From assembly GCF_023148685.1 (NCBI RefSeq), contig NZ_JAHXNL010000003.1, positions 164,379 to 228,378 on the forward strand: 64,000 nt of DNA. Reading direction: 5' to 3'. A program made the position numbers and the translations under genes. The notes under the pieces are model-generated. The model made no database searches. It saw only the letters and a list, made by a program, of their open reading frames with translations, and was not told where the DNA came from. This DNA comes from Georgenia sp. EYE_87 (GTDB lineage Bacteria; Actinomycetota; Actinomycetes; Actinomycetales; Actinomycetaceae). The stretch's first letter is position 1. Every line of letters starts with the position of its first letter. Shown one piece after another: positions 1 to 64,000 of the stretch.

Positions 1-148
1 CGCCGACAATAGGTCTGTCTGGACTTGCTTGTCAACGACCCGTGACACCGGCCCGGCCCGCCCCGGGGCCCCCCCCCCCCCCCCCCCCCCGGAACGAGCA
101 CGGCCGGCCCCGGGCGATACTGCCCCGGGCCGGCCGCGCACGCTCCGG
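1..148. other. Left-edge non-coding stretch with a poly-C run
   Basis: No gene is supported here. The only distinctive content is an uninterrupted run of 22 C at 69-90, directly after a CCCCGGGG block. It lies downstream of the leftward serine hydrolase gene that ends at 149. A homopolymer this long is rare in an actinobacterial genome, so it may be a sequencing or assembly artefact (see findings). Confidence 0.6.
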
Positions 149-1966
149 TCAGTCCGCGAGGGACCAGCCGTCGGCGACCATGCGCGCCCTGTCGGCCGGC
201 TTCCGGTCGTCGAAGACCGGCCCGTCTGCGGAGTCGACCCGCACCCGGTCGAGGTAGACACCCTGGCCGCTGTAGAGCGCGTCGGTGACGTAGCTCAGCC
301 GGACGGTCACCTCCCCCGCCAGGCCGTCGAGCTGGAACGTTGCGTCCCACCAGCGGTGCTCGCCGAACCCGGAGACGACGCCGTCGCTCGCCCGCTCCTC
401 GGGGCCGGCCACGAGGGTGCCGGGCAGGCGCTGCCAGGTGGCACCGCCGTCGTCGGAGGCCTCGACGAGGAGGCGGTCGGTCTCCTCGGTGTGGAACCAC
501 AGGTCGAGCGCGAGCTCGGCCCCGCCGTCGGGAACGACGACGTCGACGGCCAGGGTGTTCTGCAGCCGGTCGCCAGTGCCGGAGTACCACGCCTCCCCCT
601 GGGTGAAGCGATGGTCGGCGGCGGCGAGACCCGCGGCGCGGGCGACGGCGCGGCGCTGCGGGTTGACGTTGCTCCAGTCGCGGCTCGGGTGGACGCGGTT
701 GGTCATGAGGATCGCGATGGTCTCCGTCCACGGGTCGATGACCAGCGAGGTGCCGGTGTAGCCGGTGTGTCCCGCGCTGCCGGGGCTGGTGAGCGCGTCG
801 TGGTAGAACCACGCCTCGAGCTCCGGCCCGAGGCCGCGGTGGGCGGAGCTGATGTCCCCGGTGCGGTCCTGCATCATCGCCTCGACGGTGGCCGGCTCGA
901 GCAACTGGGCCTGCCCGTAGCGTCCGCCGTTGAGGAGCATCTGGGCGAAGACCGCCAGGTCGTCGGCAGTGGAGAAGACCCCGGCGTGGCCGGCCACCCC
1001 GTCGAGCGCCCAGGCGTTCTCGTCGTGCACCGATCCGTGGACCAGGCCGCGGCCGGTCCAGGGCTGGTACTCGGTCGCGGCGATCCGCGGGAGCAGCTCG
1101 GCGGGCGGGTTGTACATGGTGTCGGTCATGCCGAGCGGGCCGGTGATCTGCGCGCCCACGTACTCGTCCAGCGGCTGGCCGGACACCGTCTCGACGACCT
1201 TGCCGAGAGTGATGAGCCCGATGTCGCTGTAGACGTAACGGGTCCCGGGCTCGGAGGTGGGCTTCACGGCGTAGACGGCGGCGAGGCGCGACTCGACGTC
1301 CGGGTAGGCGCTGTACAGCGGGAGCCATGCGGGCAGTCCGCCGGTGTGCGTGAGCAGCTGCTCGATGGTCACGTCGGCCTTGCCGTTCGCGGCGAAGGCC
1401 GGGAGGTGATCGGCGACCGGGTCGTCGAGCGCGACCTCCCCGGACTCGACGAGCTGCATGACCGCGACAGCGGTGAAGAGCTTCGAGATCGAGGCGAGGT
1501 CGAACATCGTGTCGGTGCCCATCTCGATCTGCTCCGACGTCGGCAGCTCCGTGTCCGGGTCGGCCCAGCGCAGCGAGTGGCCGACGGCCGTGCGCTCGGC
1601 GACGACCCCCCTGGAGGCCACCAGCGCCACGGCTCCGGGATAGGCCGGGTTCGGCTCGACCGTCAGACCTGCGGCGAGCGCCGGGGCGATCGCGGCGAGC
1701 GCCTCGGCGTCGAGCCCCGCCTGGCTCGCACTGCCGTCCTTGAGGGTGCGCGGCGGGGAGGTGGTGCGGTCCCAGGGGGCCGCGGTCGCGACGGCGGAGC
1801 CGGCCGCGGCGGCAGCGGCGTTGGCGGGGGTCGTGGCGGGCGGGGTGCCGGTCACGGCGGAAGGGGCGGAGGTCGTGGCGGGCGGGGCGGCCGCGGCTCC
1901 GGCGGGGACGACGGCGGCCCCCAGGAGGGCGGCCGCGAGGGCGGTGGCGGTCAGGGTCTTCTTCAT
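149..1966 (-). CDS. Secreted serine hydrolase of the beta-lactamase / class C PBP family
   Basis: A 605-residue exported protein. A Lys-containing hydrophobic signal (about residues 1-26) precedes an Ala/Thr/Pro-rich linker to about residue 65. The catalytic domain has the three family motifs: SxxK (S159-I-S-K162), Y246-S-D and H400-T-G. A beta-rich C-terminal part (about 455-605, with a DGGATW segment) looks like an accessory or binding domain. GGAG sits nine bases before the ATG. It lies downstream of namZ and nagZ on the same strand. In Bacillus subtilis the nagZ-namZ locus also encodes a beta-lactamase-fold amidase (AmiE) that removes peptides from muropeptides, so the same role is a reasonable inference; a DD-peptidase or esterase is not excluded. 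Confidence 0.85.
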   Translation of the reverse strand: MKKTLTATALAAALLGAAVVPAGAAAAPPATTSAPSAVTGTPPATTPANAAAAAAGSAVATAAPWDRTTSPPRTLKDGSASQAGLDAEALAAIAPALAAGLTVEPNPAYPGAVALVASRGVVAERTAVGHSLRWADPDTELPTSEQIEMGTDTMFDLASISKLFTAVAVMQLVESGEVALDDPVADHLPAFAANGKADVTIEQLLTHTGGLPAWLPLYSAYPDVESRLAAVYAVKPTSEPGTRYVYSDIGLITLGKVVETVSGQPLDEYVGAQITGPLGMTDTMYNPPAELLPRIAATEYQPWTGRGLVHGSVHDENAWALDGVAGHAGVFSTADDLAVFAQMLLNGGRYGQAQLLEPATVEAMMQDRTGDISSAHRGLGPELEAWFYHDALTSPGSAGHTGYTGTSLVIDPWTETIAILMTNRVHPSRDWSNVNPQRRAVARAAGLAAADHRFTQGEAWYSGTGDRLQNTLAVDVVVPDGGAELALDLWFHTEETDRLLVEASDDGGATWQRLPGTLVAGPEERASDGVVSGFGEHRWWDATFQLDGLAGEVTVRLSYVTDALYSGQGVYLDRVRVDSADGPVFDDRKPADRARMVADGWSLAD

Positions 1967-2168
1967 GAGGTCTCCAGGCAGGCTGGACCGGGCCGGCGGT
2001 CAGGGACCGCCGGCCGGTCTGTGTCGGGCGGGTGCCGCGGCTCCGCCGTCGGGAGGAGCGACGGCGGGCGGCCGGGACGAGGACGGGCGGGACGGCGGGA
2101 CCCGACGACGCGTCGGACCTCCGGCGTCGTAGCCGAGCCGCGTCGGAGCTACGGCGTCGGGAGCCGGG

Positions 2169-3539
2169 TCAGCCCTTCGCGCCCTCGCCGGGCTTGCCGG
2201 CGTGGTCGGGCCGGCCCGGTCCGCCGTCGTAGAGGCGGTACTGCTCGGCGAGCTCGTCGAAGGCGGCAAGCTCCTCGGCCCAGCCGGCGACGATCTCGTC
2301 GGGGTCGACGCCGGCGTCGAGCTGGGCGCGCACGTCCTTGGAGCCGGAGAGCTGGTCGATCCAGCACGTCTGCTCGGCGGTGCGGCAGTTGGCACCCTCG
2401 CGCCAGTCCACCTCGTCGATGTGCTCGAAGAGCGCGTCGAGCACGTGCAGGCCGGTGGGCACCGGCTGGTAGGCCGCCTCGTCCAGGACGTGGATCTGGA
2501 CGCCGCCGGAGAAGCGCCCGGAGTGCTTGCTGGCGCTCGGCGTGGCGGACATCGGCCGGAACGTCACGCCCTCGAGGCCGCGGGCGTTGAGGTCCTGGGC
2601 GAGGGCGTAGGACTCGGTCTCGTCGATGAACGGCGCCCCGAACCACAGGAACGGCGTGGTGGTGCCGCGGCCCTCGGAGACGTTGATCGACTCGATGAGT
2701 CCGGTGCCCGGGTAGACGATCGCGGTCTCACGCGTGGGGATGTTCGGCGAAGGGAGTACCCAGGGCAGGTCCCAGTCGCTGACGATCTCGGCGGGGTCGT
2801 AGCCCTCCATCTCGACCACCTGCAGGTCCGCCGGGGTCTCGAGGAACTCGTCGTTGAAGAGCAGGGCGAGCTCGCCGACGGTCAGGCCGTGCTGCAGCGG
2901 GATCTCCCGCAGACCCACGAAGGAGCTGATCTCCGGGTAGTCGAGGACGGGCCCGTCGATCCGGTCGCCGAGCGGGTTGGGCCGGTCGAGCACCACGAAG
3001 GTCTTGCCGTGCTCGGCGGCAGCCTCCATCGCGTAGTACATCGTCCAGATGTAGGTGTAGAAGCGGGCGCCGATGTCCTGGATGTCGAAGAGCAGGACGT
3101 CGACGTCCTCGAGCATCTCGGCGCTCGGCTTCCGCGTCGGCCCGTAGAGGGAGTACACCGGCAGTCCGGTGCGCTCGTCGGTGTAGCTCTCGACGTAGGC
3201 GCCGGCGGGGACGCCGCCGCGCACGCCGTGCTCGGGGCCGTACAGCGCGGTGAGGTCGTACCCGCCCTCCTCCTCGCCGGCGATGAGCGCGTCGATGGTG
3301 TGGGTGAGGTCGCTGGTGACGCCGGTGGGGTTGGTGATGAGGCCGACGCGCTTGCCCTCCAGCATCTCGATCTGGTCCTCGAGCAGGACCTCGACGCCGA
3401 GCTCCAGCTCGTGGTCGAGACCGGGCGGGGTGTCCGGCCGGCCGCCGGGGTCCGTGGCCGCCAGGGCGCCGCTGACGCCGACGACCCCGGAGACCGCGAG
3501 CGCCAGTGCCGCCGTGCGGGAAGTTCTGCGTACCGTCAT
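2169..3539 (-). CDS. namZ: Exo-beta-N-acetylmuramidase NamZ (DUF1343)
   Basis: A 456-residue secreted protein with a signal peptide (about residues 1-28) and a full DUF1343 domain. Family hallmarks are visible: the GLITNPTG segment (about 66-73), the YGPEHG motif with the presumed catalytic Glu (about 100-105), FDIQDIGARFYTY (mid-protein) and VLDRPNPL. NamZ enzymes release terminal MurNAc from peptidoglycan chains. An AAGGAG-type ribosome site precedes the ATG. The neighbour upstream on the same strand is a NagZ-type GH3 enzyme, which is the expected partner: NagZ removes GlcNAc and NamZ removes MurNAc in turn. The C-terminus ends in a short Gly/Pro/His tail (PDHAGKPGEGAKG), similar in style to the NagZ tail. 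Confidence 0.9.
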   Translation of the reverse strand: MTVRRTSRTAALALAVSGVVGVSGALAATDPGGRPDTPPGLDHELELGVEVLLEDQIEMLEGKRVGLITNPTGVTSDLTHTIDALIAGEEEGGYDLTALYGPEHGVRGGVPAGAYVESYTDERTGLPVYSLYGPTRKPSAEMLEDVDVLLFDIQDIGARFYTYIWTMYYAMEAAAEHGKTFVVLDRPNPLGDRIDGPVLDYPEISSFVGLREIPLQHGLTVGELALLFNDEFLETPADLQVVEMEGYDPAEIVSDWDLPWVLPSPNIPTRETAIVYPGTGLIESINVSEGRGTTTPFLWFGAPFIDETESYALAQDLNARGLEGVTFRPMSATPSASKHSGRFSGGVQIHVLDEAAYQPVPTGLHVLDALFEHIDEVDWREGANCRTAEQTCWIDQLSGSKDVRAQLDAGVDPDEIVAGWAEELAAFDELAEQYRLYDGGPGRPDHAGKPGEGAKG

Positions 3540-3662
3540 GACCGCTCTCTCCTTCGATGGTCCGCCCGCGGGCGCGGGCGGGTGGGGTGGCCGCCGCGCG
3601 GGCGCGACGGCGTCGTCCGGGGTGGCGGGGAGGGATCCGCCGGGTAGGTGCGGGGGCGTGGA

Positions 3663-3705
3663 GCCGCCCGATCGGTGCCGGGCGGTGGCGCCGCCCGATC
3701 GGTGC
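3663..3705. repeat. Two copies of a 16-bp direct repeat
   Basis: GCCGCCCGATCGGTGC occurs at 3663-3678 and exactly again at 3690-3705, a 27-bp offset. It sits between namZ and nagZ and abuts the perfect hairpin at 3705-3746. Function unknown; a binding site or a relic of local duplication are both possible. Confidence 0.7.
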
Positions 3706-3746
3706 GCGCCCCGGCCGGCCGCGGTGCCGCGGCCGGCCGGGGCGCG
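3705..3746 (-). terminator. Perfect 20-bp GC hairpin directly after nagZ
   Basis: Two exactly complementary 20-base arms (3705-3724 and 3727-3746) are separated by only TG. The hairpin begins five bases after the nagZ stop codon on the transcribed strand. No U-tract follows, so it is a GC-stem (actinobacterial style) terminator or an mRNA-stabilising structure that would reduce read-through from nagZ into namZ. The palindrome itself is certain; its role is inferred. Confidence 0.65.
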
Positions 3747-3751
3747 ACGGG

Positions 3752-5713
3752 TCAGCCCTTGGGGCCGCTGGCGTGCTGGTTGCCCTCGGCGGGACCGGCA
3801 TTCTCCGGCGGGCCTGCGTGCTCGGGGGCGTCGGAGCCGTCCTTCGGCCCGGCGTTCTCCGGCGGGCCGGCGTGCTGCGGCGCGCCCGCGTAGGACAGGC
3901 CGAACCCGAGCGGGAGCAGGACGCCCTCGCCGTCGGCGGTGGGGATGTCGACCGGGAGGCGCCCGGCGGGGTTGATGTCCCCGAGCAGCACCCGGACCAC
4001 GCCCTGGAAGTTCACCAGGTTCCAGCCGTAGCTGTTGACCACGGCGTCGGCGTCCGGGAAGACACTGATGTCGTACGGGTTACGCGTGGCGATGACGATC
4101 ACGGGCACGCCGGTGGCGGCCAGCTCCCTGACCATCTGCTGCTGCGCCGTGTTCCCGGTCGCGTTGTAGGAGGTGAAGACGACGGCGTCCACGTCCCCCT
4201 GGGAGGCGCGGGCGACGGCGCGTGCGCGGTAGGCGGCCGACGGCGAGGTGCCGTTCTCGTAGTCCGCGATCACGTCCACGCCGCGCTCGGCGAGCATCGG
4301 CCCCACGCGCTCGGGCCAGCCGGCGCCGGAGCCGACGACGAGGACGGTCTCGTCACCGTCCAGCGGCAACGTGCGCTCCTCGTTGCGGAGGAGCGTGGCG
4401 GAGCGGTCGGCGATCGTGGCCGCGGTGGCGAGGTGATCGGCGTCGCCGAGGACGTCGCCGACAGCTTCGACGTCGGTGAACGGGTCCTCGAGGATGCCGC
4501 GCTCGGCCTTCCAGGCGAGGATCCGGCGCACCGACTCCTCCAGACGCTCCTCGGTCAGGGTGCCGTCGGCGACGGCCTGGCGGACGCCGTCGAACGAGGC
4601 GTCGACGTCCGGGGAGTTGAGCAGGATGTCGGAGCCGGCCTGGATCGTCAGCACGGCGATCTCCTCCTGGCTCCAGTTGGCCGCCATCGCCGCCATGTCG
4701 AGCGCGTCGGTGGTGATCAGCCCCTCGAAGCCCATCTCGTCGCGCAGCAGCCCGGTCAGGACGGCGGGCGAGAGGGTGCCGGGGAGGGTCGGGTCGATGG
4801 CCTCGACGATGATGTGCGCGGTCATGACCATGTCGACGCCCGCGTCGATGGCGGCCTGGAAGGGCTGCAGGTGCTCGTCCAGGGTGGCACGGTCGTAGGT
4901 GACCACGGGCAGGCCGTAGTGGGAGTCGACGTTGGTGTCGCCGTGGCCGGGGAAGTGCTTGGCCGTGGCCGCCACGTGCTCCTGCATGCCCTGGATCTGC
5001 GCGACGCCGAGCTCGCTCACGGTGTCGGGGTCCTCGCCCATGGAGCGGATGCCGATGACCGGGTTGTCCGGGTTGGAGTTGAGGTCCAGGACCGGGGCGA
5101 AGTCGACGTTGACGCCGATGGCGCGCATCTCCTCGCCGAGGATCTGGCCCTGCTTGTAGGCGAGGTCGGCGTCGAAGGTGGCGCCGAGCGCCATGTTGCC
5201 CGGCAGCACGGTCGCGGGCGGCCCGACCCGGGCGACGATGCCGCCCTCCTGGTCGATGGTGACGGCGAGCGGGACGCCCGGTCCGTCGTCGCCGAGCGCG
5301 GCCTCCTGCAGGCCGTTGGACAGCACCGCGGTCTGCTGCGGGTTGGCTGTGTTGCCGGACCAGGCGAAGTAGAGCACGCCGCCGAGGTCGTACTTCTCCA
5401 CGACCTGAGCGGGGGTGTCGACGCCGTAGCGGGCCTGGTTCTGCGCCTTCATCGAGGTGTCGTGGGCCGAGGAGCCGTAGACGTGAGTCCAGGTCATCTG
5501 GCCGATGAGCTCGTCGAGTGTCATGTCCTCGACGAGCGCGTCGATCTCGGCGGCGGTGGGCGTCGCCGCCGGGGCCGTCGCGGCGGGAACGGCGGCCGGC
5601 GTGGCCGTCGTGCCGGTGACGGAGTGGGCGGGTGCCGTGGCGGCGAGGAGCATCCCCCCGGCCGCCAGTACGGTCAGCCCGGCGCGGGCCGACGTGGAAC
5701 GGGTCAGAGTCAC
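3752..5713 (-). CDS. nagZ: Secreted beta-N-acetylglucosaminidase, GH3 family (NagZ)
   Basis: A 653-residue exported glycoside hydrolase family 3 enzyme. The start is set at the GTG at 5713, preceded by AAGGGGA and followed by an Arg-rich signal peptide; the longer open frame upstream has no ribosome site. The NagZ signature KHFPGHGDT is at residues 252-260, with the Asp-Ser-His loop at 263-265 that supplies the Asp/His catalytic pair of this subfamily. A GH3 C-terminal domain follows (about 390-600). It cleaves terminal GlcNAc from peptidoglycan fragments, here outside the cell. The last ~45 residues are an odd low-complexity tail with two copies of HAGPPENAGP. Its upstream region carries a LacI-like dyad. 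Confidence 0.9.
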   Translation of the reverse strand: MTLTRSTSARAGLTVLAAGGMLLAATAPAHSVTGTTATPAAVPAATAPAATPTAAEIDALVEDMTLDELIGQMTWTHVYGSSAHDTSMKAQNQARYGVDTPAQVVEKYDLGGVLYFAWSGNTANPQQTAVLSNGLQEAALGDDGPGVPLAVTIDQEGGIVARVGPPATVLPGNMALGATFDADLAYKQGQILGEEMRAIGVNVDFAPVLDLNSNPDNPVIGIRSMGEDPDTVSELGVAQIQGMQEHVAATAKHFPGHGDTNVDSHYGLPVVTYDRATLDEHLQPFQAAIDAGVDMVMTAHIIVEAIDPTLPGTLSPAVLTGLLRDEMGFEGLITTDALDMAAMAANWSQEEIAVLTIQAGSDILLNSPDVDASFDGVRQAVADGTLTEERLEESVRRILAWKAERGILEDPFTDVEAVGDVLGDADHLATAATIADRSATLLRNEERTLPLDGDETVLVVGSGAGWPERVGPMLAERGVDVIADYENGTSPSAAYRARAVARASQGDVDAVVFTSYNATGNTAQQQMVRELAATGVPVIVIATRNPYDISVFPDADAVVNSYGWNLVNFQGVVRVLLGDINPAGRLPVDIPTADGEGVLLPLGFGLSYAGAPQHAGPPENAGPKDGSDAPEHAGPPENAGPAEGNQHASGPKG

Positions 5714-5863
5714 AGGTGTCCCCTTGCTGTGTGCCACCCGAGGACGCGCGGAAAACCGTCCCCCGGCAGTTCCTTGCACCCGGGCGGCCTCGCCCGGACA
5801 CGTCTTGACCGGAACCGTAGGACGACCCCCTCCGCACGTCAAGACCTTCCATAGATCGTGCAT

Positions 5864-5882
5864 CGCTTGCAAAGCGTTTTCA
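5864..5882. promoter_or_regulatory. Overlapping dyads, possible LacI-family operator for nagZ
   Basis: CGCTT-GCA-AAGCG (5864-5876) is an inverted repeat and overlaps TGCAAAGCGTTTTCA (5868-5882), whose reverse strand resembles LacI/GalR-type sites built around a central CG. It lies about 150 bases upstream of the nagZ start. No LacI-family gene is adjacent; the only LacI regulator in the window is the ribose one at 30.9 kb. Confidence 0.4.
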
Positions 5883-5953
5883 CCGACAGTGCGCGCAGCG
5901 ACGCGCGCTCGGCGTCTGGGCTCCGTCCTACCGGGCGCCCCCGAGCGCACGTA

Positions 5954-5969
5954 TGTGACTCACGTCACA
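5954..5969. promoter_or_regulatory. CRP-like site TGTGA-N6-TCACA
   Basis: TGTGACTCACGTCACA is an exact match to the CRP-family consensus TGTGA-N6-TCACA (used by E. coli CRP and, in similar form, by actinobacterial GlxR/Crp). It is centred about 113 bases upstream of the DoxX-like gene start at 6075. The match is seen directly; binding is inferred. Confidence 0.55.
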
Positions 5970-6074
5970 CAAAGTTCTGGAACTACGGGACGTTGGCCCC
6001 AAGATCTGGACATATGGGATCGGGATGCTTGATGCAACAAAGACGTTCACAAACAGCCCAAAAGGGAGAGCACC

Positions 6075-6617
6075 ATGGCCACCACCGAGAGTGTCCGGTC
6101 CACCAGCACCACCGTCTACCAGGAGCAGATCGTCACCTCCGGCGCCGCCCGCAAGGCGCTGGCTGTCAGCCGCATCGTCATCGGCTGGGTCTTCTTCTGG
6201 GCCTTCATCGACAAGCTGTTCGGCCTGGGCTTCATGACGCCGGCCGAGCGGGCCTGGATCAACGGCGGCACCCCGGCGCAGGGCTTCATCAAGGGCATCG
6301 AGGGTCCCTTCTCCGGCTTCTTCCAGATGTTCGCCAACCCCTTCGGCGACGTCCTCTTCATGGCCGGCCTGCTGGGTATCGGCGTCGCGATGATGACCGG
6401 CGCGGGCCTGAAGATCGCCGCGGTCACCGGCTCCCTGCTCATGCTGTTCATGTACCTGGCGGAGCTGCCGCTGGCCCTCGGCGGCACGAACCCGATCACC
6501 GACTCCCACTGGGTCGAGGCGATGCTGCTGATCGTCGCGGCCGTCACGCTCTCCGGCGACACCTGGGGCCTGGGCAAGTGGTGGGCCGGCAAGGTCGGCA
6601 ACAGCTGGCTCCGCTGA
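6075..6617 (+). CDS. DoxX/DoxD-like integral membrane protein
   Basis: A 180-residue protein with a 30-residue polar N-terminus and four predicted membrane segments (about 31-52, 88-108, 115-135, 150-166). The pattern of a first helix containing FWAFIDKLFGLGF and a later GAGLKIAAVTGSLLMLFMYLAE helix is typical of the DoxX family, some members of which are quinone-linked thiosulfate dehydrogenase subunits. It is monocistronic, with AAAGGGAGA before the ATG and a strong terminator after it. A CRP-like site lies upstream. The substrate cannot be told from sequence. Confidence 0.75.
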   Translation: MATTESVRSTSTTVYQEQIVTSGAARKALAVSRIVIGWVFFWAFIDKLFGLGFMTPAERAWINGGTPAQGFIKGIEGPFSGFFQMFANPFGDVLFMAGLLGIGVAMMTGAGLKIAAVTGSLLMLFMYLAELPLALGGTNPITDSHWVEAMLLIVAAVTLSGDTWGLGKWWAGKVGNSWLR

Positions 6618-6634
6618 ACCGCGGCACCAACCAC

Positions 6635-6687
6635 GCACCACCCCTGAGAACCCGCAGACGCACCACCACCCAGCACCACCCCTGAGA
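6635..6687. repeat. 15-bp direct repeat in the 3' leader of the terminator
   Basis: GCACCACCCCTGAGA is present at 6635-6649 and 6673-6687, between the DoxX-like stop codon and its terminator. The motif resembles the CACCACCCC units found after rbsC at 34.5 kb. No function can be assigned. Confidence 0.6.
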
Positions 6688-6697
6688 CCCCCACCGA

Positions 6698-6729
6698 GAA
6701 ACCCCGGCCCAGCGGGCCGGGGTTTCTTG
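6698..6729 (+). terminator. Intrinsic terminator of the DoxX-like gene
   Basis: A 13-bp perfect stem (GAAACCCCGGCCC, loop AGC, GGGCCGGGGTTTC) is followed by TTGG. It is the clearest Rho-independent-type hairpin in the window and closes the single-gene transcript. Confidence 0.85.
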
Positions 6730-6779
6730 GTGCCCACGCGCCGGTGCCGCTCGGCAACCGGCCGCGCAGGCTCGTGCGT

Positions 6780-6836
6780 CGAGTGCGACGTTGTCCGGCC
6801 TATGGGCGCCCGACAGGACGGACAACGACGCACTCG
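6780..6836. repeat. 18-bp near-perfect inverted repeat
   Basis: CGAGTGCGACGTTGTCCG (6780-6797) pairs with 6819-6836 with a single mismatch across a 21-base spacer. It lies between the DoxX-like terminator and the 3' end of the leftward metallophosphoesterase gene, so it could terminate that gene; it also has the shape of a small palindromic mobile repeat. Confidence 0.65.
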
Positions 6837-6895
6837 GCGTGGCGCACAGCGAGATGTTCACGCGCTCGCCCTGACGCCGGACCCACGGCCGCGGG

Positions 6896-7918
6896 TCACC
6901 GCCGCGGCACTGTGAACTCGTCGAGGACGTCCCCGGACTGGTCGAGGGCGCGGCCGACGATCCGGTCGTCGTAGACGGCCAGGTCCAGGTAGTGCCGGGT
7001 GGACGTGCTGACCTCGGTGAAGTCCTCCCACCCGGCCGGCCGCAGCTTGGCGGCGCCACCGGAGACGACGTACGTCACCCCCTCGATCGGCCGCGACCGC
7101 TGGTAGTCGTGGTCGTGGCCCGCCAGCACCAGGGGGACGTCGAACCGCTCGAAGAGCGGCACCCACGCCCGGCGCACGTCCAGGTCCGACCCGTGGTCCC
7201 CCGCGGAGAACGGCGGGTGGTGCAGGGCCACGACCGTCCAGCTGCCCGGCGGGACGTCGGCGGCGAGCGTCTCCTCGAGCCACCGGGTCTGCCGCGGCTC
7301 GTCCAGCCGGGTGGTGTCGAGGGCGACGACGCGCACGGGCCCGACCTCCTCGACGTACCAGCTGCTGTCCCGGCCCAGAAGGGCCAGGATCTCGTCCTGC
7401 TCGCCCCTGCGGACGTCGTGGTTCCCGAGCACCGGGATCAGCTCGGTGCCGTCGTCGAGCACGGGCGCGAACGGGTCCGTCACCCGTTCGTCGACCTTGG
7501 ACGCGTGGCCCTGCTCGTAGACGAGGTCGCCGAGCAGCACGAGCGCGTCGTAGGGGCCCTGGTCGCTCGCTTCGTCCACCATCGCGTCGACGGTGGCGCG
7601 GATCTTCTTGTCGCCGGTGCCCGTGTCCCCTGCGACGGCGAGCCGGGCCTCCGGCGTCTCCTCCGCGGTCGGGGGCGCCGTCGGCGGCGCGGTGGGGGGC
7701 GCCGCTGTCGGGGTGGCCGTGGTCCGCGACGGCGTGGTCGAGGGCGCGGCGGGCGCCGAGGTCGGATGGGCCGACGGCGCAGCCGGCGTGGCGTCGTCCG
7801 GCGCCGGGTCACCCGGGCCGAGCAGACCCGCCGCCAGAGCCCAGAGCACCGCGACCACGGCGAGGACGAGCGCGACGGCGGTCGCCACCAGCCCTCGCCG
7901 CTGCTTCATGACACCCAT
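6896..7918 (-). CDS. Membrane-anchored calcineurin-like metallophosphoesterase
   Basis: A 340-residue protein. A single N-terminal hydrophobic segment (about residues 11-33) is followed by a Pro/Ala/Thr-rich spacer of about 60 residues, so the catalytic domain sits outside the membrane. Metal-binding motifs are in family order: GDTGTGD, LLGDLVYEQG, GNHD, ALHHPPFS and AGHDHDYQR. This order fits purple-acid/PhoD-like phosphoesterases. Its substrate is unknown. The second Met (three residues in) is an alternative start. It is divergent from the SIR2-like pseudogene, only 47 bases away. Confidence 0.8.
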   Translation of the reverse strand: MGVMKQRRGLVATAVALVLAVVAVLWALAAGLLGPGDPAPDDATPAAPSAHPTSAPAAPSTTPSRTTATPTAAPPTAPPTAPPTAEETPEARLAVAGDTGTGDKKIRATVDAMVDEASDQGPYDALVLLGDLVYEQGHASKVDERVTDPFAPVLDDGTELIPVLGNHDVRRGEQDEILALLGRDSSWYVEEVGPVRVVALDTTRLDEPRQTRWLEETLAADVPPGSWTVVALHHPPFSAGDHGSDLDVRRAWVPLFERFDVPLVLAGHDHDYQRSRPIEGVTYVVSGGAAKLRPAGWEDFTEVSTSTRHYLDLAVYDDRIVGRALDQSGDVLDEFTVPRR

Positions 7919-7965
7919 GGTGCCGTCGCGGGGCCGGGCGCGGGCCCTGCTCGTAGTCTCGTCGC

Positions 7966-9520
7966 ATGGGAACGGGCCACGTGTTCGTGGTGCAGGGCCT
8001 CCTGGAGCACCTCGACTGCGACGCGCTCGTGGTGCCCTCGGACCCGGAGTTCACCATCGAGCCGGACTGGCGCGCGGCGCTGCGCGTGGACGAGGGCGGC
8101 GAACCGCCGGCCCCGAGCGGTGGGCGGAGCGCGGCTACGGGCGCGGCGGGGCAGCGGGCTCCCCGTGCCCGCCCACCTGGTTCGTCGACGCCGTGTGGCG
8201 CCCCGGGCGCCCCGCCTGCGTGGCGGCGCAGGACCTCGCGGCCCGGCTGGCCGGCGCGCTGCGGGAGATCGCGGAGGCCGGCCTGGAGCCGGAGCACGGG
8301 CGGCCGCACCCGCTGGTCGCCGTCCCCGCGCTCGGCACGGGGGGCGGCGGGTTCGACGCGGTGCGCGGGGCGCTCATCGACCTGCTCCTGCAGACCTGCC
8401 AGGACGCCGTCGACGGCGCACCGCTCGACGTCGCCGTCGTCGCCAAGCACCCCGCGGACTACTCGGCCTTCCAGGAGATCCGGCGACGCCGCCCGGCCGC
8501 CGGGCGCGACGTCTCGCCGGAGCTGCAGGACGCCGCCGCCGAGCTGGCGGCCCGCGCCCGGCAGGGTGAGCTCGCCCTCTTCCTCGGCGCCGGCGTCGGC
8601 ATCGCGGCCGGCCTGCCCTCGTGGGACGGCCTCCTCCGCCGGCTCGAGCGGCGCACCGGCGTGGCCGCCGACGACCTCGCGCCGCTGGACCGCGGCGAGC
8701 TGCTCCGCCGCGAGCTCGGCGGCTCGGTGGGCGAGGCGGTGGTGTCCGAGCTCGCCGGGGCCGGCCGCTACGGGCTCGCGCACGCCGCGCTGGCGGCTCT
8801 GCTGTGCACCGAGACGGTGACGACCAACTACGACGCCCTCTACGAGCTGGCGGCGCTGGACGCGTTCCAGCGCCCCGTGTCGGTGCTGCCGGGAGCCCCG
8901 GTGGAACCGGGCGGCCCGTGGGTGCTGAAGATGCACGGGGACGTCGCCCACCCCGAGTCGATCGTCCTCTCCCGCAGCGACGTGGTGGCCTACGACGCCA
9001 CGCACGGCCCGTGAGCTCGGTGGTGCAGGCGCTCATGCTCACGCGGCACCTGCTGGTGGTGGGCGCCTCGATGACCGACGACAACTTCCTCCGCCTGGCG
9101 CACGAGGTCGCCGGGTTCCAGGACCGCGACGCGCGCACCCACGACGGCGACGGCGACGCCCTCATCGGCACCGTCGTCACCCTGTCGCCCAAGCCCGCGC
9201 AGGAACGGCTCTGGCGGGGACGGTTCCGCTACCTCGCCACCTCCGACGTCGGCACCGGCGCCGAGCGTGCCCGCGAGCTGGCCATCTTCCTCGACCTGCT
9301 CGCCATGCTCGCGGCCAGCCGCGACCGCTACCTGCTAAACCCGCGTTACGAGCAGATGCTCTCCGCGGACGAACGGCACGTGGCGAAGGCGGGCCGCGCG
9401 CTGGCCGACGCGGTCTCCCGCCTGCCCGGGGAGGGCGCGGCTGCGTGGGCCGGGCTGCGCGCGCAGCTGAGGCGGCTCGGGGCGGACGCGGGCGCCGGAG
9501 GGCGCTCCACGAGGGGGTGA
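7966..9520 (+). pseudogene. Macro-like plus SIR2-like protein, split by two frameshifts
   Basis: One gene is spread over three frames. Frame 1 starts at ATG 7966 with an N-terminal part (VQGLLEHLDCDALVVPSD) that resembles the beginning of macro domains. The frame changes near 8105-8120; the second piece carries a macro-like PALGTGGGGFD loop and then a SIR2-type core: LFLGAGVGIAAGLPSW, TTNYDALYELA and KMHGD with the catalytic His. That frame stops at 9014, and the third piece resumes at once with LVVGASMTDDNFLRLAHEV, the usual end of SIR2_2 proteins. Both changes equal a missing single base; restoring them gives about 518 residues. Such SIR2 proteins often act as NAD-depleting antiphage effectors, but here that is only inference. 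True decay or sequencing error cannot be separated from sequence alone. Confidence 0.7.
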
Positions 9521-9567
9521 GCGGAGTTTCGGGTGCCGATGTCGGTGGCACGCGCGAGGCTTGCGGC

Positions 9568-10290
9568 ATGACACCGCGCAGCAAGGGCCCTGTCCACGTC
9601 GTGCTCGTGCCGGGCTACTGGCTCGGGGGCTGGGCCTGGGACCACGTCGTCCCGCACCTCGAGGAGAGCGGGCTCGTGCCGCACGCGGTGACCTTGCCGG
9701 GGATGGCGTCGCGGTCGGAGGACCGGGCCGGGCTGACGCTCGAGGATCACGTGCGGGCGGTGCGCGAGCTCGTCGAGGGGCTGGACGGGCCGGTGGTCCT
9801 GGTGGGCCACAGCGGTGGGGCGCCGGTGGTGAGCGGCGTGGGGGACGCCGTGCCCGAGCGGATCGCCCGGGTCGTCTACGTCGACGCCGGCCCGGTGCCG
9901 GACGGGTCGAGCATCGGCATCGAGGTGCCCGATGACGCCGTCGACCACCCGCTGCCGCCCTGGGAGGACCTGGCCGCGGACGACACCCCGCACGACGGGA
10001 TGGACGACGCCATGCTTGCGAGGGTCCGGGAGCGGTCCGTGCCCACCCCCGCGGGCGTGGTGCGCTCCGTCGTCCGGCTCACGAACGAGAGACGCAAGCG
10101 GGTGCCCGTCACCGTCGTCTGCTCGACGATGCCCGCGGGCGTCCTGCGCGACGCCATCGCCCAGGGCGCCCCCTGGGCGGGCGAGCTGGCGGGGACGGAC
10201 GTGACGCTGGTCGACCTGCCCACGGGCCACTGGCCCATGTTCAGCAGGCCGGCCGACCTCGCCCAGGTCATCGCCGCCGCAGCGAGGTGA
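9568..10290 (+). CDS. Alpha/beta-fold hydrolase
   Basis: A 240-residue soluble hydrolase. The start is taken at ATG 9568 because the preceding in-frame residues are low-complexity read-through from the SIR2 pseudogene region. It opens with HVVLVPGYWLGGWAWDHV (oxyanion region), has the nucleophile elbow GHSGG (about residue 75-79) and a late TGHWPM that supplies the catalytic His. This layout matches esterase-like family members close to EstA/salicylate-esterase-type proteins. No substrate can be inferred from its neighbours: the broken SIR2 gene upstream and the arsenic island downstream. Confidence 0.8.
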   Translation: MTPRSKGPVHVVLVPGYWLGGWAWDHVVPHLEESGLVPHAVTLPGMASRSEDRAGLTLEDHVRAVRELVEGLDGPVVLVGHSGGAPVVSGVGDAVPERIARVVYVDAGPVPDGSSIGIEVPDDAVDHPLPPWEDLAADDTPHDGMDDAMLARVRERSVPTPAGVVRSVVRLTNERRKRVPVTVVCSTMPAGVLRDAIAQGAPWAGELAGTDVTLVDLPTGHWPMFSRPADLAQVIAAAAR

Positions 10291-10306
10291 CGGGACGGCA
10301 CCCTCG

Positions 10307-10825
10307 TCAGGTGCCGACCAGGGCGCTGCGGCGCTCGAGCAGGACGGTGTCGCGCCACCGCCCCGTCAGGGGGCCCGCGGCCATGCGGGCGACGCGGCGC
10401 CGGACGCCGACCTGACGGAATCCAGCGGCGCGGTGCAGGGCCAGGCTGGCGACGTTCTCCGGGAAGACGCTCGACTGGATGGTCCAGATCCCGGCGGCCT
10501 CGGTGGAACGGACGAGCGCGTCGAGCAGGGCCCTGCCGACGCCCCGGCCGTGGGCGGCGGGCGCAACGTAGACGCAGTGCTCGACCACGCCGGCGTAGAC
10601 GGCCCGCGCCGAGACGGGACTGACGGCAGCCCAGCCGAGCACCTCCCCTCTACGGTCGAGGCAGACGAACCGGTGGTCGGCGAGGTGCCCGGCGTCGAAC
10701 GCCGCCCAGCTCGGGGTGGTCGTCTCGAAGGTCGCGTGCCCGGTGGCGATGCCGGCGGCGTAGACGGCCTCCACCTCCGGCCAGTGCACCGGTTGCATCG
10801 CCGTGAGGGTCAGCACGTCGGTCAT
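10307..10825 (-). CDS. arsN1: GNAT acetyltransferase of the phosphinothricin/arsinothricin (ArsN1) type
   Basis: A 172-residue GNAT protein, the usual length for Pat/ArsN1 enzymes. Start at ATG 10825; upstream frame is antisense to the flavoprotein gene. Family features are seen: EVEAVYAAGIATGHATFE near the N-terminus, YVAPAAHGRGVGRALLDAL (acetyl-CoA binding) and ENVASLALHRAAGFRQVGVRRRV. Related enzymes acetylate the amino group of phosphinothricin, methionine sulfoximine or the organoarsenical antibiotic arsinothricin. It is divergent from an arsenic-island flavoprotein and shares its operator region, which favours ArsN1. A general Pat-type enzyme remains the alternative. Confidence 0.72.
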   Translation of the reverse strand: MTDVLTLTAMQPVHWPEVEAVYAAGIATGHATFETTTPSWAAFDAGHLADHRFVCLDRRGEVLGWAAVSPVSARAVYAGVVEHCVYVAPAAHGRGVGRALLDALVRSTEAAGIWTIQSSVFPENVASLALHRAAGFRQVGVRRRVARMAAGPLTGRWRDTVLLERRSALVGT

Positions 10826-10861
10826 GCCGTCGAGTATGCCGCATTTGATTGACAAACGTCG

Positions 10862-10874
10862 ATGGATAATCCAT
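10862..10874. promoter_or_regulatory. Dyad ATGGAT-A-ATCCAT in the arsN1/flavoprotein promoter
   Basis: A perfect 6-bp inverted repeat around one base, 14 bases from the ArsR-type operator. A TTGACA hexamer lies just upstream (10849-10854) but its spacing to GATAAT (10865-10870) is only 10 bases, so I do not call a promoter. It may be a second regulator site. Confidence 0.35.
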
Positions 10875-10888
10875 TCTCGGGGCCAGGC

Positions 10889-10904
10889 ATCGACGATCGT
10901 CGAT
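10889..10904. promoter_or_regulatory. ArsR-type operator ATCGA-N6-TCGAT (copy 1)
   Basis: ATCGACGATCGTCGAT is a perfect 16-bp palindrome between the divergent arsN1 and flavoprotein genes. The same arms, ATCGA and TCGAT at the same six-base spacing, recur upstream of arsD at 14721-14736. Recurrence at two promoters of one resistance island strongly suggests a shared repressor, most likely an ArsR. Confidence 0.7.
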
Positions 10905-10951
10905 ACGTCGCCCCGGCCGGGCTTGCCGGCCGACGCACCCCGGAGGCACCC

Positions 10952-12349
10952 GTGCCGCAGCACCCCGCACTTTCCGTGGACACCCTGCCCGTCGTCGTCA
11001 TCGGCGCCGGCCCCGTCGGTCTTGCCGCCGCCGCTCACCTGCTGGAGCGCGGCCTGGACCCGCTGGTGCTCGAGGCCGGAGAGCACGTCGGCGCGGCGAT
11101 CCGCGACTGGTCGCAAGTCCGCCTGTTCTCGCCGTGGCAGTACGACGTCGACGCCGCCGCGCGCCGCCTCCTGGAGGCCTCGGGGTGGACGGCGCCCGAG
11201 GGCGCGCGGCTGCCGACGGGCGGCGAGCTGGTGGCGGACTACCTGGAGCCGCTGGCCGCCACGCCGCGGCTGCGCGGCCGGATCGTCACCGGCGCCCGGG
11301 TCGTCGCCGTCAGCCGCGCGGGTCTGGACAAGACCCACGGCACCGACCGAGCGCAGCGGCCGTTCCTGGTCCGCACCGTCGTCGACGGCCGGGTCGTGGA
11401 CCACCACGCCCGGGCGGTCCTCGACGCCTCGGGGACCTGGTCGCAGCGCAACCCACTCGGGGCGGCCGGCCTCCCGGCCCCCGGCGAGGAGGCGGCGGCA
11501 CGGTTCCTGCTGGGCCCGCTGCCGGACGTGCTCGGCACGGACCGGCACCGGGTTGCCGACCGGCACGTGCTCGTCGTGGGCGCCGGTCACTCGGCTGCCA
11601 ACACGCTCCTGAACCTGGTCGAGCTCGCGCGGACCGCGCCGCGGACGCGGATCACCTGGGCGGTCCGCGCCACCTCGGCGACCCGCGCCTTCGGCGGCGG
11701 CGACGCCGACGGCCTACCTGCCCGCGGCCGGCTCGGCGCCCGCCTCCAGGAGGCGGTGGAGGCGGGCCACGTCGAGCTGCTCACGTCGGTGACCGTCGCC
11801 GGGTTCGAGAGCGCCGGCGACCGGGTCACCGTCACGCTCGACTCCCCGGCGGGCCGCCGCGCGCTGACCGTGGACGCGGTCGCCGGGGCCACGGGGTTCC
11901 GTCCCGACCTGGACATGCTGCGGGAGCTGCGGCTCGACCTGGACCCGGGGCTCGAGGCACCCAGCCGCCTGGCACCGCTGATCGACCCGGAGTTCCACTC
12001 CTGCGGGACGGTGCCCGCGCACGGCGCGGAGACCCTGGCGCAGCCCGAGCCCGGCTTCTTCGTCGTCGGGATGAAGTCCTACGGTCGCGCGCCGACGTTC
12101 CTGCTGGCCACCGGCTACGAGCAGGTGCGCTCCGTCGCCGCCCACCTCGCCGGGGACGAGCGGGCCGCAGGGAAGCTCGAGCTGAGCCTGCCCGAGACGG
12201 GCGTGTGCTCGTCCGCCCTGCCGCAGCCCGAGGTCGACGGAAACGCCGTCGTCGGCAGGACCTCCGGCGGGTGGCGCGGCCCGGCCGTGCCGCAGGAGGT
12301 CACGATCGGTTTCCCGACCGGCCTTCGGCACGGCCGCTCGGGCAGCTAG
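10952..12349 (+). CDS. FAD-dependent monooxygenase-like flavoprotein of the arsenic island
   Basis: A 465-residue flavoprotein. GTG 10952 is chosen because CGGAGG lies five bases upstream and the earlier ATG would place the operator palindrome inside the gene. It begins with a dinucleotide fold, VVVIGAGPVGLAAAAHL (FAD), and has a second one, HVLVVGAGHSAANTLLNL (NAD(P)H), in the middle; GATGFRPDL and GFFVVGMKSYGRAPTFLL near the end are typical of flavin-containing monooxygenase/lysine-hydroxylase relatives. Actinobacterial ars clusters often carry such a protein (the Streptomyces plasmid gene arsO is one example). Oxidation of an organoarsenical or of arsenite are possible roles; neither is shown. 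Confidence 0.8.
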   Translation: MPQHPALSVDTLPVVVIGAGPVGLAAAAHLLERGLDPLVLEAGEHVGAAIRDWSQVRLFSPWQYDVDAAARRLLEASGWTAPEGARLPTGGELVADYLEPLAATPRLRGRIVTGARVVAVSRAGLDKTHGTDRAQRPFLVRTVVDGRVVDHHARAVLDASGTWSQRNPLGAAGLPAPGEEAAARFLLGPLPDVLGTDRHRVADRHVLVVGAGHSAANTLLNLVELARTAPRTRITWAVRATSATRAFGGGDADGLPARGRLGARLQEAVEAGHVELLTSVTVAGFESAGDRVTVTLDSPAGRRALTVDAVAGATGFRPDLDMLRELRLDLDPGLEAPSRLAPLIDPEFHSCGTVPAHGAETLAQPEPGFFVVGMKSYGRAPTFLLATGYEQVRSVAAHLAGDERAAGKLELSLPETGVCSSALPQPEVDGNAVVGRTSGGWRGPAVPQEVTIGFPTGLRHGRSGS

Positions 12350-12398
12350 CCAGCACCGCACCCCTCCGCCGGGGGGGGCGGCCGACCTCGCCAGAGCA

Positions 12399-12444
12399 AG
12401 GGGCGCCGCTCCCGCGAGGGCGAGGGGCGCCGCTCCCGCGAGGG
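12399..12444. repeat. Tandem 22-bp repeat at the convergent flavoprotein/arsA junction
   Basis: AGGGGCGCCGCTCCCGCGAGGG-type unit at 12399-12420 recurs at 12423-12444 (24-bp period). Each unit contains GGCGCC and can fold. It lies between two convergent stop codons (12349 and 12481), so it may serve as a two-way terminator. Confidence 0.55.
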
Positions 12445-12480
12445 ACCCGTCCAACCCGCCCTGCGCGGGGCCGAGACGGG

Positions 12481-14271
12481 TCAGAGGGCGGCCAGGGCCG
12501 GGGACGCCGTGAGCGCCCGCAGCGCCGGGACGCCGACCGGCTCGGACGCGAGAAGCGGGATCACCGCGCATCGGGAGGAGTCGCGGGCCATCACCCTGGC
12601 GATCTCGCCGGACTCGTTCCGGGCGCGGCGGCGCAGCAGCGGGTCGGTCGTGGTCGCGGCGGCCAGGGAGTTGTTGACCACCCACGCCCAGGGCTCGATG
12701 CCGGCCCGGCGCAGATCTTCCTGGAGCGCCTCGGCCTCGAGCACCGGCGTGGTCTCCGGCAGGGTCACGACGACGACCTTCGTCAGCTCCGGGTCCTGCA
12801 GCCGCATCATCGGGGTGACGATGGAGGACCGCTGCCCCAGCTGCCGCACGACGTCGCGGTGGTACGAGCCCGTGGCGTCCAGCAGCAGCAGGGTGTGCCC
12901 GGTCGGGGCGGTGTCGATGACGACGAAGCGTCGCCGCGCCCCGCTCACCGCCCGGGAGAAGGCCTGGAAGACGGCGATCTCCTCGGTGCACGGGGAGCGC
13001 AGGTCCTCCTCGAGGGCCGCCCGCCCGGCGTCGTCGAGCGCGGCGCCCTTGGTGCGCAGCACCGTCTCGCGGTACGCGCGGGTCGCGACCTCGGGGTCGA
13101 TCCGGGAGACCTCGAGGTTCTCCACGGTGCCGGCCAGGGTCTCGGTCAGGTGCGCGGCGGGATCGGTGGTGGTCAGGTGCACCGGGAGGCCACGCTCGGC
13201 CAGGGCCACGGCGAGCGCGGCGGCGACGGTGGTCTTGCCGACGCCGCCCTTGCCCATGAGCATGACCAGGCCGTGCCCCTGGGCGGCGAGCTCCTCGACC
13301 AGGGCGTCCAGGCTCTCGGCGCCCTCGGGGAGCTCCGGCGGCGTCCCGGCCTGGCGCTCGGCCGCGGCGGTGCCGACCCTGCCGGGCTCGAAGAGGCTGC
13401 CCAGGGCGTCCGGACCGACCATGTTCTCGCCCTTGAGCTCGAGCACGTCGGTCGGGAGGCCACGGAGGGCGGCGGGCAGGTCGCGCAGCACCGCCTGCTC
13501 GCGGCCGTGCACGGCGGCGGCCAGCTCGTCCCCGCCCGGCGGCTCGGGCATGACGGCGTTGACGACGACGTGCTGCTCGCGCATGCCCAGGTCGGCAAGC
13601 TCGGCGCTGGTGCGCTCGATCTCCTCCACCGCCGCCCGCTGGGCGCGGGTGACGAGCACCAGGCGCGTGCGGCCGGCGTCGGCCAGGGCGTCGACGGCCT
13701 CGGCGTAGACGGCCCGCTGACGCTCGAGCCCGGCGAGCGGGCCGAGGCAGGAGGCGTCGCCCTTGCCCTCGTTGAGGAAGTCGGTCCACGAGCCGGGCAG
13801 CTGGAGCAGCCGGATGGTGTGCCCCGTCGGCGCGGTGTCGAAGACGACGTGGTCGAACCCGACGACCGCGGCATCGCCGGCGAGCAGGCCGGTGAACTCG
13901 TTGAAGGAGGCGATCTCGGTGGTACAGGCCCCGGAGAGCTGCTCCTCGATCAGGCTCACCTCGGCCGCGGGCAGCAGGTTCCGCACCGGTCCGACGATGC
14001 GCTCGCGGTAGGCGTCGGCCGCCTCGTCCGGGTTGATCTCGAGGGCGGAGAGCCCCGGCACCGCGGGCACGGCGGTGACGGCGTTACCCACGTGGAGGCC
14101 GAAGACCTGGCCGACGTTCGAGGCCGGGTCCGTGCTGACCAGCAGGACCGCCCTGCCGTCGCGGGCCAGGGCGATGGCGGCGGCGCAGGCGACCGAGGTC
14201 TTGCCCACGCCACCCTTGCCGGTCAGGAACAGGTAGCGGGGCGCGCCCGCGAGGAAGGAGGGCGTGGTCAC
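12481..14271 (-). CDS. arsA: Arsenite-stimulated ATPase ArsA
   Basis: A 596-residue duplicated ATPase, the normal ArsA size. Start at GTG 14271, preceded by GAGGAG and only 16 bases after the arsD stop. Half A1 has GKGGVGKTS (18-25) and DTAPTGHT; half A2 repeats them as GKGGVGKTT and DTAPTGHT. The three metalloid-binding Cys contexts are all present: SGACTTEIASF, DASCLGPLAG and RSPCTEEIAVF. ArsA energises arsenite efflux through ArsB or Acr3, taking arsenite from ArsD. No ArsB or Acr3 gene is in the window; an aquaporin gene sits in the same run instead. Confidence 0.95.
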   Translation of the reverse strand: MTTPSFLAGAPRYLFLTGKGGVGKTSVACAAAIALARDGRAVLLVSTDPASNVGQVFGLHVGNAVTAVPAVPGLSALEINPDEAADAYRERIVGPVRNLLPAAEVSLIEEQLSGACTTEIASFNEFTGLLAGDAAVVGFDHVVFDTAPTGHTIRLLQLPGSWTDFLNEGKGDASCLGPLAGLERQRAVYAEAVDALADAGRTRLVLVTRAQRAAVEEIERTSAELADLGMREQHVVVNAVMPEPPGGDELAAAVHGREQAVLRDLPAALRGLPTDVLELKGENMVGPDALGSLFEPGRVGTAAAERQAGTPPELPEGAESLDALVEELAAQGHGLVMLMGKGGVGKTTVAAALAVALAERGLPVHLTTTDPAAHLTETLAGTVENLEVSRIDPEVATRAYRETVLRTKGAALDDAGRAALEEDLRSPCTEEIAVFQAFSRAVSGARRRFVVIDTAPTGHTLLLLDATGSYHRDVVRQLGQRSSIVTPMMRLQDPELTKVVVVTLPETTPVLEAEALQEDLRRAGIEPWAWVVNNSLAAATTTDPLLRRRARNESGEIARVMARDSSRCAVIPLLASEPVGVPALRALTASPALAAL

Positions 14272-14287
14272 GGTCGGTCTCCTCGGC

Positions 14288-14704
14288 TCAGCAGCAGCCG
14301 GTGCCGCCGCAGCAGCCACCGGACTCCTGGGCGAGCCCGAGCTCGGCGCGGACGGCCGGTGCCGCGGTCAGCCCCAGCTCGGTGCGCCCGGCCGGCACCG
14401 GGGCCAGCTCGGCCCAGCGCGCGAGCTGATCACGGTCGGGGTAGCGCCCGGTCATCGCGACGGTGCCGTCCACGAGGACCAACGGAAGCCCCGCCGAGCC
14501 GGAGAGCTCGAGGAACTGCACGACGGCCGGGCGGCCGGCGAACGCCGTCGGCTCGCTCGCCAGGTTGTACCGGGCGACGTCGGCACCCTGCGAGCGGAGC
14601 CAGTCCAGGTCCGCGGTGAAGGTCACCAGCTCCTGCGGTACGTCCGTGCCGCAGACCCCGGTGCTGCAGCACATGGCTGGCTCGTAAACCTCGATGGCGC
14701 TCAT
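14288..14704 (-). CDS. arsD: Arsenite metallochaperone / trans-acting regulator ArsD
   Basis: A 138-residue ArsD. Cys12, Cys13 and Cys18 form the conserved CC-x4-C metalloid site, and the C-terminus ends in two vicinal Cys pairs (CCGGTGCC) as in E. coli plasmid R773 ArsD. ArsD binds arsenite/antimonite and passes it to ArsA, raising the affinity of the pump; it can also act as a weak repressor. AAGGAAG precedes the ATG. The gene is first in a tight arsD-arsA pair and follows the operator at 14721-14736. Confidence 0.95.
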   Translation of the reverse strand: MSAIEVYEPAMCCSTGVCGTDVPQELVTFTADLDWLRSQGADVARYNLASEPTAFAGRPAVVQFLELSGSAGLPLVLVDGTVAMTGRYPDRDQLARWAELAPVPAGRTELGLTAAPAVRAELGLAQESGGCCGGTGCC

Positions 14705-14720
14705 GGACCCCAACTTCCTT

Positions 14721-14736
14721 ATCGATGACTGTCGAT
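14721..14736. promoter_or_regulatory. ArsR-type operator ATCGA-N6-TCGAT (copy 2)
   Basis: ATCGATGACTGTCGAT, 17 bases upstream of the arsD start, has the same 5-bp arms and spacing as the palindrome at 10889-10904 while the central six bases differ. It overlaps the likely -10 to +1 region of the arsDA transcript, the expected place for a repressor site. Confidence 0.75.
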
Positions 14737-14792
14737 GATTCGAGCATACGGGACCGGCACCGAGGCTCATGGAACCAAGGTCCCACCCGACC

Positions 14793-15545
14793 TCAGTCCG
14801 TCCGCGACACCACCGCCGGCTCGGGCAGCCGGTCCGCGGGGGTGACGACACCGGCGGGGAAGAAGAATCGCGCGGCCAGGACGCCGACCGCGCCACCCAG
14901 AAGCTGCGCGAGGACGAAGGGGAGCACGGAGACCGGCGCGATCCCGGCGAAGGTGTCGGTGAACATCCGGCCGACCGTCACGGCGGGGTTCGCGAACGAC
15001 GTCGAGCTGGTGAACCAGTACGCCGCGCCGATGTAGGCCCCCACCGCGGGCGCGATCCAGGCTCCCCGGCCGGAGCGGGTCAGGGAGAAGATCACGAGGA
15101 CGAGACCCGCGGTGGCCACGACCTCGGCGAGCAGCAGCCCGGCGCCCGACCGCACCGTCGTCGCGACCGTGGTGGGGACCTCGAACATGAGGTTCGCGAG
15201 CACGGCACCGGCGGCGCCCCCGGCGATCTGGGCCGCGACGTAGGCGCCCGCGCCGCGAAGGCCGAGCCCGGCACCGGCCCGGCGCCCGGCGGCCCACTCG
15301 GCCAGGGAGACGACCGGGTTCAGGTGGGCCCCGGACACCGGCCCCAGAACCACGATCAGCACCGCCAGCCCGAGCGTGGTGGCCAGGCTGTTCTGCAGCA
15401 GCTGCAGGCCCACGTCGCCCGGGGAGAGCCGCTGCGCGGCGATCCCCGACCCGACGACGACGGCGACCAACCCGGCCGTCCCGACGAGCTCGGCGACCAG
15501 GCGGCGGACCCACGAGGGCGGCGGCGCCGCTTCGGAAGTGTTCAC
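14793..15545 (-). CDS. Aquaglyceroporin-type MIP channel (AqpS-like)
   Basis: A 250-residue MIP-family channel with six predicted membrane helices. Start is placed at GTG 15545 (TGGGG upstream); the open frame reaching further is antisense to the regulator gene. The two half-helix motifs are visible as AHLNPVVSL (NPV instead of the usual NPA) and SFANPAVTV (canonical NPA). In ars operons such as that of Sinorhizobium meliloti (arsR-aqpS-arsC-arsH), the channel lets arsenite leave after arsenate reduction. Position between arsDA and the ArsR-ArsC gene, with a shared divergent promoter, supports that role. Confidence 0.85.
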   Translation of the reverse strand: MNTSEAAPPPSWVRRLVAELVGTAGLVAVVVGSGIAAQRLSPGDVGLQLLQNSLATTLGLAVLIVVLGPVSGAHLNPVVSLAEWAAGRRAGAGLGLRGAGAYVAAQIAGGAAGAVLANLMFEVPTTVATTVRSGAGLLLAEVVATAGLVLVIFSLTRSGRGAWIAPAVGAYIGAAYWFTSSTSFANPAVTVGRMFTDTFAGIAPVSVLPFVLAQLLGGAVGVLAARFFFPAGVVTPADRLPEPAVVSRTD

Positions 15546-15555
15546 GGCCCCATGG

Positions 15556-15581
15556 TTGACGAGGAGTGATATCTCAGTCAA
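15556..15581. promoter_or_regulatory. TTGAC-N16-GTCAA dyad between aquaporin and arsR-arsC
   Basis: Inverted arms TTGAC (15556-15560) and GTCAA (15577-15581) flank a GATATC core, ten bases before the regulator start codon. It overlaps a TCAA-AC-TTGA element. This differs from the ATCGA-N6-TCGAT sites in the same island, so either two repressors operate here or this is the autoregulatory site of the fusion regulator. Confidence 0.45.
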
Positions 15582-15591
15582 ACTTGAGGCA

Positions 15592-16320
15592 ATGAACATC
15601 GAGCGAACCACCGACCCGCGACGCGGCCAGCAGCTGGCGCGCCGAGCGGCGCTCCATGCCGCCCTGGCGGACCCGGCGCGGCTGCAGATCGTCGACACGC
15701 TCAACCTCGGCGACGCCTCGCCGTCCGAGCTGGCCGAGGCCATCGGCATGCCCTCGAACCTGCTCGCTCACCACCTCAAGGTGCTCGAGCGCGAGGGCAT
15801 CGTCGGGCGCACCCGGTCCGAGGGCGACAGGCGCCGGTCGTACGTCCACCTGGTCCCGGGGGCGCTCGCCGACCTCACCGCCGGTCAGGTGCGGCAGGTG
15901 CCGCGGGTGCTGTTCGTGTGCACCGCGAACTCCGCCCGCTCGCACCTGGCGACCGCCCTGTGGCGGCAGACCAGCGAGATCCCCGCCGTCTCGGCCGGCA
16001 CCCACCCGGCCGAGGAGATCGCGCCGGGCGCCGTCGAGAGCGCACGCCGCCACCACCTCGAGCTGGCCCAGCGCCGGCCCCAGCACGTCGACGGCGTGCG
16101 CGCCGAGGGTGATCTCGTCATCACGGTCTGCGACCGCGCGCACGAGGAGCTCGACTTCCCCGTCGACGTCCACTGGTCCATCCCCGACCCGATCCTCGCC
16201 GGCACCCCCGAGGCGTTCGACCGAGCCCTCGAGGAGATCGGCCGCCGGGTCGGCAACCTCGCCCCCCGGCTGTCCCTGCCCACCAACCCGATCGACGTCG
16301 CGCCTCCCGCGACCCGCTGA
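15592..16320 (+). CDS. ArsR-ArsC fusion: winged-helix regulator joined to an arsenate-reductase/LMW-phosphatase domain
   Basis: A 242-residue fusion. Residues ~10-95 form an ArsR/SmtB winged helix (SPSELAEAIGMPSNLLAHHLKVLE recognition region is visible). From about residue 103 a low-molecular-weight phosphatase fold begins, with the loop CTANSAR (Cys-x5-Arg). The ArsR half contains no cysteine at all, so the classical metalloid site of ArsR (ELCVCDL) is absent; sensing might use the Cys of the fused domain or another mode. It heads a rightward unit with arsC and trxA. Confidence 0.85.
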   Translation: MNIERTTDPRRGQQLARRAALHAALADPARLQIVDTLNLGDASPSELAEAIGMPSNLLAHHLKVLEREGIVGRTRSEGDRRRSYVHLVPGALADLTAGQVRQVPRVLFVCTANSARSHLATALWRQTSEIPAVSAGTHPAEEIAPGAVESARRHHLELAQRRPQHVDGVRAEGDLVITVCDRAHEELDFPVDVHWSIPDPILAGTPEAFDRALEEIGRRVGNLAPRLSLPTNPIDVAPPATR

Positions 16321-16335
16321 CCCGAGGAGAACCCC

Positions 16336-16746
16336 ATGTCCGAGCGCCCCAGCGTCATGTTCGTCTGCGTCCACAACGCCGGCCGGTCCCAGATGGCCGC
16401 CGCCTGGCTGTCCCACCTCGCCGGCGACGCCGTCGAGGTTCGGTCGGCCGGCTCCGCCCCGGCGGACCAGGTCAACCCCGCCGCCGTCGAGGCCATGGCC
16501 GAGGTCGGCATCGACATCGCCGCGGAGAAGCCCAAGGTCCTGACCACGGAGGCCGTCAAGGAGTCCGACGTCGTCATCACCATGGGCTGCGGCGACGCCT
16601 GCCCGATCTTCCCCGGCAAGCGCTACGAGGACTGGGAGCTCGAGGACCCCGCCGGCAGGAGCGTCGACGGCGTCCGGCCGGTGCGCGACGAGATCAAGAA
16701 CCGCGTCGAGAAGCTCATCGCCAGCCTCCTGCCCGCGAAGGCCTGA
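16336..16746 (+). CDS. arsC: Thioredoxin-coupled arsenate reductase ArsC
   Basis: A 136-residue LMW-phosphatase-type reductase. The phosphate-binding loop CVHNAGRS holds the first catalytic Cys (residue 11), and MGCGDACPIFPG carries the Cys pair (about 82 and 87) that forms the relay disulfide in thioredoxin-dependent ArsC of the Staphylococcus pI258 type. It reduces arsenate to arsenite in the cytoplasm. Fifteen bases after the fusion regulator, with GAGGAG before the ATG; its electron donor is probably the thioredoxin encoded next. Confidence 0.93.
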   Translation: MSERPSVMFVCVHNAGRSQMAAAWLSHLAGDAVEVRSAGSAPADQVNPAAVEAMAEVGIDIAAEKPKVLTTEAVKESDVVITMGCGDACPIFPGKRYEDWELEDPAGRSVDGVRPVRDEIKNRVEKLIASLLPAKA

Positions 16747-16795
16747 CCGCGGCTCGCGCCGACTGCGTCCCACCACCACACCCGAAGGAGCGAGC

Positions 16796-17119
16796 ATGAG
16801 CAACGTCCCCGCGGTCACCGACGCCACGTTCGACGCCGAGGTGCTGCAGTCAGGCACGCCCGTGCTGGTCGACATCTGGGCCACGTGGTGCGCCCCGTGC
16901 CGACGCACCGAGCCGATCATCGAGGAGCTCGCGGCCGAGCACGGCGACAGGATCAAGTTCGTCAAGCTCGACGCCGACGCGAACGTCGAGACCGTCACGA
17001 GGTATGGCGTCGTGTCCATCCCGACCTTCAACCTCTACTCCGGCGGCGAGGTCGTGAAGTCGCTCGTCGGCGCGAGGACGAAGAAGCAGTTCCTCGACGA
17101 GCTCGCCGAGTACCTCTAG
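16796..17119 (+). CDS. trxA: Thioredoxin
   Basis: A 107-residue thioredoxin with the WCAPC active site (about residues 31-35) and the cis-Pro segment VSIPTFNLY. The length and motif spacing are those of classical TrxA. GAAGGAG precedes the ATG. Placed 49 bases after arsC in the same direction, it probably re-reduces the ArsC disulfide; many actinobacterial ars operons carry their own thioredoxin for this purpose. Confidence 0.92.
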   Translation: MSNVPAVTDATFDAEVLQSGTPVLVDIWATWCAPCRRTEPIIEELAAEHGDRIKFVKLDADANVETVTRYGVVSIPTFNLYSGGEVVKSLVGARTKKQFLDELAEYL

Positions 17120-17144
17120 CGCGATCGCCGCTGCGGGCACGAGG

Positions 17145-17176
17145 GAGCGGCCCGCGCTCTACCTCCCGGGCCGCTC
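17145..17176. terminator. Hairpin at the convergent trxA/pspA junction
   Basis: GAGCGGCCCG and CGGGCCGCTC form a perfect 10-bp stem with a 12-base loop. The stop codon of the leftward PspA-like gene (17159-17161) lies in the loop. It is positioned to end the rightward ars transcript and perhaps the leftward one. Confidence 0.65.
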
Positions 17177-17863
17177 GATGCCCTTGCGCTGCTTGAGCGC
17201 GTCGAGCTGCGTGCGCACCGCGGCCTCGTTCTCCAGCTGGTCGAACGCCTCGCGCACCTGGGCGGAGTCGGGGTCGGCGCCGGCGATCTCGTCGTAGGCG
17301 GCAGCACGGGCCTGGAGGCGGCGCACCTCCCTCTCGGCCTCGAGGGCCGCGGACTCCGCGCCCGCCGCCTGCCGGCCGGCCGCGGCGGTCGCCTCGCGCA
17401 TCTGGAGGGCGGCCTGGGCCGCGCCGTGGTCCGCGCGCAGGGCCTGGAACCGGACGTAGGAGTCCTGGACCTGCCTCTCGAGGCGGACGAGGTCGTGCTC
17501 GAGTCGGCGCACCTGCTCGTCGATCGAGCGGTGCTGGGCCGCGAGACCCTCGAGGCGCTTGCCGGCCTCGATGGAGCGACGGAGGTACTCGCGGGCCCCC
17601 TCGTCGTGCCCCATGGCGACGGCGGCCTCGGCCTGCCGGTCCCACTGCTGCCGCTCGGCGCTGGCCTGCTGGGCGAGGATCTCGACCCGACGGCGGTTCG
17701 CGGCGAGGTCGGCGACGCTGCGGCTGGCCTGGTCGAGGCGACGGAACTGCTCGGCCTGCGCCGCCTCCACCGCCTGCACGGGGTCGACCGGCCCCTGCTT
17801 CCGGGCGGCCCGTTCGGCGCGGTTCGCCCGGGCGATGCGGCCGAGGCGGTTGCGGATCGACAA
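17159..17863 (-). CDS. pspA: PspA/IM30-like coiled-coil protein
   Basis: A 234-residue protein that is almost entirely predicted alpha-helical coiled coil. It starts with SIRNRLGRIARANRAERAAR, the amphipathic N-terminal helix style of PspA (phage-shock protein A). TTG 17863 is chosen because GAGGGG lies upstream and the helix then begins at the expected place. PspA-family proteins bind stressed membranes and keep them sealed. The gene follows a single-pass membrane protein gene by 11 bases, so the two probably work together. Sequence is more Ala/Arg-rich than classic PspA. Confidence 0.75.
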   Translation of the reverse strand: MSIRNRLGRIARANRAERAARKQGPVDPVQAVEAAQAEQFRRLDQASRSVADLAANRRRVEILAQQASAERQQWDRQAEAAVAMGHDEGAREYLRRSIEAGKRLEGLAAQHRSIDEQVRRLEHDLVRLERQVQDSYVRFQALRADHGAAQAALQMREATAAAGRQAAGAESAALEAEREVRRLQARAAAYDEIAGADPDSAQVREAFDQLENEAAVRTQLDALKQRKGIERPGR

Positions 17864-17874
17864 CGCGAGGCCCC

Positions 17875-18471
17875 TCAGGCGGCGCGACGGGTGCGGTAGG
17901 AGGTGCCCCAGGCCTGCAGCGCCTCGACCTCGAGCGCAAGGTGGTCCCCGGCGCGGGTGAGCTGGCTCGGGCCGGTGGCCATGGTGGCGCTGAACACGGA
18001 GCGGCGCAGGTCGGCGCACAGGCGCGCGTGCTCGGCGACCTGGTCCGTCAGCCACGCGACCCACGCCCGCCGGAGCTCGGCGTCGGGCTCGATCTCGGCG
18101 AGCCGGAGCTCGTCGTCCAGCTGGTGACCGGTGCGCACGAGGCTGGCGGCGACCGAGGGCATCGCGCCCACCGGAGCCCCCTGCGACTCGGCGGCGCCGA
18201 TGGCGCGCTCCGTCGCGTCGACGGAGCGCTGGACCTCGAGGCGCATCCTCGCCAGCCGGCGTCCGGCGTCGTCCGCCGTGACGGCGCGGACGGTGAGCCG
18301 GCCCCGGTCGACGCCGCGGCGCAGCCGGCGCGACCGACGGATCCGGCGCACCACGTACCAGAGGCTCCCGACGGCAGCCAGGCCGACCACGAGCATGACG
18401 GCGCCGCCGACCAGGACCACCTGGGCCAGCACGTCGACGATGTCCATGGCGTCCGCCTCGGCGTCAGTCAT
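17875..18471 (-). CDS. Single-pass membrane protein, partner of the PspA-like protein
   Basis: A 198-residue protein I do not recognise. An acidic N-terminus is followed by one hydrophobic helix (about residues 14-42), a strongly basic stretch (RRIRRSRRLRRG) and a predicted helical cytoplasmic domain of about 140 residues. GAGGAG precedes the ATG. The close coupling to the PspA-like gene suggests a membrane anchor or sensor for it, comparable in position but not in visible sequence to PspB/PspC or mycobacterial PspM. Confidence 0.7.
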   Translation of the reverse strand: MTDAEADAMDIVDVLAQVVLVGGAVMLVVGLAAVGSLWYVVRRIRRSRRLRRGVDRGRLTVRAVTADDAGRRLARMRLEVQRSVDATERAIGAAESQGAPVGAMPSVAASLVRTGHQLDDELRLAEIEPDAELRRAWVAWLTDQVAEHARLCADLRRSVFSATMATGPSQLTRAGDHLALEVEALQAWGTSYRTRRAA

Positions 18472-18579
18472 CTCGTCTCACTCCTCACCGCGCGGGAGCA
18501 CAGGGCCCGCACCGCCACACTACTTCTGACGATCGGCGCGCCGCCAGGGTTCCACGGTGGCTGCGCCCGGCGGCGTGCC

Positions 18580-20250
18580 TCAGGAGCCCGCTCGGAGCCA
18601 GCCCAGGTACGAGTGCACCAGACTGACCGCGAGCGCCCCCTCACCGACCGCGGAGGCGACCCGCTTGACCGACCCGTGGCGCACGTCCCCGGCCGCGAAG
18701 ACGCCCGGGAGCGACGTCTCGAGCAGCGCCGCCGCGCGCGGGCCCGACCGCGGCGGGGTGTCCGCGCCGGTCAGCACGTAGCCCCGACGGTCCTTTGCGA
18801 CCTCCTCGCCGAGCCAGTGCGAGCGCGGCTCGGCGCCGATGAGCACGAAGAGGATGCCGGGCACGTCCACCTCCCGGCCGGTGTCGACGTCGCGCAGCCG
18901 CAGGGACTCGACGAACTCCGTCCCCGTCCCGCCCACCACCTCGGTGCGGTAGCGCACGGCGATGTTCGGCGCCGCCTCGATCTCCCGGATCAGGTACTCG
19001 GACATCGTCTCGGCGAGGGTGGCGCGCCGCACCAGCACGGTGACCTGGTCGGCGTAGCGCGCCAGGTGCACCGCCGCCTGCCCGGCGGAGTTGCCGCCCC
19101 CGGCCACGTACACCTGCTTCCCGCGCGTGGACGGCGCCTCCGAGACCGTCGCCCCGTAGAACACGCCCCGCCCCGTCAGCGCCTCGAGCTCGGGCACCCC
19201 GAGGCGCCGGTAGGCGGCCCCGGTGGCGACGACCACCGTCGAGCTGCGCACGGAGGAGTTGTCGCTGAGCCGCACGGAGATGTGGTTGCCGGACGCGGCG
19301 AGCGCGGTGGCGGCGCGCATGAAGTGAAACCTCGCCCCGAAGGTCCACGCCTGCTCGTACGCGCGGAACGCCAGCCGGCTCCCCGAGATCCCGCTCGGGA
19401 AGCCCAGGTAGTTGCGGATGAGCGACGACGTGCCCGCCTGCCCGCCCACCGCCTCGGTCTCGAGCACGATCGTGCGCAGCCCCTCCGACGCCGCGTACAC
19501 CGCCGCGCCGAGCCCGGCCGGGCCGGCGCCGACGATCGTCACGTCGAACTCCTCGTCCTGGCGCACCGGCTCAAAGAGGCCGAAGGCGTCGGCGATCTGG
19601 ATGTCGCTCGGGTTCTGCAGCACGGTGGCGTCGCGACGGAAGTGCAGCAGCACGACCGGCAGCGCGGGGTCGCTCACCCCGGCGCCCAGGAGGATGGCGC
19701 GACCGTCCGGCTTCGCGACGTCGTAGAAGCCGGTCGGGATGTGGTTGCGGTCGAACATGTCGCGCAGCTGCTGGGTGCGGCGGTCCCAGCGCTGCCCGAC
19801 CAGGCGCACCGCCTCGAACGAGGTGCCGCGCCGACTGGCGGCCTCGTCGAGGAACTCGCTGACGGTGCGGTGGAACTCCTCGTCCGACTCCAGCTCGGGG
19901 CAGGTGAGCCACCGGTCCACGCGGCCCATGCCGATCGCGTCGAAGATCGGCCGGGCGGTGCTCCAGTCGCCCCAGCGCACCGCGGACACGCGCAGCGCCG
20001 TGCGTTCGACCGGCAGCTGCTCGAGCACGCTCAGCCCGTCCGGCTCGGCCGCGCCGTAGCCGACCATGAGCAGCGCGACGGGGACCTCGTCCGCCCGCAG
20101 CCGGTCCAGCGTCTCCCGCGTGGACGCGACGTCGCCGTGCACGCGCACGTCGTAGTCGTTGTCGTACCGGCGTCTTAGCGCCCGCTGCACCAGCGCGCGC
20201 ATGCCGGGATCGCGGCTGAGCAGGACGATCGCGGGCCGGTCCACGGTCAC
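18580..20250 (-). CDS. Thioredoxin-reductase-like FAD oxidoreductase with N-terminal receiver-like domain
   Basis: A 556-residue protein. Residues 1 to ~125 resemble a response-regulator fold (IVLLSRDPGMRALVQRAL), and the middle part (about 140-235) is a linker or thioredoxin-like region. From about residue 245 a TrxR fold follows: FAD motif VTIVGAGPAGLGAAVYA, NADPH motif VYVAGGGNSAGQAAVHLA and the closing GVFAAGDVR. The redox-active CxxC expected between them is missing; the equivalent position reads VFYGATVSE. It therefore cannot work as a normal disulfide reductase. The GTG start overlaps the stop of the upstream membrane-protein gene (GTGA), implying coupled translation. Confidence 0.82.
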   Translation of the reverse strand: MTVDRPAIVLLSRDPGMRALVQRALRRRYDNDYDVRVHGDVASTRETLDRLRADEVPVALLMVGYGAAEPDGLSVLEQLPVERTALRVSAVRWGDWSTARPIFDAIGMGRVDRWLTCPELESDEEFHRTVSEFLDEAASRRGTSFEAVRLVGQRWDRRTQQLRDMFDRNHIPTGFYDVAKPDGRAILLGAGVSDPALPVVLLHFRRDATVLQNPSDIQIADAFGLFEPVRQDEEFDVTIVGAGPAGLGAAVYAASEGLRTIVLETEAVGGQAGTSSLIRNYLGFPSGISGSRLAFRAYEQAWTFGARFHFMRAATALAASGNHISVRLSDNSSVRSSTVVVATGAAYRRLGVPELEALTGRGVFYGATVSEAPSTRGKQVYVAGGGNSAGQAAVHLARYADQVTVLVRRATLAETMSEYLIREIEAAPNIAVRYRTEVVGGTGTEFVESLRLRDVDTGREVDVPGILFVLIGAEPRSHWLGEEVAKDRRGYVLTGADTPPRSGPRAAALLETSLPGVFAAGDVRHGSVKRVASAVGEGALAVSLVHSYLGWLRAGS

Positions 20251-21098
20251 GGCGTCTCTCGGACGGGGGTCCGGCTGGCCTCGGTCGCCACGAAGGCGGC
20301 GGCGCCCGTGACGGCGACCGCCGTCGCCATGACGAGGAAGCCGGCGGCCGACGGCGACTGCCACCGCACGTCCTCGGCGAACCGCCCCGCCACCAGCAGC
20401 TGCAGGACGCCCAGGACGGCGTAGGCGACGGCGGGCACCCGCAGCAGGTCCAGGTCCCCGGCCCGCACCAGCAGGAACGCCGCGAAGCCGTACGCGGCCA
20501 GCCACGACCCGACCGCCCGGGCCGTCAGCGGGGTGAGGGTCCAGGGCCAGAGCACCTCCGCCGTCGCCGGGGTGAGGTAGAGCGCGACGCCGACGCCGAG
20601 CAGGACCAGACCCTCCACGACCAGGAGGGCGCGGAGCCAGGCCGGCAGCGCCCGCCGTCGCACGAGCGGCTCGGCGCGACGCTCCTGCACCACCAGCACC
20701 ACCGCCATGCCCACCGGCACCACGACGTAGACCGCGAGCCAGAACCAGGCGGCGAACCGGGGCAGGGCGCCGTCGGCGGCGAGGTGGAAGCGGTCGAGGT
20801 GGACGAGGGTCGCCACCAGCGTCAGGGCCGTGAACACGAGGATGGTGACCAGCGGGACCCGGGTGCGCGCCCAGCTGCCGCCGAGCCAGGACAGGACCAC
20901 CAGCACCGTCCCCGACGCGTAGCCGGCGCCGAGGAAGCCGGCCGTGGCGGGCGGGTCGATCGTCCAGGCGAAGGTCTCCGCGGTGTGCTCCGCGCGGACG
21001 AGCAGGGCGCCGACGGCGAGCGCGGTCAGGACCGCGAAGACGGCGAGCAGGACCCGGGTGCGAAGGAGCAGCCGGTCGGTCCGGCCTCGCGAGGTCAT
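20247..21098 (-). CDS. Seven-helix membrane protein of unknown function
   Basis: A 283-residue integral membrane protein with about eight hydrophobic segments and short loops (for example 13-34, 50-75, 81-100, 113-138, 157-177, 190-210, 218-235, 247-270). I see no catalytic or ligand motif. A GGAGG site precedes the ATG. Its stop codon overlaps the start of the thioredoxin-reductase-like flavoprotein, so the pair is probably a functional unit, perhaps a membrane redox or sensing system; this is inference from position only. Confidence 0.72.
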   Translation of the reverse strand: MTSRGRTDRLLLRTRVLLAVFAVLTALAVGALLVRAEHTAETFAWTIDPPATAGFLGAGYASGTVLVVLSWLGGSWARTRVPLVTILVFTALTLVATLVHLDRFHLAADGALPRFAAWFWLAVYVVVPVGMAVVLVVQERRAEPLVRRRALPAWLRALLVVEGLVLLGVGVALYLTPATAEVLWPWTLTPLTARAVGSWLAAYGFAAFLLVRAGDLDLLRVPAVAYAVLGVLQLLVAGRFAEDVRWQSPSAAGFLVMATAVAVTGAAAFVATEASRTPVRETP

Positions 21099-21374
21099 GG
21101 CACGCCTCCGCGTCCGGCGTCATCTCGTGCGCGCTAACGCGACTCCCCCGCGGCCGGCCTCGTCACCGACCTCGGGTCCAAGGGTACGTCCGCGACACCG
21201 GCCCTGAGCACCGCATTTCCGGTCGGGGACCGCGGATCAGCACGACGCCCTCAGCACAGCCGCCGGTCCCCGGCGGAACCGACGCGCTCAACGGCAGGCC
21301 AGCACGTCGTCGTCGACGCAGTCATGCCCGGGCCGCCAGGCGGGGGCGAGCTGGCCGCCGCCCCTGCGGGGCCG

Positions 21375-22241
21375 CTACAGCTCGCCGACCGCCTTGAAGC
21401 TGGCGTCCAGCGCCCGGCGGGTGCGCTCGAAGTCGCGAGCGGCGACGCCGACGAACACGCAGTCCACCACCGTGAGCTGGGCGATGCGGCTCGCCATGGC
21501 GCCGGAGCGGAAGGTGGTCTCGCGCGTCGTCGTCGTCAGCACGAGGTCGGCCCGCCGGGCGAGCGGCGAGCGCGGGTGGTTCGTGAGCGCCACCGTCCGG
21601 GCGCCGCCCTGGCCGGCGACCCGGAGCGGCTCGATCACGTCCGACGTCGCCCCGGAGTGGGAGACGGAGAAGACCACGTCCTCGGGGCCGCGGAGCGAGG
21701 CGAGGGTCATGGCGGCGTGCCGGTCGGTCGCGACGTTGACCGCCAGCCCGAGCCGGGAGAGCTTCTGGCCGAGGTCGGAGGCGGTCAGGCCCGACGCGCC
21801 GATGCCGAAGATGTCGATGTGCCGGGCGCCCACGAGCGCGTCGACGACCTTCTCCAGCACCGCGACGTCCAGGCCAGCGGTGGTGCTCTCGACGGCGCGG
21901 GAGTCGGCGTAGCCGATCTTGGCGACGATGTCGGCGAGGGTGTCGCTCGGATCCATCTCGCCCGACAGCGGGGCGCGAGAGCTGCGGCCCTCCTCGATGC
22001 CCGCCGCGGTCGCGAGGGCGAGCTTGAGCTCGGGGAAGCCGGAGAAGCCCATGTGCTGGGCGAACCGCACGACCGTCGGCGGGGACGTCCGGCACCGCTC
22101 GGCGAGCGAGGTCACGGACTCGCGGGCGACGAGCAGGGGGTCGGCCACCACGGCCTCGCCGACGCGCCGCTCGGCGGGGCGCAGCTCGGGGAGCATCCCG
22201 CGGACGCGGCTGACGAGGCCGACGGTCGGTGCCTCGGTCAT
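21375..22241 (-). CDS. RpiR/MurR-family transcriptional regulator
   Basis: A 288-residue regulator. An N-terminal HTH_6 domain (about residues 5-80, with SLAERCRTSPPTVVRFAQHMGF) is followed by a SIS sugar-phosphate-binding domain (about 120-265, with IDIFGIGASG and FSVSHSGATSDV). This is the RpiR/MurR layout. GAGGAGG lies upstream of the ATG. It is divergent from a CUT1 sugar ABC transporter and presumably controls it in response to a phosphorylated sugar. MurR regulates MurNAc use in E. coli, which would fit the muropeptide genes at the left end, but that link is speculative. Confidence 0.88.
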   Translation of the reverse strand: MTEAPTVGLVSRVRGMLPELRPAERRVGEAVVADPLLVARESVTSLAERCRTSPPTVVRFAQHMGFSGFPELKLALATAAGIEEGRSSRAPLSGEMDPSDTLADIVAKIGYADSRAVESTTAGLDVAVLEKVVDALVGARHIDIFGIGASGLTASDLGQKLSRLGLAVNVATDRHAAMTLASLRGPEDVVFSVSHSGATSDVIEPLRVAGQGGARTVALTNHPRSPLARRADLVLTTTTRETTFRSGAMASRIAQLTVVDCVFVGVAARDFERTRRALDASFKAVGEL

Positions 22242-22286
22242 GGGACCTCCTCGGGGCGACGTGAGCCTCCACGCTGCACGCCCGCC

Positions 22287-22333
22287 ATGTAAACCAGTGA
22301 ACTCAGGTTACATTCTCATGGAAACTCTTGACA
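22287..22333. promoter_or_regulatory. ATGTAA...TTACAT dyad and TTGACA box before the sugar ABC operon
   Basis: ATGTAA (22287-22292) and TTACAT (22308-22313) are inverted arms in the divergent region of the RpiR regulator and the ABC operon, and a consensus TTGACA follows at 22328-22333. No convincing -10 box is seen at 17 bases. The dyad is a candidate operator for the RpiR protein. Confidence 0.45.
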
Positions 22334-22452
22334 TCGCAGCCCGTTCGGGGAAACGTCCCTGCTGACATCGCCGTCACGACCCTCGTGCCGAGCCCGATCC
22401 GCCCGAAAGTGCGGCGACGACCCGCCGAGACCGGCCCGAAAGGACACACACC

Positions 22453-23778
22453 ATGCACCGCCGGAGAGTACTTGCCTCCACAGCCGCCGTCGCGGCTGCC
22501 GTCCTCGCCCTGTCCGCCTGCGCGCCCTCCGACGACGCGCCGGACCCCGGCGCCGACGGGGGCGCCACCTCCGCCGCGGGATCGGAGGACTGCGCCGAGC
22601 CGGTCGCCCTCGACGTCTGGTCCTGGCGCACCGAGGACAAGGACGCCTACGAGACGATCTTCGACGTCTTCGAGGAGGCCAACCCCTGCATCACGGTGAA
22701 CTTCCAGGCCTACAAGAACACCGAGTACAACCAGATCCTCCAGACCGGCCTGACCGGCTCCGACGGCCCGGACGTGGCGCAGGTGCGCTCGTACGGCCTG
22801 CTCCAGCCCCTGGTCGAGGGCGGCAACCTCGCCCCGCTCGACGACGTCGTCCCGGCCCTCGCGGAGTTCGACGACGCGATCCTCGACGGAGCCCGCGGCA
22901 AGGAGGACGACGCGCTGTACGGCGTCCCGTTCGCCACGCAGACGATCCAGGTCTTCTACAACACGGCGATCTTCGAGGAGCACGGCCTCGAGGAGCCGGA
23001 GACCTGGGAGGACTTCATCGCGGTCAACGACACCCTCGAGGCAGCCGGCGTGACGCCGCTCGCCGTCGGGGCCAAGGACGCCTGGTTCGTCCCCACCGTC
23101 CACGACGCGCTGACCGCCGCCCAGTACGGCGGCGCGGACTTCCAGCAGGCGCTGCGCGAGGGCTCCACGGACTTCACCGACCCGGCCTACGTCGCCTCGA
23201 TCCAGACCTTCGCCGACCTCGAGCAGTACATGCCCGACGACGTCGTCGGCGTGGGCTACACCGACGCCCAGGTGCTCTTCACCTCCGGCGCGGCGGCGAT
23301 GTTCGCCGGCGGCTCCTACGAGCTGGCCTTCTTCCAGTCGTCCAACCCCGAGCTCGAGCTCGGCGTGTTCCAGGTGCCGCCGCCCGAGGGCTCGGCGCTC
23401 GACCACCCGGTGAGCCCCGGCTACGCCGACGGGAACTGGGGCCTCTCGGCCGCCTCGGACAACACCGCGGAGGCGGAGACGCTGCTGAACTGGCTGGCCG
23501 ACGCCGAGTTCGGGCAGATGGTCGCCAACGACCTCAAGCAGTTCTCCCCCGTGCCGGGCGTGGAGTTCGACGAGCCGCTCATGCAGGAGATGTGGGACCT
23601 CTACCAGGAGAACCCCGCCCCGTACCTGCTGCTCGTGGACTACCGCTACGGCGACCCGGTCGGCACCGACCTCATGGGTGAGGGCGGCCAGCAGCTCTTC
23701 CTCGGCGAGCTGGACGCTGCCGGCGTCGCGAGCAAGATCCAGGACGGTCTCTCGGCCTGGTGGACGCCGGGCCAGTGA
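22453..23778 (+). CDS. Sugar ABC transporter substrate-binding lipoprotein (CUT1)
   Basis: A 441-residue extracytoplasmic binding protein. The lipoprotein signal ends in LALSACAPS, with Cys about residue 23 as the lipidation site, followed by a flexible Asp/Gly/Ala stretch. The rest fits the family-1 solute-binding fold (LDVWSWRTEDKDAYETIFDVFEE; GAAAMFAGGSYELAFFQ late). GAAAGGA precedes the ATG. It is followed by two permease genes but no ATPase, as usual for actinobacterial CUT1 systems that share a common MsiK-type ATPase. The sugar is unknown. Confidence 0.9.
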   Translation: MHRRRVLASTAAVAAAVLALSACAPSDDAPDPGADGGATSAAGSEDCAEPVALDVWSWRTEDKDAYETIFDVFEEANPCITVNFQAYKNTEYNQILQTGLTGSDGPDVAQVRSYGLLQPLVEGGNLAPLDDVVPALAEFDDAILDGARGKEDDALYGVPFATQTIQVFYNTAIFEEHGLEEPETWEDFIAVNDTLEAAGVTPLAVGAKDAWFVPTVHDALTAAQYGGADFQQALREGSTDFTDPAYVASIQTFADLEQYMPDDVVGVGYTDAQVLFTSGAAAMFAGGSYELAFFQSSNPELELGVFQVPPPEGSALDHPVSPGYADGNWGLSAASDNTAEAETLLNWLADAEFGQMVANDLKQFSPVPGVEFDEPLMQEMWDLYQENPAPYLLLVDYRYGDPVGTDLMGEGGQQLFLGELDAAGVASKIQDGLSAWWTPGQ

Positions 23779-24761
23779 CCGCTCCGTCCGGACCCGCGAC
23801 GGTGACCGGGCCGACGGCGGAGGCTCCGCCGTCGGCCGGGCGCCGCCCACCCCTGACCGCGGCCCTGCCGACGGGGACGGCCCTGCTCTTCCTCCTCCCG
23901 GCGGCGCTGCTGTTCGGCTTCTTCGTGCTCTACCCGATGGTCACGGCGCTGACGTACTCCCTGTACTCGTGGCGGGGCACCTCGCAGGAGTCGTTCGTCG
24001 GGCTGGGCAACTTCGTCCAGCTCTTCACGGCCGAGCCCTACGCCACGCAGGTGCCGCGGGCGTTCGCCCACAACCTGCTGCTCTTCGCCGGCTCGATGGT
24101 GGTGCAGAACTCCGTCGGCCTGCTGCTGGCGGTGGTGCTGCACCGGCGCCGGCGGTTCAAGAGGCTCTTCCAGGTGCTGTACACGATGCCGTACCTGGTC
24201 TCGCCGCTGGTGATCGGCTACCTGTGGTCCCTGCTGCTCTCCCCGCTCTTCGGGCCGGTCAACGCCCTGCTCAAGACGGTCGGGCTCGAGGCGCTCGCCC
24301 TGCCGTGGCTCGGTGACCCGTCCACGGCCCTGTGGGTCGTGGTGCTCGTGACCGCCTGGCAGTGGGTCGGCTTCCCGCTGCTGCTCTACGGGGCGGCGCT
24401 CGGCGGTCTCGACGCGTCGCTGGACGAGGCGGCCGAGCTCGACGGCGCCACCGCCCGCCAGCGGTTCTGGCACATCACCCTGCCGCTGCTGACCCCGATC
24501 ATCGGCACCGTGAGCGTGCTGACGTTCATCTTCTCGATGGAGGCGTTCCCCATCCCGTACGCGCTCGGCGGCTCGACCGGGTCCCCCGCGGGCGCCACGG
24601 ACGTGATGTCGCTGCTCTTCTACCGCACCGCGTTCCAGTCCGGCTCGTCGAACGCGATCGGCACGTCCTCGGCGATCGCCATCCTGCTGTTCCTGGTGAT
24701 CTTCGGGCTGTCCGTCGCGTTCAACCGGTGGTTCCGCCGCGCCGAGCGGAGGTTGTCCTGA
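23775..24761 (+). CDS. Sugar ABC transporter permease (MalF type)
   Basis: A 328-residue permease with six predicted membrane helices, the first after a ~30-residue polar N-terminus. The EAA loop that docks the ATPase is visible as DEAAELDGATARQRFWHITLP. I place the start at GTG 23775, which overlaps the binding-protein stop (GTGA); GTG 23760 is an alternative. The partner permease follows with overlapping codons. Confidence 0.88.
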   Translation: MTAPSGPATVTGPTAEAPPSAGRRPPLTAALPTGTALLFLLPAALLFGFFVLYPMVTALTYSLYSWRGTSQESFVGLGNFVQLFTAEPYATQVPRAFAHNLLLFAGSMVVQNSVGLLLAVVLHRRRRFKRLFQVLYTMPYLVSPLVIGYLWSLLLSPLFGPVNALLKTVGLEALALPWLGDPSTALWVVVLVTAWQWVGFPLLLYGAALGGLDASLDEAAELDGATARQRFWHITLPLLTPIIGTVSVLTFIFSMEAFPIPYALGGSTGSPAGATDVMSLLFYRTAFQSGSSNAIGTSSAIAILLFLVIFGLSVAFNRWFRRAERRLS

Positions 24762-25654
24762 TGGCCACGACCCTCGCCGTCCCCGGCACCGCCTCGGCGG
24801 CGGCCAGGCGGCCCGCGACGCCGCGCGGCCGCCGAACCGGCGGCGTGCGCGCGGCGCTCACGTCGACCCTGCTGTGGGTCTACGCCGCCGTCGCGATCCT
24901 GCCGCTGCTGACCATGGTGCTGAACTCCTTCCGCACCAACCAGGAGCTGGTGTCCGAGCCGCTCGGCCTGCCCGCCGAGCCGAGCCTGGCGGCGTACCAG
25001 GAGGCGTGGATCGAGGCGTCGTTCTCGACCTACTTCTGGAACTCGATCGTGGTGACGGTGGGCTCGGTCGCGCTCTCGACGGTCGTGTCGCTCCTGGCGG
25101 CCTACGCCCTGGCCCGCAGCCGCTCGCGGCTCATGGGGGTGATCGAGCAGGTCTTCGTCTCCGGGCTGATGATGCCGGTGTTCCTCATGATCGTGCCGAT
25201 CTTCTACCTCCTCGACGCGATCGGGATGGTCTCGACCCGCACCGGGCTGGTGCTCGTCTACGCCGCGGTGTCGATCCCGTTCTCGGTGTTCGTGCTCGGC
25301 ACGTTCTTCCGGCAGCTGCCCGGCGAGCTCGAGGAGGCCGCGCGCATCGACGGGGCCGGGCCGCTGCGGATGTTCTGGTCCGTGATGCTCCCGCTGGTGC
25401 GGCCCGCGGTGGCCACGGTGGTGGTCTTCCGGTTCGTGCCGATCTGGAACGACTTCTTCTACCCGCTGATCCTGGTGCGCGACCGCACGAGGTACACGCT
25501 GCCGGTGGGCCTGACGACGTTCTTCGGCGAGTACCAGACCAGCTGGTCCACGCTCTTCGCGGGGCTGGTGATCGCCACGCTCCCGCTGGTGGTGCTGTTC
25601 CTGCTCGCGACCAAGCAGATCATCTCCGGCCTCACCGCCGGCATGGGCAAGTAG
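24761..25654 (+). CDS. Sugar ABC transporter permease (MalG type)
   Basis: A 297-residue permease with six predicted helices; EAA loop ELEEAARIDGAGPLRMFWSVMLP near residue 195. ATG 24761 overlaps the previous stop (TGATG) and has GGAGG eight bases upstream. It ends the operon: no ATPase or catabolic enzyme follows, only a repeat-rich stretch that may terminate transcription. Confidence 0.9.
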   Translation: MATTLAVPGTASAAARRPATPRGRRTGGVRAALTSTLLWVYAAVAILPLLTMVLNSFRTNQELVSEPLGLPAEPSLAAYQEAWIEASFSTYFWNSIVVTVGSVALSTVVSLLAAYALARSRSRLMGVIEQVFVSGLMMPVFLMIVPIFYLLDAIGMVSTRTGLVLVYAAVSIPFSVFVLGTFFRQLPGELEEAARIDGAGPLRMFWSVMLPLVRPAVATVVVFRFVPIWNDFFYPLILVRDRTRYTLPVGLTTFFGEYQTSWSTLFAGLVIATLPLVVLFLLATKQIISGLTAGMGK

Positions 25655-25677
25655 GGCCTCGGACGCAACCCACATCG

Positions 25678-25811
25678 CCGAGGTCTGCCGTTCGGGGCGA
25701 GGTCTGCAGCTCCAGCGGCAGACCTCGGCGGTGAACGGGAGACCTCGGCGGTCAGGGACAGACCTCGACGTGAGCGGCAGAGCTCGGCGGTCACGGACAG
25801 ACCTCGGACGG
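25678..25811. repeat. Inverted plus tandem copies of a CAGACCTCGGCGGT unit
   Basis: Between the ABC operon and the MFS gene, two copies in reverse orientation (from 25678) are followed by five forward copies of CAGACCTCGGCGGT-like units with starts at 25719, 25739, 25759, 25778 and 25798, a 19-20-bp period. The 13-bp segment 25678-25690 is exactly complementary to 25716-25728, so a large hairpin can form after the permease stop. Possible terminator or dispersed intergenic repeat. Confidence 0.75.
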
Positions 25812-25896
25812 GGGCCAGGGCAGGGGACCGCACTGGGCGGCGGACCTCACATGGCGCCGGGCAGCTTCCGGGCCGGAACGCCAGCTCGGGGGTGCG

Positions 25897-27126
25897 ATGA
25901 TCTCCTCCGCCATGTCCGCTCCCCGTCCCACGACCGCCCTGCCCCGCGAGATCTGGGTGCTCGTCTGCGCCGCTTTCGTCATCGCCATGGGCTACGGCCT
26001 CGTCGCCCCGGTGCTCCCGCAGTTCGCCCGCAGCTTCGACGTGGGGGTGACCGCCGCGTCGGTGGTGGTCAGCGTCTTCGCGTTCTTCCGGCTCGTCTTC
26101 GCCCCGGTGGGCGGCAGGCTCATCGGACGGCTCGGCGAACGTCCGGTGTACCTCGTCGGCCTGCTGGTGGTCGCGGGCTCCACCGCGGCCACCGCGTTCG
26201 CGCAGAGCTACGCCCAGCTGCTCGTATTTCGGGGGCTCGGCGGCATCGGCTCGACGATGTTCACCGTCTCGGCGATGGGGCTGATCGTCCGCCTCGCACC
26301 GCCGACGGCGCGCGGCCGGGCGTCCTCGGCGTACGGCACCGCGTTCCTGCTGGGCAACATCGGCGGGCCCCTGGTCGGCGGCCTGCTCGCGGAGGCCGGG
26401 CTGCGCGTGCCCTTTCTCGTCTACGCCGCCTCGCTGCTCGTCGCCACCGCTGTGGTCGCCGTCTTCCTGCGGCCGGCCGCGCTGCGCCCGCGGCCCGGTG
26501 CTGCGCCGCTGCCGGCGATGCGGCTGCAGGAGGCGCTCGCGCACCCCGCGTACCGCGCCGCGCTCGTCGCGGCATTCGCCAACGGATGGTCCAACTTCGG
26601 AGTACGGGTCGCCATCCTTCCCCTGTTCGCGGCGGCCAGCCTCGGGGCCGGCCCGTGGGCCGCCGGCGCCGCGCTCGCGGCCTTCGCCATCGGCAACACC
26701 GTCGCCCTGACGCCCTCGGGCCGGATCTCCGACGCGCGCGGCCGCAAGCCGCTGCTGGTGACCGGCCTGCTCGTCAACGGCGTGCTCACCGCCGCCCTCG
26801 GGCTGACCGGCCACCTGGTGGCCCTGCTGGTGGTCTCCGCCCTCGCCGGCGTGGGGGTCGGGATGCTCAACCCGGCGCAGCAGGCGACGGTGGCCGACGT
26901 GGTGGGCAGCGAGCGCACGGCCGGTCCGGTGCTCGCCGTGTTCCAGATGTGCAGCGACGCCGGGCAGATCCTCGGGCCCGTCCTCGCCGGGCTCCTGGTG
27001 GACCACACGGGCTACGGCGCCGCGTTCGCGCTGTCGGGCGCCATCACCTTCGTCGCCGCCCTGGTCTGGACGCGTGCTCCGGAGACCCATCCGGCGCGCA
27101 GCGAGCAGCGCCGCCCGCAGCACTGA
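25897..27126 (+). CDS. MFS transporter
   Basis: A 409-residue major-facilitator protein with 12 predicted helices. The motif-A region between helices 2 and 3 reads GGRLIGRLGERPVYLVG, and the second half repeats it as GRISDARGRKPLLVTG. ATG 25897 follows GGGGGTGCG; ATG 25912 is a possible alternative. This is a drug/proton or sugar efflux-type MFS protein; no substrate clue is present. It converges with the dehydrogenase gene, with only four bases between stops. Confidence 0.85.
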   Translation: MISSAMSAPRPTTALPREIWVLVCAAFVIAMGYGLVAPVLPQFARSFDVGVTAASVVVSVFAFFRLVFAPVGGRLIGRLGERPVYLVGLLVVAGSTAATAFAQSYAQLLVFRGLGGIGSTMFTVSAMGLIVRLAPPTARGRASSAYGTAFLLGNIGGPLVGGLLAEAGLRVPFLVYAASLLVATAVVAVFLRPAALRPRPGAAPLPAMRLQEALAHPAYRAALVAAFANGWSNFGVRVAILPLFAAASLGAGPWAAGAALAAFAIGNTVALTPSGRISDARGRKPLLVTGLLVNGVLTAALGLTGHLVALLVVSALAGVGVGMLNPAQQATVADVVGSERTAGPVLAVFQMCSDAGQILGPVLAGLLVDHTGYGAAFALSGAITFVAALVWTRAPETHPARSEQRRPQH

Positions 27127-27130
27127 GCCG

Positions 27131-28033
27131 TCAGATCGAGCGCTCCTCGACGTAGCGCTGCACCACCGAGCTGTCCAGGTCCCCGAGACCCTGCTCGGTG
27201 AGCTGCTCGTAGACCCGCTGCAGCACGGGCAGCTGCTCGACGGCGGTGCCCGTGCGCTCGGCCTCCGCGGCGGCGAAGGCGAGGTCCTTGATCATGAACC
27301 GCGCCGGGCTGGCCGGGGTGTGGTCGTGCGCGACCAGCCGGGACTTCTTGACCTCCAGGACGCGCGAGCCGGCGTAGCCGCCGCCGAGCAGGTCGAGCAA
27401 CCGGCCCAGGTCGAGGCCCGCGCGCTCGGCGATGACGCTCGCCTCGCCGAGCGCGACGGTGGTGGCGGCGACGATCAGCTGGTTGCAGGCCTTGGCCACC
27501 TGCCCGGCCCCGACCGGGCCCAGATGCACCGGGGTGCCCAGGGCCTCGAGCCACGGGAGCACCGTCGCGACGTCGTCGTCCGCGCCGCCGACCATGATCG
27601 AGAGCGTGCCGTCGGCGGCGCCCTCCACGCCGCCGGAGACGGGGGCGTCGACGACGGCGAGACGGCGGCCCGTCCGGTCGGCGAGGTCGCGGGCCAGGTC
27701 CCGTACGCCGTCGGGGGAGCTGGTCGAGGAGACCACGAGCACGGTGGGACCGGCGAGGCCGGCGAGGAGCCCGTCGTCGCCGTCGAGGATCTCGGCGAGC
27801 TCGGGAAGGTCCGGCAGCATCGTCAGGACTACCTCGCAGCGCGCGGCGACCTCGCGCGGCGTGGGGGCCCAGTGCGCACCGTCGGCGACGAGGCCGGCGG
27901 CGCTGGACTGACGGCGGCTGTTCACGACGAGGTCCACGCCGCGCTCGCGCGCCGCCCGCAGGAGGTGCGCCGCCATGGGGCGCCCCATCGCACCGAGCCC
28001 GATCAGCCCGACGTCCGCCCGCTGCTCCGACAT
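27131..28033 (-). CDS. NAD(P)-dependent beta-hydroxyacid dehydrogenase (HIBADH/GarR family)
   Basis: A 300-residue oxidoreductase. The N-terminal Rossmann motif GLIGLGAMGRPMAAHLL, the substrate-binding APVSGGVEGAADGTLSIMVGG and the catalytic GPVGAGQVAKACNQLI (Lys) are all in family order. Members reduce or oxidise 3-hydroxyisobutyrate, tartronate semialdehyde or similar. Start at ATG 28033 with AGGGGACGAG upstream. Its neighbours do not reveal the substrate. Confidence 0.88.
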   Translation of the reverse strand: MSEQRADVGLIGLGAMGRPMAAHLLRAARERGVDLVVNSRRQSSAAGLVADGAHWAPTPREVAARCEVVLTMLPDLPELAEILDGDDGLLAGLAGPTVLVVSSTSSPDGVRDLARDLADRTGRRLAVVDAPVSGGVEGAADGTLSIMVGGADDDVATVLPWLEALGTPVHLGPVGAGQVAKACNQLIVAATTVALGEASVIAERAGLDLGRLLDLLGGGYAGSRVLEVKKSRLVAHDHTPASPARFMIKDLAFAAAEAERTGTAVEQLPVLQRVYEQLTEQGLGDLDSSVVQRYVEERSI

Positions 28034-28145
28034 CTCGTCCCCTGTTCCTCGCGACCGGCGTGCCGGGGGCAGCCTAGAGTCCCGCGGCCAGCGCGGACGG
28101 CTGCTCCCAGTCCCGCGGCCACCACTGAGGCCGACCTGGGAACCG

Positions 28146-29255
28146 TCAGACCATCGTGGTACCGAAGGCCAGGCCGAGCGCGTAGGTGACCGCGGCGGCG
28201 CCGAACCCGATACCCAGCTGGCGCAGCGCGCGGCGCAGCGGCGGCGCCCCGGAGAGCACACCGACGACGGCGCCCGTCCCGAGCAGGGCGACGCCGACCA
28301 GTCCGGCGGCGAGACCGACCGCAGCGAGCCCGCTCAGGCCGAACAGGTACGGCAGGATCGGGATCAGCGCGCCGGAGGCGAAGAAGCCGAAGCTCGACAG
28401 CGCGGCGGACCAGCCGTTGCCGATCTCCTCGTAGGCGTGCACGACGTCGGCGGCCGGCATGCCCTGGCCCGCCTGCATGCGCGCCATCACGCCGGCCGCG
28501 TGCCCCTCGGCCTCCTCGGGCCCCATGCCGCGGGCCCGGTAGACGAGGGCCAGCTCGTTGGCGTCGACGTCGAGGGCGGGGATGGACTCGTGGGCGTCGG
28601 CGTCGGGGATGGAGGCCTCGAGGAGCTCGCGCTGCGAGCGGACGGAGACGTACTCCCCCGCGGCCATCGACAGGGCGCCGGCGAGCAGGCCGGCGACGCC
28701 GGTCACCAGGACGGTACCGGCGGGCACGCCGGTGGCGCCGACGCCGAGCACCAGCGCGAGGTTGGAGACGAGGCCGTCGTTGGCGCCGAAGACGGCGGCG
28801 CGGAAGGTGCCGGACATGCGGGCCCGGCCGCGGGTCGCCAGGGCGCGGACCACCTCGCCGTGCACGCGCTCGTCTGCGGCCATGGCGTCGGTGGCGTCGT
28901 CGTCGTCCGCGTAGGACGAGCGGGCCTCGGCGTTCTGCGCGAGCGCGAGGACGAACACGCCGCCGAAGGTGCGGGCGAGCCAGCCGAGCAGGCGGGTGCG
29001 CAGCGCGCCGCGGCCCGGCCGGCCGACCTGGTCGCCCAGCAGGTCCCGCCAGTGCTGCTCGTGGCGCCGTTCGGCGTCGGCGAGGCCGAGGAGGATCTCT
29101 CGCTCCTCACCCTCCCGCCGGGCGGCGAGGTGGCGGTAGACCGCACCCTCCGCCTGTTCGTCGGCGAGGTAGCGGCGCCAGCGGCGGACCTGCTCCCGGG
29201 TCGGCGTCCGGGCGGCGCGCTCGTCACCGCGCGGGGGCGTGGGTGAGGTGGACAT
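28146..29255 (-). CDS. mbfA: MbfA-type membrane ferritin: ferritin-like domain fused to VIT1/CCC1 transporter
   Basis: A 369-residue fusion. The first ~125 residues form a rubrerythrin/ferritin-like helical region with E-x2-H pairs (DEQAEGAVYRHLAARREGEE; ADAERRHEQHW). The remainder is a VIT1/CCC1 domain: RAAVFGANDGLVSNLALVLGV, then MAAGEYVSVRSQRELLEA, and three more C-terminal helices. MbfA proteins of rhizobia export iron and guard against peroxide stress. Start at ATG 29255 (12 residues after the longest frame's start). Iron or manganese export is likely. Confidence 0.85.
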   Translation of the reverse strand: MSTSPTPPRGDERAARTPTREQVRRWRRYLADEQAEGAVYRHLAARREGEEREILLGLADAERRHEQHWRDLLGDQVGRPGRGALRTRLLGWLARTFGGVFVLALAQNAEARSSYADDDDATDAMAADERVHGEVVRALATRGRARMSGTFRAAVFGANDGLVSNLALVLGVGATGVPAGTVLVTGVAGLLAGALSMAAGEYVSVRSQRELLEASIPDADAHESIPALDVDANELALVYRARGMGPEEAEGHAAGVMARMQAGQGMPAADVVHAYEEIGNGWSAALSSFGFFASGALIPILPYLFGLSGLAAVGLAAGLVGVALLGTGAVVGVLSGAPPLRRALRQLGIGFGAAAVTYALGLAFGTTMV

Positions 29256-29592
29256 ATCGCCATCGTCGCAGCCGCGCGAGACAGGCCCCAAGTCCCGCCG
29301 CGGTGGGGTTGCCCACTGTTCGCCGCCCCGAAAAGTCCGCGCCGAGTCGCCGAAAGATCGGTGTCGGCGTGCGGGTGCCGTCAGGCTGCGGTGGCCCGCA
29401 CGGCGGTGCCGGTCGACGGCGTGGCAGGCGCGCGGTCAGGCCGAGGTGCCCGCACCCTGCCGGCCGCCGTCGGCCACGCGGGAGCCGGCGGATCGGCCCG
29501 AGGCGTCCGCCGTCGGCGCGGCGGGGCCGCACGGACCAGGCCGAGGTGTCGGCACCGCGTCGGCCGCCGTCGGCACGGCGAGAGCCCGCGGA
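29256..29592. other. 337-bp intergenic stretch with imperfect 100-bp-spaced repeats
   Basis: No gene is supported. The right half is dominated by the direct repeat described at 29437-29610; the left part should contain the mbfA promoter, for which I see no clear boxes. Confidence 0.5.
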
Positions 29593-29610
29593 TCAGGCCG
29601 AGACGTCCCG
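29437..29610. repeat. Imperfect ~73-bp direct repeat at exactly 100-bp offset
   Basis: A unit beginning CAGGCCGAGGTG at 29437 and ending near 29510 is repeated from 29537 to about 29610 with scattered substitutions; both share GGCCGCCGTCGGC and a terminal GAGGCGTC/GAGACGTC. The second copy runs over the stop codon of the GNAT gene (29593), so the last codons of that protein may come from the repeat. Confidence 0.65.
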
Positions 29611-30255
29611 TCCCGGGTGGGCGGGGGACACATTGGCGGCGTCGCGCTCGTCGGACACACCGACTGTCCGGGCCTCCAGCCCGGCCCGGACCTGCGGCCA
29701 CTCGTCCGCGAGGATCGAGAAGACCACCGTGTCGCGGAAGGTGCCGTCGGCGCGGCGCTTGTGCCGGCGCAGGACGCCCTCGCGCACCGCCCCGAGCCGG
29801 GCGATGGCCGCCTGGGACCGGGCGTTCAGCACGTCCGTCTGGAGCCGGACCCGCCCGAGTCCGCAGTCGTCGAACGCGTGCGTGAGGATGGCCAGCTTCG
29901 TGGCCGGGTTGACGGCCGTGCCCCAGACGGCCGGGGCGTAGGCGGTCCAGCCCAGGTGCGCCGACTCGTTGGCGAGGTCGACGTCCCCGAGGCTCGAGGT
30001 GCCGACCAGCCTCCCGTCCCGCAGGCGCACCGCCCACGAGACGCGGTCCGCGGCGCCGAGCAGGTGGCCGGTGACGTAGCCGCGCATGGCCGCGGCGTCC
30101 ACCGGCCGCCCGACCGGACCGCCGCCGTAACCCGCGGCCCAGACGCGAGGATCGTCGAGGGCCGCGAAGAGGTCCGGCGCGTCGTCGGCCGTCAGCGGCG
30201 TGAGCTCGACGACGGCGTTGCGTAGGAGGACGGGCTGGGGCGCGCGGGCGGGCAT
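29593..30255 (-). CDS. GNAT acetyltransferase, RimJ/RimL-like
   Basis: A 220-residue GNAT protein. It starts with VELTPLTADDAPDLFAALDDPRVW and has the typical late block CGLGRVRLQTDVLNARSQAAIARLGAVREG followed by RDTVVFSILADEW, as in RimL-type N-terminal or small-molecule acetyltransferases. Start at ATG 30255. The target is unknown. The final ~25 residues are unusual for the family and overlap an intergenic repeat, suggesting repeat-driven extension of the C-terminus. Confidence 0.82.
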   Translation of the reverse strand: MPARAPQPVLLRNAVVELTPLTADDAPDLFAALDDPRVWAAGYGGGPVGRPVDAAAMRGYVTGHLLGAADRVSWAVRLRDGRLVGTSSLGDVDLANESAHLGWTAYAPAVWGTAVNPATKLAILTHAFDDCGLGRVRLQTDVLNARSQAAIARLGAVREGVLRRHKRRADGTFRDTVVFSILADEWPQVRAGLEARTVGVSDERDAANVSPAHPGRDVSA

Positions 30256-30364
30256 GACCGCAAGCGTAGGGCGCCCGGTCTCACGCACCGCCGGGGCGCC
30301 GACGACGCACGGGAACGCGGAGGCCTTCGACGAGGGCACCGCCGTCGGTGACTGCCGGGCACTC

Positions 30365-30657
30365 GGGAAGTCTGGTGTCGCTCTGGGGCACCGATCTTCC
30401 CCGATCCTCGTGGCTGGTGCCCGGGGGCCGGTGCCCGGGGCGGGCGGAGTGGCTCAGGTGACCGGCGTGGTTGGCCCACAGGCGGCCCGCCTGGTCGGCC
30501 CACTCGCGCCCAGGTCAGCCCGCCTTGCCCACTCGCGCCACGGTCAGCCCGCCTTCTCTACGTACCGGGGAAGTCTGGTGTCGCTCCGGGGCACCGATCT
30601 TCCCCGATCCTCGTGGCCGGCGCCCGGGGGCCGGTGCCCGGGGCGGCAGGAGTGGCT
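30365..30657. repeat. Duplicated 90-bp structured repeat
   Basis: Copy one is 30365-30454 and copy two 30568-30657, offset by 203 bp with only a handful of substitutions. Each copy can fold: GGGAAG near its left end pairs with CTTCCC about 32 bases later, with GGTG/CACC inside. Each contains GTCTGGTGTCG (30370-30380 and 30573-30583), an 11-mer that reappears on the opposite strand in the hairpin at 50197-50207. Confidence 0.8.
30499..30555. repeat. Tandem ~28-bp repeat
   Basis: CCCACTCGCGCC...GGTCAGCCCGCCTT occurs twice in a row (30499-30526 and 30528-30555), differing by a 1-base length change. It fills the gap between the two 90-bp elements. Confidence 0.65.
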
Positions 30658-30686
30658 GCGGTTGGCCCGCACGCTCAGGTGGCTGA

Positions 30687-30720
30687 GGCGGTCGGATCGC
30701 CGGGGCGGTCGGATCGCCGG
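30687..30720. repeat. Tandem 17-bp repeat
   Basis: GGCGGTCGGATCGCCGG is repeated exactly at 30687-30703 and 30704-30720, followed by a partial third copy. It precedes the ribose operon promoter by about 115 bases. Confidence 0.7.
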
Positions 30721-30836
30721 GGCGGTCGGCGGTGCCTGGCACGGTCGGGGAGGCGGGCGGGCAAGGCGCGATCGCCTGGGAACGGCCACCCGCGGATGCT
30801 CCCGGCGTGTGCGCGCGAGCGCTGCCGCGAACGCTC

Positions 30837-30865
30837 TTGACGCCGGATGTGGTCTGCCCCATACT
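30837..30865 (+). promoter_or_regulatory. Promoter of the ribose operon
   Basis: TTGACG (30837-30842) and CATACT (30860-30865) are separated by 17 bases, a good sigma-70-type promoter. The predicted transcript start (about 30872) lies within the palindromic operator that follows. Confidence 0.7.
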
Positions 30866-30867
30866 CG

Positions 30868-30895
30868 TGTAATCGATCCCATGGGAACGATTACA
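30868..30895. promoter_or_regulatory. 28-bp palindromic operator of the LacI-type ribose regulator
   Basis: TGTAATCG at 30868 and CGATTACA ending at 30895 enclose A-TCCCATGGGA-A; only the two A positions break symmetry. It can be read as two 14-base LacI-type sites back to back, each with a central CG. It covers the predicted transcript start, so bound regulator should block the promoter. Confidence 0.8.
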
Positions 30896-30927
30896 CAGAC
30901 CGAGCAGCGTGGCCGGGGAGGAAGTCA

Positions 30928-31995
30928 GTGCCGACGATCAAGGACGTTGCGCGCGCCGCGGGCGTGTCCACCGCGTCCGTCTCGCGCGTCCTGACCGACC
31001 ACCCCGCCACGTCCGCCGAGATGCGCGAGCGGGTCCTGGCCGCCGTCCAGGAGCTGAACTTCCGGCCCAACGCCGTCGCCCGCTCCCTCCGCAGCACCGG
31101 CACCCGCACCGTCGGCCTGGTGGTCTCGGACCTGATGAACCCCTACTTCACCGAGCTGGCGCGGGCGGTGGAGGACACCGCGCGCGCCGCCGGGTACTCC
31201 GTGATCGTCGGCAACGCGGACGAGGACCCCGCGCAGCAGGACCACTACATCCGGATCCTCCTCGAACGGCAGGTCGACGGGCTCATCGTCGTCCCCACCG
31301 TGGAGACCTCCCCGCTGCTGCGCGAGGCCGCGGACCTGAACCGGCACCTCGTCCTGGTGGACCGTCCCGCGGCCGACGTCGACGCCCCCACCGTGCTCGC
31401 GGACTCCTCCGCCGCCATCTCGGCGCTCGTCGACCACCTCGTGGCAACCGGGCGCACCGACCCGGCGATCATCACCGGCCCCGAGCACGCCGGCACCGCC
31501 CGGCTGCGGCTCGAGCACTTCCGCGCCGCCCTCGCCCGCCACGGCCTCGGGCTGCGGCCCGAGCGCGTGCAGCACGGCGACTTCCGGCCGGCCTCGGGCC
31601 ACGAGGCCATGGCGCACCTGCTCGCGATGCCGACGCCGCCCGACGCGGTGTTCGTGACCAACGGGTCCATGGCGCTCGGCGTGCTGCAGCTCCTGGCCGA
31701 GCGGCGCTCGACCGTCCCCGTGCGCATCCCCCAGGACCTCGCGCTCGCCGTGTTCGACGACATGCCGTGGTTCACGCTGCTCAGCCCCACCGTCACGGCG
31801 ATCGCCCAGCCGACGGCGCAGCTCGGCCAGCGCGCCATGGGGATGCTGCTCGCCCGCATCGCCGGCTCACCCGGAACCACCGATTCACCATCAACCACCG
31901 GTACACCCGGGACCGACGGCGGAGCGCCGCGTGCAGAGGCGCTGGAGTGCCGCCTGATCCTTCGCGAGTCCACTCTCCCGAGGAGGAGCGCATGA
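30928..31995 (+). CDS. rbsR: LacI-family regulator of the ribose operon
   Basis: A 355-residue LacI-type repressor. The HTH starts at residue 2 (PTIKDVARAAGVSTASVSRVL), followed by the hinge helix NAVARSLRSTGTRTVGLVV and a periplasmic-binding-protein-like effector domain. GTG 30928 is chosen because GGGGAGG lies just upstream and the HTH then begins at once, as in the family. First gene of the operon; its stop overlaps the rbsA start (ATGA). A Thr/Ser/Gly-rich insert (GSPGTTDSPSTTGTPGT) near residue 325 is atypical. Autoregulation through the palindrome at 30868-30895 is likely. Confidence 0.9.
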   Translation: MPTIKDVARAAGVSTASVSRVLTDHPATSAEMRERVLAAVQELNFRPNAVARSLRSTGTRTVGLVVSDLMNPYFTELARAVEDTARAAGYSVIVGNADEDPAQQDHYIRILLERQVDGLIVVPTVETSPLLREAADLNRHLVLVDRPAADVDAPTVLADSSAAISALVDHLVATGRTDPAIITGPEHAGTARLRLEHFRAALARHGLGLRPERVQHGDFRPASGHEAMAHLLAMPTPPDAVFVTNGSMALGVLQLLAERRSTVPVRIPQDLALAVFDDMPWFTLLSPTVTAIAQPTAQLGQRAMGMLLARIAGSPGTTDSPSTTGTPGTDGGAPRAEALECRLILRESTLPRRSA

Positions 31996-33530
31996 ACGCC
32001 CTACCGACGAACACCGCCACCCCGCCCGCCGGGCGCGAGCTCCTCCGCGTGGAGAACCTCGTCAAGAAGTTCCCGGGCGTCGTCGCCCTCGGCGGGGTGT
32101 CGTTCGACCTCCACGCCGGGGAGGTCCACGTCCTGCTCGGCGAGAACGGCGCCGGCAAGTCCACCCTCATCAAGTGCCTCGCGGGGGTGTACCAGCCGGA
32201 CGGCGGCACGCTCTTCGTCGACGGCGAGAAGGTCCACATCTCCTCGACCGCGCACGCCGAGCAGCTCGGCATCGCGACGATCCACCAGGAGTTCAACATC
32301 GTCCCGCAGCTGAGCGTGGCGGAGAACGTCCTGCTCGGCAGGCCCCCGCGCCGGTTCGGCGTCGTCGACCGCCGGAAGATGCACGCCCGGGCGCGAGTGG
32401 CGCTGGAGCGGGTCGGCCTCGACGTCGACCTCCGTCGCCCCGTCTCGACCCTGGGCGTCGCCCGCCAGCAGCTCGTCGAGATCGCCAAGGCCCTCAGCCT
32501 CGACGCCCGGGTTCTCATCCTGGACGAGCCCACCGCGGCGCTCACCGACGCCGAGGTCGACCGGCTGCTCGAGCTCATGGACGAGCTGCGCCGGAACGGG
32601 GTGGGCATGATCTTCATCTCCCACCACCTCGAGGAGATCCAGCGCATCGGCGACCGCGTCACCGTGCTGCGCGACGGCCAGTCGGTCGGCACCGTCCCGG
32701 CCACCACGGACACCGGCGAGCTCGTCCGGATGATGGTGGGACGGTCCATCGAGGCGCAGTACCCACGCGAGCAGCCCGCGCTCGGCGAGGAGCTCCTGCG
32801 CGTCGAGGGCCTCACGAGCACCGGGCACTTCGAGGACATTTCCCTCTCGGTGCGCGCCGGCGAGGTGGTCGGGCTCGCCGGGCTCGTCGGCGCGGGCCGC
32901 ACGGAGGTGCTCCGCGCGGTCTTCGGCGCCGACCGCTACGACTCCGGCACCGTGAGCGTGCGCGGGAGGACGGTGCCCCGGCACGACGTCCACGCCGCCA
33001 TCGGCGCCGGCCTCGGCCTCGTCCCCGAGGACCGCAAGGCGCAGGGGCTCGTCATGGGCGCGAGCGTCGAGGAGAACCTGGGCCTCGCCATCCTGCGCGC
33101 CGCGACCCGCGGCGGCCTGGTGGACCGCGCCCGGCTGCGCGAGCAGGCCCGCACGAGCGTGAAGAGCCTGCGCATCCGCACCCCCTCCACCCGGGCCACC
33201 GTGAAGAACCTCTCCGGCGGCAACCAGCAGAAGGTCGTCATGGGCAAGTGGCTCGCCGCCGACCCGGCGGTGCTCCTCCTGGACGAGCCGACCCGCGGCG
33301 TCGACGTCGGCGCGAAGGTCGAGATCTACCAGCTCATCAACCAGCTCACCGCCTCCGGACGCGGCGTCCTGCTCGTGTCCTCCGAGCTGCCCGAGGTCCT
33401 GGGCATGTGCGACCGCATCCTCGTCATGGCCCAGGGGCGCCTGGTCGGCGAGCTCACCCGCGAAGAAGCAACCCAGGACGCCGTCATGGCCCTGGCCGTC
33501 AAGGAAGTGGAGTCCTCCCGTGCCCACTGA
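31992..33530 (+). CDS. rbsA: Ribose-type ABC transporter ATPase (two ATP-binding domains)
   Basis: A 512-residue CUT2 ATPase with two nucleotide-binding halves. First half: Walker A GENGAGKSTL and Walker B LILDEPTAALT; second half: degenerate Walker A GLVGAGRTEVL, signature LSGGNQQKVVMGKWL and Walker B LLLDEPTRGVDVG. The degenerate second P-loop is normal for RbsA. GGAGGAG precedes ATG 31992, which overlaps the regulator's stop. It powers uptake with RbsC and RbsB. Confidence 0.95.
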   Translation: MNALPTNTATPPAGRELLRVENLVKKFPGVVALGGVSFDLHAGEVHVLLGENGAGKSTLIKCLAGVYQPDGGTLFVDGEKVHISSTAHAEQLGIATIHQEFNIVPQLSVAENVLLGRPPRRFGVVDRRKMHARARVALERVGLDVDLRRPVSTLGVARQQLVEIAKALSLDARVLILDEPTAALTDAEVDRLLELMDELRRNGVGMIFISHHLEEIQRIGDRVTVLRDGQSVGTVPATTDTGELVRMMVGRSIEAQYPREQPALGEELLRVEGLTSTGHFEDISLSVRAGEVVGLAGLVGAGRTEVLRAVFGADRYDSGTVSVRGRTVPRHDVHAAIGAGLGLVPEDRKAQGLVMGASVEENLGLAILRAATRGGLVDRARLREQARTSVKSLRIRTPSTRATVKNLSGGNQQKVVMGKWLAADPAVLLLDEPTRGVDVGAKVEIYQLINQLTASGRGVLLVSSELPEVLGMCDRILVMAQGRLVGELTREEATQDAVMALAVKEVESSRAH

Positions 33531-34503
33531 GACCGCAACCGCCCGGACCGAGCAGCGCGAGTCGCTCGGCTCCCGCGCCCAGGTCCTGCTCGGGCAGAAC
33601 GGCGCCCTGGTCGCGCTGGTGCTGCTCAGCGTCGTCATGGCCGTGCTCAGCCCGGTGTTCTTCAGCACGCAGAACCTGCTCAACGTCGGGGTCCAGGCCG
33701 CCGTGGTCGCGATCCTCGCCTTCGGGCAGACGTTCGTGATCGTCTCCGCCGGCATCGACCTCTCGGTCGGGTCGGTCGCCGCGCTCGCCTCGATCGTGAC
33801 CGCCTACACCGCCACCACGACCGGGGTGCACCCGCTGCTCGCGATCGCGATCGGCCTCCTGACCGGCGTCGCCGCCGGGTTCATCTCCGGGACGCTGGTC
33901 GCCTACGGCCGGCTCCCCGCGTTCATCGCGACGCTGGCGATGCTCTCCATCGCCCGCGGACTGGCCCTCGTCCTCTCCGACGGCGTCCCGATCGCGCAGC
34001 CGTCCGCCGTCGCCTGGCTGGGCAGCACCATCGGCGGGTGGCTTCCCGTCCCGGTGCTCGTGATGATGGTGCTCGGCGGTCTGGCGGCGTTCATCCTCAA
34101 CCGCACGTACTCCGGGCGCGCGATGTACGCCATCGGCGGCAACGAGGAGGCCGCCCGGCTCTCCGGCATCAACGTCCGGCACCAGCAGCTCGTCATCTAC
34201 TCGCTCTCCGGCGCCTTCGCGGCGGTCGCCGGCCTGGTGCTGGCCGGCCGGCTCGCCTCGGGCCAGCCCCAGGCGGCCGCGGGCTACGAGCTCGACGCCA
34301 TCGCCGCCGTCGTCATCGGCGGCGCGAGCCTCGCCGGCGGGTCGGGCCGGGCCTTCGGCACGTTCGTCGGCGCCCTCGTGCTGGCCGTCATCCGCAACGG
34401 CCTGAACCTGCTCAACGTCTCCTCGTTCTGGCAGCAGGTCGTCATCGGCGCCGTCATCGCCCTCGCCGTGCTCAGCGACACCCTGCGCCGCCGGCGCGCC
34501 TGA
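33520..34503 (+). CDS. rbsC: Ribose-type ABC transporter permease
   Basis: A 327-residue CUT2 permease with 8-10 predicted helices. Family landmarks include FVIVSAGIDLSVGSVAALAS (about 75-95), AFIATLAMLSIARGLALVLS, and YAIGGNEEAARLSGINV; the cytoplasmic GGASLAGGSGRAFGTFVGAL loop is near the C-terminus. GTG 33520 overlaps rbsA by 11 bases, implying coupled translation. Confidence 0.95.
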   Translation: MPTETATARTEQRESLGSRAQVLLGQNGALVALVLLSVVMAVLSPVFFSTQNLLNVGVQAAVVAILAFGQTFVIVSAGIDLSVGSVAALASIVTAYTATTTGVHPLLAIAIGLLTGVAAGFISGTLVAYGRLPAFIATLAMLSIARGLALVLSDGVPIAQPSAVAWLGSTIGGWLPVPVLVMMVLGGLAAFILNRTYSGRAMYAIGGNEEAARLSGINVRHQQLVIYSLSGAFAAVAGLVLAGRLASGQPQAAAGYELDAIAAVVIGGASLAGGSGRAFGTFVGALVLAVIRNGLNLLNVSSFWQQVVIGAVIALAVLSDTLRRRRA

Positions 34504-34510
34504 CACGCAC

Positions 34511-34570
34511 CGCACCACCCCCAACCGCACCACCCCCAACCGCACCACGCCCAACCGCACCACCCCGCCG
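34511..34570. repeat. Four tandem 15-bp units between rbsC and rbsB
   Basis: CGCACCACCCCCAAC at 34511 and 34526, one-base variant at 34541 and a decayed fourth unit at 34556. The strand is almost free of G in this stretch, so the RNA would be unstructured and C-rich; it may be a Rho-loading (rut-like) region or a simple slippage repeat. It sets the intergenic distance before the binding-protein gene. Confidence 0.75.
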
Positions 34571-34612
34571 GGAACCGTTCCCGGTCGACGCAAGAGAAAG
34601 GAAGGGGTTCCG

Positions 34613-35566
34613 ATGAAGAAGCCCGCCCTCAGCATCGCCGCCCTGCTCGCCTCCTCCGCCCTGCTGCTCTCCGCGTGCGGCAGCGCCGACGAGGGAGGCG
34701 GCGGGACCGACGCCGGAACGGCCGGCGGGGACGGCGGGGGCGACTACACCCTCGGCCTCGCCGTCTCCACGCTCAACAACCCGTTCTTCGTCTCCCTCCG
34801 CGACGGCGCCCAGGCGGCGGCCGACGAAGCCGGCGCAGAGCTGACCGTCACGGACGCCCGCGACGACGCCACGCAGCAGGCCGACCAGGTGGCGAACTTC
34901 CAGACCCAGCAGCTCGACGCCGTCCTCATCAACCCGGTCGACTCCGACGCCGCCGGGCCGATCGTCTCCCCGCTGGTCGCCGCCGACGTCCCGGTGATCG
35001 CCGTCGACCGGGCGGTCAACGGCGCCGAGGTGAGCACCTTGGTCGCCTCCGACAACGTCGAGGGCGGGCGCCTCGCCGCCCAGGCCCTCGCCGAGGCCAT
35101 CGGCGAGCAGGGCCAGGTCATCGTGCTGCAGGGCGTCGCCGGCACCTCGGCCTCCCGCGAGCGCGGGCAGGGCTTCACCGAGGGCATCGCCGAGTTCCCG
35201 GACATCGAGGTCGTCGCCACCCAGCCGGCCGACTTCGACCGCGCCCAGGGCCTCGACGTCGCGACCAACCTGCTCCAGGCCAACCCGGACGTCGTCGGCA
35301 TCTTCGCCGAGAACGACGAGATGGCCCTCGGGGCGGTCCAGGCGCTCGGTGCCCGCGCGGGCCAGGACGTCTTCGTCGTCGGATTCGACGCCACCGAGGA
35401 CGCCCAGGCGGCGATCGAGGCCGGCACCATGTACGCCTCGATCGCCCAGCAGCCCGAGGAGCTCGGCCGCGCCGCCGTCGAGGCCGCGCTGTCCATCCTG
35501 AACGGCGAGGAGGTCGAGGCCACGGTGTCCGTGCCGGTGGTCGCGATGACCAAGGAAGACCTGTAA
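34613..35566 (+). CDS. rbsB: Ribose-binding lipoprotein
   Basis: A 317-residue solute-binding protein. The lipoprotein signal ends LLLSACGSA (Cys at residue 20). The mature part has typical RbsB segments: LGLAVSTLNNPFFVSLRDGAQ, VLINPVDSDAAGPIV, PVIAVDRAVNG, and FVVGFDATEDAQAAIEAGTMYASIAQQP. AGAAAGGAAGGGG lies upstream of ATG 34613. Delivers ribose (or a close pentose) to RbsC/RbsA. Confidence 0.95.
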   Translation: MKKPALSIAALLASSALLLSACGSADEGGGGTDAGTAGGDGGGDYTLGLAVSTLNNPFFVSLRDGAQAAADEAGAELTVTDARDDATQQADQVANFQTQQLDAVLINPVDSDAAGPIVSPLVAADVPVIAVDRAVNGAEVSTLVASDNVEGGRLAAQALAEAIGEQGQVIVLQGVAGTSASRERGQGFTEGIAEFPDIEVVATQPADFDRAQGLDVATNLLQANPDVVGIFAENDEMALGAVQALGARAGQDVFVVGFDATEDAQAAIEAGTMYASIAQQPEELGRAAVEAALSILNGEEVEATVSVPVVAMTKEDL

Positions 35567-35576
35567 CCGATCCTCC

Positions 35577-35604
35577 GGCCCGCCGCGACCTCCCGCGGCG
35601 GGCC
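35577..35604 (+). terminator. Stem-loop after rbsB
   Basis: GGCCCGCCGCG and CGCGGCGGGCC form a perfect 11-bp stem with loop ACCTCC, ten bases after the rbsB stop and 24 before rbsK. No U-tract follows. Hairpins here usually stabilise the abundant binding-protein mRNA or attenuate downstream genes. Confidence 0.7.
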
Positions 35605-35628
35605 GCACGACCTCACGGAGCACCCCAC

Positions 35629-36612
35629 ATGCAGACACCACAGGTGGTCGTCGTCGGCTCGGCCAACGCCGACCTCGTCCTGGACATCGACCACCGCCCG
35701 GCCCCGGGCGAGACGGTGATCGGCTCCGACGTCGTCACCACGCCCGGCGGCAAGGGCGCGAACCAGGCGGTCGCGGCGGGCAAGATCGGCGGGGCGGTCG
35801 CCTTCGTCGGCTGCGTCGGCGACGACGACCACGGCGCCCTGCTGCGTGAGTCGCTGTCCTCCGCGGGGGTGGACCTGACGGACCTGCGCACGGTCGACGC
35901 CCCGACCGGCACGGCCACCATCATGGTGACGCCGGACGGGGAGAACTCGATCATTGTCGCGCCCGGCGCGAACCGGCACGTCACCCCCGCGATGCTCGAG
36001 GAGACCCGGGCCTCGTGGGGTGCGGCGCCCGTGGTCGTCCTGCAGCTCGAGATCCCCCTGGAGTCGGTCGCCCTGGTCGCGGCCGGGGCGCGGGGGCGCG
36101 TGGTGGTCAACGCCGCACCGGCCGCGCGGCTCGCCCCCGAGGTGCTCGCTGCCGCGGACCCCCTGGTGGTCAACGAGAGCGAGGCCGCGTTCCTCCTCGA
36201 GGACGCCAGGGCCGCCGCCGACCTGACGGACGACGGCGGGGCCGCCGCCGAGCTGGCCGACGACGCCGGAGCCACGGCCCGGGCGCTGCTGCGCCTGGGC
36301 CCGCGGTCCGTCGTCCTCACTCTCGGGGCGGCGGGCGCCGTGGTCGCCGAGACTCGCGACGGCGGGGCCGAGGTGGTCCGTGTGCCCGCCGTCCGCGTGG
36401 AGGCCGTCGACACCACCGGGGCCGGCGACTCCTTCGTCGGGGCGCTGGCCGTCGAGCTCGCCGCCGGCACCACGCTGGAGCGGGCGGTCCGGCTCGCGAC
36501 CCGGGTGGCCGCCGTCGCGGTCACCCGCCGGGGGGCCCAGACCTCCTTCCCGACCCTCGAGGAGCTCGAGCGCGGGGGGACCCTGCTGGAGGGCCGGGAG
36601 GTCGGGCGGTGA
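35629..36612 (+). CDS. rbsK: Ribokinase
   Basis: A 327-residue PfkB-family kinase. The N-terminal GSANADLVLDIDHRPAPGETV and GGKGANQAVAAGKIGG motifs bind ribose; the C-terminal VDTTGAGDSFVGALAVEL holds the anion hole and catalytic Asp. It phosphorylates ribose to ribose-5-phosphate. ACGGAG precedes ATG 35629. An acidic Ala-rich insert with two similar halves (AAADLTDDGGAAAELADDAG) sits near residue 195-215, making the protein slightly longer than typical ribokinases. It overlaps rbsD by a GTGA junction. Confidence 0.93.
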   Translation: MQTPQVVVVGSANADLVLDIDHRPAPGETVIGSDVVTTPGGKGANQAVAAGKIGGAVAFVGCVGDDDHGALLRESLSSAGVDLTDLRTVDAPTGTATIMVTPDGENSIIVAPGANRHVTPAMLEETRASWGAAPVVVLQLEIPLESVALVAAGARGRVVVNAAPAARLAPEVLAAADPLVVNESEAAFLLEDARAAADLTDDGGAAAELADDAGATARALLRLGPRSVVLTLGAAGAVVAETRDGGAEVVRVPAVRVEAVDTTGAGDSFVGALAVELAAGTTLERAVRLATRVAAVAVTRRGAQTSFPTLEELERGGTLLEGREVGR

Positions 36613-36998
36613 AGCGCGGCGGCATCCTGAACCAGCCGCTGTCCGCGGCGCTCGCCGGGCTCGGCCACACCGACCGGGTGGTGGTGGGCGACTGCGGTCT
36701 CCCCCGCCCTCGGGGAGTGCCGGTCGTCGACCTCGCCGTGACCTTCGGCGTGCCGCGCTTCGCCGACGTCCTCCGGGCTCTGGACGCTGACATCGTCGTC
36801 GAGTCCGCGCTGCTGGCGAGCGAGACCCGTCACCGCAACGCCGACGTCCTGGCCCTCGTGCGCGCGCTCTTCGGCGAGCCCGCGTGGTGCAGCCACGAGG
36901 AGCTCAAGACGGCGAGCGCCTCGGCCAGCCTGTTCGTGCGCACGGGCGAGGCGACGCCGTACGCCAACGTCATCCTGACCTGCGGCGTGCCGTTCTGA
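36609..36998 (+). CDS. rbsD: D-ribose pyranase
   Basis: A 129-residue RbsD. It starts KRGGILNQPLSAALAGLGHTDRVVVGDCGLPRP, with the catalytic His20 in context, and ends YANVILTCGVPF as in the family. It interconverts pyranose and furanose forms so that ribokinase receives the furanose. GTG 36609 overlaps the rbsK stop. Last gene of the operon. Confidence 0.94.
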   Translation: MKRGGILNQPLSAALAGLGHTDRVVVGDCGLPRPRGVPVVDLAVTFGVPRFADVLRALDADIVVESALLASETRHRNADVLALVRALFGEPAWCSHEELKTASASASLFVRTGEATPYANVILTCGVPF

Positions 36999-37050
36999 CC
37001 GGTCACCGCCGGTGAGCCGCCGAAGCACCTGACTCCCGCCCGGACCAGGT

Positions 37051-37341
37051 CTACCCCTCGTCGTCCAGCCGCGCCCGGAGCCGAGCGTTCTCCTCCTCGA
37101 GCTCGAGCACGGCGGCCACGCCGGCGAGGTTGAGGCCGTCGGCCAGGAGCTGGCCGATGCGGGTGAGCCGGTCGAGGTCGTCCTCGCTGTAGCGCCTGGT
37201 GCCGCCGGAGGTTCGGGCCGGCTCGAGCAGCCCGCGCCGCTCGTACAGCCGCAGGCGCTGGGCCTCCGAGCCCACCATCTCGGCGGCCACCGAGATGCCG
37301 TAGACCCCACGGCTGCGGTCGTTGCGACGCGCCCTCTCCAC
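37051..37341 (-). CDS. hspR: HspR-like MerR-family repressor
   Basis: A 96-residue MerR-type protein. [33 protein letters not shown] is the winged-helix region and matches HspR (YxISVAAELxGxHPQTLRxYE). A C-terminal coiled coil follows ([15 protein letters not shown]). GTG 37341 has GGAGAG upstream. In actinobacteria HspR represses dnaK and hsp20-type genes; here it is divergent from hsp20 across 130 bases containing a promoter and a dyad, so it most likely controls that gene. Confidence 0.85.
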
Positions 37342-37369
37342 GTTCTCTCTCCGGTCCGGCGGGAATCTC

Positions 37370-37420
37370 TTGCCCCGACCATCTGTCCGTGCTATAAGAA
37401 ACCTGTACCGGTCACTACAG
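37370..37420 (+). promoter_or_regulatory. hsp20 promoter with downstream dyad
   Basis: TTGCCC (37370-37375) and TATAAG (37393-37398) are 17 bases apart. The dyad CTGTA-N8-TACAG (37403-37420) starts at the predicted transcript start. It is not the classical HAIR sequence (CTTGAGT-N7-ACTCAAG) bound by Streptomyces HspR, so it may be a variant site. Confidence 0.6.
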
Positions 37421-37473
37421 ATCGGCACCACGATAGCAGTGACGATGTCGAGTGTCAGTTGGAGGTGGACCTG

Positions 37474-37899
37474 ATGTTGATGCGCACCGACCCGTTCCGT
37501 GAGCTCGACCGGCTCACCCAGCAGGTGTTCGGCACGATGGGAACGGCCACGAGGTCGTCGGCGATGCCGATGGACGCCTGGCGCGAGCAGGACGAGTTCG
37601 TCGTCGAGTTCGACCTGCCGGGCATCGACCCGGAGACGATCGACGTCGGCGTCGAGAGCAACGTCCTGACCGTCAGGGCCGAGCGGCCGAGCATGGGCGA
37701 CGTCACGGAGCTCATCGCGGCGGAACGCCCGCGCGGCACGTTCACCCGGCAGCTGTTCCTCGGTGACAACCTCGACACCGAGAACGTGTCGGCGAACTAC
37801 CACGCCGGCGTGCTCGGCCTCCGCATCCCGATCGCCGAGCAGGCCAAGCCGCGGAAGGTCTCCATCAGCACGGAGGAGCGCAGGGCGATCAACGCCTGA
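37474..37899 (+). CDS. Small heat-shock protein Hsp20
   Basis: A 141-residue alpha-crystallin-type chaperone. The core domain (about 35-125) contains [40 protein letters not shown] and the closing [10 protein letters not shown], followed by KPRKVSI. ATG 37474 has GGAGGTGG upstream. It holds unfolding proteins during heat or other stress. Divergent from the HspR-like repressor. Confidence 0.93.
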
Positions 37900-38181
37900 G
37901 CACGACGCACGACGGTGCGGTAACAGGAGGGGCAGGTGGTGCAGGACCAGGATGACCGACCGACGCGCCGACTGACCCCGCCGCCCGGCGGAGCCACGAG
38001 CTGACCTGAGCCGTCGAAGCCGCCGGGGCCACAGGCCCCGGACGCGCTCCGGCCCGACCGCACGGTCATGGAGGCAGGGCCGGCCGAGCGGGACAGCCGG
38101 CGGGCGCGGCACGGCACGCCCGTGCCGCGCACACCCGTGTCCGGAGGGCCCACGGGCCCGGAGAGTGCCGCTCGAGGAGTC

Positions 38182-38727
38182 ATGGAACGGCAGCCCGACT
38201 ACTACCTGATCCTGGGGGTCGCGCCGGACGCGAGCCCGCAGGAGATCGCGCGCGCCTACCGGTCCCTCGTGCGTCGGCGCCATCCCGACAGCCGGCCGGA
38301 GGGCGACCAGCAGGCGGGCCTCGCCGACATCTACGACGCCTGGGCCGTGCTCCGCGACCCGGCCCGCCGGGCCGAATACGACGGCGCCACCCGGGCGCAG
38401 GAGCGCTCCGCCCGCGCCGGGGCGCAGCCGGCCGCGGCCCGGCCGGTGCCCGTGCGGGTGCGGCGGGACGGCCCGGTCCGGCCGTCTCGGGACCCTCTTC
38501 GGGCGCGGGCGAACGACCGGGTGCCGCAGGACGCCCCGGCCTCCCGGGACGACGACGAACCTGCAGCACGCCCTGCTGCGCGCGGGCCCGCGCAACGCCC
38601 CGGGCAGCCGACCATCTGGGTCGGCCCGACGATCGTGCTCGGACCACGTCCGGGACGGCAGGCCCGTCGCGACGGCGCGCCGAACCTGGTCGAGCTGCTC
38701 CGCGAGCTCCGGCACCGCCTGCTCTGA
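38182..38727 (+). CDS. J-domain protein (DnaJ-like, truncated type)
   Basis: A 181-residue protein with an N-terminal J domain (about residues 5-70): DYYLILGVAPDASPQEIARAYRSL, the HPD tripeptide in RRRHPDSRPEG, and DAWAVLRDPARRAEYDG. No Gly/Phe, zinc-finger or C-terminal client domains follow, only a Pro/Arg/Ala-rich tail. It would stimulate DnaK ATPase in a specific setting. GAGGAG precedes ATG 38182. Location after hsp20 fits a stress role. Confidence 0.85.
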   Translation: MERQPDYYLILGVAPDASPQEIARAYRSLVRRRHPDSRPEGDQQAGLADIYDAWAVLRDPARRAEYDGATRAQERSARAGAQPAAARPVPVRVRRDGPVRPSRDPLRARANDRVPQDAPASRDDDEPAARPAARGPAQRPGQPTIWVGPTIVLGPRPGRQARRDGAPNLVELLRELRHRLL

Positions 38728-38765
38728 CCGGTCTGCGGCACTGTCCCGACTGGTCCGTGACACTG

Positions 38766-38787
38766 CTGCACGGTTCGTACGGTGCAG
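38766..38787. terminator. Hairpin between the J-domain gene and the YtxH-like gene
   Basis: CTGCAC (38766-38771) pairs with GTGCAG (38782-38787); two further pairs are possible inside. It lies between convergent genes and may end the J-domain transcript; the stem is short, so confidence is modest. Confidence 0.4.
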
Positions 38788-38817
38788 AGGTGGCACACAC
38801 CGGTCCAGGGTGAGCGG

Positions 38818-38863
38818 CCTGGCCTGCGGTGAGCTGCCGACCTGGCATGCGGTGAGCTGCCGA
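38818..38863. repeat. Tandem 23-bp repeat
   Basis: CCTGGC(C/A)TGCGGTGAGCTGCCGA is repeated at 38818-38840 and 38841-38863 with one substitution, in the gap downstream of both convergent genes. No function is evident. Confidence 0.65.
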
Positions 38864-38909
38864 ACTGCGGGCTGGCCTGCGCCGGGCGAGGGGGCGGCCG
38901 GCGCCGAGG

Positions 38910-39248
38910 TCAGATGCTGGGCTGCGGCGGCGTGGGGTCGAGCGGCCCGTCGGTGCCGCGGCCGGTGTTGCCGACCGGGAAGTCGGGCCCCGACGAGGAG
39001 TGGGTGCCGTTGCCCGAGCGGTGGAGCTTGTCCTTGACGGTCGAGGCCACCTTGTCGGTCACCGCGGAGCCGCGCTCCTTGGCGATGTCGGTCACCTTGG
39101 TCTCGACCTTCTGGACGTTCTCCTGCACGCGCGGGTTCTCCCACACCTTGGAGCTCGCCTTCTTGATCTTCTCGTACTGGCCGCGACCGGCACGGGTCCC
39201 GAAGACGTAGCCGAGACCGGCGCCGACGAAGAACGAGAGCTTGCCCAT
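38910..39248 (-). CDS. YtxH-like small membrane-anchored protein
   Basis: A 112-residue protein. The N-terminus MGKLSFFVGAGLGYVFGTRAGRGQYEKI is a glycine-rich membrane segment followed by basic residues, typical of YtxH-like stress proteins; residues ~35-80 are a predicted amphipathic helix and the tail is Pro/Gly/Ser-rich. GGAGG precedes the ATG. Relatives are general-stress proteins of unknown mechanism. Confidence 0.82.
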   Translation of the reverse strand: MGKLSFFVGAGLGYVFGTRAGRGQYEKIKKASSKVWENPRVQENVQKVETKVTDIAKERGSAVTDKVASTVKDKLHRSGNGTHSSSGPDFPVGNTGRGTDGPLDPTPPQPSI

Positions 39249-39354
39249 GTGATTGAACCTCCGTGCGGTGATGTGGACTGGTGCTGATGCACGAGCCTAG
39301 GGCCGTCGGCCCACCCCCGCCCGCGGGCGGCGTCCGCGGTCTAGCCTTTCTTTC

Positions 39355-40287
39355 ATGGCGAACGCGAAGAAGCGGGCCGACGGCGGGACGCGTGCCGCCG
39401 TCGTCACGGGTGCCAAGGCCCAGGCGGAGGCGGACGGCGCGAGCGAGGTCGCGCCGTCGGAGGCGGTCGGCTTCCGCACCACGAAGATCCCCAACAAGAT
39501 CTACAACGCCGAGCTCTACCGGCTCCAGGGCGAGCTGGGGAAGCTGCAGACCTGGGTGAAGTCGACGGGGGCCCGCGTCGTCGTCGTCTTCGAGGGGCGC
39601 GACGCGGCCGGCAAGGGCGGCACCATCAAGCGGATCACCGAGTACCTCTCCCCCCGCGTGGCGAGGATCGCCGCCCTGCCGGCGCCCACCGAGCGCGAGA
39701 AGGGGCAGTGGTACTTCCAGCGCTACGTCGAGCACCTGCCCGCGGCCGGGGAGATGGTGCTGTTCGACCGGTCCTGGTACAACCGCGCCGGCGTCGAGAA
39801 GGTCATGGGGTACTGCACGCCCGAGGAGCACAAGCGGTTCCTGCGCCAGTGCCCGATCTTCGAGCAGATGCTCGTCGAGGACGGCATTCACCTGCGCAAG
39901 TACTGGTTCTCCGTCTCCGACGACGTCCAGCTCGAGCGGTTCCGCAAGCGCCTGACCGACCCGCTGCGGCAGTGGAAGCTCTCCCCCACCGACCTGGAGT
40001 CGATCACCCGCTGGGAGGACTTCTCGCGGGCGAAGGACGAGATGATGGTCCACACGGACACGCAGGTGGCGCCGTGGCACCACGTGGCGAGCGACTCCAA
40101 GAAGCAGGCGCGGCTGAACATGATCCACCACCTGCTCGACTCGCTCCCGTACCGGGACATCCACCAGGAGAAGGTCGCGCTGCCCAAGCGCCCGCCGGGG
40201 ACCGGCTACCAGCGCCCACCGATCGAGGTCTCCAAGTACGTTCCGGACTGGGCGTCGACCCTGGTGGAGGATCCCTCGCGACGTTGA
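39355..40287 (+). CDS. ppk2: Polyphosphate kinase 2
   Basis: A 310-residue class-I PPK2. Visible motifs: Walker A VFEGRDAAGKGGTIKR (about 82-97), the lid region GQWYFQRYVEHLPAAGEMVLFDRSWYNRAGVE with Walker B, and VSDDVQLERFRKR. It transfers phosphate between polyphosphate and nucleotides (usually GDP or ADP). Residues 1-40 are a polar extension. Single gene following the stress cluster. Confidence 0.93.
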   Translation: MANAKKRADGGTRAAVVTGAKAQAEADGASEVAPSEAVGFRTTKIPNKIYNAELYRLQGELGKLQTWVKSTGARVVVVFEGRDAAGKGGTIKRITEYLSPRVARIAALPAPTEREKGQWYFQRYVEHLPAAGEMVLFDRSWYNRAGVEKVMGYCTPEEHKRFLRQCPIFEQMLVEDGIHLRKYWFSVSDDVQLERFRKRLTDPLRQWKLSPTDLESITRWEDFSRAKDEMMVHTDTQVAPWHHVASDSKKQARLNMIHHLLDSLPYRDIHQEKVALPKRPPGTGYQRPPIEVSKYVPDWASTLVEDPSRR

Positions 40288-40386
40288 GCGGGCCCCGGCG
40301 ACGGCGAGCGGGTCCGGCCGGCCCCGCTTGGCGCGCGCCCGGGCGGCGGCGTAGAACGAGACGGTGAGCTTCTCCAGGATCCCCAG

Positions 40387-41679
40387 GTGAGCGCGGCGAG
40401 CCTGTACGACCGGCTCGTCCGCGCACCCGAGGGCGCCACCGACGCGATGGCGCCGGGGACCGCGAGGGACGTGCCGCGCAACGGGCTGCGGCAGATCGTC
40501 GCCCAGGCGCTGCAGAGCACCGGCGACCAGGTGGTCAACGCCAAGACCGTGCTGCCGTGGCTGTTCGCCGCGCTCGGCGTCCCGGGCGCCCTGGTCGGCC
40601 TGCTCGTGCCGATCCGCGAGTCGGGGTCGATGCTCCCGCAGGCCGCGATGGTGCCGTGGGTGCGGCGCCACCGCGTCCGCAAGTGGCTGTGGGTCGCCGG
40701 CTCGGCCGGGCAGGCGCTCGCCACGGCCGCCATGGCGGTGACCGCGGCGACGGCGACCGGCACGGCGGCCGGCGTCGCGATCCTTCTCGCCCTCGCCGTC
40801 TTCGCCCTCTCGCGCGCCCTCAACTCCCTCGCCAGCAAGGACGTCCTCGGCCGCACGATCCCCAAGGGGCAGCGCGGCCAGATCAACGGGCTGGCCACCG
40901 TGCTCTCCGGGGTCGTCGCGATCACCGTCGGGGTGGGCATCCGCCTCCTCGGCGGCGACGACGCCGGACCCCTCGTGGTGCTCCTCGCCGCCGCCGCCCT
41001 GACCTGGGTGGCGGGGCTCGTGGTCTACGCCGGCATCCGGGAGCCCGCGGAGGAGCCCGCCCCCGCCCCGGTCGACGGCGGTGGCTGGGCGCGCCGGTCC
41101 GTCGCCCTGCTCCGCGACGACGCGACCTTCCGCCGCTTCGTCCTCGTGCGGACGCTGCTGCTCGTCTCGGCGCTCAGCCCGCCCTTCGTCGTCGCCCTCG
41201 CCGCGGAGCACGGCGGCGGGCTGGGCGGGCTCGGCGCGTTCGTCGTCGCCTCCGGGGTGGCGAGCCTGCTCGGCGGACGGCTCTTCGGGCGGTGGGCCGA
41301 CCGGTCGAGCCGGCAGCTGATGATCTGGGGCGCCGGCGCCGCGTCCACCGCGATCCTGCTCTTCCTCGCGCTGCTGCTGGTGCCCGGGGTGCGCGGCTGG
41401 ACGCTGCTGTACCCGGCGGTCCACCTGCTGCTGGCGCTGACCCACACCGGCGTCCGGGTGGCGCGCAAGACCTACGTGGTGGACATGGCGCAGGGCGACC
41501 GCCGCACCGAGTACGTGGCCGTGGCCAACACCGCGATGGGGGTGCTGCTGCTGGTGGCGGGGGCGGTGTCCAGCGCGCTCGCGCTGCTCGGCCCCGAGGT
41601 CGCGCTGGTGTTCCTCGCGCTGCTCGGCGTCGCGGGGGTGTTCACCGCCCGCACGCTGCCGGAGGTCAGCGCGCGCTGA
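40387..41679 (+). CDS. MFS-type membrane transporter
   Basis: A 430-residue membrane protein with 10-12 predicted helices. The helix-loop pattern and the RAVDR-like GRWADRSSRQLMIWG loop in the second half fit the major facilitator family; the first half carries an unusual ~45-residue hydrophilic N-terminus (MAPGTARDVPRNGLRQIV) and no clear motif A. GTG 40387 follows AGGATCCCCAG. Substrate unknown. Confidence 0.78.
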   Translation: MSAASLYDRLVRAPEGATDAMAPGTARDVPRNGLRQIVAQALQSTGDQVVNAKTVLPWLFAALGVPGALVGLLVPIRESGSMLPQAAMVPWVRRHRVRKWLWVAGSAGQALATAAMAVTAATATGTAAGVAILLALAVFALSRALNSLASKDVLGRTIPKGQRGQINGLATVLSGVVAITVGVGIRLLGGDDAGPLVVLLAAAALTWVAGLVVYAGIREPAEEPAPAPVDGGGWARRSVALLRDDATFRRFVLVRTLLLVSALSPPFVVALAAEHGGGLGGLGAFVVASGVASLLGGRLFGRWADRSSRQLMIWGAGAASTAILLFLALLLVPGVRGWTLLYPAVHLLLALTHTGVRVARKTYVVDMAQGDRRTEYVAVANTAMGVLLLVAGAVSSALALLGPEVALVFLALLGVAGVFTARTLPEVSAR

Positions 41680-41712
41680 CGGTCGGTGCGCGACGGGCGT
41701 GGCCCACACCGC

Positions 41713-41736
41713 TATCATCGCCGCGTGACGATGCTA
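41713..41736. promoter_or_regulatory. Operator and -10 box of the CmtR-like regulator
   Basis: TATCATCG (41713-41720) and CGATGCTA (41729-41736) are inverted arms with one mismatch and an 8-base spacer. TATCAT is also a good -10 box whose predicted start coincides with the GTG at 41725, so the mRNA would be leaderless and the repressor would cover its own start codon. Confidence 0.55.
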
Positions 41737-42108
41737 CCGACCGCACCCGATCGGACCGCCGCGGAACCCACCGCCGGCCCGGACTCCCTCGAGCCCGCCG
41801 CCGCGCTGTTCCACAGCCTCTCGGACCCGACCCGGCTGACGATCCTGCAGCATCTCACCGCCGGCGAGCACCGCGTGCGCGACCTCACGGAGCACCTCGG
41901 GCTGGCGCAGTCGACCGTCAGCGCCCACCTCGCCTGCCTCAAGGACTGCGGCCTCGTGGACTCGCGCCCGCAGGGCCGCGCCTCGCTGTACTCGCTCACC
42001 ACCGAGCACGAGCTGCTCGCCCTGCTCGCCGCCGCGGAGGGCCTGCTCTCGGCCACCGGGTCCGCCGTGACGCTCTGCCCGACCTACGGAATCGGGGCCG
42101 GGAAGTGA
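41725..42108 (+). CDS. CmtR-like ArsR-family metal sensor
   Basis: A 127-residue ArsR/SmtB protein. The winged helix reads LFHSLSDPTRLTILQHL...VRDLTEHLGLAQSTVSAHL and continues ACLKDCGLV. This Cys-x3-Cys in the recognition helix matches the Cys57/Cys61 site of mycobacterial CmtR (SCLRGCGLV), and a third Cys near the C-terminus (TLCPTYG) fits CmtR Cys102. CmtR senses Cd(II)/Pb(II). It overlaps the downstream CDF transporter gene (GTGA). GTG 41725 (leaderless) or ATG 41731 are both possible starts. Confidence 0.85.
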   Translation: MTMLPTAPDRTAAEPTAGPDSLEPAAALFHSLSDPTRLTILQHLTAGEHRVRDLTEHLGLAQSTVSAHLACLKDCGLVDSRPQGRASLYSLTTEHELLALLAAAEGLLSATGSAVTLCPTYGIGAGK

Positions 42109-42782
42109 CGGCGACCCTGACATCGGCCGAGACGGAGCGGCTCACGCGCCGCGGGCTGCACCTCGCGCGGTTCACCGTCGCGTACAACCTCGTCGAGGGG
42201 GCCGTCGCGATCACGGCGGGCCTGCTCGCGGGACTGGTCTCCGTCGTCGGCTTCGGCGTCGACTCCGCGATCGAGTCGATCTCCGCGGTGCTCGTCGCCA
42301 TGCGCCTGTCGGCCCGGCTGCGCCACGGGGAGGCGGACGAGCGCCGGGAGCGCCGGGCGCTACGGCTCGTCGCGGCGACCTTCTTCCTCCTCGCCGCGTA
42401 CGTGACGTTCGAGGGCGTCCGGAGCCTGGTCGCGCGCGAGACGCCGGACCGCTCCCCCGTGGCGATCGGCCTGCTCGTCGCGTCGGTCGTGGTCATGCCG
42501 CTCCTCGCCGCGGCGAAGCGGCGGGTGGGCCTGCGGCTGCGGGACAACCTCATCCTCGCCGACGCCGCGGAGACGAAGATCTGCGTGCTCCTCAGCGTCT
42601 CCACCCTCCTGGGCCTCGTCCTGTTCCAGCTCACCGGTGCCGCCTGGATCGACCCGGTGGCGGGCTTCGTCATCGCCGCCTTCGCCGTCCACGAGGGCCG
42701 CGAGGCGTGGGAGGGCGAGCTCGTGGAGGACGACGACGCGGACGACGTGGACGACGTGGACGACGACGAGAGCCCCCGATGA
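42105..42782 (+). CDS. CDF-family cation efflux protein (short form)
   Basis: A 225-residue membrane protein with six predicted helices and no C-terminal cytoplasmic domain. The first helices contain VEGAVAITAGLLAGLVSVVGFGVDSAIES, with an Asp/Glu pair in place for metal binding, and ADAAETKICVLLS in helix 5. It ends with a poly-Asp tail (DDDADDVDDVDDDE). Coupled to the CmtR-like sensor and to a CzcD-type transporter by overlapping codons. Confidence 0.82.
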   Translation: MTATLTSAETERLTRRGLHLARFTVAYNLVEGAVAITAGLLAGLVSVVGFGVDSAIESISAVLVAMRLSARLRHGEADERRERRALRLVAATFFLLAAYVTFEGVRSLVARETPDRSPVAIGLLVASVVVMPLLAAAKRRVGLRLRDNLILADAAETKICVLLSVSTLLGLVLFQLTGAAWIDPVAGFVIAAFAVHEGREAWEGELVEDDDADDVDDVDDDESPR

Positions 42783-43684
42783 GCCACGACCACGGGCGTT
42801 CCACCGGCCGGCGGCGGCTGGCGATCGCCCTCGCCATCACCGCGGTGATCCTGGTGGCCGAGGTCGTGGGCGCCTGGTGGACCGGCTCCCTCGCGCTGCT
42901 CGTGGACGCCGGGCACATGCTCGTCGACGCCGGCGGCCTCACCATGGCGCTGGTCGCCGCCACCCTCGCGGCACGCCCGGCCACGGCGCAGCGCACCTGG
43001 GGCTACCGGCGCGCCGAGGTCCTCGCCGCCGCGGCCCAGGCGCTCGTCCTCTTCGCCGTCGCGGTCTACGCCTTCATCGAGGGCGTCCGGCGGCTCTCGG
43101 CGCCGCCCGAGATCCCCGGCGCGGAGCTGCTCGCCTTCGGGGTGCTCGGCCTGCTCGGCAACGTCGTCGCCATCGTGGTGCTGGCCGGCGGGCGCTCGAT
43201 CAGCATCAACATGCGTGCGGCCTTCCTCGAGGTCCTCAACGACGCGCTCGGCTCGATCGCGGTGATCGTCAGCGCCGTCGTCATCGCGACCACGTCGTTC
43301 GTCCGCGCCGACGCCCTCGCCGGCATGTTCATCAGCCTGCTCATCGTGCCCCGCACGGTGGCGCTGCTGCGCGAGTCCACCCACGTGCTCCTCGAGGCCA
43401 CGCCCCGGGGCCTGGACCTGCACGCCGTGCGGGAGCACATCCTCGAGCTCGAGCACGTGCTGGACGTCCACGACCTGCACGCCTCCCAGATCACCACCGG
43501 GCTGCCCGTCCTCTCGGCCCACGTGGTGCTGGACGACTCCTGCTTCCGGGACGGGCACGCCCCGCAGGTGCTGGACCTGCTGCAGGCGTGCGTCGCCCGG
43601 CACTTCCCGGTCAGCGTCGAGCACTCCACGTTCCAGCTGGAGCCGGCCACGCACGCGACCCACGAGCTGCATCGCCACCGCTGA
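42779..43684 (+). CDS. CzcD-type CDF heavy-metal exporter
   Basis: A 301-residue cation diffusion facilitator. Helix 2 has LLVDAGHMLVDAGGLTMAL and helix 5 FLEVLNDALGSIAVIVSAV, giving the H-x3-D and D-x3-like metal sites of Zn/Cd exporters. A C-terminal ferredoxin-like domain follows (about 210-301), and the last residues are His-rich (HELHRHR), partly from an intergenic repeat. ATG overlaps the previous stop. Exports Zn(II), Cd(II) or similar under control of the CmtR-like sensor. Confidence 0.9.
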   Translation: MSHDHGRSTGRRRLAIALAITAVILVAEVVGAWWTGSLALLVDAGHMLVDAGGLTMALVAATLAARPATAQRTWGYRRAEVLAAAAQALVLFAVAVYAFIEGVRRLSAPPEIPGAELLAFGVLGLLGNVVAIVVLAGGRSISINMRAAFLEVLNDALGSIAVIVSAVVIATTSFVRADALAGMFISLLIVPRTVALLRESTHVLLEATPRGLDLHAVREHILELEHVLDVHDLHASQITTGLPVLSAHVVLDDSCFRDGHAPQVLDLLQACVARHFPVSVEHSTFQLEPATHATHELHRHR

Positions 43685-43749
43685 GCTGCACCGGCACCGC
43701 CGAGCCGCACCGGCACCCCTGAGCCGCACCGGCACCGCTGAGTCGCACG
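43664..43749. repeat. 19-bp tandem repeat starting inside the CzcD gene
   Basis: About 4.5 units of GAGC(T/C)GCACCGGCACCGC(T/C) begin at 43664, 43683, 43702, 43721 and 43740. The first unit is coding (His-rich last residues of the exporter); the rest lies after the stop at 43684. A short hairpin GTCGCA-CGAT-TGCGAC (43742-43757) overlaps the end and may be the operon terminator. Confidence 0.8.
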
Positions 43750-43824
43750 ATTGCGACGCGCCGCGCGAGGACTTCCCCGGCGAAACCGCCGCTGCCCGAC
43801 CGGCCACGGGGTGACGATGGCGGC

Positions 43825-45072
43825 GTGAGCCGTGCTCGCTGGGGCGCTGTCGCCCCCCTGATCCTGGGCACGACGGCGTCGCAGGCCCTCCTGGTGGTGC
43901 TGGCCCCGACCGTCGTCGCGATCGGGGAGGACCTCGGCGCGTCGGTCGCCACGGTGGGGCAGGCGCGGTCGGTCACCGCCGCGGTCGCCATCACCGTCTC
44001 CGTCGCCCTCAGCGCCCGGCCCGGCGGGTGGCCGGTGCCCCGCCTCCTGCGCGTCGGCGGGCTGCTGGCCGTGCTGGCGTGCGCCGGGGTCGCCGCCGCC
44101 GGGTCGCTGGGCACGTTCCTCGCCGCCCACGCCCTCGTCGGGGTCGCGTTCGCGCTCCTGCTCTCCGGCGGCTTCGCCGGGCTGGGCGCCTTCGAGGGGC
44201 CGGAGCGGGCCTGGGCCGCCGGGCAGGTCGCGGCCGCCAACGCGCTGGCCTGGGTGGTCGTCAACCCGGTCGCCGCATGGCTCACCGCGGCGTGGTCCTG
44301 GCGGGCGGCGCAGGCGGTCCCGGCGACGATCGCCGTCGTGGCGCTGGCCGCGGCACGACGGGCGGTGCCGGTGGCGGCGACGACGGCGGAGCCGCAGCCG
44401 CGTGGGACGCTGACGACGGCGGGGCGGCGGCCGGCGACGACGCCGCCGCGTCCCACGGGGGCCGCGGGTGCCGCGGGGCGGTGGGCCCCGCTCACCGAGC
44501 GCTCGGCGCGCCGCTGGCTGGTGGCGGAGACCGCGGCGTTCACGGCCTGGACCGCCCTCCTGACCTTCGCGGGCGCCTACTTCATCCAGCGGACAGGCGC
44601 GGACCAGGCGACGGTGGGCTGGCTCCTCGCCGCCGGCGCAGGGGCGTACCTGCTGTCCTCGACGCGCTCAGCGGGCCTCGCGCGGCTGCTGGCCGACCGG
44701 ACGCTGGTGGCCGCCGCGGCGGCAGCCATGGGCCTGCTGATGCCGCTCATGTTCACGGTCGCCTCCACGCGCGCCGGCGCCGTCGCCGCCTTCTGCCTGC
44801 TCGGGCTGCTCGCCGGGATCCGCACGCCGGCCTCCGCGCGGCTGGGTCTGGAGCAGTTGCCCGGACAGGCCGCCGCCATGATGGCGACGCGGACCGCCGC
44901 GACGCAGCTGGGCTACCTGCTCGGCGCCGTCGCGGGTGGGGCGCTGATCGCCGCGTCGGGCTACCGGGCGCTGGGGCTCGCGCTCGGGGTCGTCATGCTG
45001 GTCTCCGCGGCGCTCGCGCTGCGCGTGACGGCCCGGCCGGGCGCCGCGGGGGCGCCCGGTGGACCGCGGTGA
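43825..45072 (+). CDS. MFS transporter
   Basis: A 415-residue major-facilitator protein with about 12 predicted helices (LGTTASQALLVVLAPTVVAIGEDLGASVATVGQ; LLGLLAGIRTPASARLGLEQLPGQAAAMM in the second half). A disordered Thr/Pro/Arg-rich loop near residue 190-225 separates the two halves. GTG 43825 is the start in use. Substrate unknown. Confidence 0.82.
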   Translation: MSRARWGAVAPLILGTTASQALLVVLAPTVVAIGEDLGASVATVGQARSVTAAVAITVSVALSARPGGWPVPRLLRVGGLLAVLACAGVAAAGSLGTFLAAHALVGVAFALLLSGGFAGLGAFEGPERAWAAGQVAAANALAWVVVNPVAAWLTAAWSWRAAQAVPATIAVVALAAARRAVPVAATTAEPQPRGTLTTAGRRPATTPPRPTGAAGAAGRWAPLTERSARRWLVAETAAFTAWTALLTFAGAYFIQRTGADQATVGWLLAAGAGAYLLSSTRSAGLARLLADRTLVAAAAAAMGLLMPLMFTVASTRAGAVAAFCLLGLLAGIRTPASARLGLEQLPGQAAAMMATRTAATQLGYLLGAVAGGALIAASGYRALGLALGVVMLVSAALALRVTARPGAAGAPGGPR

Positions 45073-45078
45073 GCGGGG

Positions 45079-45480
45079 TCAGTTCATCGCGGCGAGCAGA
45101 TCGGTGCAGACCTGCTCACACGCGCCGCACGCCTCGGCGCACACGCGGCAGTGCTCGTGCATGTCCGCGTGCGTCTCGCATTCCTCGCCGCAGGTGCGGC
45201 ACGCGACGACGCACGCCTGGAGCTGGGCGCGCACGACGGTCAGGTCGGTGTCCGTGCGGCGGGACAGCAGGCGCAGCGTCGTGGCGCACACGTCCGCGCA
45301 GTCCAGATCGGTGCGGATGCAGCGGCGGAGCTCGGCGACCATGTCCTCGGCGAGGCAGGCGTCGGCGCAGGTGGTACAGGCCTGGGTGCAGGCGGCGAGC
45401 GCGTCGATCGCGCGCGCGAGCAGATCTGCGTCGACGGTGGCCTGCTCGGGGTGCGAGCCCAGCATCTCGGCGGTCCTCAT
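45079..45480 (-). CDS. Four-helix-bundle copper-binding protein (Csp-like, DUF326)
   Basis: A 133-residue protein with 16 cysteines, spaced mostly as Cys-x3-Cys and Cys-x2-Cys along four predicted helices (AACTQACTTCADACL; RRCIRTDLDCADVC; QACVVACRTCGEEC; CRVCAEACGACEQVC). This matches cytosolic copper-storage proteins (Csp3), which hold many Cu(I) ions inside the bundle. No signal peptide is seen. ATG 45480 is the start. Location near metal exporters fits metal homeostasis. Confidence 0.88.
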   Translation of the reverse strand: MRTAEMLGSHPEQATVDADLLARAIDALAACTQACTTCADACLAEDMVAELRRCIRTDLDCADVCATTLRLLSRRTDTDLTVVRAQLQACVVACRTCGEECETHADMHEHCRVCAEACGACEQVCTDLLAAMN

Positions 45481-45679
45481 GACGATCCTTCCGGTCGCGG
45501 GGCGGGTGCGGCGCGGGGTTCGTCCACCCGGGCGGCCCGGGGTGCGCCCACCCGGTCGGTCCCTCCGACCGTAAGGACCGCGGCGGCCACCCGCACGCGG
45601 GGACCGTCCGCCGGGGCCCGCCCGGGCGTGCTGCGCGCGCGGACGCCCGTCGGTGCCCGGCCGGGGTGCTGGGCGCGGG

Positions 45680-46150
45680 TCAGCCTCCGACGGCGGCACG
45701 CTCCCGGCCCCGGTGCCCCGGACCGAGGCGACGAGCGAGGGCAGCCGCGAGCCGCGACGTCGCCATCGCCTGGGCGACGATCACCACGGGGAACGCCGCG
45801 AGCACGACGACCGTCACGCCCTGGAGCAGACCTCCGGCGTCCGCGAGAGCCGTGCGGTCCTCCTGCAGGGGTATCACCACGCTCTGCAGGAGCAGCACCG
45901 CGGCCCCGAGCGCGAGCAGCACCCAGCTCGTCCGCCGCGCGCCGAGGGCGGCTGCCACCGCGCCGGGCGTCATCGTCGCGGCGAAGACGGCCAGGATCCC
46001 CAGCGTCCCCGCGACGGAGAAACGGCCCTCCTCGCCGGACAGCACCACGAGCAGGCGCATGAGAACCCGGGCCAGGCCACCCGCGAGGAGCGCGAGCACG
46101 AGGGCCGCGAGGAGGCCGGCGCCGAGCCGGGACGCGAGCTGTCGAGTCAT
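45680..46150 (-). CDS. Small four-helix membrane protein of unknown function
   Basis: A 156-residue integral membrane protein with four predicted helices (about 9-35, 48-69, 75-97, 108-130) and a basic C-terminal tail (LARRLGPGHRGRE). I do not recognise a family. The 200-bp gap to the copper-protein gene contains no other gene. Relatives may exist as hypothetical membrane proteins. Confidence 0.6.
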   Translation of the reverse strand: MTRQLASRLGAGLLAALVLALLAGGLARVLMRLLVVLSGEEGRFSVAGTLGILAVFAATMTPGAVAAALGARRTSWVLLALGAAVLLLQSVVIPLQEDRTALADAGGLLQGVTVVVLAAFPVVIVAQAMATSRLAAALARRLGPGHRGRERAAVGG

Positions 46151-46344
46151 GACCGTTCCGATCGGGAGTCAGCGTGAACGGGCGGTCGCCGTCGACCGCG
46201 CCGTCCGGGACGTTAGCGACGCCCCGCGCCCGCCCGACAGCCACCACAACGAGGGATGACGACACGCCCGGTCTCACCGACGCGGACGAGATCGTCATCG
46301 AGCGCTTCCGCGTCGTGGGCCGCGGGAGCTGGCCGACTGACCCG

Positions 46345-48723
46345 TCAGATGCCGGCGCCACCGGGAAGGGTCGCCCGCACGGCCCTCGCCGCCTCGACGA
46401 GGTTCGCCAGGGCCGCCGTCGTCTCCTCGAAGCCGCGCGTCTTGAGCCCGCAGTCCGGGTTCACCCACAGCCGGCCGGCGGGCACCGCGGCCAGCGCGGC
46501 GGTGAGCAGCCCGGTGACCTCTTCGGTGCTCGGTACCCGCGGGGAGTGGATGTCGTACACGCCGGGCCCGACGCCGCGGCAGAACCCGGCGGCGCGGAGC
46601 TCCGGCAGGATCTCCATCCGCGAGCGCGCCGCCTCGATGCTGGTCACGTCGGCGTCCATGGCGTCGATCGCGTCGAGGATGTCGCCGAACTCGGAGTAGC
46701 ACAAATGGGTGTGCACCTGGGTGTCGGGCCCCGCCACGGAGGTGGCGACCCGGAACGCGCGCACGGCCCACGCGAGGTAGTCCTCCCGCTCCGCCCGCCG
46801 CAGCGGCAGCAGCTCGCGCAGCGCCGGCTCGTCGACCTGGACGATCCGGATGCCGGCGTCCTGCAGGTCCGCGATCTCGTCCCGCAGCGCGAGGGCGACC
46901 TGCTGGGCTGTCTCGGCGAGCGGCTGGTCGTCGCGCACGAACGACCAGGCCAGCATCGTCACCGGCCCGGTGACCATGGCCTTGACCGGCCGGTCGGTGA
47001 GGGACGCCGCGTACGTCGTCCACGGCACCGTCATCGGCGCCGGGCGCGCGACGCCGCCGAACAGGATCGGGGGCCGCGTGCACCGCGAGCCGTAGGACTG
47101 CACCCAGCCGTGGTCGGTGACCGCGAACCCGTCGAGCTGCTCGGCGAAGTACTGCACCATGTCGTTGCGCTCGGGCTCGCCGTGCACGAGCACGTCAAGA
47201 CCGAGCTCCTCCTGCAGCCGCACCACCCGGGCGATCTCCTCGCGCACCACGCGCTCGTACCCCTCGCGGTCGAGGTCACGCTTCTTCAGCGCCACCCGGG
47301 CGCGGCGCAGCTCGACGGTCTGCGGGAACGACCCGATCGTCGTCGTCGGCAGAGCCGGCAGGCCCAGGATCTCGGCCTGCGCGGCGCTCCGCTCCTCGTA
47401 CGGCGCGCGCGTGAGGTCCGCCTCCGTCAGCCCGGCGACGCGCGCGGCGACGTCGTCGCGCCGCACCCCCGGGTGCCTCGTCCGGGCGGCGCGCGCCTCC
47501 CCCGCGGCGGCCAGCTCAGCCCGGACCGAGTCGGCGCCGAGCGCGAGCCCGCGGGCGAGCACCTGGACCTCCTCGACCTTCTGGTCCGCGAACGCCAGCG
47601 CCGGGCGCAGGGCCTGCCCCAGGCGTCGCTCGCGGGAGGCGTCGTGCGGGACGTGCAGGAGCGAGCACGACGTCGAGACCGCTACCCGCGCGCCCTCGCC
47701 GATGCCGTCGCTGAGTCGAAGCAGCAGCTCGAGCGCCCGCTCGAGGTCGGTGCGCCAGACGTTGCGGCCGTCGACGACGCCGCCCACCACGACCTTGCCG
47801 GCGAGGCGGCGCAGCACGTCGGGGCGGGGCAGCGGCCCGCGGACGAGGTCCAGCCCGACCGCCTCGACGTGGCTGTCGGCGACCGGGGGCAGCGCGTCGC
47901 CGAGGTCGCCGTACGGCGCCGCGAGGAACAGGGCCGGCCGGGCCGGCCGGGCGAGCTCGCCGGCCAGCACCTCGAGCCCGCGGGTCAGCGCCGCGAGCAC
48001 CCGTTCGCGCGGGACCTCCCAGGTGTCCGCCACGAGGGCCGGCTCGTCGAGCTGGACCCACGGCGCCCCGGCGTCCCCGAACGCGCGCAGCAGGTCCGTG
48101 TACGCGGCCAGCACGTCGTCGAGCCGGTCGAGCGGGTGGAACCCGTCGGGCGAGCCGTCGGCGGGCTTGCTCAGCAGCAGGAAGGTCAGCGGGCCCACCA
48201 CCACCGGCCGCACCGTGTCGCCGTCGGCGGCGGCCTGCAGGAAGTCGCGCACCAGCCGGTCGTCGGCGAAGCGGATCGGGGTCTCGGGCCCGATCTCGGG
48301 GACGAGGTAGTGGTAGTTGGAGTCGAACCACTTGGTCATCTCGAGCGGCGCGCGGTCGCCGTCGCCGCGCGCGAGGGCGAAGTAGCCGACGGGGCCGACC
48401 CGGCCCGCGGCGTCGACCACGCCCGCGAAACGCTCGGGCACGGCGCCGAGCATGACGGCGGCGTCCAGCACGTGGTCGTACGGGGAGAAGTCCAGCGGGA
48501 TGGCGCCGTCGTCGAAGGTGAGACCGAGGTCGGCCAGGTGGCGCCGGGTCTCCATGCGCAGCTTCTCGAGGCTCACCTGCAGGTCGTCGAGCTCGCTGCG
48601 GCCGGACCAGAACGCCTCGAGCGCCTTCTTCAGCTGCCGCCCGGGGCCGATCCGCGGGTACCCCAGGACGGTAGCTCCCGGGAAGTACGGCACGGTGCGG
48701 TCCACGGTGACCGGGCTGGGCAT
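46345..48723 (-). CDS. metE: Cobalamin-independent methionine synthase
   Basis: A 792-residue MetE. The N-terminal barrel begins TVLGYPRIGPGRQLKKALEAFWSG; the C-terminal barrel carries the zinc ligands in VHTHLCYSEFGDI (His, Cys) and VNPDCGLKTRG (Cys), and LPTTTIGSFPQT in the domain linker. It methylates homocysteine with methyl-tetrahydrofolate polyglutamate, supplied by the adjacent MetF. Nine bases separate it from metF. Confidence 0.95.
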   Translation of the reverse strand: MPSPVTVDRTVPYFPGATVLGYPRIGPGRQLKKALEAFWSGRSELDDLQVSLEKLRMETRRHLADLGLTFDDGAIPLDFSPYDHVLDAAVMLGAVPERFAGVVDAAGRVGPVGYFALARGDGDRAPLEMTKWFDSNYHYLVPEIGPETPIRFADDRLVRDFLQAAADGDTVRPVVVGPLTFLLLSKPADGSPDGFHPLDRLDDVLAAYTDLLRAFGDAGAPWVQLDEPALVADTWEVPRERVLAALTRGLEVLAGELARPARPALFLAAPYGDLGDALPPVADSHVEAVGLDLVRGPLPRPDVLRRLAGKVVVGGVVDGRNVWRTDLERALELLLRLSDGIGEGARVAVSTSCSLLHVPHDASRERRLGQALRPALAFADQKVEEVQVLARGLALGADSVRAELAAAGEARAARTRHPGVRRDDVAARVAGLTEADLTRAPYEERSAAQAEILGLPALPTTTIGSFPQTVELRRARVALKKRDLDREGYERVVREEIARVVRLQEELGLDVLVHGEPERNDMVQYFAEQLDGFAVTDHGWVQSYGSRCTRPPILFGGVARPAPMTVPWTTYAASLTDRPVKAMVTGPVTMLAWSFVRDDQPLAETAQQVALALRDEIADLQDAGIRIVQVDEPALRELLPLRRAEREDYLAWAVRAFRVATSVAGPDTQVHTHLCYSEFGDILDAIDAMDADVTSIEAARSRMEILPELRAAGFCRGVGPGVYDIHSPRVPSTEEVTGLLTAALAAVPAGRLWVNPDCGLKTRGFEETTAALANLVEAARAVRATLPGGAGI

Positions 48724-48732
48724 GGCGGCTCC

Positions 48733-49800
48733 TCAGTTCGGCGCGACGTCCCCATTGTGCTGGGCGGCGCCGTGGGACGCGCCGGCGGCCGCGGTCGGCC
48801 GTGCGACGGCCTCCGGCCCGGCGATCGCGGGGTTGCGCAGCCCCCGGGCGCGCAGGTGCTCCAGGACGTCGAGGGCCGGGCGGTCCTGGTTGAAGGTGTA
48901 CAGGTGCAGCCCGGGCGCCCCTGCCGCGAGCACGCCGTCGATGAGGGCCAGCGTCGCGTCGATGCCGCGGCGGACGCGCTCCGCGTCGTCCTCGACCGCG
49001 AGCAGGGCGTCGAGCGACGGCGGCACCGGCACCCCGGTGAGCTGGGCGAGGCGGTGCAGCCGCCCCGGGTCGGTCATCGGGATGACCCCGGGCAGGATCG
49101 GGATGTGGATCCCGGCCTCGCGGGCGTCCACCACGAGGGACGCGTAGGCGCCGGCGTCGAAGAACACCTGCGTGATCGCGAAGTCGGCGCCCGCGTCCTG
49201 CTTCTCGTGCAGCGCCGCGAGCTCCGCCTCGCGGGTGTGGCTCGCGCCGGAGGGGTAGGCGGCGACGGCGACCGAGACGACGTCGGCGGGGGTGATCCCG
49301 AGGTCCTGGGCGACGACGGAGGGCGGCTCCGCCGTCGTCTCGCGTCCGCCGTCGGGCCGGGGGGCGCCCAGCCGCTCGTACTCGACCTCGCGGATCAGGC
49401 GGACGAGGTCGCTGGCCCGGCTCAGGCCGCCCGCGCACGGCACCCACTCGGTCTCGCCCGCCGGCGGGTCGCCGCGCAGCGCGAGGAAGTCGCGCACGCC
49501 GGCGTCGAGCAGGTTGCGCACGCGGTCCGCGAGCTCCTCGCGGGTGGCGCCCACGCAGGTCAGGTGCGCGATCGGCGGCACGGCGGTCTCCGCGAGCAGG
49601 CGGTGCACGAGCTCGGCGGAGGCGGTGCGGGAGGAGCCGGAGGCGCCGTAGGTCACCGAGAAGAAGTCGGGCCCGGCGTCGGCCATGCGGAGCACCCGCT
49701 GCCACACCGTCTCGACCAGCTCCGCCCGCCGGGGCGGGTAGAGCTCGAAGGAGACCGTCGGGTGGTCGGTGGGCACGGTCACGAGGCTAGACGTCGACAC
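48733..49800 (-). CDS. metF: Methylenetetrahydrofolate reductase
   Basis: A 355-residue MetF. The (beta/alpha)8 barrel shows VSFELYPPR at the start, FFSVTYGASGSSR, HLTCVG, FLALRGDPP (FAD/folate site) and PILPGVIPMTDP. A C-terminal extension of about 55 residues is Ala-rich and variable. It supplies 5-methyl-THF to MetE. Probable metF-metE operon; I see no clear riboswitch in the 490-bp upstream region. Confidence 0.92.
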   Translation of the reverse strand: MSTSSLVTVPTDHPTVSFELYPPRRAELVETVWQRVLRMADAGPDFFSVTYGASGSSRTASAELVHRLLAETAVPPIAHLTCVGATREELADRVRNLLDAGVRDFLALRGDPPAGETEWVPCAGGLSRASDLVRLIREVEYERLGAPRPDGGRETTAEPPSVVAQDLGITPADVVSVAVAAYPSGASHTREAELAALHEKQDAGADFAITQVFFDAGAYASLVVDAREAGIHIPILPGVIPMTDPGRLHRLAQLTGVPVPPSLDALLAVEDDAERVRRGIDATLALIDGVLAAGAPGLHLYTFNQDRPALDVLEHLRARGLRNPAIAGPEAVARPTAAAGASHGAAQHNGDVAPN

Positions 49801-50062
49801 CGCTGATCACACTCCATCGCACCTGGCGTGAGCACCTTCCTGCGGCGACGGCGGGCGTCCCCGAGGGGGTTGCTGCGGCGTCACGGAGCCAGGACTCTCG
49901 GCCGCTCTGGATGGTCAGCGTCGATCATGGCGGATCGGGCGGGGCGGGCGGGCACCGCGCCGCGGAGGTCCCACGGGCTGAGACCGGCGCCGGCCCGGGA
50001 GCGGCTGTCTGGACGCGGTGGTCGGTCGCCCGGGCGATCAGCCGGACGCGGACGGTGGAGAG

Positions 50063-50158
50063 AGCCGGTCGAGAAAGCGGCCGGTCAAGAGCACGGCCGG
50101 TCAAGAGCACGGCCGGTCAAGAGCACGGCCGGTCAAGAGCACGGCCGGTCGAGAAAGA
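50063..50158. repeat. Six tandem 16-bp repeats
   Basis: GGCCGGTCAAGAGCAC is exact at 50079, 50095, 50111 and 50127; variants with GTCGAGAAAG flank it at 50063 and 50143. The array passes directly into the hairpin at 50155. The period of 16 is not a multiple of three and no reading frame through it looks coding. Confidence 0.85.
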
Positions 50159-50212
50159 GGTCTCGTGCCGAACAAGAAGGTCCAAACCGGCTTGTTCGAC
50201 ACCAGACCTCTT
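50155..50212 (-). terminator. Large imperfect hairpin (22-bp arms) downstream of map
   Basis: Arms 50155-50176 and 50191-50212 pair over 22 positions with two mismatches around a 14-base loop. On the map strand it is followed by TCTTTCTC, so it may terminate map. The right arm carries the complement of GTCTGGTGTCG, the 11-mer seen in both 90-bp repeats at 30.4-30.6 kb. A dispersed palindromic repeat acting as terminator is a good reading. Confidence 0.65.
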
Positions 50213-50290
50213 GCTCGCACGCCGAGGCTCACGTTCGTGTCGGGGCGAGGCGGCGGCGAGATGTGCGGCGTTCTCCGGTCCGCGGGCGGC

Positions 50291-51061
50291 TCACCCGTTG
50301 CGGGCGGTGAGCACCACGGGACCGTCCTCCGTCACGGCGACCGTGTGCTCGGAGTGTGCGCCGCGCGAGCCGTCCTTGCTACGAAGCGTCCAGCCGTCGT
50401 CGTCGGTGTAGAGCTCGTCCGTGCCGGACATGAACCACGGCTCGATCGCGATGACCAGTCCCGGACGCAGCGGCAGCCCCCGGTGCGGACGGCCGTCGTT
50501 GGGCACGTGCGGGTCGCCGTGCATCGTGCGGCCGACGCCGTGCCCGCCGAACTGGGTGTTGACCCGGTAGCCGTAGGAGGCGGCCACCCCGCCGATGCGG
50601 GCGGAGATGTCGCCGATCCTGTTGCCCACGACGGCGGTCTCGATCGCCGCGTCGAGGGCGGCCTCCGTGGCCTCGATGACCTTCAGGTCCTCCGGCCGCG
50701 GGCGGCCGACCACCACGCTGAGCGCGGAGTCCGCGACCCAGCCGTCGATGCTGGCCGCGAAGTCGACCGAGAGGAGGTCACCGTCCCGCAGCGCGTAGTC
50801 GTGGGGCAGCCCGTGGAGCACCGCGTCGTTGACCGAGGTGCACAGCACGTGGCCGAACGGGGAGGCGCCGAAGGAGGGGTGGTAGTCGATGTAGCAGGAC
50901 TCGGCGCCACGCTCGCGGATCATGTCGTGAGCCAGGGCGTCGAGCTCGAGGAGGTTGACGCCGACGGTGGCCTTCTCCTTCAGGGCGGTCAGCACGTCGG
51001 CGACGAAGGAGCCGGCCGGGCGCATGGCCTCGATCTCGGCGGGGGTCTTGAGGTCGATCAC
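50291..51061 (-). CDS. map: Methionine aminopeptidase type I
   Basis: A 256-residue MAP without an N-terminal zinc or SH3 extension. All metal ligands are in context: LHGLPHDYAL (substrate His), SVDFAASIDGWVADS (two Asp), GGHGVGRTMHGDPHV (His), AIEPWF (Glu) and HTVAVTEDG (Glu region). It removes the initiator Met from new proteins. GTG 51061 is the start, with TTGGGG upstream; the longer frame is not supported. Confidence 0.92.
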   Translation of the reverse strand: MIDLKTPAEIEAMRPAGSFVADVLTALKEKATVGVNLLELDALAHDMIRERGAESCYIDYHPSFGASPFGHVLCTSVNDAVLHGLPHDYALRDGDLLSVDFAASIDGWVADSALSVVVGRPRPEDLKVIEATEAALDAAIETAVVGNRIGDISARIGGVAASYGYRVNTQFGGHGVGRTMHGDPHVPNDGRPHRGLPLRPGLVIAIEPWFMSGTDELYTDDDGWTLRSKDGSRGAHSEHTVAVTEDGPVVLTARNG

Positions 51062-51253
51062 GGCCCCAAGGCTAGGCCAGCGTCGCCCGTCCGAACTTGT
51101 GGGTCCGCGGCACACAGGAGCGCAGGGAGAATGTGGAGCGCGTGACGTGGCCCTGCGGGGAATGTCTTTCTAGCGTGTTTACATGGTTGAGCAGAAATGC
51201 GGCGGCGGACGGACGCACCGGCGAGCGCTCTCACGTCGGGCCTGACCGTGTCG

Positions 51254-52435
51254 ATGCTGTCGGGCGTGCGGGTCCTGGAATTCACTCACTACATCGCCGG
51301 ACCCTACTGCGGGCAGACACTGGCCGATCTCGGTGCGGAGGTCATCAAGGTCGAACCGCCTGCGGGCGAGGCGTCACGCTCGGCCGAACCGATGCATCGG
51401 GGCCGCAGCCTCTACTACGCCGCGATGAACCGCAACAAGCAGGCGGTGACCCTGAACCTCAAGCACGACGACTCCCGTGCCGTCGTGCGGGATCTCGTGG
51501 AGCGCTCCGACGTGGTGCTCACCAACTACGCGTACGGGGTCCCGGAGCGTCTCGGCCTGGACTACGAGACGCTGCGGGGCTACCGGGAGGACATCGTCGT
51601 CGCGCACATCACGGGGTTCGGGAGCACCGGCCCGCTGCGGGAGAAGGTCTCCTTCGACGGAATCGTGCAGTCCATGTCCGGCCTGGTGGACCTCACCGGA
51701 TTTCCCGACGGCCCGCCGGTCAAGGCAGGCCTCTTCGTCTCCGACCACGTCGCCGCCCTCCACGCGACCATCGGGATCCTGGCCGCGCTCTACCGGCGAC
51801 AGGTGACCGGGAGGGGCGAGTTCGTCGACGTGTCCCTGCTCGACTCGACGTTGTCGATGTTCGCCTACAACCCTTCCTACGTCTCGGCGATGGGCTCGGT
51901 GCCGTCACGCGGAGGGAATCGCAGCGCAAACGCCTTCGCGTCGGTCTTCCCCACGAAGGACGGCGGGTACGTCTACCTGGCCCCGATGTCGCCGGCGATG
52001 TGGGCGGGACTGATGCAGCTGATCGGCCGGAGCGAGTACGGCGAGCCGCATCACGAGTACGCCGACCCGGCGGCCCGGCTCCGTGACTACGACCAGCTCG
52101 AGGCCGCCATCAGCGAGTGGACCCGGCAGCACAGCAGTGCGGAGGTCCTGTCGCTGCTCGAGGAGCGGCGGATCGCCTGCGGACCGGTCCGGACGGTGGA
52201 CGAGCTGTTCGACGACCCCCAGGTCCGCGAGCGCCAGATGCTCGCTGAGGTGGACTACGACGGGGTGACGGCGACCGTACCGGGCAGGGTCGTGAAGTTC
52301 ACGAGCCAACGGCAGGTCGCGGCCCCTGCCCGGGACGTGGCGAAGACGGTGGGGGCGGACAACGAGGCGGTCTACAGCGCACTCGGCCTGCGCGACGCCG
52401 ATCTCGCAGCCCTCCGGGACCGGCGCGTGATCTAA
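51254..52435 (+). CDS. CaiB/BaiF-type class III CoA-transferase
   Basis: A 393-residue family III CoA-transferase. It begins MLSGVRVLEFTHYIAGPYCGQTLADLGAEVIKVEPP, the family's hallmark, and the presumed catalytic Asp is D135 in SFDGIVQSMSGLVDLTG. Starts GTG 51248 and ATG 51197 are alternatives. It would activate a carboxylic acid as CoA ester. It opens the catabolic cluster and is followed by a regulator, alcohol dehydrogenase and aldehyde dehydrogenase that could generate its acid substrate. Confidence 0.9.
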   Translation: MLSGVRVLEFTHYIAGPYCGQTLADLGAEVIKVEPPAGEASRSAEPMHRGRSLYYAAMNRNKQAVTLNLKHDDSRAVVRDLVERSDVVLTNYAYGVPERLGLDYETLRGYREDIVVAHITGFGSTGPLREKVSFDGIVQSMSGLVDLTGFPDGPPVKAGLFVSDHVAALHATIGILAALYRRQVTGRGEFVDVSLLDSTLSMFAYNPSYVSAMGSVPSRGGNRSANAFASVFPTKDGGYVYLAPMSPAMWAGLMQLIGRSEYGEPHHEYADPAARLRDYDQLEAAISEWTRQHSSAEVLSLLEERRIACGPVRTVDELFDDPQVRERQMLAEVDYDGVTATVPGRVVKFTSQRQVAAPARDVAKTVGADNEAVYSALGLRDADLAALRDRRVI

Positions 52436-52537
52436 GAATGAATTCGTGCTTATGTTCCGCGCACACTCAACCTGCCCGGGGAATGGTGTTAACCGGGGAC
52501 ATGGTCAGCCATTTACCTGTGTCCTACGTTTGAGCCC

Positions 52538-54469
52538 ATGGACAGGCTCGTTGCCCTGAGGCCAAAGGCGGACGCGGGGGCGGAAGACTTCATGGCCGAG
52601 TTTCTCGACCTGCTGACGCGAGAGGCTCGCGCCGTCGAGTTCGAGGGGCCGGTGATCTCCGCCAGGGCCGCCGGGCTGCCGCCCGAGGTGCTGGTCAAGA
52701 TCGAGAGGGCGAAGAACCAGGCGCTGCGGGTGCGCGCCAGCCAGCGCCACCGGCGGCGCCGGGAGCGCGAGCTCTCTGCGCTGTTCGAGACCGTGCACGA
52801 CCTGGCGGCGCTCAAGGACGTGGACGACGTGCTGGAGGCCATCGTCGCCCGGGTCCGCCAGCTGCTCGGCTCCGACGCCGCCTACCTGACCCTGCGTGAC
52901 GCCGAGCACGACGTCGCCTACGAACGGGTGACCGACGGCATCCTGACGCCGGAGTTCCGGGCCATGCGGCTGCCGTCGGGCGAAGGCCTGGGGGGCGCCG
53001 TGGCGAGCAGCGGCTCGCCGCTGTGGACCGACGACTACTTCGCCGACCAGCGCTTCACGCACCCCGAGTCGGTGGACGCCGCCGTCCGCTCCGAGGGGCT
53101 GACCGCCATCCTCGGGGTGCCGATGCTCCTGGGCAGGCAGGTCATCGGCGTGCTCTACGCGGCCAACCGGTCGCCGCGTGCGTTCTCCCGCGACGACGTC
53201 AACCTGCTCGTCTCCCTCGCCGCGCACGCGTCGGTGGCGATCGACAACGCCCGGCTGCTCACCGAGACCCGCTCGGCCCTGGCCGACCTCAAGACGACCA
53301 GCACCCTGCTCGAGCACCACATCGGCGGCATCGAGAAGGCGTCGGACGCGCACGACCGGCTGGCCGACCTGGTGCTGCGCGGCGGCAGCGTGCACGACGT
53401 CGTCCACGAGATCCGGGAGGTGCTCGGCGGCCGGGTCCACGTGCTGGAGCCCGACGGGACCGAGCTCGCCGGAAGCCCCCGGTCGGCCCCGCTGACGCCC
53501 GAGCAGATCGACGAGGCGACCCGCTCGATCACCGAGAACCAGACCCTGGTGGACGCGGGCTGGTGCGCGACCCCGGTCCGTATCGGCACCGAGCCGAGTG
53601 CGGCGCTCGTGCTCGACCGCGAGAGCCCCGTGGACCACGTGACGCGCCGGATCCTCGAGCGCGCCGCGACGGTGACCGCGCTCCTGCTCCTGATCCGCCG
53701 CTCGGTCGCGGACACCGAGAGTCGGCTGAGAGGCGACCTGCTGGCCGAGCTCGTCATGAGCGACGGCACCGTCGACGAGGCACGGCACGACCGCGCGCGG
53801 CGGCTGGGCGTCGACCTGGATGCCGCGCACGTCGTCGTCGTGGCAGACCTGCAGGGTCAGCGCTCGCAGCTCCACCAGGCCGCCGAGCGCCTGGTGGCCG
53901 CCGAGCACGGACTGTCGACCGTGCTCGGGCGCCGCCTCGTGGTCCTGCTCCCCGGCACCGACCCGCGCGCGGCCGGGAAGCTCGTGGCGCGGGCCCTCGC
54001 CCCCGTCGCCAAGGACGTGACCGTCGGCGTCGCCGGACCGGTGAGCGGCACCGAGGAGCTGGTGCGAGGCCACGGCGAGGCCTCGCGCTGCGTCGAGGTG
54101 CTGCTGGCCCTCGGCCGGGGCGGTGACGTCTCCACCGTCGCCGACCTCGGGTTCGCCGGGCTGCTGCTCGGTGGGGCCATGAAGGTGGACGAGTTCGTCG
54201 GCGAGCAGCTCGGCCCGGTACTGGAGTACGACAGGAAACGGGGGACCAAGCTCGTCCGCACCCTGCAGACCTACTTCGCCCGCGGGCAGCACGTCGCCCA
54301 GGCCGCCGCGGACCTGCACGTCCACCCCAACACCGTCGGCCAACGGCTCGAACGGATCACCCGGCTCCTCGGACCGTCCTGGAACGAGCCCGAGCGTCAG
54401 CTGGAGATCCGCCTGGCGCTGGCGCTGGCACCCCTGCTGGATCGGTCCCGATCGGCAGACGGACGATGA
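52538..54469 (+). CDS. GAF-domain PucR/CdaR-family transcriptional regulator
   Basis: A 643-residue regulator. Residues ~75-250 form a GAF domain (LEAIVARVRQLLGSDAAYLTLRD, with GEGLGGAVASSG); a helical middle region follows; the C-terminal HTH_30 (about 575-635) reads TLQTYFARGQHVAQAAADLHVHPNTVGQRLERITRLLG, the PucR signature. It probably activates the catabolic genes on sensing substrate. Its stop overlaps the alcohol dehydrogenase start (ATGA). Confidence 0.88.
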   Translation: MDRLVALRPKADAGAEDFMAEFLDLLTREARAVEFEGPVISARAAGLPPEVLVKIERAKNQALRVRASQRHRRRRERELSALFETVHDLAALKDVDDVLEAIVARVRQLLGSDAAYLTLRDAEHDVAYERVTDGILTPEFRAMRLPSGEGLGGAVASSGSPLWTDDYFADQRFTHPESVDAAVRSEGLTAILGVPMLLGRQVIGVLYAANRSPRAFSRDDVNLLVSLAAHASVAIDNARLLTETRSALADLKTTSTLLEHHIGGIEKASDAHDRLADLVLRGGSVHDVVHEIREVLGGRVHVLEPDGTELAGSPRSAPLTPEQIDEATRSITENQTLVDAGWCATPVRIGTEPSAALVLDRESPVDHVTRRILERAATVTALLLLIRRSVADTESRLRGDLLAELVMSDGTVDEARHDRARRLGVDLDAAHVVVVADLQGQRSQLHQAAERLVAAEHGLSTVLGRRLVVLLPGTDPRAAGKLVARALAPVAKDVTVGVAGPVSGTEELVRGHGEASRCVEVLLALGRGGDVSTVADLGFAGLLLGGAMKVDEFVGEQLGPVLEYDRKRGTKLVRTLQTYFARGQHVAQAAADLHVHPNTVGQRLERITRLLGPSWNEPERQLEIRLALALAPLLDRSRSADGR

Positions 54470-55611
54470 CCGAGGAGCAGCAGATGGACATCTTCGCCCT
54501 GCCCGCCGAGGGCGCCGACGTGGTCACGCTGACCTGGCCGACCCCGCAGCCTCGCGGCCACGAGGTGCTCCTGGAGGTCAGGCAGACCGGCGTCTGCCAC
54601 ACCGACATGCACCTGCGGGAGGGCGGCTACGACCTGGGCAGCCGGGGCTTCCTGCGCATGTCGACCCGCGGGGTCACCTTCCCGCTCGTGGCCGGGCACG
54701 AGATCCTCGGCGAGGTCGTCGCCGTCGGCCCGGACGTCGCGACCGTGCGCCGGGGCGACGTGCGGCTCGTCTACCCGTGGCTGGGGTGCGGCGAGTGCGG
54801 GCACTGCCGGGTCGGCCGGGAGAACTACTGCGCCGACGGGCAGATGCTGGGGATCCAGCGGTTCGGCGGCTTCGCGCGGCAGGTCCACGTGCCGCACGAG
54901 CGCTACCTGCTGGACACCACCGGCCTCGACGAGCCCTGGGCGGCCACCCTGGCGTGCTCGGGACTGACCTCCTACTCCGCCGTCAGCAAGGTGATGCCCC
55001 TGGACCCGGAGGACTGGGTCGCCGTCATCGGCACGGGTGGCGTCGGTCTAATGGCCGTCGCTGTGCTCAGGGCGCTGGACCACCGCGCGATCGCGGTGAT
55101 CGACGTCAACGACGACCGGCTCGCGCTGGCCATGGGCATGGGCGCCCGGATCGCGATCAACTCCTCCGCCGGCCTCGGGTCCGCAGACGTGGTGACCCGG
55201 CTCGGCGGCCCGTTGATCGCCGCGGTCGACTTCGTCAACAGCGGCCAGACCGCCGACCTGGCGTTCGGTGCGCTGGCCAAGGGCGGGACGCTGGTCAGCG
55301 TCGGGCTCTTCGGCGGGGAGGTCACGATCCCGACCGCCCTGGTGGCCATCAAGTGCCTGACCATCCGGGGAAGTTTCGTCGGCACGCTCGCCGAGCTGGA
55401 GGAGCTGATCGCGCTCGCCCGACGGGGCGGCCTGCCGCAGACCCCGGTGATCGGCGGCGAGCTCGGGGCCGATGCCCTCAACGCCGCCCTGGACGCCCTG
55501 GCCGCCGGCACCGTCCGGGGACGGATCGTCCTGTCCCAGCCTGGCGCGCCCACGCCGGCGTCCGTCGGCCGCCACGCCCGGGACCAGAGCCCGACGACCG
55601 GAGAGGTGTGA
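54466..55611 (+). CDS. Zinc-dependent alcohol dehydrogenase
   Basis: A 381-residue medium-chain dehydrogenase. Catalytic zinc ligands are in TGVCHTDMH and AGHEILGEV; the structural zinc site is CGECGHCRVGRENYC (four Cys). The Rossmann motif is VIGTGGVGLMAVAVL. It oxidises an alcohol to an aldehyde with NAD(P). Translationally coupled to the PucR regulator and followed after one base by the aldehyde dehydrogenase. Confidence 0.92.
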   Translation: MTEEQQMDIFALPAEGADVVTLTWPTPQPRGHEVLLEVRQTGVCHTDMHLREGGYDLGSRGFLRMSTRGVTFPLVAGHEILGEVVAVGPDVATVRRGDVRLVYPWLGCGECGHCRVGRENYCADGQMLGIQRFGGFARQVHVPHERYLLDTTGLDEPWAATLACSGLTSYSAVSKVMPLDPEDWVAVIGTGGVGLMAVAVLRALDHRAIAVIDVNDDRLALAMGMGARIAINSSAGLGSADVVTRLGGPLIAAVDFVNSGQTADLAFGALAKGGTLVSVGLFGGEVTIPTALVAIKCLTIRGSFVGTLAELEELIALARRGGLPQTPVIGGELGADALNAALDALAAGTVRGRIVLSQPGAPTPASVGRHARDQSPTTGEV

Positions 55612-55612
55612 C

Positions 55613-57079
55613 ATGACGCTCGACCGCGAGTTCACGATGACGATCTGTGGCGAGCCCGCCCGGGGAGACCTGGAGCCCCTCCTGGTGGTCGACCCGGCGA
55701 CCGAGCAGGTGATCGCATCGGCTCCCCGGGCCGGCCGCGGCCAGCTCGACCTGGCCGTGCAGGGCGCCCGTGACGCCCAGCCGGCGTGGGCCGCGACACC
55801 GGTGGCGGAACGCAAGAACGTCGTCCGGCAGCTGGCCGGCCGGATCACCGAGCACGCGGACGAGCTGGCGACGCTGCTCACCCAGGAGCAGGGCAAGCCG
55901 CGCACCAACGCCCGGACCGAGGTCGTGCGCGCCGCCCAGTGGATCCGGTCGCTCGCGGATCTCGAGATCGACGACGTCGTGGTGGTCGACGACGCCGACA
56001 GGGTGGTCACCGTCCGGCGCGTCCCGCTGGGCGTGGTAGGGGCCATCGTGCCGTGGAACTTCCCGGTGAGCCTGGCGCTGTGGAAGGTGGGTCCCGCGCT
56101 GCTGACGGGCAACACGATCGTCCTCAAGCCCTCGCCCAACACCCCGCTGACCGGGTTGGTGCTCGGCGAGCTGGCTCGGGACGTCGTGCCTGCCGGCGCG
56201 CTGAGCGTGGTCACGGGCGGGGACGAGCTCGGCCCGTGGATGACCGCCCATCCCGGGATCGACAAGATCGCCTTCACCGGCTCCACCGAGACCGGCAAGC
56301 GGGTGATGGCCTCGGCCGCGCAGCACCTAGCCCGGGTGACCCTGGAGCTGGGCGGGAACGATCCCGCCATCGTCATGCCCGACGTGGACGTGGCCGCGAC
56401 GGCGGAGAAGCTGTTCTGGGCCTGTTTCAACAACTCCTCCCAGTACTGCCTCGCCACGAAACGGCTGTACGTCCACGACGAGATCTTCGAGGAGTTCGCG
56501 CACCACCTCGCCAGGGTCGCCGCGGACGTGAGGATCGGCAACGGCATGGACGAGGGGGTCCAGCTCGGCCCGCTGCAGAACCGCCGGCAGTACGAGGTGG
56601 TGCAGGACTTCATCGCCGAGTCCCGGGAGCGTGGCGACGAGTTCCTCGTCGAGGTCCCCGTCGACCACGACGCCGGCTACTTCGTCGGCCCGGTCGTCGT
56701 GGGGCGGCCGCCCGAGGACTCCCGGCTGGTCACCGAGGAGCCGTTCGGCCCTATCGTGCCCATGCTGTCCTTCACCGACGTCGATGACGTGGTGGCCCGC
56801 GCCAACGACAGCCGCTACGGCCTCGGCGCGTCGGTGTGGAGCGCGGACTACGCCCGTGCGGAGGAGATCGCCCGGCGCCTCGGCTCCGGGGTGGTCTGGG
56901 TCAACGAGGTGCAGGTGCTGTCTCCGTTCTTCCCGATGGGCGGCCACCGTCAGTCGGGGATCGGCCGGGAGAACGGGGTCGAGGGGCTGCTGGAGTACAC
57001 CAACACGCAGTCCCTCTCGGTCCGCAAGGGACCGGCCTCGGCGCCGCGGCAGGCGGCGGCGCGCGCCGCGCTCAGGTGA
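55613..57079 (+). CDS. Aldehyde dehydrogenase
   Basis: A 488-residue ALDH. The cofactor loop is GAIVPWNFPVSLALWKVGPALLTGN; catalytic Glu in LELGGNDPAIV (about 250) and catalytic Cys in SSQYCLATKR (about 283). GGAGAGG precedes ATG 55613. It oxidises the aldehyde made by the preceding enzyme to an acid, which the CoA-transferase can activate. Confidence 0.92.
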   Translation: MTLDREFTMTICGEPARGDLEPLLVVDPATEQVIASAPRAGRGQLDLAVQGARDAQPAWAATPVAERKNVVRQLAGRITEHADELATLLTQEQGKPRTNARTEVVRAAQWIRSLADLEIDDVVVVDDADRVVTVRRVPLGVVGAIVPWNFPVSLALWKVGPALLTGNTIVLKPSPNTPLTGLVLGELARDVVPAGALSVVTGGDELGPWMTAHPGIDKIAFTGSTETGKRVMASAAQHLARVTLELGGNDPAIVMPDVDVAATAEKLFWACFNNSSQYCLATKRLYVHDEIFEEFAHHLARVAADVRIGNGMDEGVQLGPLQNRRQYEVVQDFIAESRERGDEFLVEVPVDHDAGYFVGPVVVGRPPEDSRLVTEEPFGPIVPMLSFTDVDDVVARANDSRYGLGASVWSADYARAEEIARRLGSGVVWVNEVQVLSPFFPMGGHRQSGIGRENGVEGLLEYTNTQSLSVRKGPASAPRQAAARAALR

Positions 57080-57089
57080 GGCGCCCGGC

Positions 57090-57890
57090 TCACCGCCGCC
57101 TGACCGTGGTGTCGAGCCGCCAGCGGCCGTCGAAGACCGGCTCGACCCTGTCGACGTAGGCCTGCCTGGCGGCCATCGCGTCCGTGGCGAGGTTGACGGC
57201 GGCGGCCCGGCCCTCGTTGTCCAGCGCCGCCTGCAGGCTCTGCGTGGCGGCCTGGTTGAGCATCGCCTTGGTCTGCGCGAGAGCGACCGGTGGCCCGGCC
57301 ACGAGCTGGCTGGCCAGGTCGTCGACGAACCGGTCGATCTCCTCCGCCGGCCGGACCCAGGTGACCAGTCCGATCCGGAGGGCCTCGTCCGCGTCGATGA
57401 TCTCGGCCAGCAGGGCCAGGCGTTTGGCCTGCAGCAGCCCCATTGTGCGCGGCAGCAGCCAGGTGCCCCCGAAGTCCGGGGACAGGCCGCGCCGGGCAAA
57501 GATCTGCGAGAACCTTGCGTCCGGGGTGCAGACGACGAAGTCCGCGGCGATGGCGAGGTTGCAGCCGGCTCCGACCGCCACGCCGGACACCTGGGCGATC
57601 ACGGGCTTGGGCAGGTCGATGAGGAGCGCCGCCGTGGCGGCGAGCCACCGCATGCGGTCCACCGGGTGGCCCGCGCGCCGCGGGCTTCCGACGTCCGCAC
57701 CGGAGCAGAAGTCACCGCCGGCGCCGGTCAGCACGACGGCGCGGACGCGCGCGTCCTCGCCGGCGTCCGCCAGCTGGTCGTGCAGGAGCTGGATCGTCGC
57801 GTCGTCCAGCGCGTTCTTGCGGTGCGGTCGGTTGATCGTCAGCGTCAGCACGGCGTCCGTGCGGGTGACGAGCAGGGTCTCCTCAGGCAC
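57090..57890 (-). CDS. Enoyl-CoA hydratase/isomerase (PaaG-like active site)
   Basis: A 266-residue crotonase-fold enzyme. Oxyanion-hole peptides are GGDFCSGADV and GVAVGAGCNLAIAAD. Where hydratases have Glu-Glu, it has GLSPDFGGTWLLPR with an Asp, the arrangement of PaaG-type delta-isomerases, so isomerase activity is more likely than hydration. It is the last gene of the leftward operon and overlaps the MaoC gene by eight bases. Confidence 0.88.
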   Translation of the reverse strand: MPEETLLVTRTDAVLTLTINRPHRKNALDDATIQLLHDQLADAGEDARVRAVVLTGAGGDFCSGADVGSPRRAGHPVDRMRWLAATAALLIDLPKPVIAQVSGVAVGAGCNLAIAADFVVCTPDARFSQIFARRGLSPDFGGTWLLPRTMGLLQAKRLALLAEIIDADEALRIGLVTWVRPAEEIDRFVDDLASQLVAGPPVALAQTKAMLNQAATQSLQAALDNEGRAAAVNLATDAMAARQAYVDRVEPVFDGRWRLDTTVRRR

Positions 57891-58356
57891 CGCTTCCTCC
57901 GTCAGGGATGAATCGGCGCACCGTCTCGGCGACGCACGCCGGCCGGGTGCCGCCGTCGACCCACACGGTCAGGCGGACGACGGCCTGGGTCGCTCCGCCG
58001 GAGCCGGGTTCGGCCGAGACCAGCTCCACGTCGGCGCGGATGCGTGAGCCGACCGGGACCGGGGCCGGAAAGCGGACACGGTCGAGCCCGTAGTTCACGG
58101 CGGCAGTCACGCCCCGCACCTCGTAGACCTGCGCGGCCAGCATCGGCAGCAGCGAGAGCAGGAGGTAGCCGGGCGCCACCGGACCTCCGTAGGGGCCGGA
58201 CGCGGCACGCTCGCGGTCGACGTGGATCCACTGCCGGTCCCCGGTGACGTCGGCGAAGGCGTCGACCATGCCCTGGTCGACGGTCACCCAGCCGCTGAGC
58301 CCGAGGTGCTCTCCGGTGGCCGTCACCAGATCGCCGACGGAGGTGAAGGTCCTCAT
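57883..58356 (-). CDS. MaoC-like (R)-specific enoyl-CoA hydratase
   Basis: A 157-residue hot-dog-fold protein. The hydratase motif ADVTGDRQWIHVDRERA carries the catalytic Asp and His, followed by GPYGGPVAPGYLLLSLLP. It would add water across a trans-2-enoyl-CoA. Start ATG 58356 shares one base with the SDR stop. It, the SDR and the crotonase-fold enzyme can form a short beta-oxidation route. Confidence 0.9.
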   Translation of the reverse strand: MRTFTSVGDLVTATGEHLGLSGWVTVDQGMVDAFADVTGDRQWIHVDRERAASGPYGGPVAPGYLLLSLLPMLAAQVYEVRGVTAAVNYGLDRVRFPAPVPVGSRIRADVELVSAEPGSGGATQAVVRLTVWVDGGTRPACVAETVRRFIPDGGSGA

Positions 58357-59096
58357 CAGATGTGTCGGCCGCCGGAGACCTCGAGCACCGTACCGGTCAT
58401 GTAACTCGACAGGTCGCTCGCCAGGAACACCACGACGCTGGCGACCTCGTCGACCTCCCCGGGCCGGCCCATCGGTATCTCGGCGATCTTTGCCTCCTTC
58501 ACGTGCTCCGGCATGGCGTCGGTCATGGCGGTCCTGATGTACCCGGGCTGGATCGCGTTGACCCGCACGTTCCGGAACGCCACCTCCTTCGAGGCGGCCT
58601 TCGTCAGGCCGACGATCCCCGCCTTCGCGGCTGAGTAGTTGGTCTGGCCCACCATGCCGACCTTGCCGGAGATCGAGGAGACGTTGACGATCGAGCCGCC
58701 GCCGCGCTCCCGCATCCGCGCCGCCGCCGCTCGGGTGCCCAGCCAGCAGCCCCTGAGGTGCACCGCGACGACGTCGTCGAAGTCCTGCTCGGTCATCCTC
58801 CGCATGGTGGCGTCGCGGGTCATGCCGGCGTTGTTGACCATGATGTCGACCGGCCCGAACGCGTCCTCGGCGGCGTCGAGGGCGGCTTCGACGTCGGCCG
58901 CCGCCCGGACGTCGCAGCCGACGGCGCAGGCCACCTCCGCACCGCCGAGCTTCTCGACCGCGGCGGCCGCACCGAGCCTGTTGAGATCCGCCACGACCAC
59001 CGTGGCACCCTCGCGGACGAATGCCTGCGCGATCGCCAGGCCGATGCCCTGGGCGGCGCCCGTGACGACAGCCACCCTGCCCTCCAGCAGTCCCAT
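58356..59096 (-). CDS. Short-chain dehydrogenase (FabG-like)
   Basis: A 246-residue SDR with TGAAQGIG cofactor motif, NNAG and the catalytic Tyr-x3-Lys in YSAAKAG; it ends [12 protein letters not shown]. Members reduce or oxidise 3-oxoacyl/3-hydroxyacyl thioesters. Its ATG lies one base before the livM-type stop, so it is translationally linked to the transporter. It probably oxidises the 3-hydroxyacyl-CoA made by the MaoC enzyme. Confidence 0.92.
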
Positions 59097-59097
59097 G

Positions 59098-60129
59098 TCA
59101 GTCCTTCTCCTGGTCGCTCGAGCGGGCCCGCCGGTGCTCGTCGCGGCGGTGGATCCAGTCCCGGGCGGTGCCCCACACGCCCTTGCGGAACAGAAGGATG
59201 ATCAGGACGAACACCGCGCCGGAGATGATCCCGATGCCGTCGAAGCCGGACGAGGCGAGGTAGTCCTCGAGGATGACGATGAGGATGGCTCCGACCACGC
59301 CGCCCCAGAGAGTGCCGATGCCGCCGAGGACGGTGAGCAGCACGATCTTCCCCGAGGTCGTCCAGTTGACCTCCTGGAGCGAGACGAAGCCGTGGCTGAC
59401 GGCGAACAGGCCGCCGGCCAGCCCGGCGAGACCGGCCGAGAGGACGAAGACGATCACCCGATATCTCTCGACGTCGTAACCGAGGGAGCGAGCCCGCGCG
59501 GGATTGTCCCGGGTGGCGACCAGCACCTTCCCGAACGGCGAGTGCACGATCCGCCAGGCGATCCACATGCCGAGGGCGATGACCGGCAGGGCGGCGTAGT
59601 AGAAGTAGAACGGGTCGGTCTCGACGGCACTGATCCCGAAGAAGTGCTTCGGGACCCCCTGCAGACCGTTCTCCCCGCCGGTGACGTCGCGCCACTGGTT
59701 GGTGAGGAAGAAGAGCATCTGGGCGAACGCCAGCGTGACCATCGCGAAGTAGATCCCGGAGCGTCGCACCGACAGGTAGCCGATGGGCAGCGCCAGCAGC
59801 ATGGCGACGACGGCGCCGGCGAGCACCGCCACCGGGAACGGTGCGCCGACACTCAGCGAGATCAGGCCGGTGGCGTACGCGGAGCCGCCCCAGAAGGCCG
59901 CGTGACCGAACGACAGCAGCCCGCCGTAGCCGAGCAGCAGGTCGAGGGCGACCGCGGCCAACGCCCAGCACGCGATGTCGAAGGCGACCGGCGGGTACAC
60001 GAACCACGGCAGAGCCAGGGCCACGACCAGCGCCGAGGCGAGGAACGCCCATCTGCGGCCGTTGCGGCCGGCCCTCATCTGCCGGTGCTCATAGACGGTG
60101 TCGACCTCGAGCTGCGTGTCGGCGGTCAT
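59098..60129 (-). CDS. livM: Branched-chain-type ABC transporter permease (LivM)
   Basis: A 343-residue permease with 8-10 predicted helices: [28 protein letters not shown] and [28 protein letters not shown] are typical LivM landmarks. A ~20-residue polar N-terminus precedes the first helix. ATG 60129 overlaps the livH stop (ATGA). It forms the channel with LivH. Confidence 0.93.
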
Positions 60130-60995
60130 GAAGCCTCCTCCCTGCCGAACAGGCCCGCGGGCCGCACCAGCACCACGAGGGCCATCAGGACGAAGATCAG
60201 GATCTGGGCGAAGGTGGGGGCGTAGGCCTGCCCGAACGCCTCCACCAGGCCCACGAGGAACCCGGCGACCACGGCTCCGACGATGGAACCCAGGCCGCCG
60301 ATCACGACCACGGCGAAGAGGATGATCGCGAAGCTGGTACCCATGTCCGCGGTGACCGCCCGGAACGGTGCCGCGAGCACCCCGGCGAGACCGGCCAGCG
60401 CAATGCCGAACCCGAACACCGGGGTGACCCACCGGCTGACGTCGATCCCCAGGGCCCGGGTCAGCTCCGACCTCTCGGTGGCGGCACGCACAATCGTCCC
60501 CACGCGGGTGCGGGTCATCACCAGCCACACCGCAAGGCACACCAGGACGGAGAAGGCCAGCACGAACACCTGGTAGATCGGCAGCCGCACGTCGAGCACC
60601 GAGATCTGACCGCGGAGGATCTCCGGCGGGGTGTAGGGCAGTCCCGAGACGCCGTAGCGGCGCTTGACGAGGTCGACCAGCACCAAGGACAGCCCGAACG
60701 TGAGCAAGAAGTTGTACAGCGGGTCGAGGGCGACCAGCCACCTGACCAGCAGCCGCTCCACCACCACGCCGAATAGGAACATCAGGAGCGGGACCACGAG
60801 CAGAGCCAGCCAGAAGCTCAGGCCCACGACGTCGAGCAGCACGGCCGCGGCGACCGCGCCGAGCATGTAGCAGGCACCGTGGGCGAAGTTCACCACGCCG
60901 AGCACTCCGAAGATCACCGCAAGACCCAGGGCCGCCAGGGCGTAGAAGCTGCCCGCGGCCAACCCCTGCACCGCGTACTGCGCGATCGCGTTCAT
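60126..60995 (-). CDS. livH: Branched-chain-type ABC transporter permease (LivH)
   Basis: A 289-residue permease: AIAQYAVQGLAAGSFYALAALGLAVIFGVLGVVNFAHGA at the N-terminus and IILFAVVVIGGLGSIVGAVVAGFLVGLVE in the C-terminal part are LivH hallmarks. GGGAGGG precedes ATG 60995. It follows the binding-protein gene by 40 bases. Confidence 0.93.
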   Translation of the reverse strand: MNAIAQYAVQGLAAGSFYALAALGLAVIFGVLGVVNFAHGACYMLGAVAAAVLLDVVGLSFWLALLVVPLLMFLFGVVVERLLVRWLVALDPLYNFLLTFGLSLVLVDLVKRRYGVSGLPYTPPEILRGQISVLDVRLPIYQVFVLAFSVLVCLAVWLVMTRTRVGTIVRAATERSELTRALGIDVSRWVTPVFGFGIALAGLAGVLAAPFRAVTADMGTSFAIILFAVVVIGGLGSIVGAVVAGFLVGLVEAFGQAYAPTFAQILIFVLMALVVLVRPAGLFGREEAS

Positions 60996-61036
60996 TCGTC
61001 CCTCCCGTGGAAGCTGGCCGCGCCGTCGTCGGTCCG

Positions 61037-62296
61037 TCAGCCGGCCATGTCGCAGCCCGCGGCCTGGGCCTCCTCGACGGTCCGGAACGCCTCCTCGGCG
61101 GGGATGGTCTCGACGATGTCCACGTAGTCCCACTCCTCCGTGACCTCGTCCGCGCCCTTGACCTCGGCCAGGTAGACGTCATGGATGACTCGGTGGTCCT
61201 CGGCGCGGATCTTGCCGTTGCGCAGGAACATGTCGTCGATCTCCTTGCCCTCGAGGTGGCCGACGATGGTGTCGGCGTCGTCGGTGGCCTCGGCCTGCAC
61301 CGCCTCGAGGTACTGGAGGGCCGCGGAATAGTCACCGGCCTGTCCGGAGGAGGGCCGCGCACCGGTCACCTCCTCGAACCGGTCCGCCCACTCGCGGGTC
61401 TCCTCGTCGAGGTTCCAGTACCAGGGCTCGGTGTAGATCACGTTCTCGAACTTGTCGACGCCCAGGGAGTGGATGTCGTAGAGGAACATGAGCCCGACGG
61501 CGAGAGTCGTGTCGCCGTTCTGCAGCCCTGCCTCGTTGTACTGCTTGACCAGGTTCACCAGGTCGCCGCCCGCGTGCATCGTCCCGATGACGTCGGCGTC
61601 GGTGCTCGCGGCCTTCGTCAGGAAGGTGGCGAAGTTGTCGTTCGGGAACGGGGTGGCGATGTGTCCGCTCACGGTGCCCCCGGCGTCCTCGATCGCCTGG
61701 GTGAACGACTTGTCCATGTCCTGGCCGAACGCGTAGTCGGGATAGATGATCTGCCAGTTCTTGCCGCCGTTCCTGGTCACCGTGGTGCCGGTGCCCTTGG
61801 CGAGCATCGCGGTGTCGTAGGACCAGTGGAAGGTGTACTTGTTGCACTGGGCGCCGGTCAGCTCGGTCGTGCCGGCTCCGACGTTGATGAACAGCTTCTT
61901 CTTGCTCTCCGCCTGGGTGGCCACCGCCAGGGCCGCGGACGACGTCGGCACGTCGATGATGACGTCGGCCTGCCGCCGGTCGTAGAGCTCCTGGGCCTGC
62001 GTGTTGGCGACGTCCGGCTTGTTCTGGTGGTCCGCGCTGACCACGGAGATGTCCTCGACGACGGCGTCGTCGCCGTACTTGGCCTTGAAGTCCTCCACCG
62101 CCATCTCGGCGGCCTTGACCGCGTTGGGACCGGCGACGTCCTTGTAGACGCCGGTGGCGTCGTTCAGGACCGCGATGACGACCTTGTCGTCGGTGAACGA
62201 CGCCTCGCCGCTCGCCGGTCCCGCGGCGCCGCAGGCGGTGAGCACCATGGCACCGCCGGCGAGCAGTGCCGGGCCGACCAGGATTTTGCTGTTCAT
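61037..62296 (-). CDS. Branched-chain-type substrate-binding lipoprotein
   Basis: A 419-residue periplasmic-binding-protein-fold lipoprotein. The signal ends VLTACGAAG (Cys at residue 22). Family segments: LNDATGVYKDVAGPNAVKAAEMAVEDF, IIDVPTSSAALAVATQ, and DYAFGQDMDKSFTQAIEDAGG. LivJ/AmiC-like proteins bind amino acids, amides, urea, aromatic acids or alcohols; the ligand cannot be read here but is probably the substrate of the adjacent oxidative genes. AAGGGAG precedes ATG 62296. Confidence 0.92.
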   Translation of the reverse strand: MNSKILVGPALLAGGAMVLTACGAAGPASGEASFTDDKVVIAVLNDATGVYKDVAGPNAVKAAEMAVEDFKAKYGDDAVVEDISVVSADHQNKPDVANTQAQELYDRRQADVIIDVPTSSAALAVATQAESKKKLFINVGAGTTELTGAQCNKYTFHWSYDTAMLAKGTGTTVTRNGGKNWQIIYPDYAFGQDMDKSFTQAIEDAGGTVSGHIATPFPNDNFATFLTKAASTDADVIGTMHAGGDLVNLVKQYNEAGLQNGDTTLAVGLMFLYDIHSLGVDKFENVIYTEPWYWNLDEETREWADRFEEVTGARPSSGQAGDYSAALQYLEAVQAEATDDADTIVGHLEGKEIDDMFLRNGKIRAEDHRVIHDVYLAEVKGADEVTEEWDYVDIVETIPAEEAFRTVEEAQAAGCDMAG

Positions 62297-62376
62297 GGAG
62301 GACTCCCTTATCGCTTCGTGAACTTGTCTGTTGACGTGGTGGGCGCTCGCACGGTTCTGGGTCGGGGTTCGATCGG

Positions 62377-63069
62377 TCACAGTCCGAGATAGGTCAAGAG
62401 CTCTCCCTGGCGGCGGTGGAACTCCTCGGAGCCCAGGCTCTCCACCAGCCTTCCCTCCGCCAGGACGTAGTGACGGTCGGCGACGGTGGCGGCGAACTTC
62501 ACGTTCTGCTCCACGAGCAGGACGGTCCGGCCCTGCGCCTTGACCTTCAGGAGGATCTCCCGGATCTGCTGGACGACGACGGGGGCCAACCCCTCCGTCG
62601 GCTCGTCGAGGAGAAGCAGCCGGGCGCCGGTGCGGAGCACGCGGGCGATGGCGAGCATCTGCTGCTCGCCGCCGGAGAGCGTGGCGCCGCCTGCCCGCCG
62701 GCGGTCGGCCAGCGCGGGAAAGGCGTCGTAGACGCGCGCCAGGGGCCAGGCCTCGTCGGAGACGACGGGGGGCAGCAGGAGGTTCTCCTCCACGGTGAGG
62801 CTGGAGTAGATGCCGCGGTCGTCCTGCACCCACCCCATGCCCAGGCGCGCTCGCCGGTGCGGGGCCTGCTGGGAGATCTCCTCGCCGTCGAGCAGGATGG
62901 AGCCCTCGAGGTGGCGGTGGAGGCCGACAAGGCTGCGGAGCAGCGTGGTCTTGCCGGCGCCGTTGCGGCCGACGAGGGTGACGACCTCACCCTCGCGGAC
63001 CGTCAGGGTGACCCCGTGGAGAGCCTGCGCCTCGCCGTAGTAGGCCCGTAGGTCGCGCACCTCAAGCAT
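62377..63069 (-). CDS. livF: Branched-chain-type ABC ATPase (LivF)
   Basis: A 230-residue ATPase: Walker A GRNGAGKTTLLRSL, Q-loop GWVQDDRGIY, signature LSGGEQQMLAIARVL, Walker B LLLDEPTEGLAPVVV and H-loop VLLVEQNVKF. Length and LSGGEQQM signature match LivF. Overlaps the LivG gene by eight bases. Confidence 0.94.
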   Translation of the reverse strand: MLEVRDLRAYYGEAQALHGVTLTVREGEVVTLVGRNGAGKTTLLRSLVGLHRHLEGSILLDGEEISQQAPHRRARLGMGWVQDDRGIYSSLTVEENLLLPPVVSDEAWPLARVYDAFPALADRRRAGGATLSGGEQQMLAIARVLRTGARLLLLDEPTEGLAPVVVQQIREILLKVKAQGRTVLLVEQNVKFAATVADRHYVLAEGRLVESLGSEEFHRRQGELLTYLGL

Positions 63070-63844
63070 GGCTCTCCACCCCGAGGTAGGCCGCGATCAC
63101 GCGCTCGTCGTTGCGTACCTGCTCGTAGGTGCCATGCGTGAGCACCCGGCCGGCCTGCATGACGGTCACCTGGTGCGCCAGCGACCCGACGACGTGCATG
63201 TTGTGGTCGACGAGCACCACGGTGCGGTCCGCCGAGATCCGACGGACCAGCTCGATCGTGCGGTCCACGTCCTCGAGGCCCATCCCGGCGGTCGGCTCGT
63301 CCAGCAGCATGACGCCGGGGTCGAGCGCCAGCACCAGCGCCATCTCGAGGGCCCGCTTCTGCCCGTAGGACAGCGTCGCGGAGCGGCGGTCAGCCTGCCG
63401 GGCGAGCCCGACCTCCTCGAGCAGCTCGTCGGCGCGCGGCCGGTAGACGCGCATGACACGGTCCGAGCGCCAGAACCGGAGCCCGCCGCTGCCGCGCCGC
63501 CCCTGCAGGGCCAGCTCGACGTGCTCCCGGGGGGTGAGGTTCTCGAAGAGGCTGGTGATCTGGAACGACCGGGCCACCCCCTTGCGTGCGATGCGGTCGG
63601 GCTCCTGCCCGGTGATGTCTTCGCCCGCCACACGGATGGTGCCGGAGGTCGGCCTGATGAATCCGGTCAGCAGGTTGAACAGGGTCGTCTTGCCGGCACC
63701 GTTAGGACCTACCAGCGCGTGTATCTCTCCGCCGGCGACGTCAAGGTCCACATTGTTGACCGCAGTGAATCCGCGAAAGCTCTTGGTGAGCCCCCGCGTC
63801 GAGAGCGCCATCGGTGCGGCGCCGCTGGGCAGTTCTCCGGGCAT
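63062..63844 (-). CDS. livG: Branched-chain-type ABC ATPase (LivG)
   Basis: A 260-residue ATPase with Walker A GPNGAGKTTLFNLL, Walker B VMLLDEPTAGM, and ARSFQITSLFENLT and YEQVRNDERVIAAYLG, all typical of LivG. In place of the usual LSGGQ the signature reads LSYGQKRALEMAL, as in LivG. Start ATG 63844 is chosen; ATG 63811 is an alternative and the longest frame is not supported. First gene of the leftward operon. Confidence 0.92.
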   Translation of the reverse strand: MPGELPSGAAPMALSTRGLTKSFRGFTAVNNVDLDVAGGEIHALVGPNGAGKTTLFNLLTGFIRPTSGTIRVAGEDITGQEPDRIARKGVARSFQITSLFENLTPREHVELALQGRRGSGGLRFWRSDRVMRVYRPRADELLEEVGLARQADRRSATLSYGQKRALEMALVLALDPGVMLLDEPTAGMGLEDVDRTIELVRRISADRTVVLVDHNMHVVGSLAHQVTVMQAGRVLTHGTYEQVRNDERVIAAYLGVESHA

Positions 63845-64000
63845 GTCAGAAACCGTAGGGAGGTGTCGTCGGGCGACCAATGTCCGGGCGGTCATAAAAC
63901 GGCCGTTCGGCATGTGTGACCGTCCACTGCCCGCACAGCGCCGGTGATGTCTCGTCAATTGATGCATTTCTCGCCATGGCATGCGGGACATGCCGGTCGG
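63845..64000. other. Upstream region of the leftward catabolic operon (window end)
   Basis: No gene is seen. It should hold the promoter of the livG-to-crotonase operon. A TCAATTGA palindrome lies at about 63955-63962. I see no convincing -35/-10 pair, and the window ends here. Confidence 0.5.

Follow-up and report, generated by a model that had tools for sequence, protein, structure and literature searches.

The window, meaning the whole stretch of DNA analysed (64,000 nt), corresponds to positions 164,379-228,378 of the forward strand of contig NZ_JAHXNL010000003.1 from Georgenia sp. EYE_87 (GCF_023148685.1). Between positions 51254 and 63844 it carries 12 genes, all of them real, found where an earlier note on this DNA had placed them and supported by Pfam or NCBIfam profile matches far above chance. 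Catalytic motifs were present in the enzymes inspected for them, judged by the residues that we take to be catalytic in each family. The forward strand encodes a family III (CaiB/BaiF) CoA-transferase (51254..52435; PF02515, 385 bits), a PucR-type regulator with GAF, GGDEF-like and HTH_30 domains (52538..54469; PF01590, PF17853, PF13556), a zinc alcohol dehydrogenase of the MDR type (54466..55611; PF08240/PF00107) and an aldehyde dehydrogenase (55613..57079; PF00171, 493 bits; C281, E247), whose start was set to the next in-frame ATG because position 55607 is not a start codon. The reverse strand encodes LivG-like (63062..63844) and LivF-like (62377..63069) ATPases, both assigned by homology to Liv ATPases, followed by a substrate-binding protein (SBP; 61037..62296; PF13458, 292 bits), LivH-like (60126..60995) and LivM-like (59098..60129) permeases (both PF02653), a FabG-like short-chain dehydrogenase (SDR; 58356..59096; NF004198; S140/Y154/K158), a MaoC-type 3-hydroxyacyl-thioester (de)hydratase (57883..58356; PF01575; D40/H45) and a crotonase of the PaaG (isomerase) type (57090..57890; PF00378).

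The two operons, previously described as divergent, in fact converge, with stops at 57,079 and 57,090 (~10 bases apart), and thus have no common promoter; a simple scan found no terminator between them. The liv genes are co-linear with those for the SDR, MaoC and crotonase, as had been proposed: livM ends at 59098 and the SDR gene starts at 59096, and overlaps of 1-8 bases link the SDR and MaoC, MaoC and crotonase, livG and livF, and livH and livM genes, with gaps of ~80 bases between livF and the SBP gene and ~41 bases between the latter and livH. Going by this spacing alone, the genes of each unit are probably co-expressed. Positions 63845..64000 (no strand) form the left part of the intergenic region between livG and a divergent gene.

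The sequence beyond the window was read in a flanking segment (L004; C23:227000-246999). Divergently from livG, on the forward strand, it encodes a tannase/MHETase-family esterase (~64090-65805 in window numbering, start placed by eye) and then, ~2 kb past the window, a thiolase (65852-67066; NF005890, 716 bits, above the cut-off of 580), which bears out the earlier suggestion that remaining genes lie beyond 64 kb. As likewise noted before, there is no acyl-CoA dehydrogenase gene near the cluster; the genome has five PF00441 matches elsewhere, the nearest ~63 kb beyond the window. The esterase scores 354 bits against PF07519 (gathering score 29.8), is the single match to this family across nine Georgenia genomes and has a signal-like N-terminus, so that it is apparently secreted. 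Like MHETase and feruloyl esterase B, which belong to the same family, it has a Ser-Asp-His triad. These enzymes, however, have the CS-D-HC motif, described in passages of PMC7070470 and PMC6461665 as paired cysteines next to the catalytic Ser and His of feruloyl esterases, tannases and MHETases, whereas the focal esterase has G244 and A540 at these positions. Both cysteines are missing in all seven aligned members of the tannase family linked to homologous cassettes (see below). In a PDB search, the esterase was nearer to MHETase than to feruloyl esterase (6g21, E 9e-26). Its structure model had a pLDDT of 39 and was left out of the evidence.

The CoA-transferase is assigned to family III by PF02515 and by D164, presumably the catalytic Asp. 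None of its seven hits to NCBIfam subfamilies reached the cut-off, the best being succinyl-CoA:mesaconate CoA-transferase (262 bits, cut-off 700) and succinate--glutarate CoA-transferase (233 bits, cut-off 750). Among 394 sampled genomes, close relatives were found in its own genome only, and plasmid matches were 35-41% identical among the matches listed; the tie between the added enzymes and the importer is thus that of one genome. The nearest PDB entry to the alcohol dehydrogenase is the NAD-dependent enzyme 2eer (E 2.8e-55). Among the 25 NCBIfam hits shown for the aldehyde dehydrogenase, none reached its cut-off (best: phenylacetaldehyde dehydrogenase StyD, 413 versus 850 bits). The MaoC hydratase matches the structure of Rv0130 (2c2i, E 3.6e-53) and is presumably (R)-type, as we take its family to be. 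The SDR is FabG-like (359 bits, cut-off 296), 32% identical to the 3-hydroxybutyrate dehydrogenase (BDH) of a paralogous cassette in the same genome and devoid of the His and Lys that are invariant in BDH columns and that we assume to have a role in these enzymes.

The crotonase, aligned to the Thermus PaaG-like chains 6sl9 and 3hrx, was rightly called PaaG-like: the Asp of Thermus PaaG is conserved in it (D139) and, like PaaG, it lacks the hydratase glutamates, with N111 and I130-F131 at what we take to be their positions. Its score against the PaaG model TIGR02280 (164 bits) nevertheless lies below the curated cut-off of 345, so it is not PaaG itself. A phenylacetate-pathway reading of the gene was rejected, as the genome has no PaaA or PaaC match. 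An isomerase would have no role if the substrate were a plain saturated 3-hydroxyacid, an observation that runs against the reading favoured below.

The importer shares its five-gene architecture and fold with the Liv (HAAT family) importers for branched-chain amino acids, but the solved binding proteins nearest to its SBP are 3i09 (E 8e-93) and 3n0w rather than LivJ or LivK. An AlphaFold model of the SBP (pLDDT 89) also had 3i09 as its top Foldseek match; the ligand of 3i09, presumably acetoacetate, carries no weight in the argument here. Judged by eye, a lipobox with C22 marks the SBP as a lipoprotein. Eighty homologous actinobacterial loci were fetched by SBP similarity (SBPs 58-71% identical); focal LivM is 57-80% identical to its counterparts there, where matched, and focal LivH up to 85%. 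A 3-hydroxybutyrate dehydrogenase at least 55% identical to that of Georgenia is encoded in 41 of the 80 loci, all of which also have a PucR match, and PucR homologs occur in 47 of the 80. In roughly half of these loci, and in contrast to the Liv systems, the importer thus has hydroxy-acid genes as neighbours. When 40 of the dehydrogenases were scanned (39 of the 41 and the focal genome's own paralog), all matched TIGR01963 (E <= 1e-80). A scl-PHA depolymerase above the cut-off is present in two loci (L075 and L115), and seven loci share one family of esterases resembling 3-hydroxybutyrate (3HB)-oligomer hydrolases, of which two members were scanned and exceeded the cut-offs of both PF10605 (3HB-oligomer hydrolase) and PF07519. 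In six loci, livG adjoins a tannase-family gene that shares 47-49% identity with that of the focal locus. Neither the 3-hydroxybutyrate dehydrogenase nor a tannase gene was found in 22 of the 60 loci with full flanks. The importer belongs to a widespread, apparently undescribed group that often lies beside genes for the use of 3HB, a monomer of bioplastics.

We define the actinobacterial Liv-type 3HB cassette as livGF-SBP-livHM with a GAF-PucR regulator and a TIGR01963 dehydrogenase. The focal genome carries such a cassette as a paralog on contig C15, with livGF-SBP-livHM, a convergent PucR gene and a 3-hydroxybutyrate-dehydrogenase-like SDR, and it recurs in six other Georgenia genomes (partially in G126). 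All six TIGR01963 genes above the cut-off in the nine Georgenia genomes are cassette copies. The focal locus has the same order, G-F-SBP-H-M, with homologous SBP, permeases and ATPases, and its pucR faces the liv genes in convergent orientation, an arrangement shared with the Georgenia paralogs; across the other homologous loci, pucR varies in position and orientation. Upstream of pucR, on the same strand, the CoA-transferase gene takes the place of the dehydrogenase gene in the paralogous cassette. Whereas TIGR01963 dehydrogenases, scl-PHA depolymerases and 3HB-oligomer hydrolases adjoin the homologous importer and PucR in other Actinomycetota, the focal cluster has neither a TIGR01963 dehydrogenase (no match on the focal contig at E <= 1e-60) nor a PF10503 depolymerase (no match in the nine Georgenia genomes), and instead has the CoA-transferase, FabG-like SDR, MaoC, isomerase, thiolase and alcohol and aldehyde dehydrogenases. 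Because it lacks the TIGR01963 dehydrogenase and its SDR is FabG-like, it is regarded as a derived relative of the cassette rather than a member. In the SBP tree, the focal SBP falls within a group of 15 BDH-linked and seven tannase-linked SBPs (itself included; SH-aLRT 94), belongs to no starred set and sits on a long branch (0.36). It deviates from 85 relatives at positions where conservation among them is at least 93% (e.g. A55, A234, Q319, D322). Branch length and deviations together suggest a possible change of ligand. A shared operator was sought by counting simple palindromes and 8-mers in the regions upstream of livG and was rejected: the commonest palindrome, GTGACC, 2 bases, GGTCAC, occurs in seven regions and is absent from the focal region.

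On balance, the locus probably serves the catabolism of a small hydroxy acid that is freed when a secreted hydrolase of the tannase family cleaves an ester. The imported acid is most likely a short 3-hydroxyacid, or a beta,gamma-unsaturated acid joining the same route. The esterase would cut the ester outside the cell and the Liv-type ABC importer, going by its phylogeny and neighbours, would take up the acid, which the CoA-transferase may convert to its CoA thioester. The PaaG-type isomerase and MaoC hydratase would then bring unsaturated forms to (R)-3-hydroxyacyl-CoA, from which the SDR would produce 3-ketoacyl-CoA and the thiolase acetyl-CoA. The alcohol and aldehyde dehydrogenases may oxidise the alcohol half of the ester or a terminal hydroxyl of the freed compound, and PucR could sense an intermediate via its GAF domain. 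The genes agree with the order proposed in the earlier note (import, oxidation, CoA activation, double-bond shift, hydration, oxidation), which did not yet include the esterase, a paralogous cassette of the 3HB type or a hydroxy acid as the likely cargo. Of the "alcohol or acid" it named as substrate, the alcohol lacks direct support as the imported compound; it may be the other half of the ester or may enter without the importer. The locus would have arisen as a rebuilt 3HB cassette, in which the free-acid dehydrogenase gave way to a CoA-transferase, in its slot upstream of pucR, and a thioester-level dehydrogenase, changing "oxidise, then activate" to "activate, then oxidise". A tannase-family enzyme would fill the esterase slot, and the FabG-like dehydrogenase, MaoC hydratase, PaaG-type isomerase, thiolase and alcohol and aldehyde dehydrogenases would be additions.

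Alternatively, the esterase might free a hydroxycinnamate or cinnamyl alcohol from a phenylpropenoid ester, with the alcohol and aldehyde dehydrogenases yielding a cinnamate whose side chain is shortened by CoA-transferase, hydratase, SDR and thiolase (beta-oxidative deacetylation). This route requires no acyl-CoA dehydrogenase, and it agrees with the feruloyl esterases in the esterase family, the sub-cut-off StyD match and an SBP fold family that includes 4-hydroxybenzoate binders (at 18-23% identity only). The genome also has five PF00775 (intradiol dioxygenase) matches and one LigB-family match and may thus be able to degrade aromatic rings; an argument against this route from missing ring-cleavage genes was dropped, since such genes are present. 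We nevertheless consider it unlikely, as the phylogeny of the importer and its neighbourhoods speak for 3HB and the esterase is closer to MHETase and lacks the family-typical paired cysteines. Moreover, hydroxycinnamate beta-oxidative pathways usually use a ligase. Among the open reading frames read by eye (window positions 49000-64000 and the flanking segment), no hydroxycinnamoyl-CoA ligase was seen; a CoA-transferase is encoded instead.

A homoallylic alcohol or its ester, such as the leaf volatiles 3-hexenol and 3-hexenyl acetate, would give every enzyme a step, again without an acyl-CoA dehydrogenase: esterase, alcohol dehydrogenase and aldehyde dehydrogenase would lead to a 3-enoic acid, which the importer would serve, and CoA-transferase, PaaG-type isomerase (3- to 2-enoyl), MaoC, SDR and thiolase would follow. 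Such volatiles should need no ABC importer, though, and the importer's relatives are often 3HB-linked, which makes this quite unlikely. Degradation of a polyester of omega-hydroxyacids or diols (e.g. 4-hydroxybutyrate or 6-hydroxyhexanoate), with oxidation to a dicarboxylate by the alcohol and aldehyde dehydrogenases, activation by the CoA-transferase and beta-oxidation, is distinctly improbable: the best, sub-cut-off CoA-transferase matches are dicarboxylate enzymes, the esterase is MHETase-like and the alcohol dehydrogenase presumably resembles 6-hydroxyhexanoate dehydrogenase, but the route requires the acyl-CoA dehydrogenase that is missing nearby. A plain importer of branched-chain amino acids lying next to unrelated enzymes of the fatty-acid type, the case that the earlier note had named as contrary to its proposal, would match the Liv architecture and the automatic names of homologous permeases. 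It is highly improbable given that the genes from livM to the crotonase overlap or abut and that the permeases score below the cut-offs of the NCBIfam LivH and LivM models; the frequent 3HB dehydrogenases of the homologous loci likewise disfavour a Leu/Ile/Val system.

Returning to the hydroxy-acid reading, we tentatively propose, as a possibility somewhat less secure than the reading of the locus itself, that cassettes of the Liv type encode a widespread ABC importer, taking up 3-hydroxybutyrate and similar 3-hydroxyalkanoates in partnership with secreted enzymes that hydrolyse polyesters or oligoesters. These enzymes would be depolymerases, 3HB-oligomer hydrolases and those tannase/MHETase-family members whose branch lacks the disulfide. 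The focal locus would then have been retargeted to another hydroxyalkanoate ester, with CoA-first catabolism. A paper from 2023 names a single confirmed importer of 3HB in bacteria, hbtABC, which makes the wider cassette the more interesting, testable part. hbtABC has the same proposed substrate class and consists of three genes with experimentally shown function, as against five Liv-type genes with a predicted one. In the open-licence PMC literature, judged from its listings and, for PMC11374999 and PMC10130141, from passages of text, no bacterial 3HB importer was described as Liv-type. If the cassette is a second 3HB importer, it would close the gap between polyester hydrolysis outside the cell and metabolism in the actinobacterial genera concerned and would correct "branched-chain amino acid transporter" annotations among its homologs. 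The focal variant would show how a module can acquire a new target when its esterase and initial metabolic enzyme are exchanged. It also draws attention to a tannase/MHETase-family branch that lacks the usual disulfide at the active site and may have hydroxyalkanoate esters as substrates.

Outside the Actinomycetota, an annotated 3-hydroxybutyrate dehydrogenase gene directly precedes the same importer set in two of three Deinococcus plasmids. Sixteen neighbourhoods of less similar SBPs (<48% identity) on plasmids were examined: the dehydrogenase occurs in two, a GMC oxidoreductase, an amidase, an epimerase or no such enzyme in others, and three have no permease genes beside the SBP gene. On an Azospirillum plasmid, genes for ECH, MaoC, SDR, acetyl-CoA C-acyltransferase, Fe-ADH and an AMP-binding ligase accompany a homologous importer.

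The cluster at positions 51254-63844 is real, and all gene families named in the earlier note were matched in place. The plus strand carries, by family match, genes for a family III CoA-transferase (51254-52435), a GAF-PucR regulator (52538-54469), a zinc alcohol dehydrogenase (54466-55611) and an aldehyde dehydrogenase (55613-57079). On the minus strand, livG (63844-63062) is followed by livF, the gene for the substrate-binding protein (SBP; 62296-61037), livH, livM, a gene for a FabG-like SDR (59096-58356), a MaoC gene and, last in the row, a PaaG-like crotonase gene ending at 57090. The two rows thus converge, so the "divergent" of the earlier title was wrong. Since neighbours on both strands are separated by few-base overlaps up to about 100 bases, the spacing suggests one operon per strand. 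The catalytic residues sought were present in every enzyme examined. Outside the cluster, a 16-base unit is repeated in tandem at 50064-50154 (4.8 copies, 98% match), flanked by genes that appear metF-like and map-like by eye.

The earlier interpretation, which had seen neither a thiolase nor an acyl-CoA dehydrogenase and allowed for further genes past 64 kb, was right in part; an esterase and a thiolase are added to it here, as is a proposed evolutionary origin of the cluster. Extension of the sequence (L004, C23:227000-246999) revealed a tannase-family gene (PF07519, 354 bits) that is divergent from livG and whose product has a signal-like N-terminus, and after it a thiolase gene over the NF005890 cut-off, so that the missed thiolase exists just outside the window. 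No acyl-CoA dehydrogenase (PF00441) was found near the cluster; the 4.35-Mb genome contains five matches, the closest on the same contig at C23:291043.

The SBP was searched against 200 genomes of the family (E <= 1e-40) and matched in seven, comprising the Georgenia sp. EYE_87 genome and six others, all Georgenia. A second SBP in EYE_87, 71% identical to the focal one, lies on contig C15 in a paralogous cassette, in which livGF-SBP-livHM converges with a pair of genes encoding PucR and a 3-hydroxybutyrate (3HB) dehydrogenase-like SDR (BDH; 315 bits against a TIGR01963 cut-off of 307). The TIGR01963 cut-off was exceeded in six of nine Georgenia genomes searched, in each case by the cassette copy as judged by coordinates. 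A further cassette, in genome G126, has a partial BDH under the cut-off (C7:131618-132115), which may reflect decay or an assembly error, and five more sub-cut-off matches occur at another locus type. At about 2636-14399 of L122 (EYE_87 C12:20000-39999), another Liv-type importer has a BDH-like gene nearby (292 bits, sub-cut-off), with neighbours named by eye from open reading frames as 3-oxoacid CoA-transferase subunits, a thiolase and an AtoE-like permease. These genes likely form an acetoacetate/short-acid cluster, and we propose that the C12 set provides the acetoacetate route for the paralogous cassette.

The main weight of the finding lies in the Liv-type cassette with BDH and PucR, which is widespread and apparently undescribed: among the papers listed by searches of the open-access PMC literature for such importers, none could be recognised as a description of a Liv-type 3HB importer. 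A collection scan yielded 249 loci, of which the best 80 (SBP identity 58-71%, including again those of the Georgenia genomes G126 and G133) were analysed. Of the 80, 41 carried a BDH (55% or higher identity to the Georgenia enzyme), in no case without a PucR match; PucR occurred in 47 and a tannase-family gene in six, and 22 of the 60 loci having full flanks contained neither BDH nor tannase. All 40 BDHs scanned matched TIGR01963 at E <= 1e-80. In three loci from Knoellia and Janibacter (L054, L058, L060), the BDH match begins 2 bases past the liv match and occupies the slot held by the SDR in the focal cluster. None of 393 further genomes from the class had a match to the focal CoA-transferase at E <= 1e-90. 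When the focal DNA was compared with eight other Georgenia genomes, the stronger among the matches listed fell in pucR, the liv genes and the MetAP flank; patches in other parts were weaker, at 230 bits or less.

The main inference on mechanism comes from the slot upstream of pucR, held by BDH in the paralogous cassette and by the CoA-transferase in the focal cluster. The former would oxidise 3HB as the free acid, whereas in the latter the acid would first be activated by the CoA-transferase, the resulting thioester oxidised by the FabG-like SDR and the product cut by the thiolase. The focal MaoC (nearest structure, Rv0130) and SDR belong by family to the (R)-3-hydroxyacyl type. The alcohol and aldehyde dehydrogenases may oxidise the alcohol half of an ester or a terminal hydroxyl. 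The PaaG-type crotonase retains Asp139 and would fit isomerisation of 3-enoyl to 2-enoyl forms, which makes a beta,gamma-unsaturated acid a possible substrate; the favoured candidate is a small hydroxy acid. In a tree of 86 SBP rows, the focal SBP groups with BDH-linked and tannase-linked SBPs (15 and 7, focal counted; SH-aLRT 94). Its branch is long (0.36), and no starred set includes it. For example, it carries A55 and A234 where all 85 others have S and P, and Q319 where 82 of 85 have H. Tree placement and these departures at conserved positions indicate that the ligand family was likely kept and the exact ligand possibly changed. Its AlphaFold model (pLDDT 89) best matched 3i09 by Foldseek (42% identity), the title of which names no ligand.

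Esterase genes recur beside the importer. One apparently secreted, 3HBOH-like family adjoins livG in six loci (L079, L104, L107, L112, L114, L115) and is found in L103 away from livG; both members scanned exceeded the PF10605 (3HB-oligomer hydrolase) and PF07519 cut-offs. Depolymerases of scl-PHA over cut-off were type-2 in L115 and type-1 in L075. Tannase-family genes whose products are 47-49% identical to the focal esterase (tblastn) adjoin livG in six loci: they are divergent from it in five from Nocardioides and share its strand in one from Actinomadura. The focal esterase shows remote similarity to the 3HBOH-like family (E 2e-9 for the best blastp match among seven sequences compared); its nearest solved structure was MHETase (E 1.4e-45), followed by feruloyl esterases B (best E 9e-26). 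Ser245, Asp501 and His539 are kept in all seven aligned tannase-family members. A CS-D-HC motif is described for the family (PMC7070470, PMC6461665), with a disulfide over 80% conserved (PMC6461665); both cysteines are, in contrast, absent from all seven cassette-linked members. In nine Georgenia genomes, the focal esterase was the sole PF07519 match and PF10503 depolymerases gave none, which leaves a PHB-depolymerising life without support in the genus. Separately, a PETase-like hydrolase gene (PF12740, 426 bits) lies less than 9 kb from a 3HB-type cassette in Haloechinothrix aidingensis (L103:19833-20765). The SBP match of L107 contains a stop and the pucR matches of L112 and L114 are fragmented, which may reflect decay or assembly errors.

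SBP matches were also present in 305 plasmid records, all below 60% identity. Since the 16 neighbourhoods read differ, the wider importer family is mixed, a hydroxy-acid/acyl-CoA theme being common but not general. In two of three Deinococcus plasmids an annotated 3-hydroxybutyrate dehydrogenase directly precedes the importer genes, a position held in the third (D. ficus) by two alpha/beta hydrolases. On plasmid p3 of Azospirillum sp. TSA2s, the importer is surrounded by ECH, MaoC, SDR, acetyl-CoA C-acyltransferase, Fe-ADH and AMP-binding ligase genes, an independent set similar to that of the focal cluster; a thioesterase gene is also present. Family III CoA-transferases and further acyl-CoA enzymes lie near the SBP in Achromobacter insolitus, Cupriavidus oxalaticus and C. 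basilensis, with no permease genes beside it in the neighbourhoods of the first two. No hydroxy-acid/acyl-CoA set was seen in the Pseudosulfitobacter (epimerase), Azospirillum oryzae, Chelatococcus, Variovorax and Caballeronia (amidase) neighbourhoods. Xanthobacter has a lone SBP with a mutase and a ligase near, and a GMC oxidoreductase occurs in the Sinorhizobium, Paracoccus yeei and Rhizobium neighbourhoods. In the last of these, on a Rhizobium ruizarguesonis plasmid (L140, 12646-15132), the genes after the importer encode the GMC oxidoreductase and a protein annotated as 3-hydroxyisobutyrate dehydrogenase (mmsB), a gene order noted as another hydroxy-acid link.
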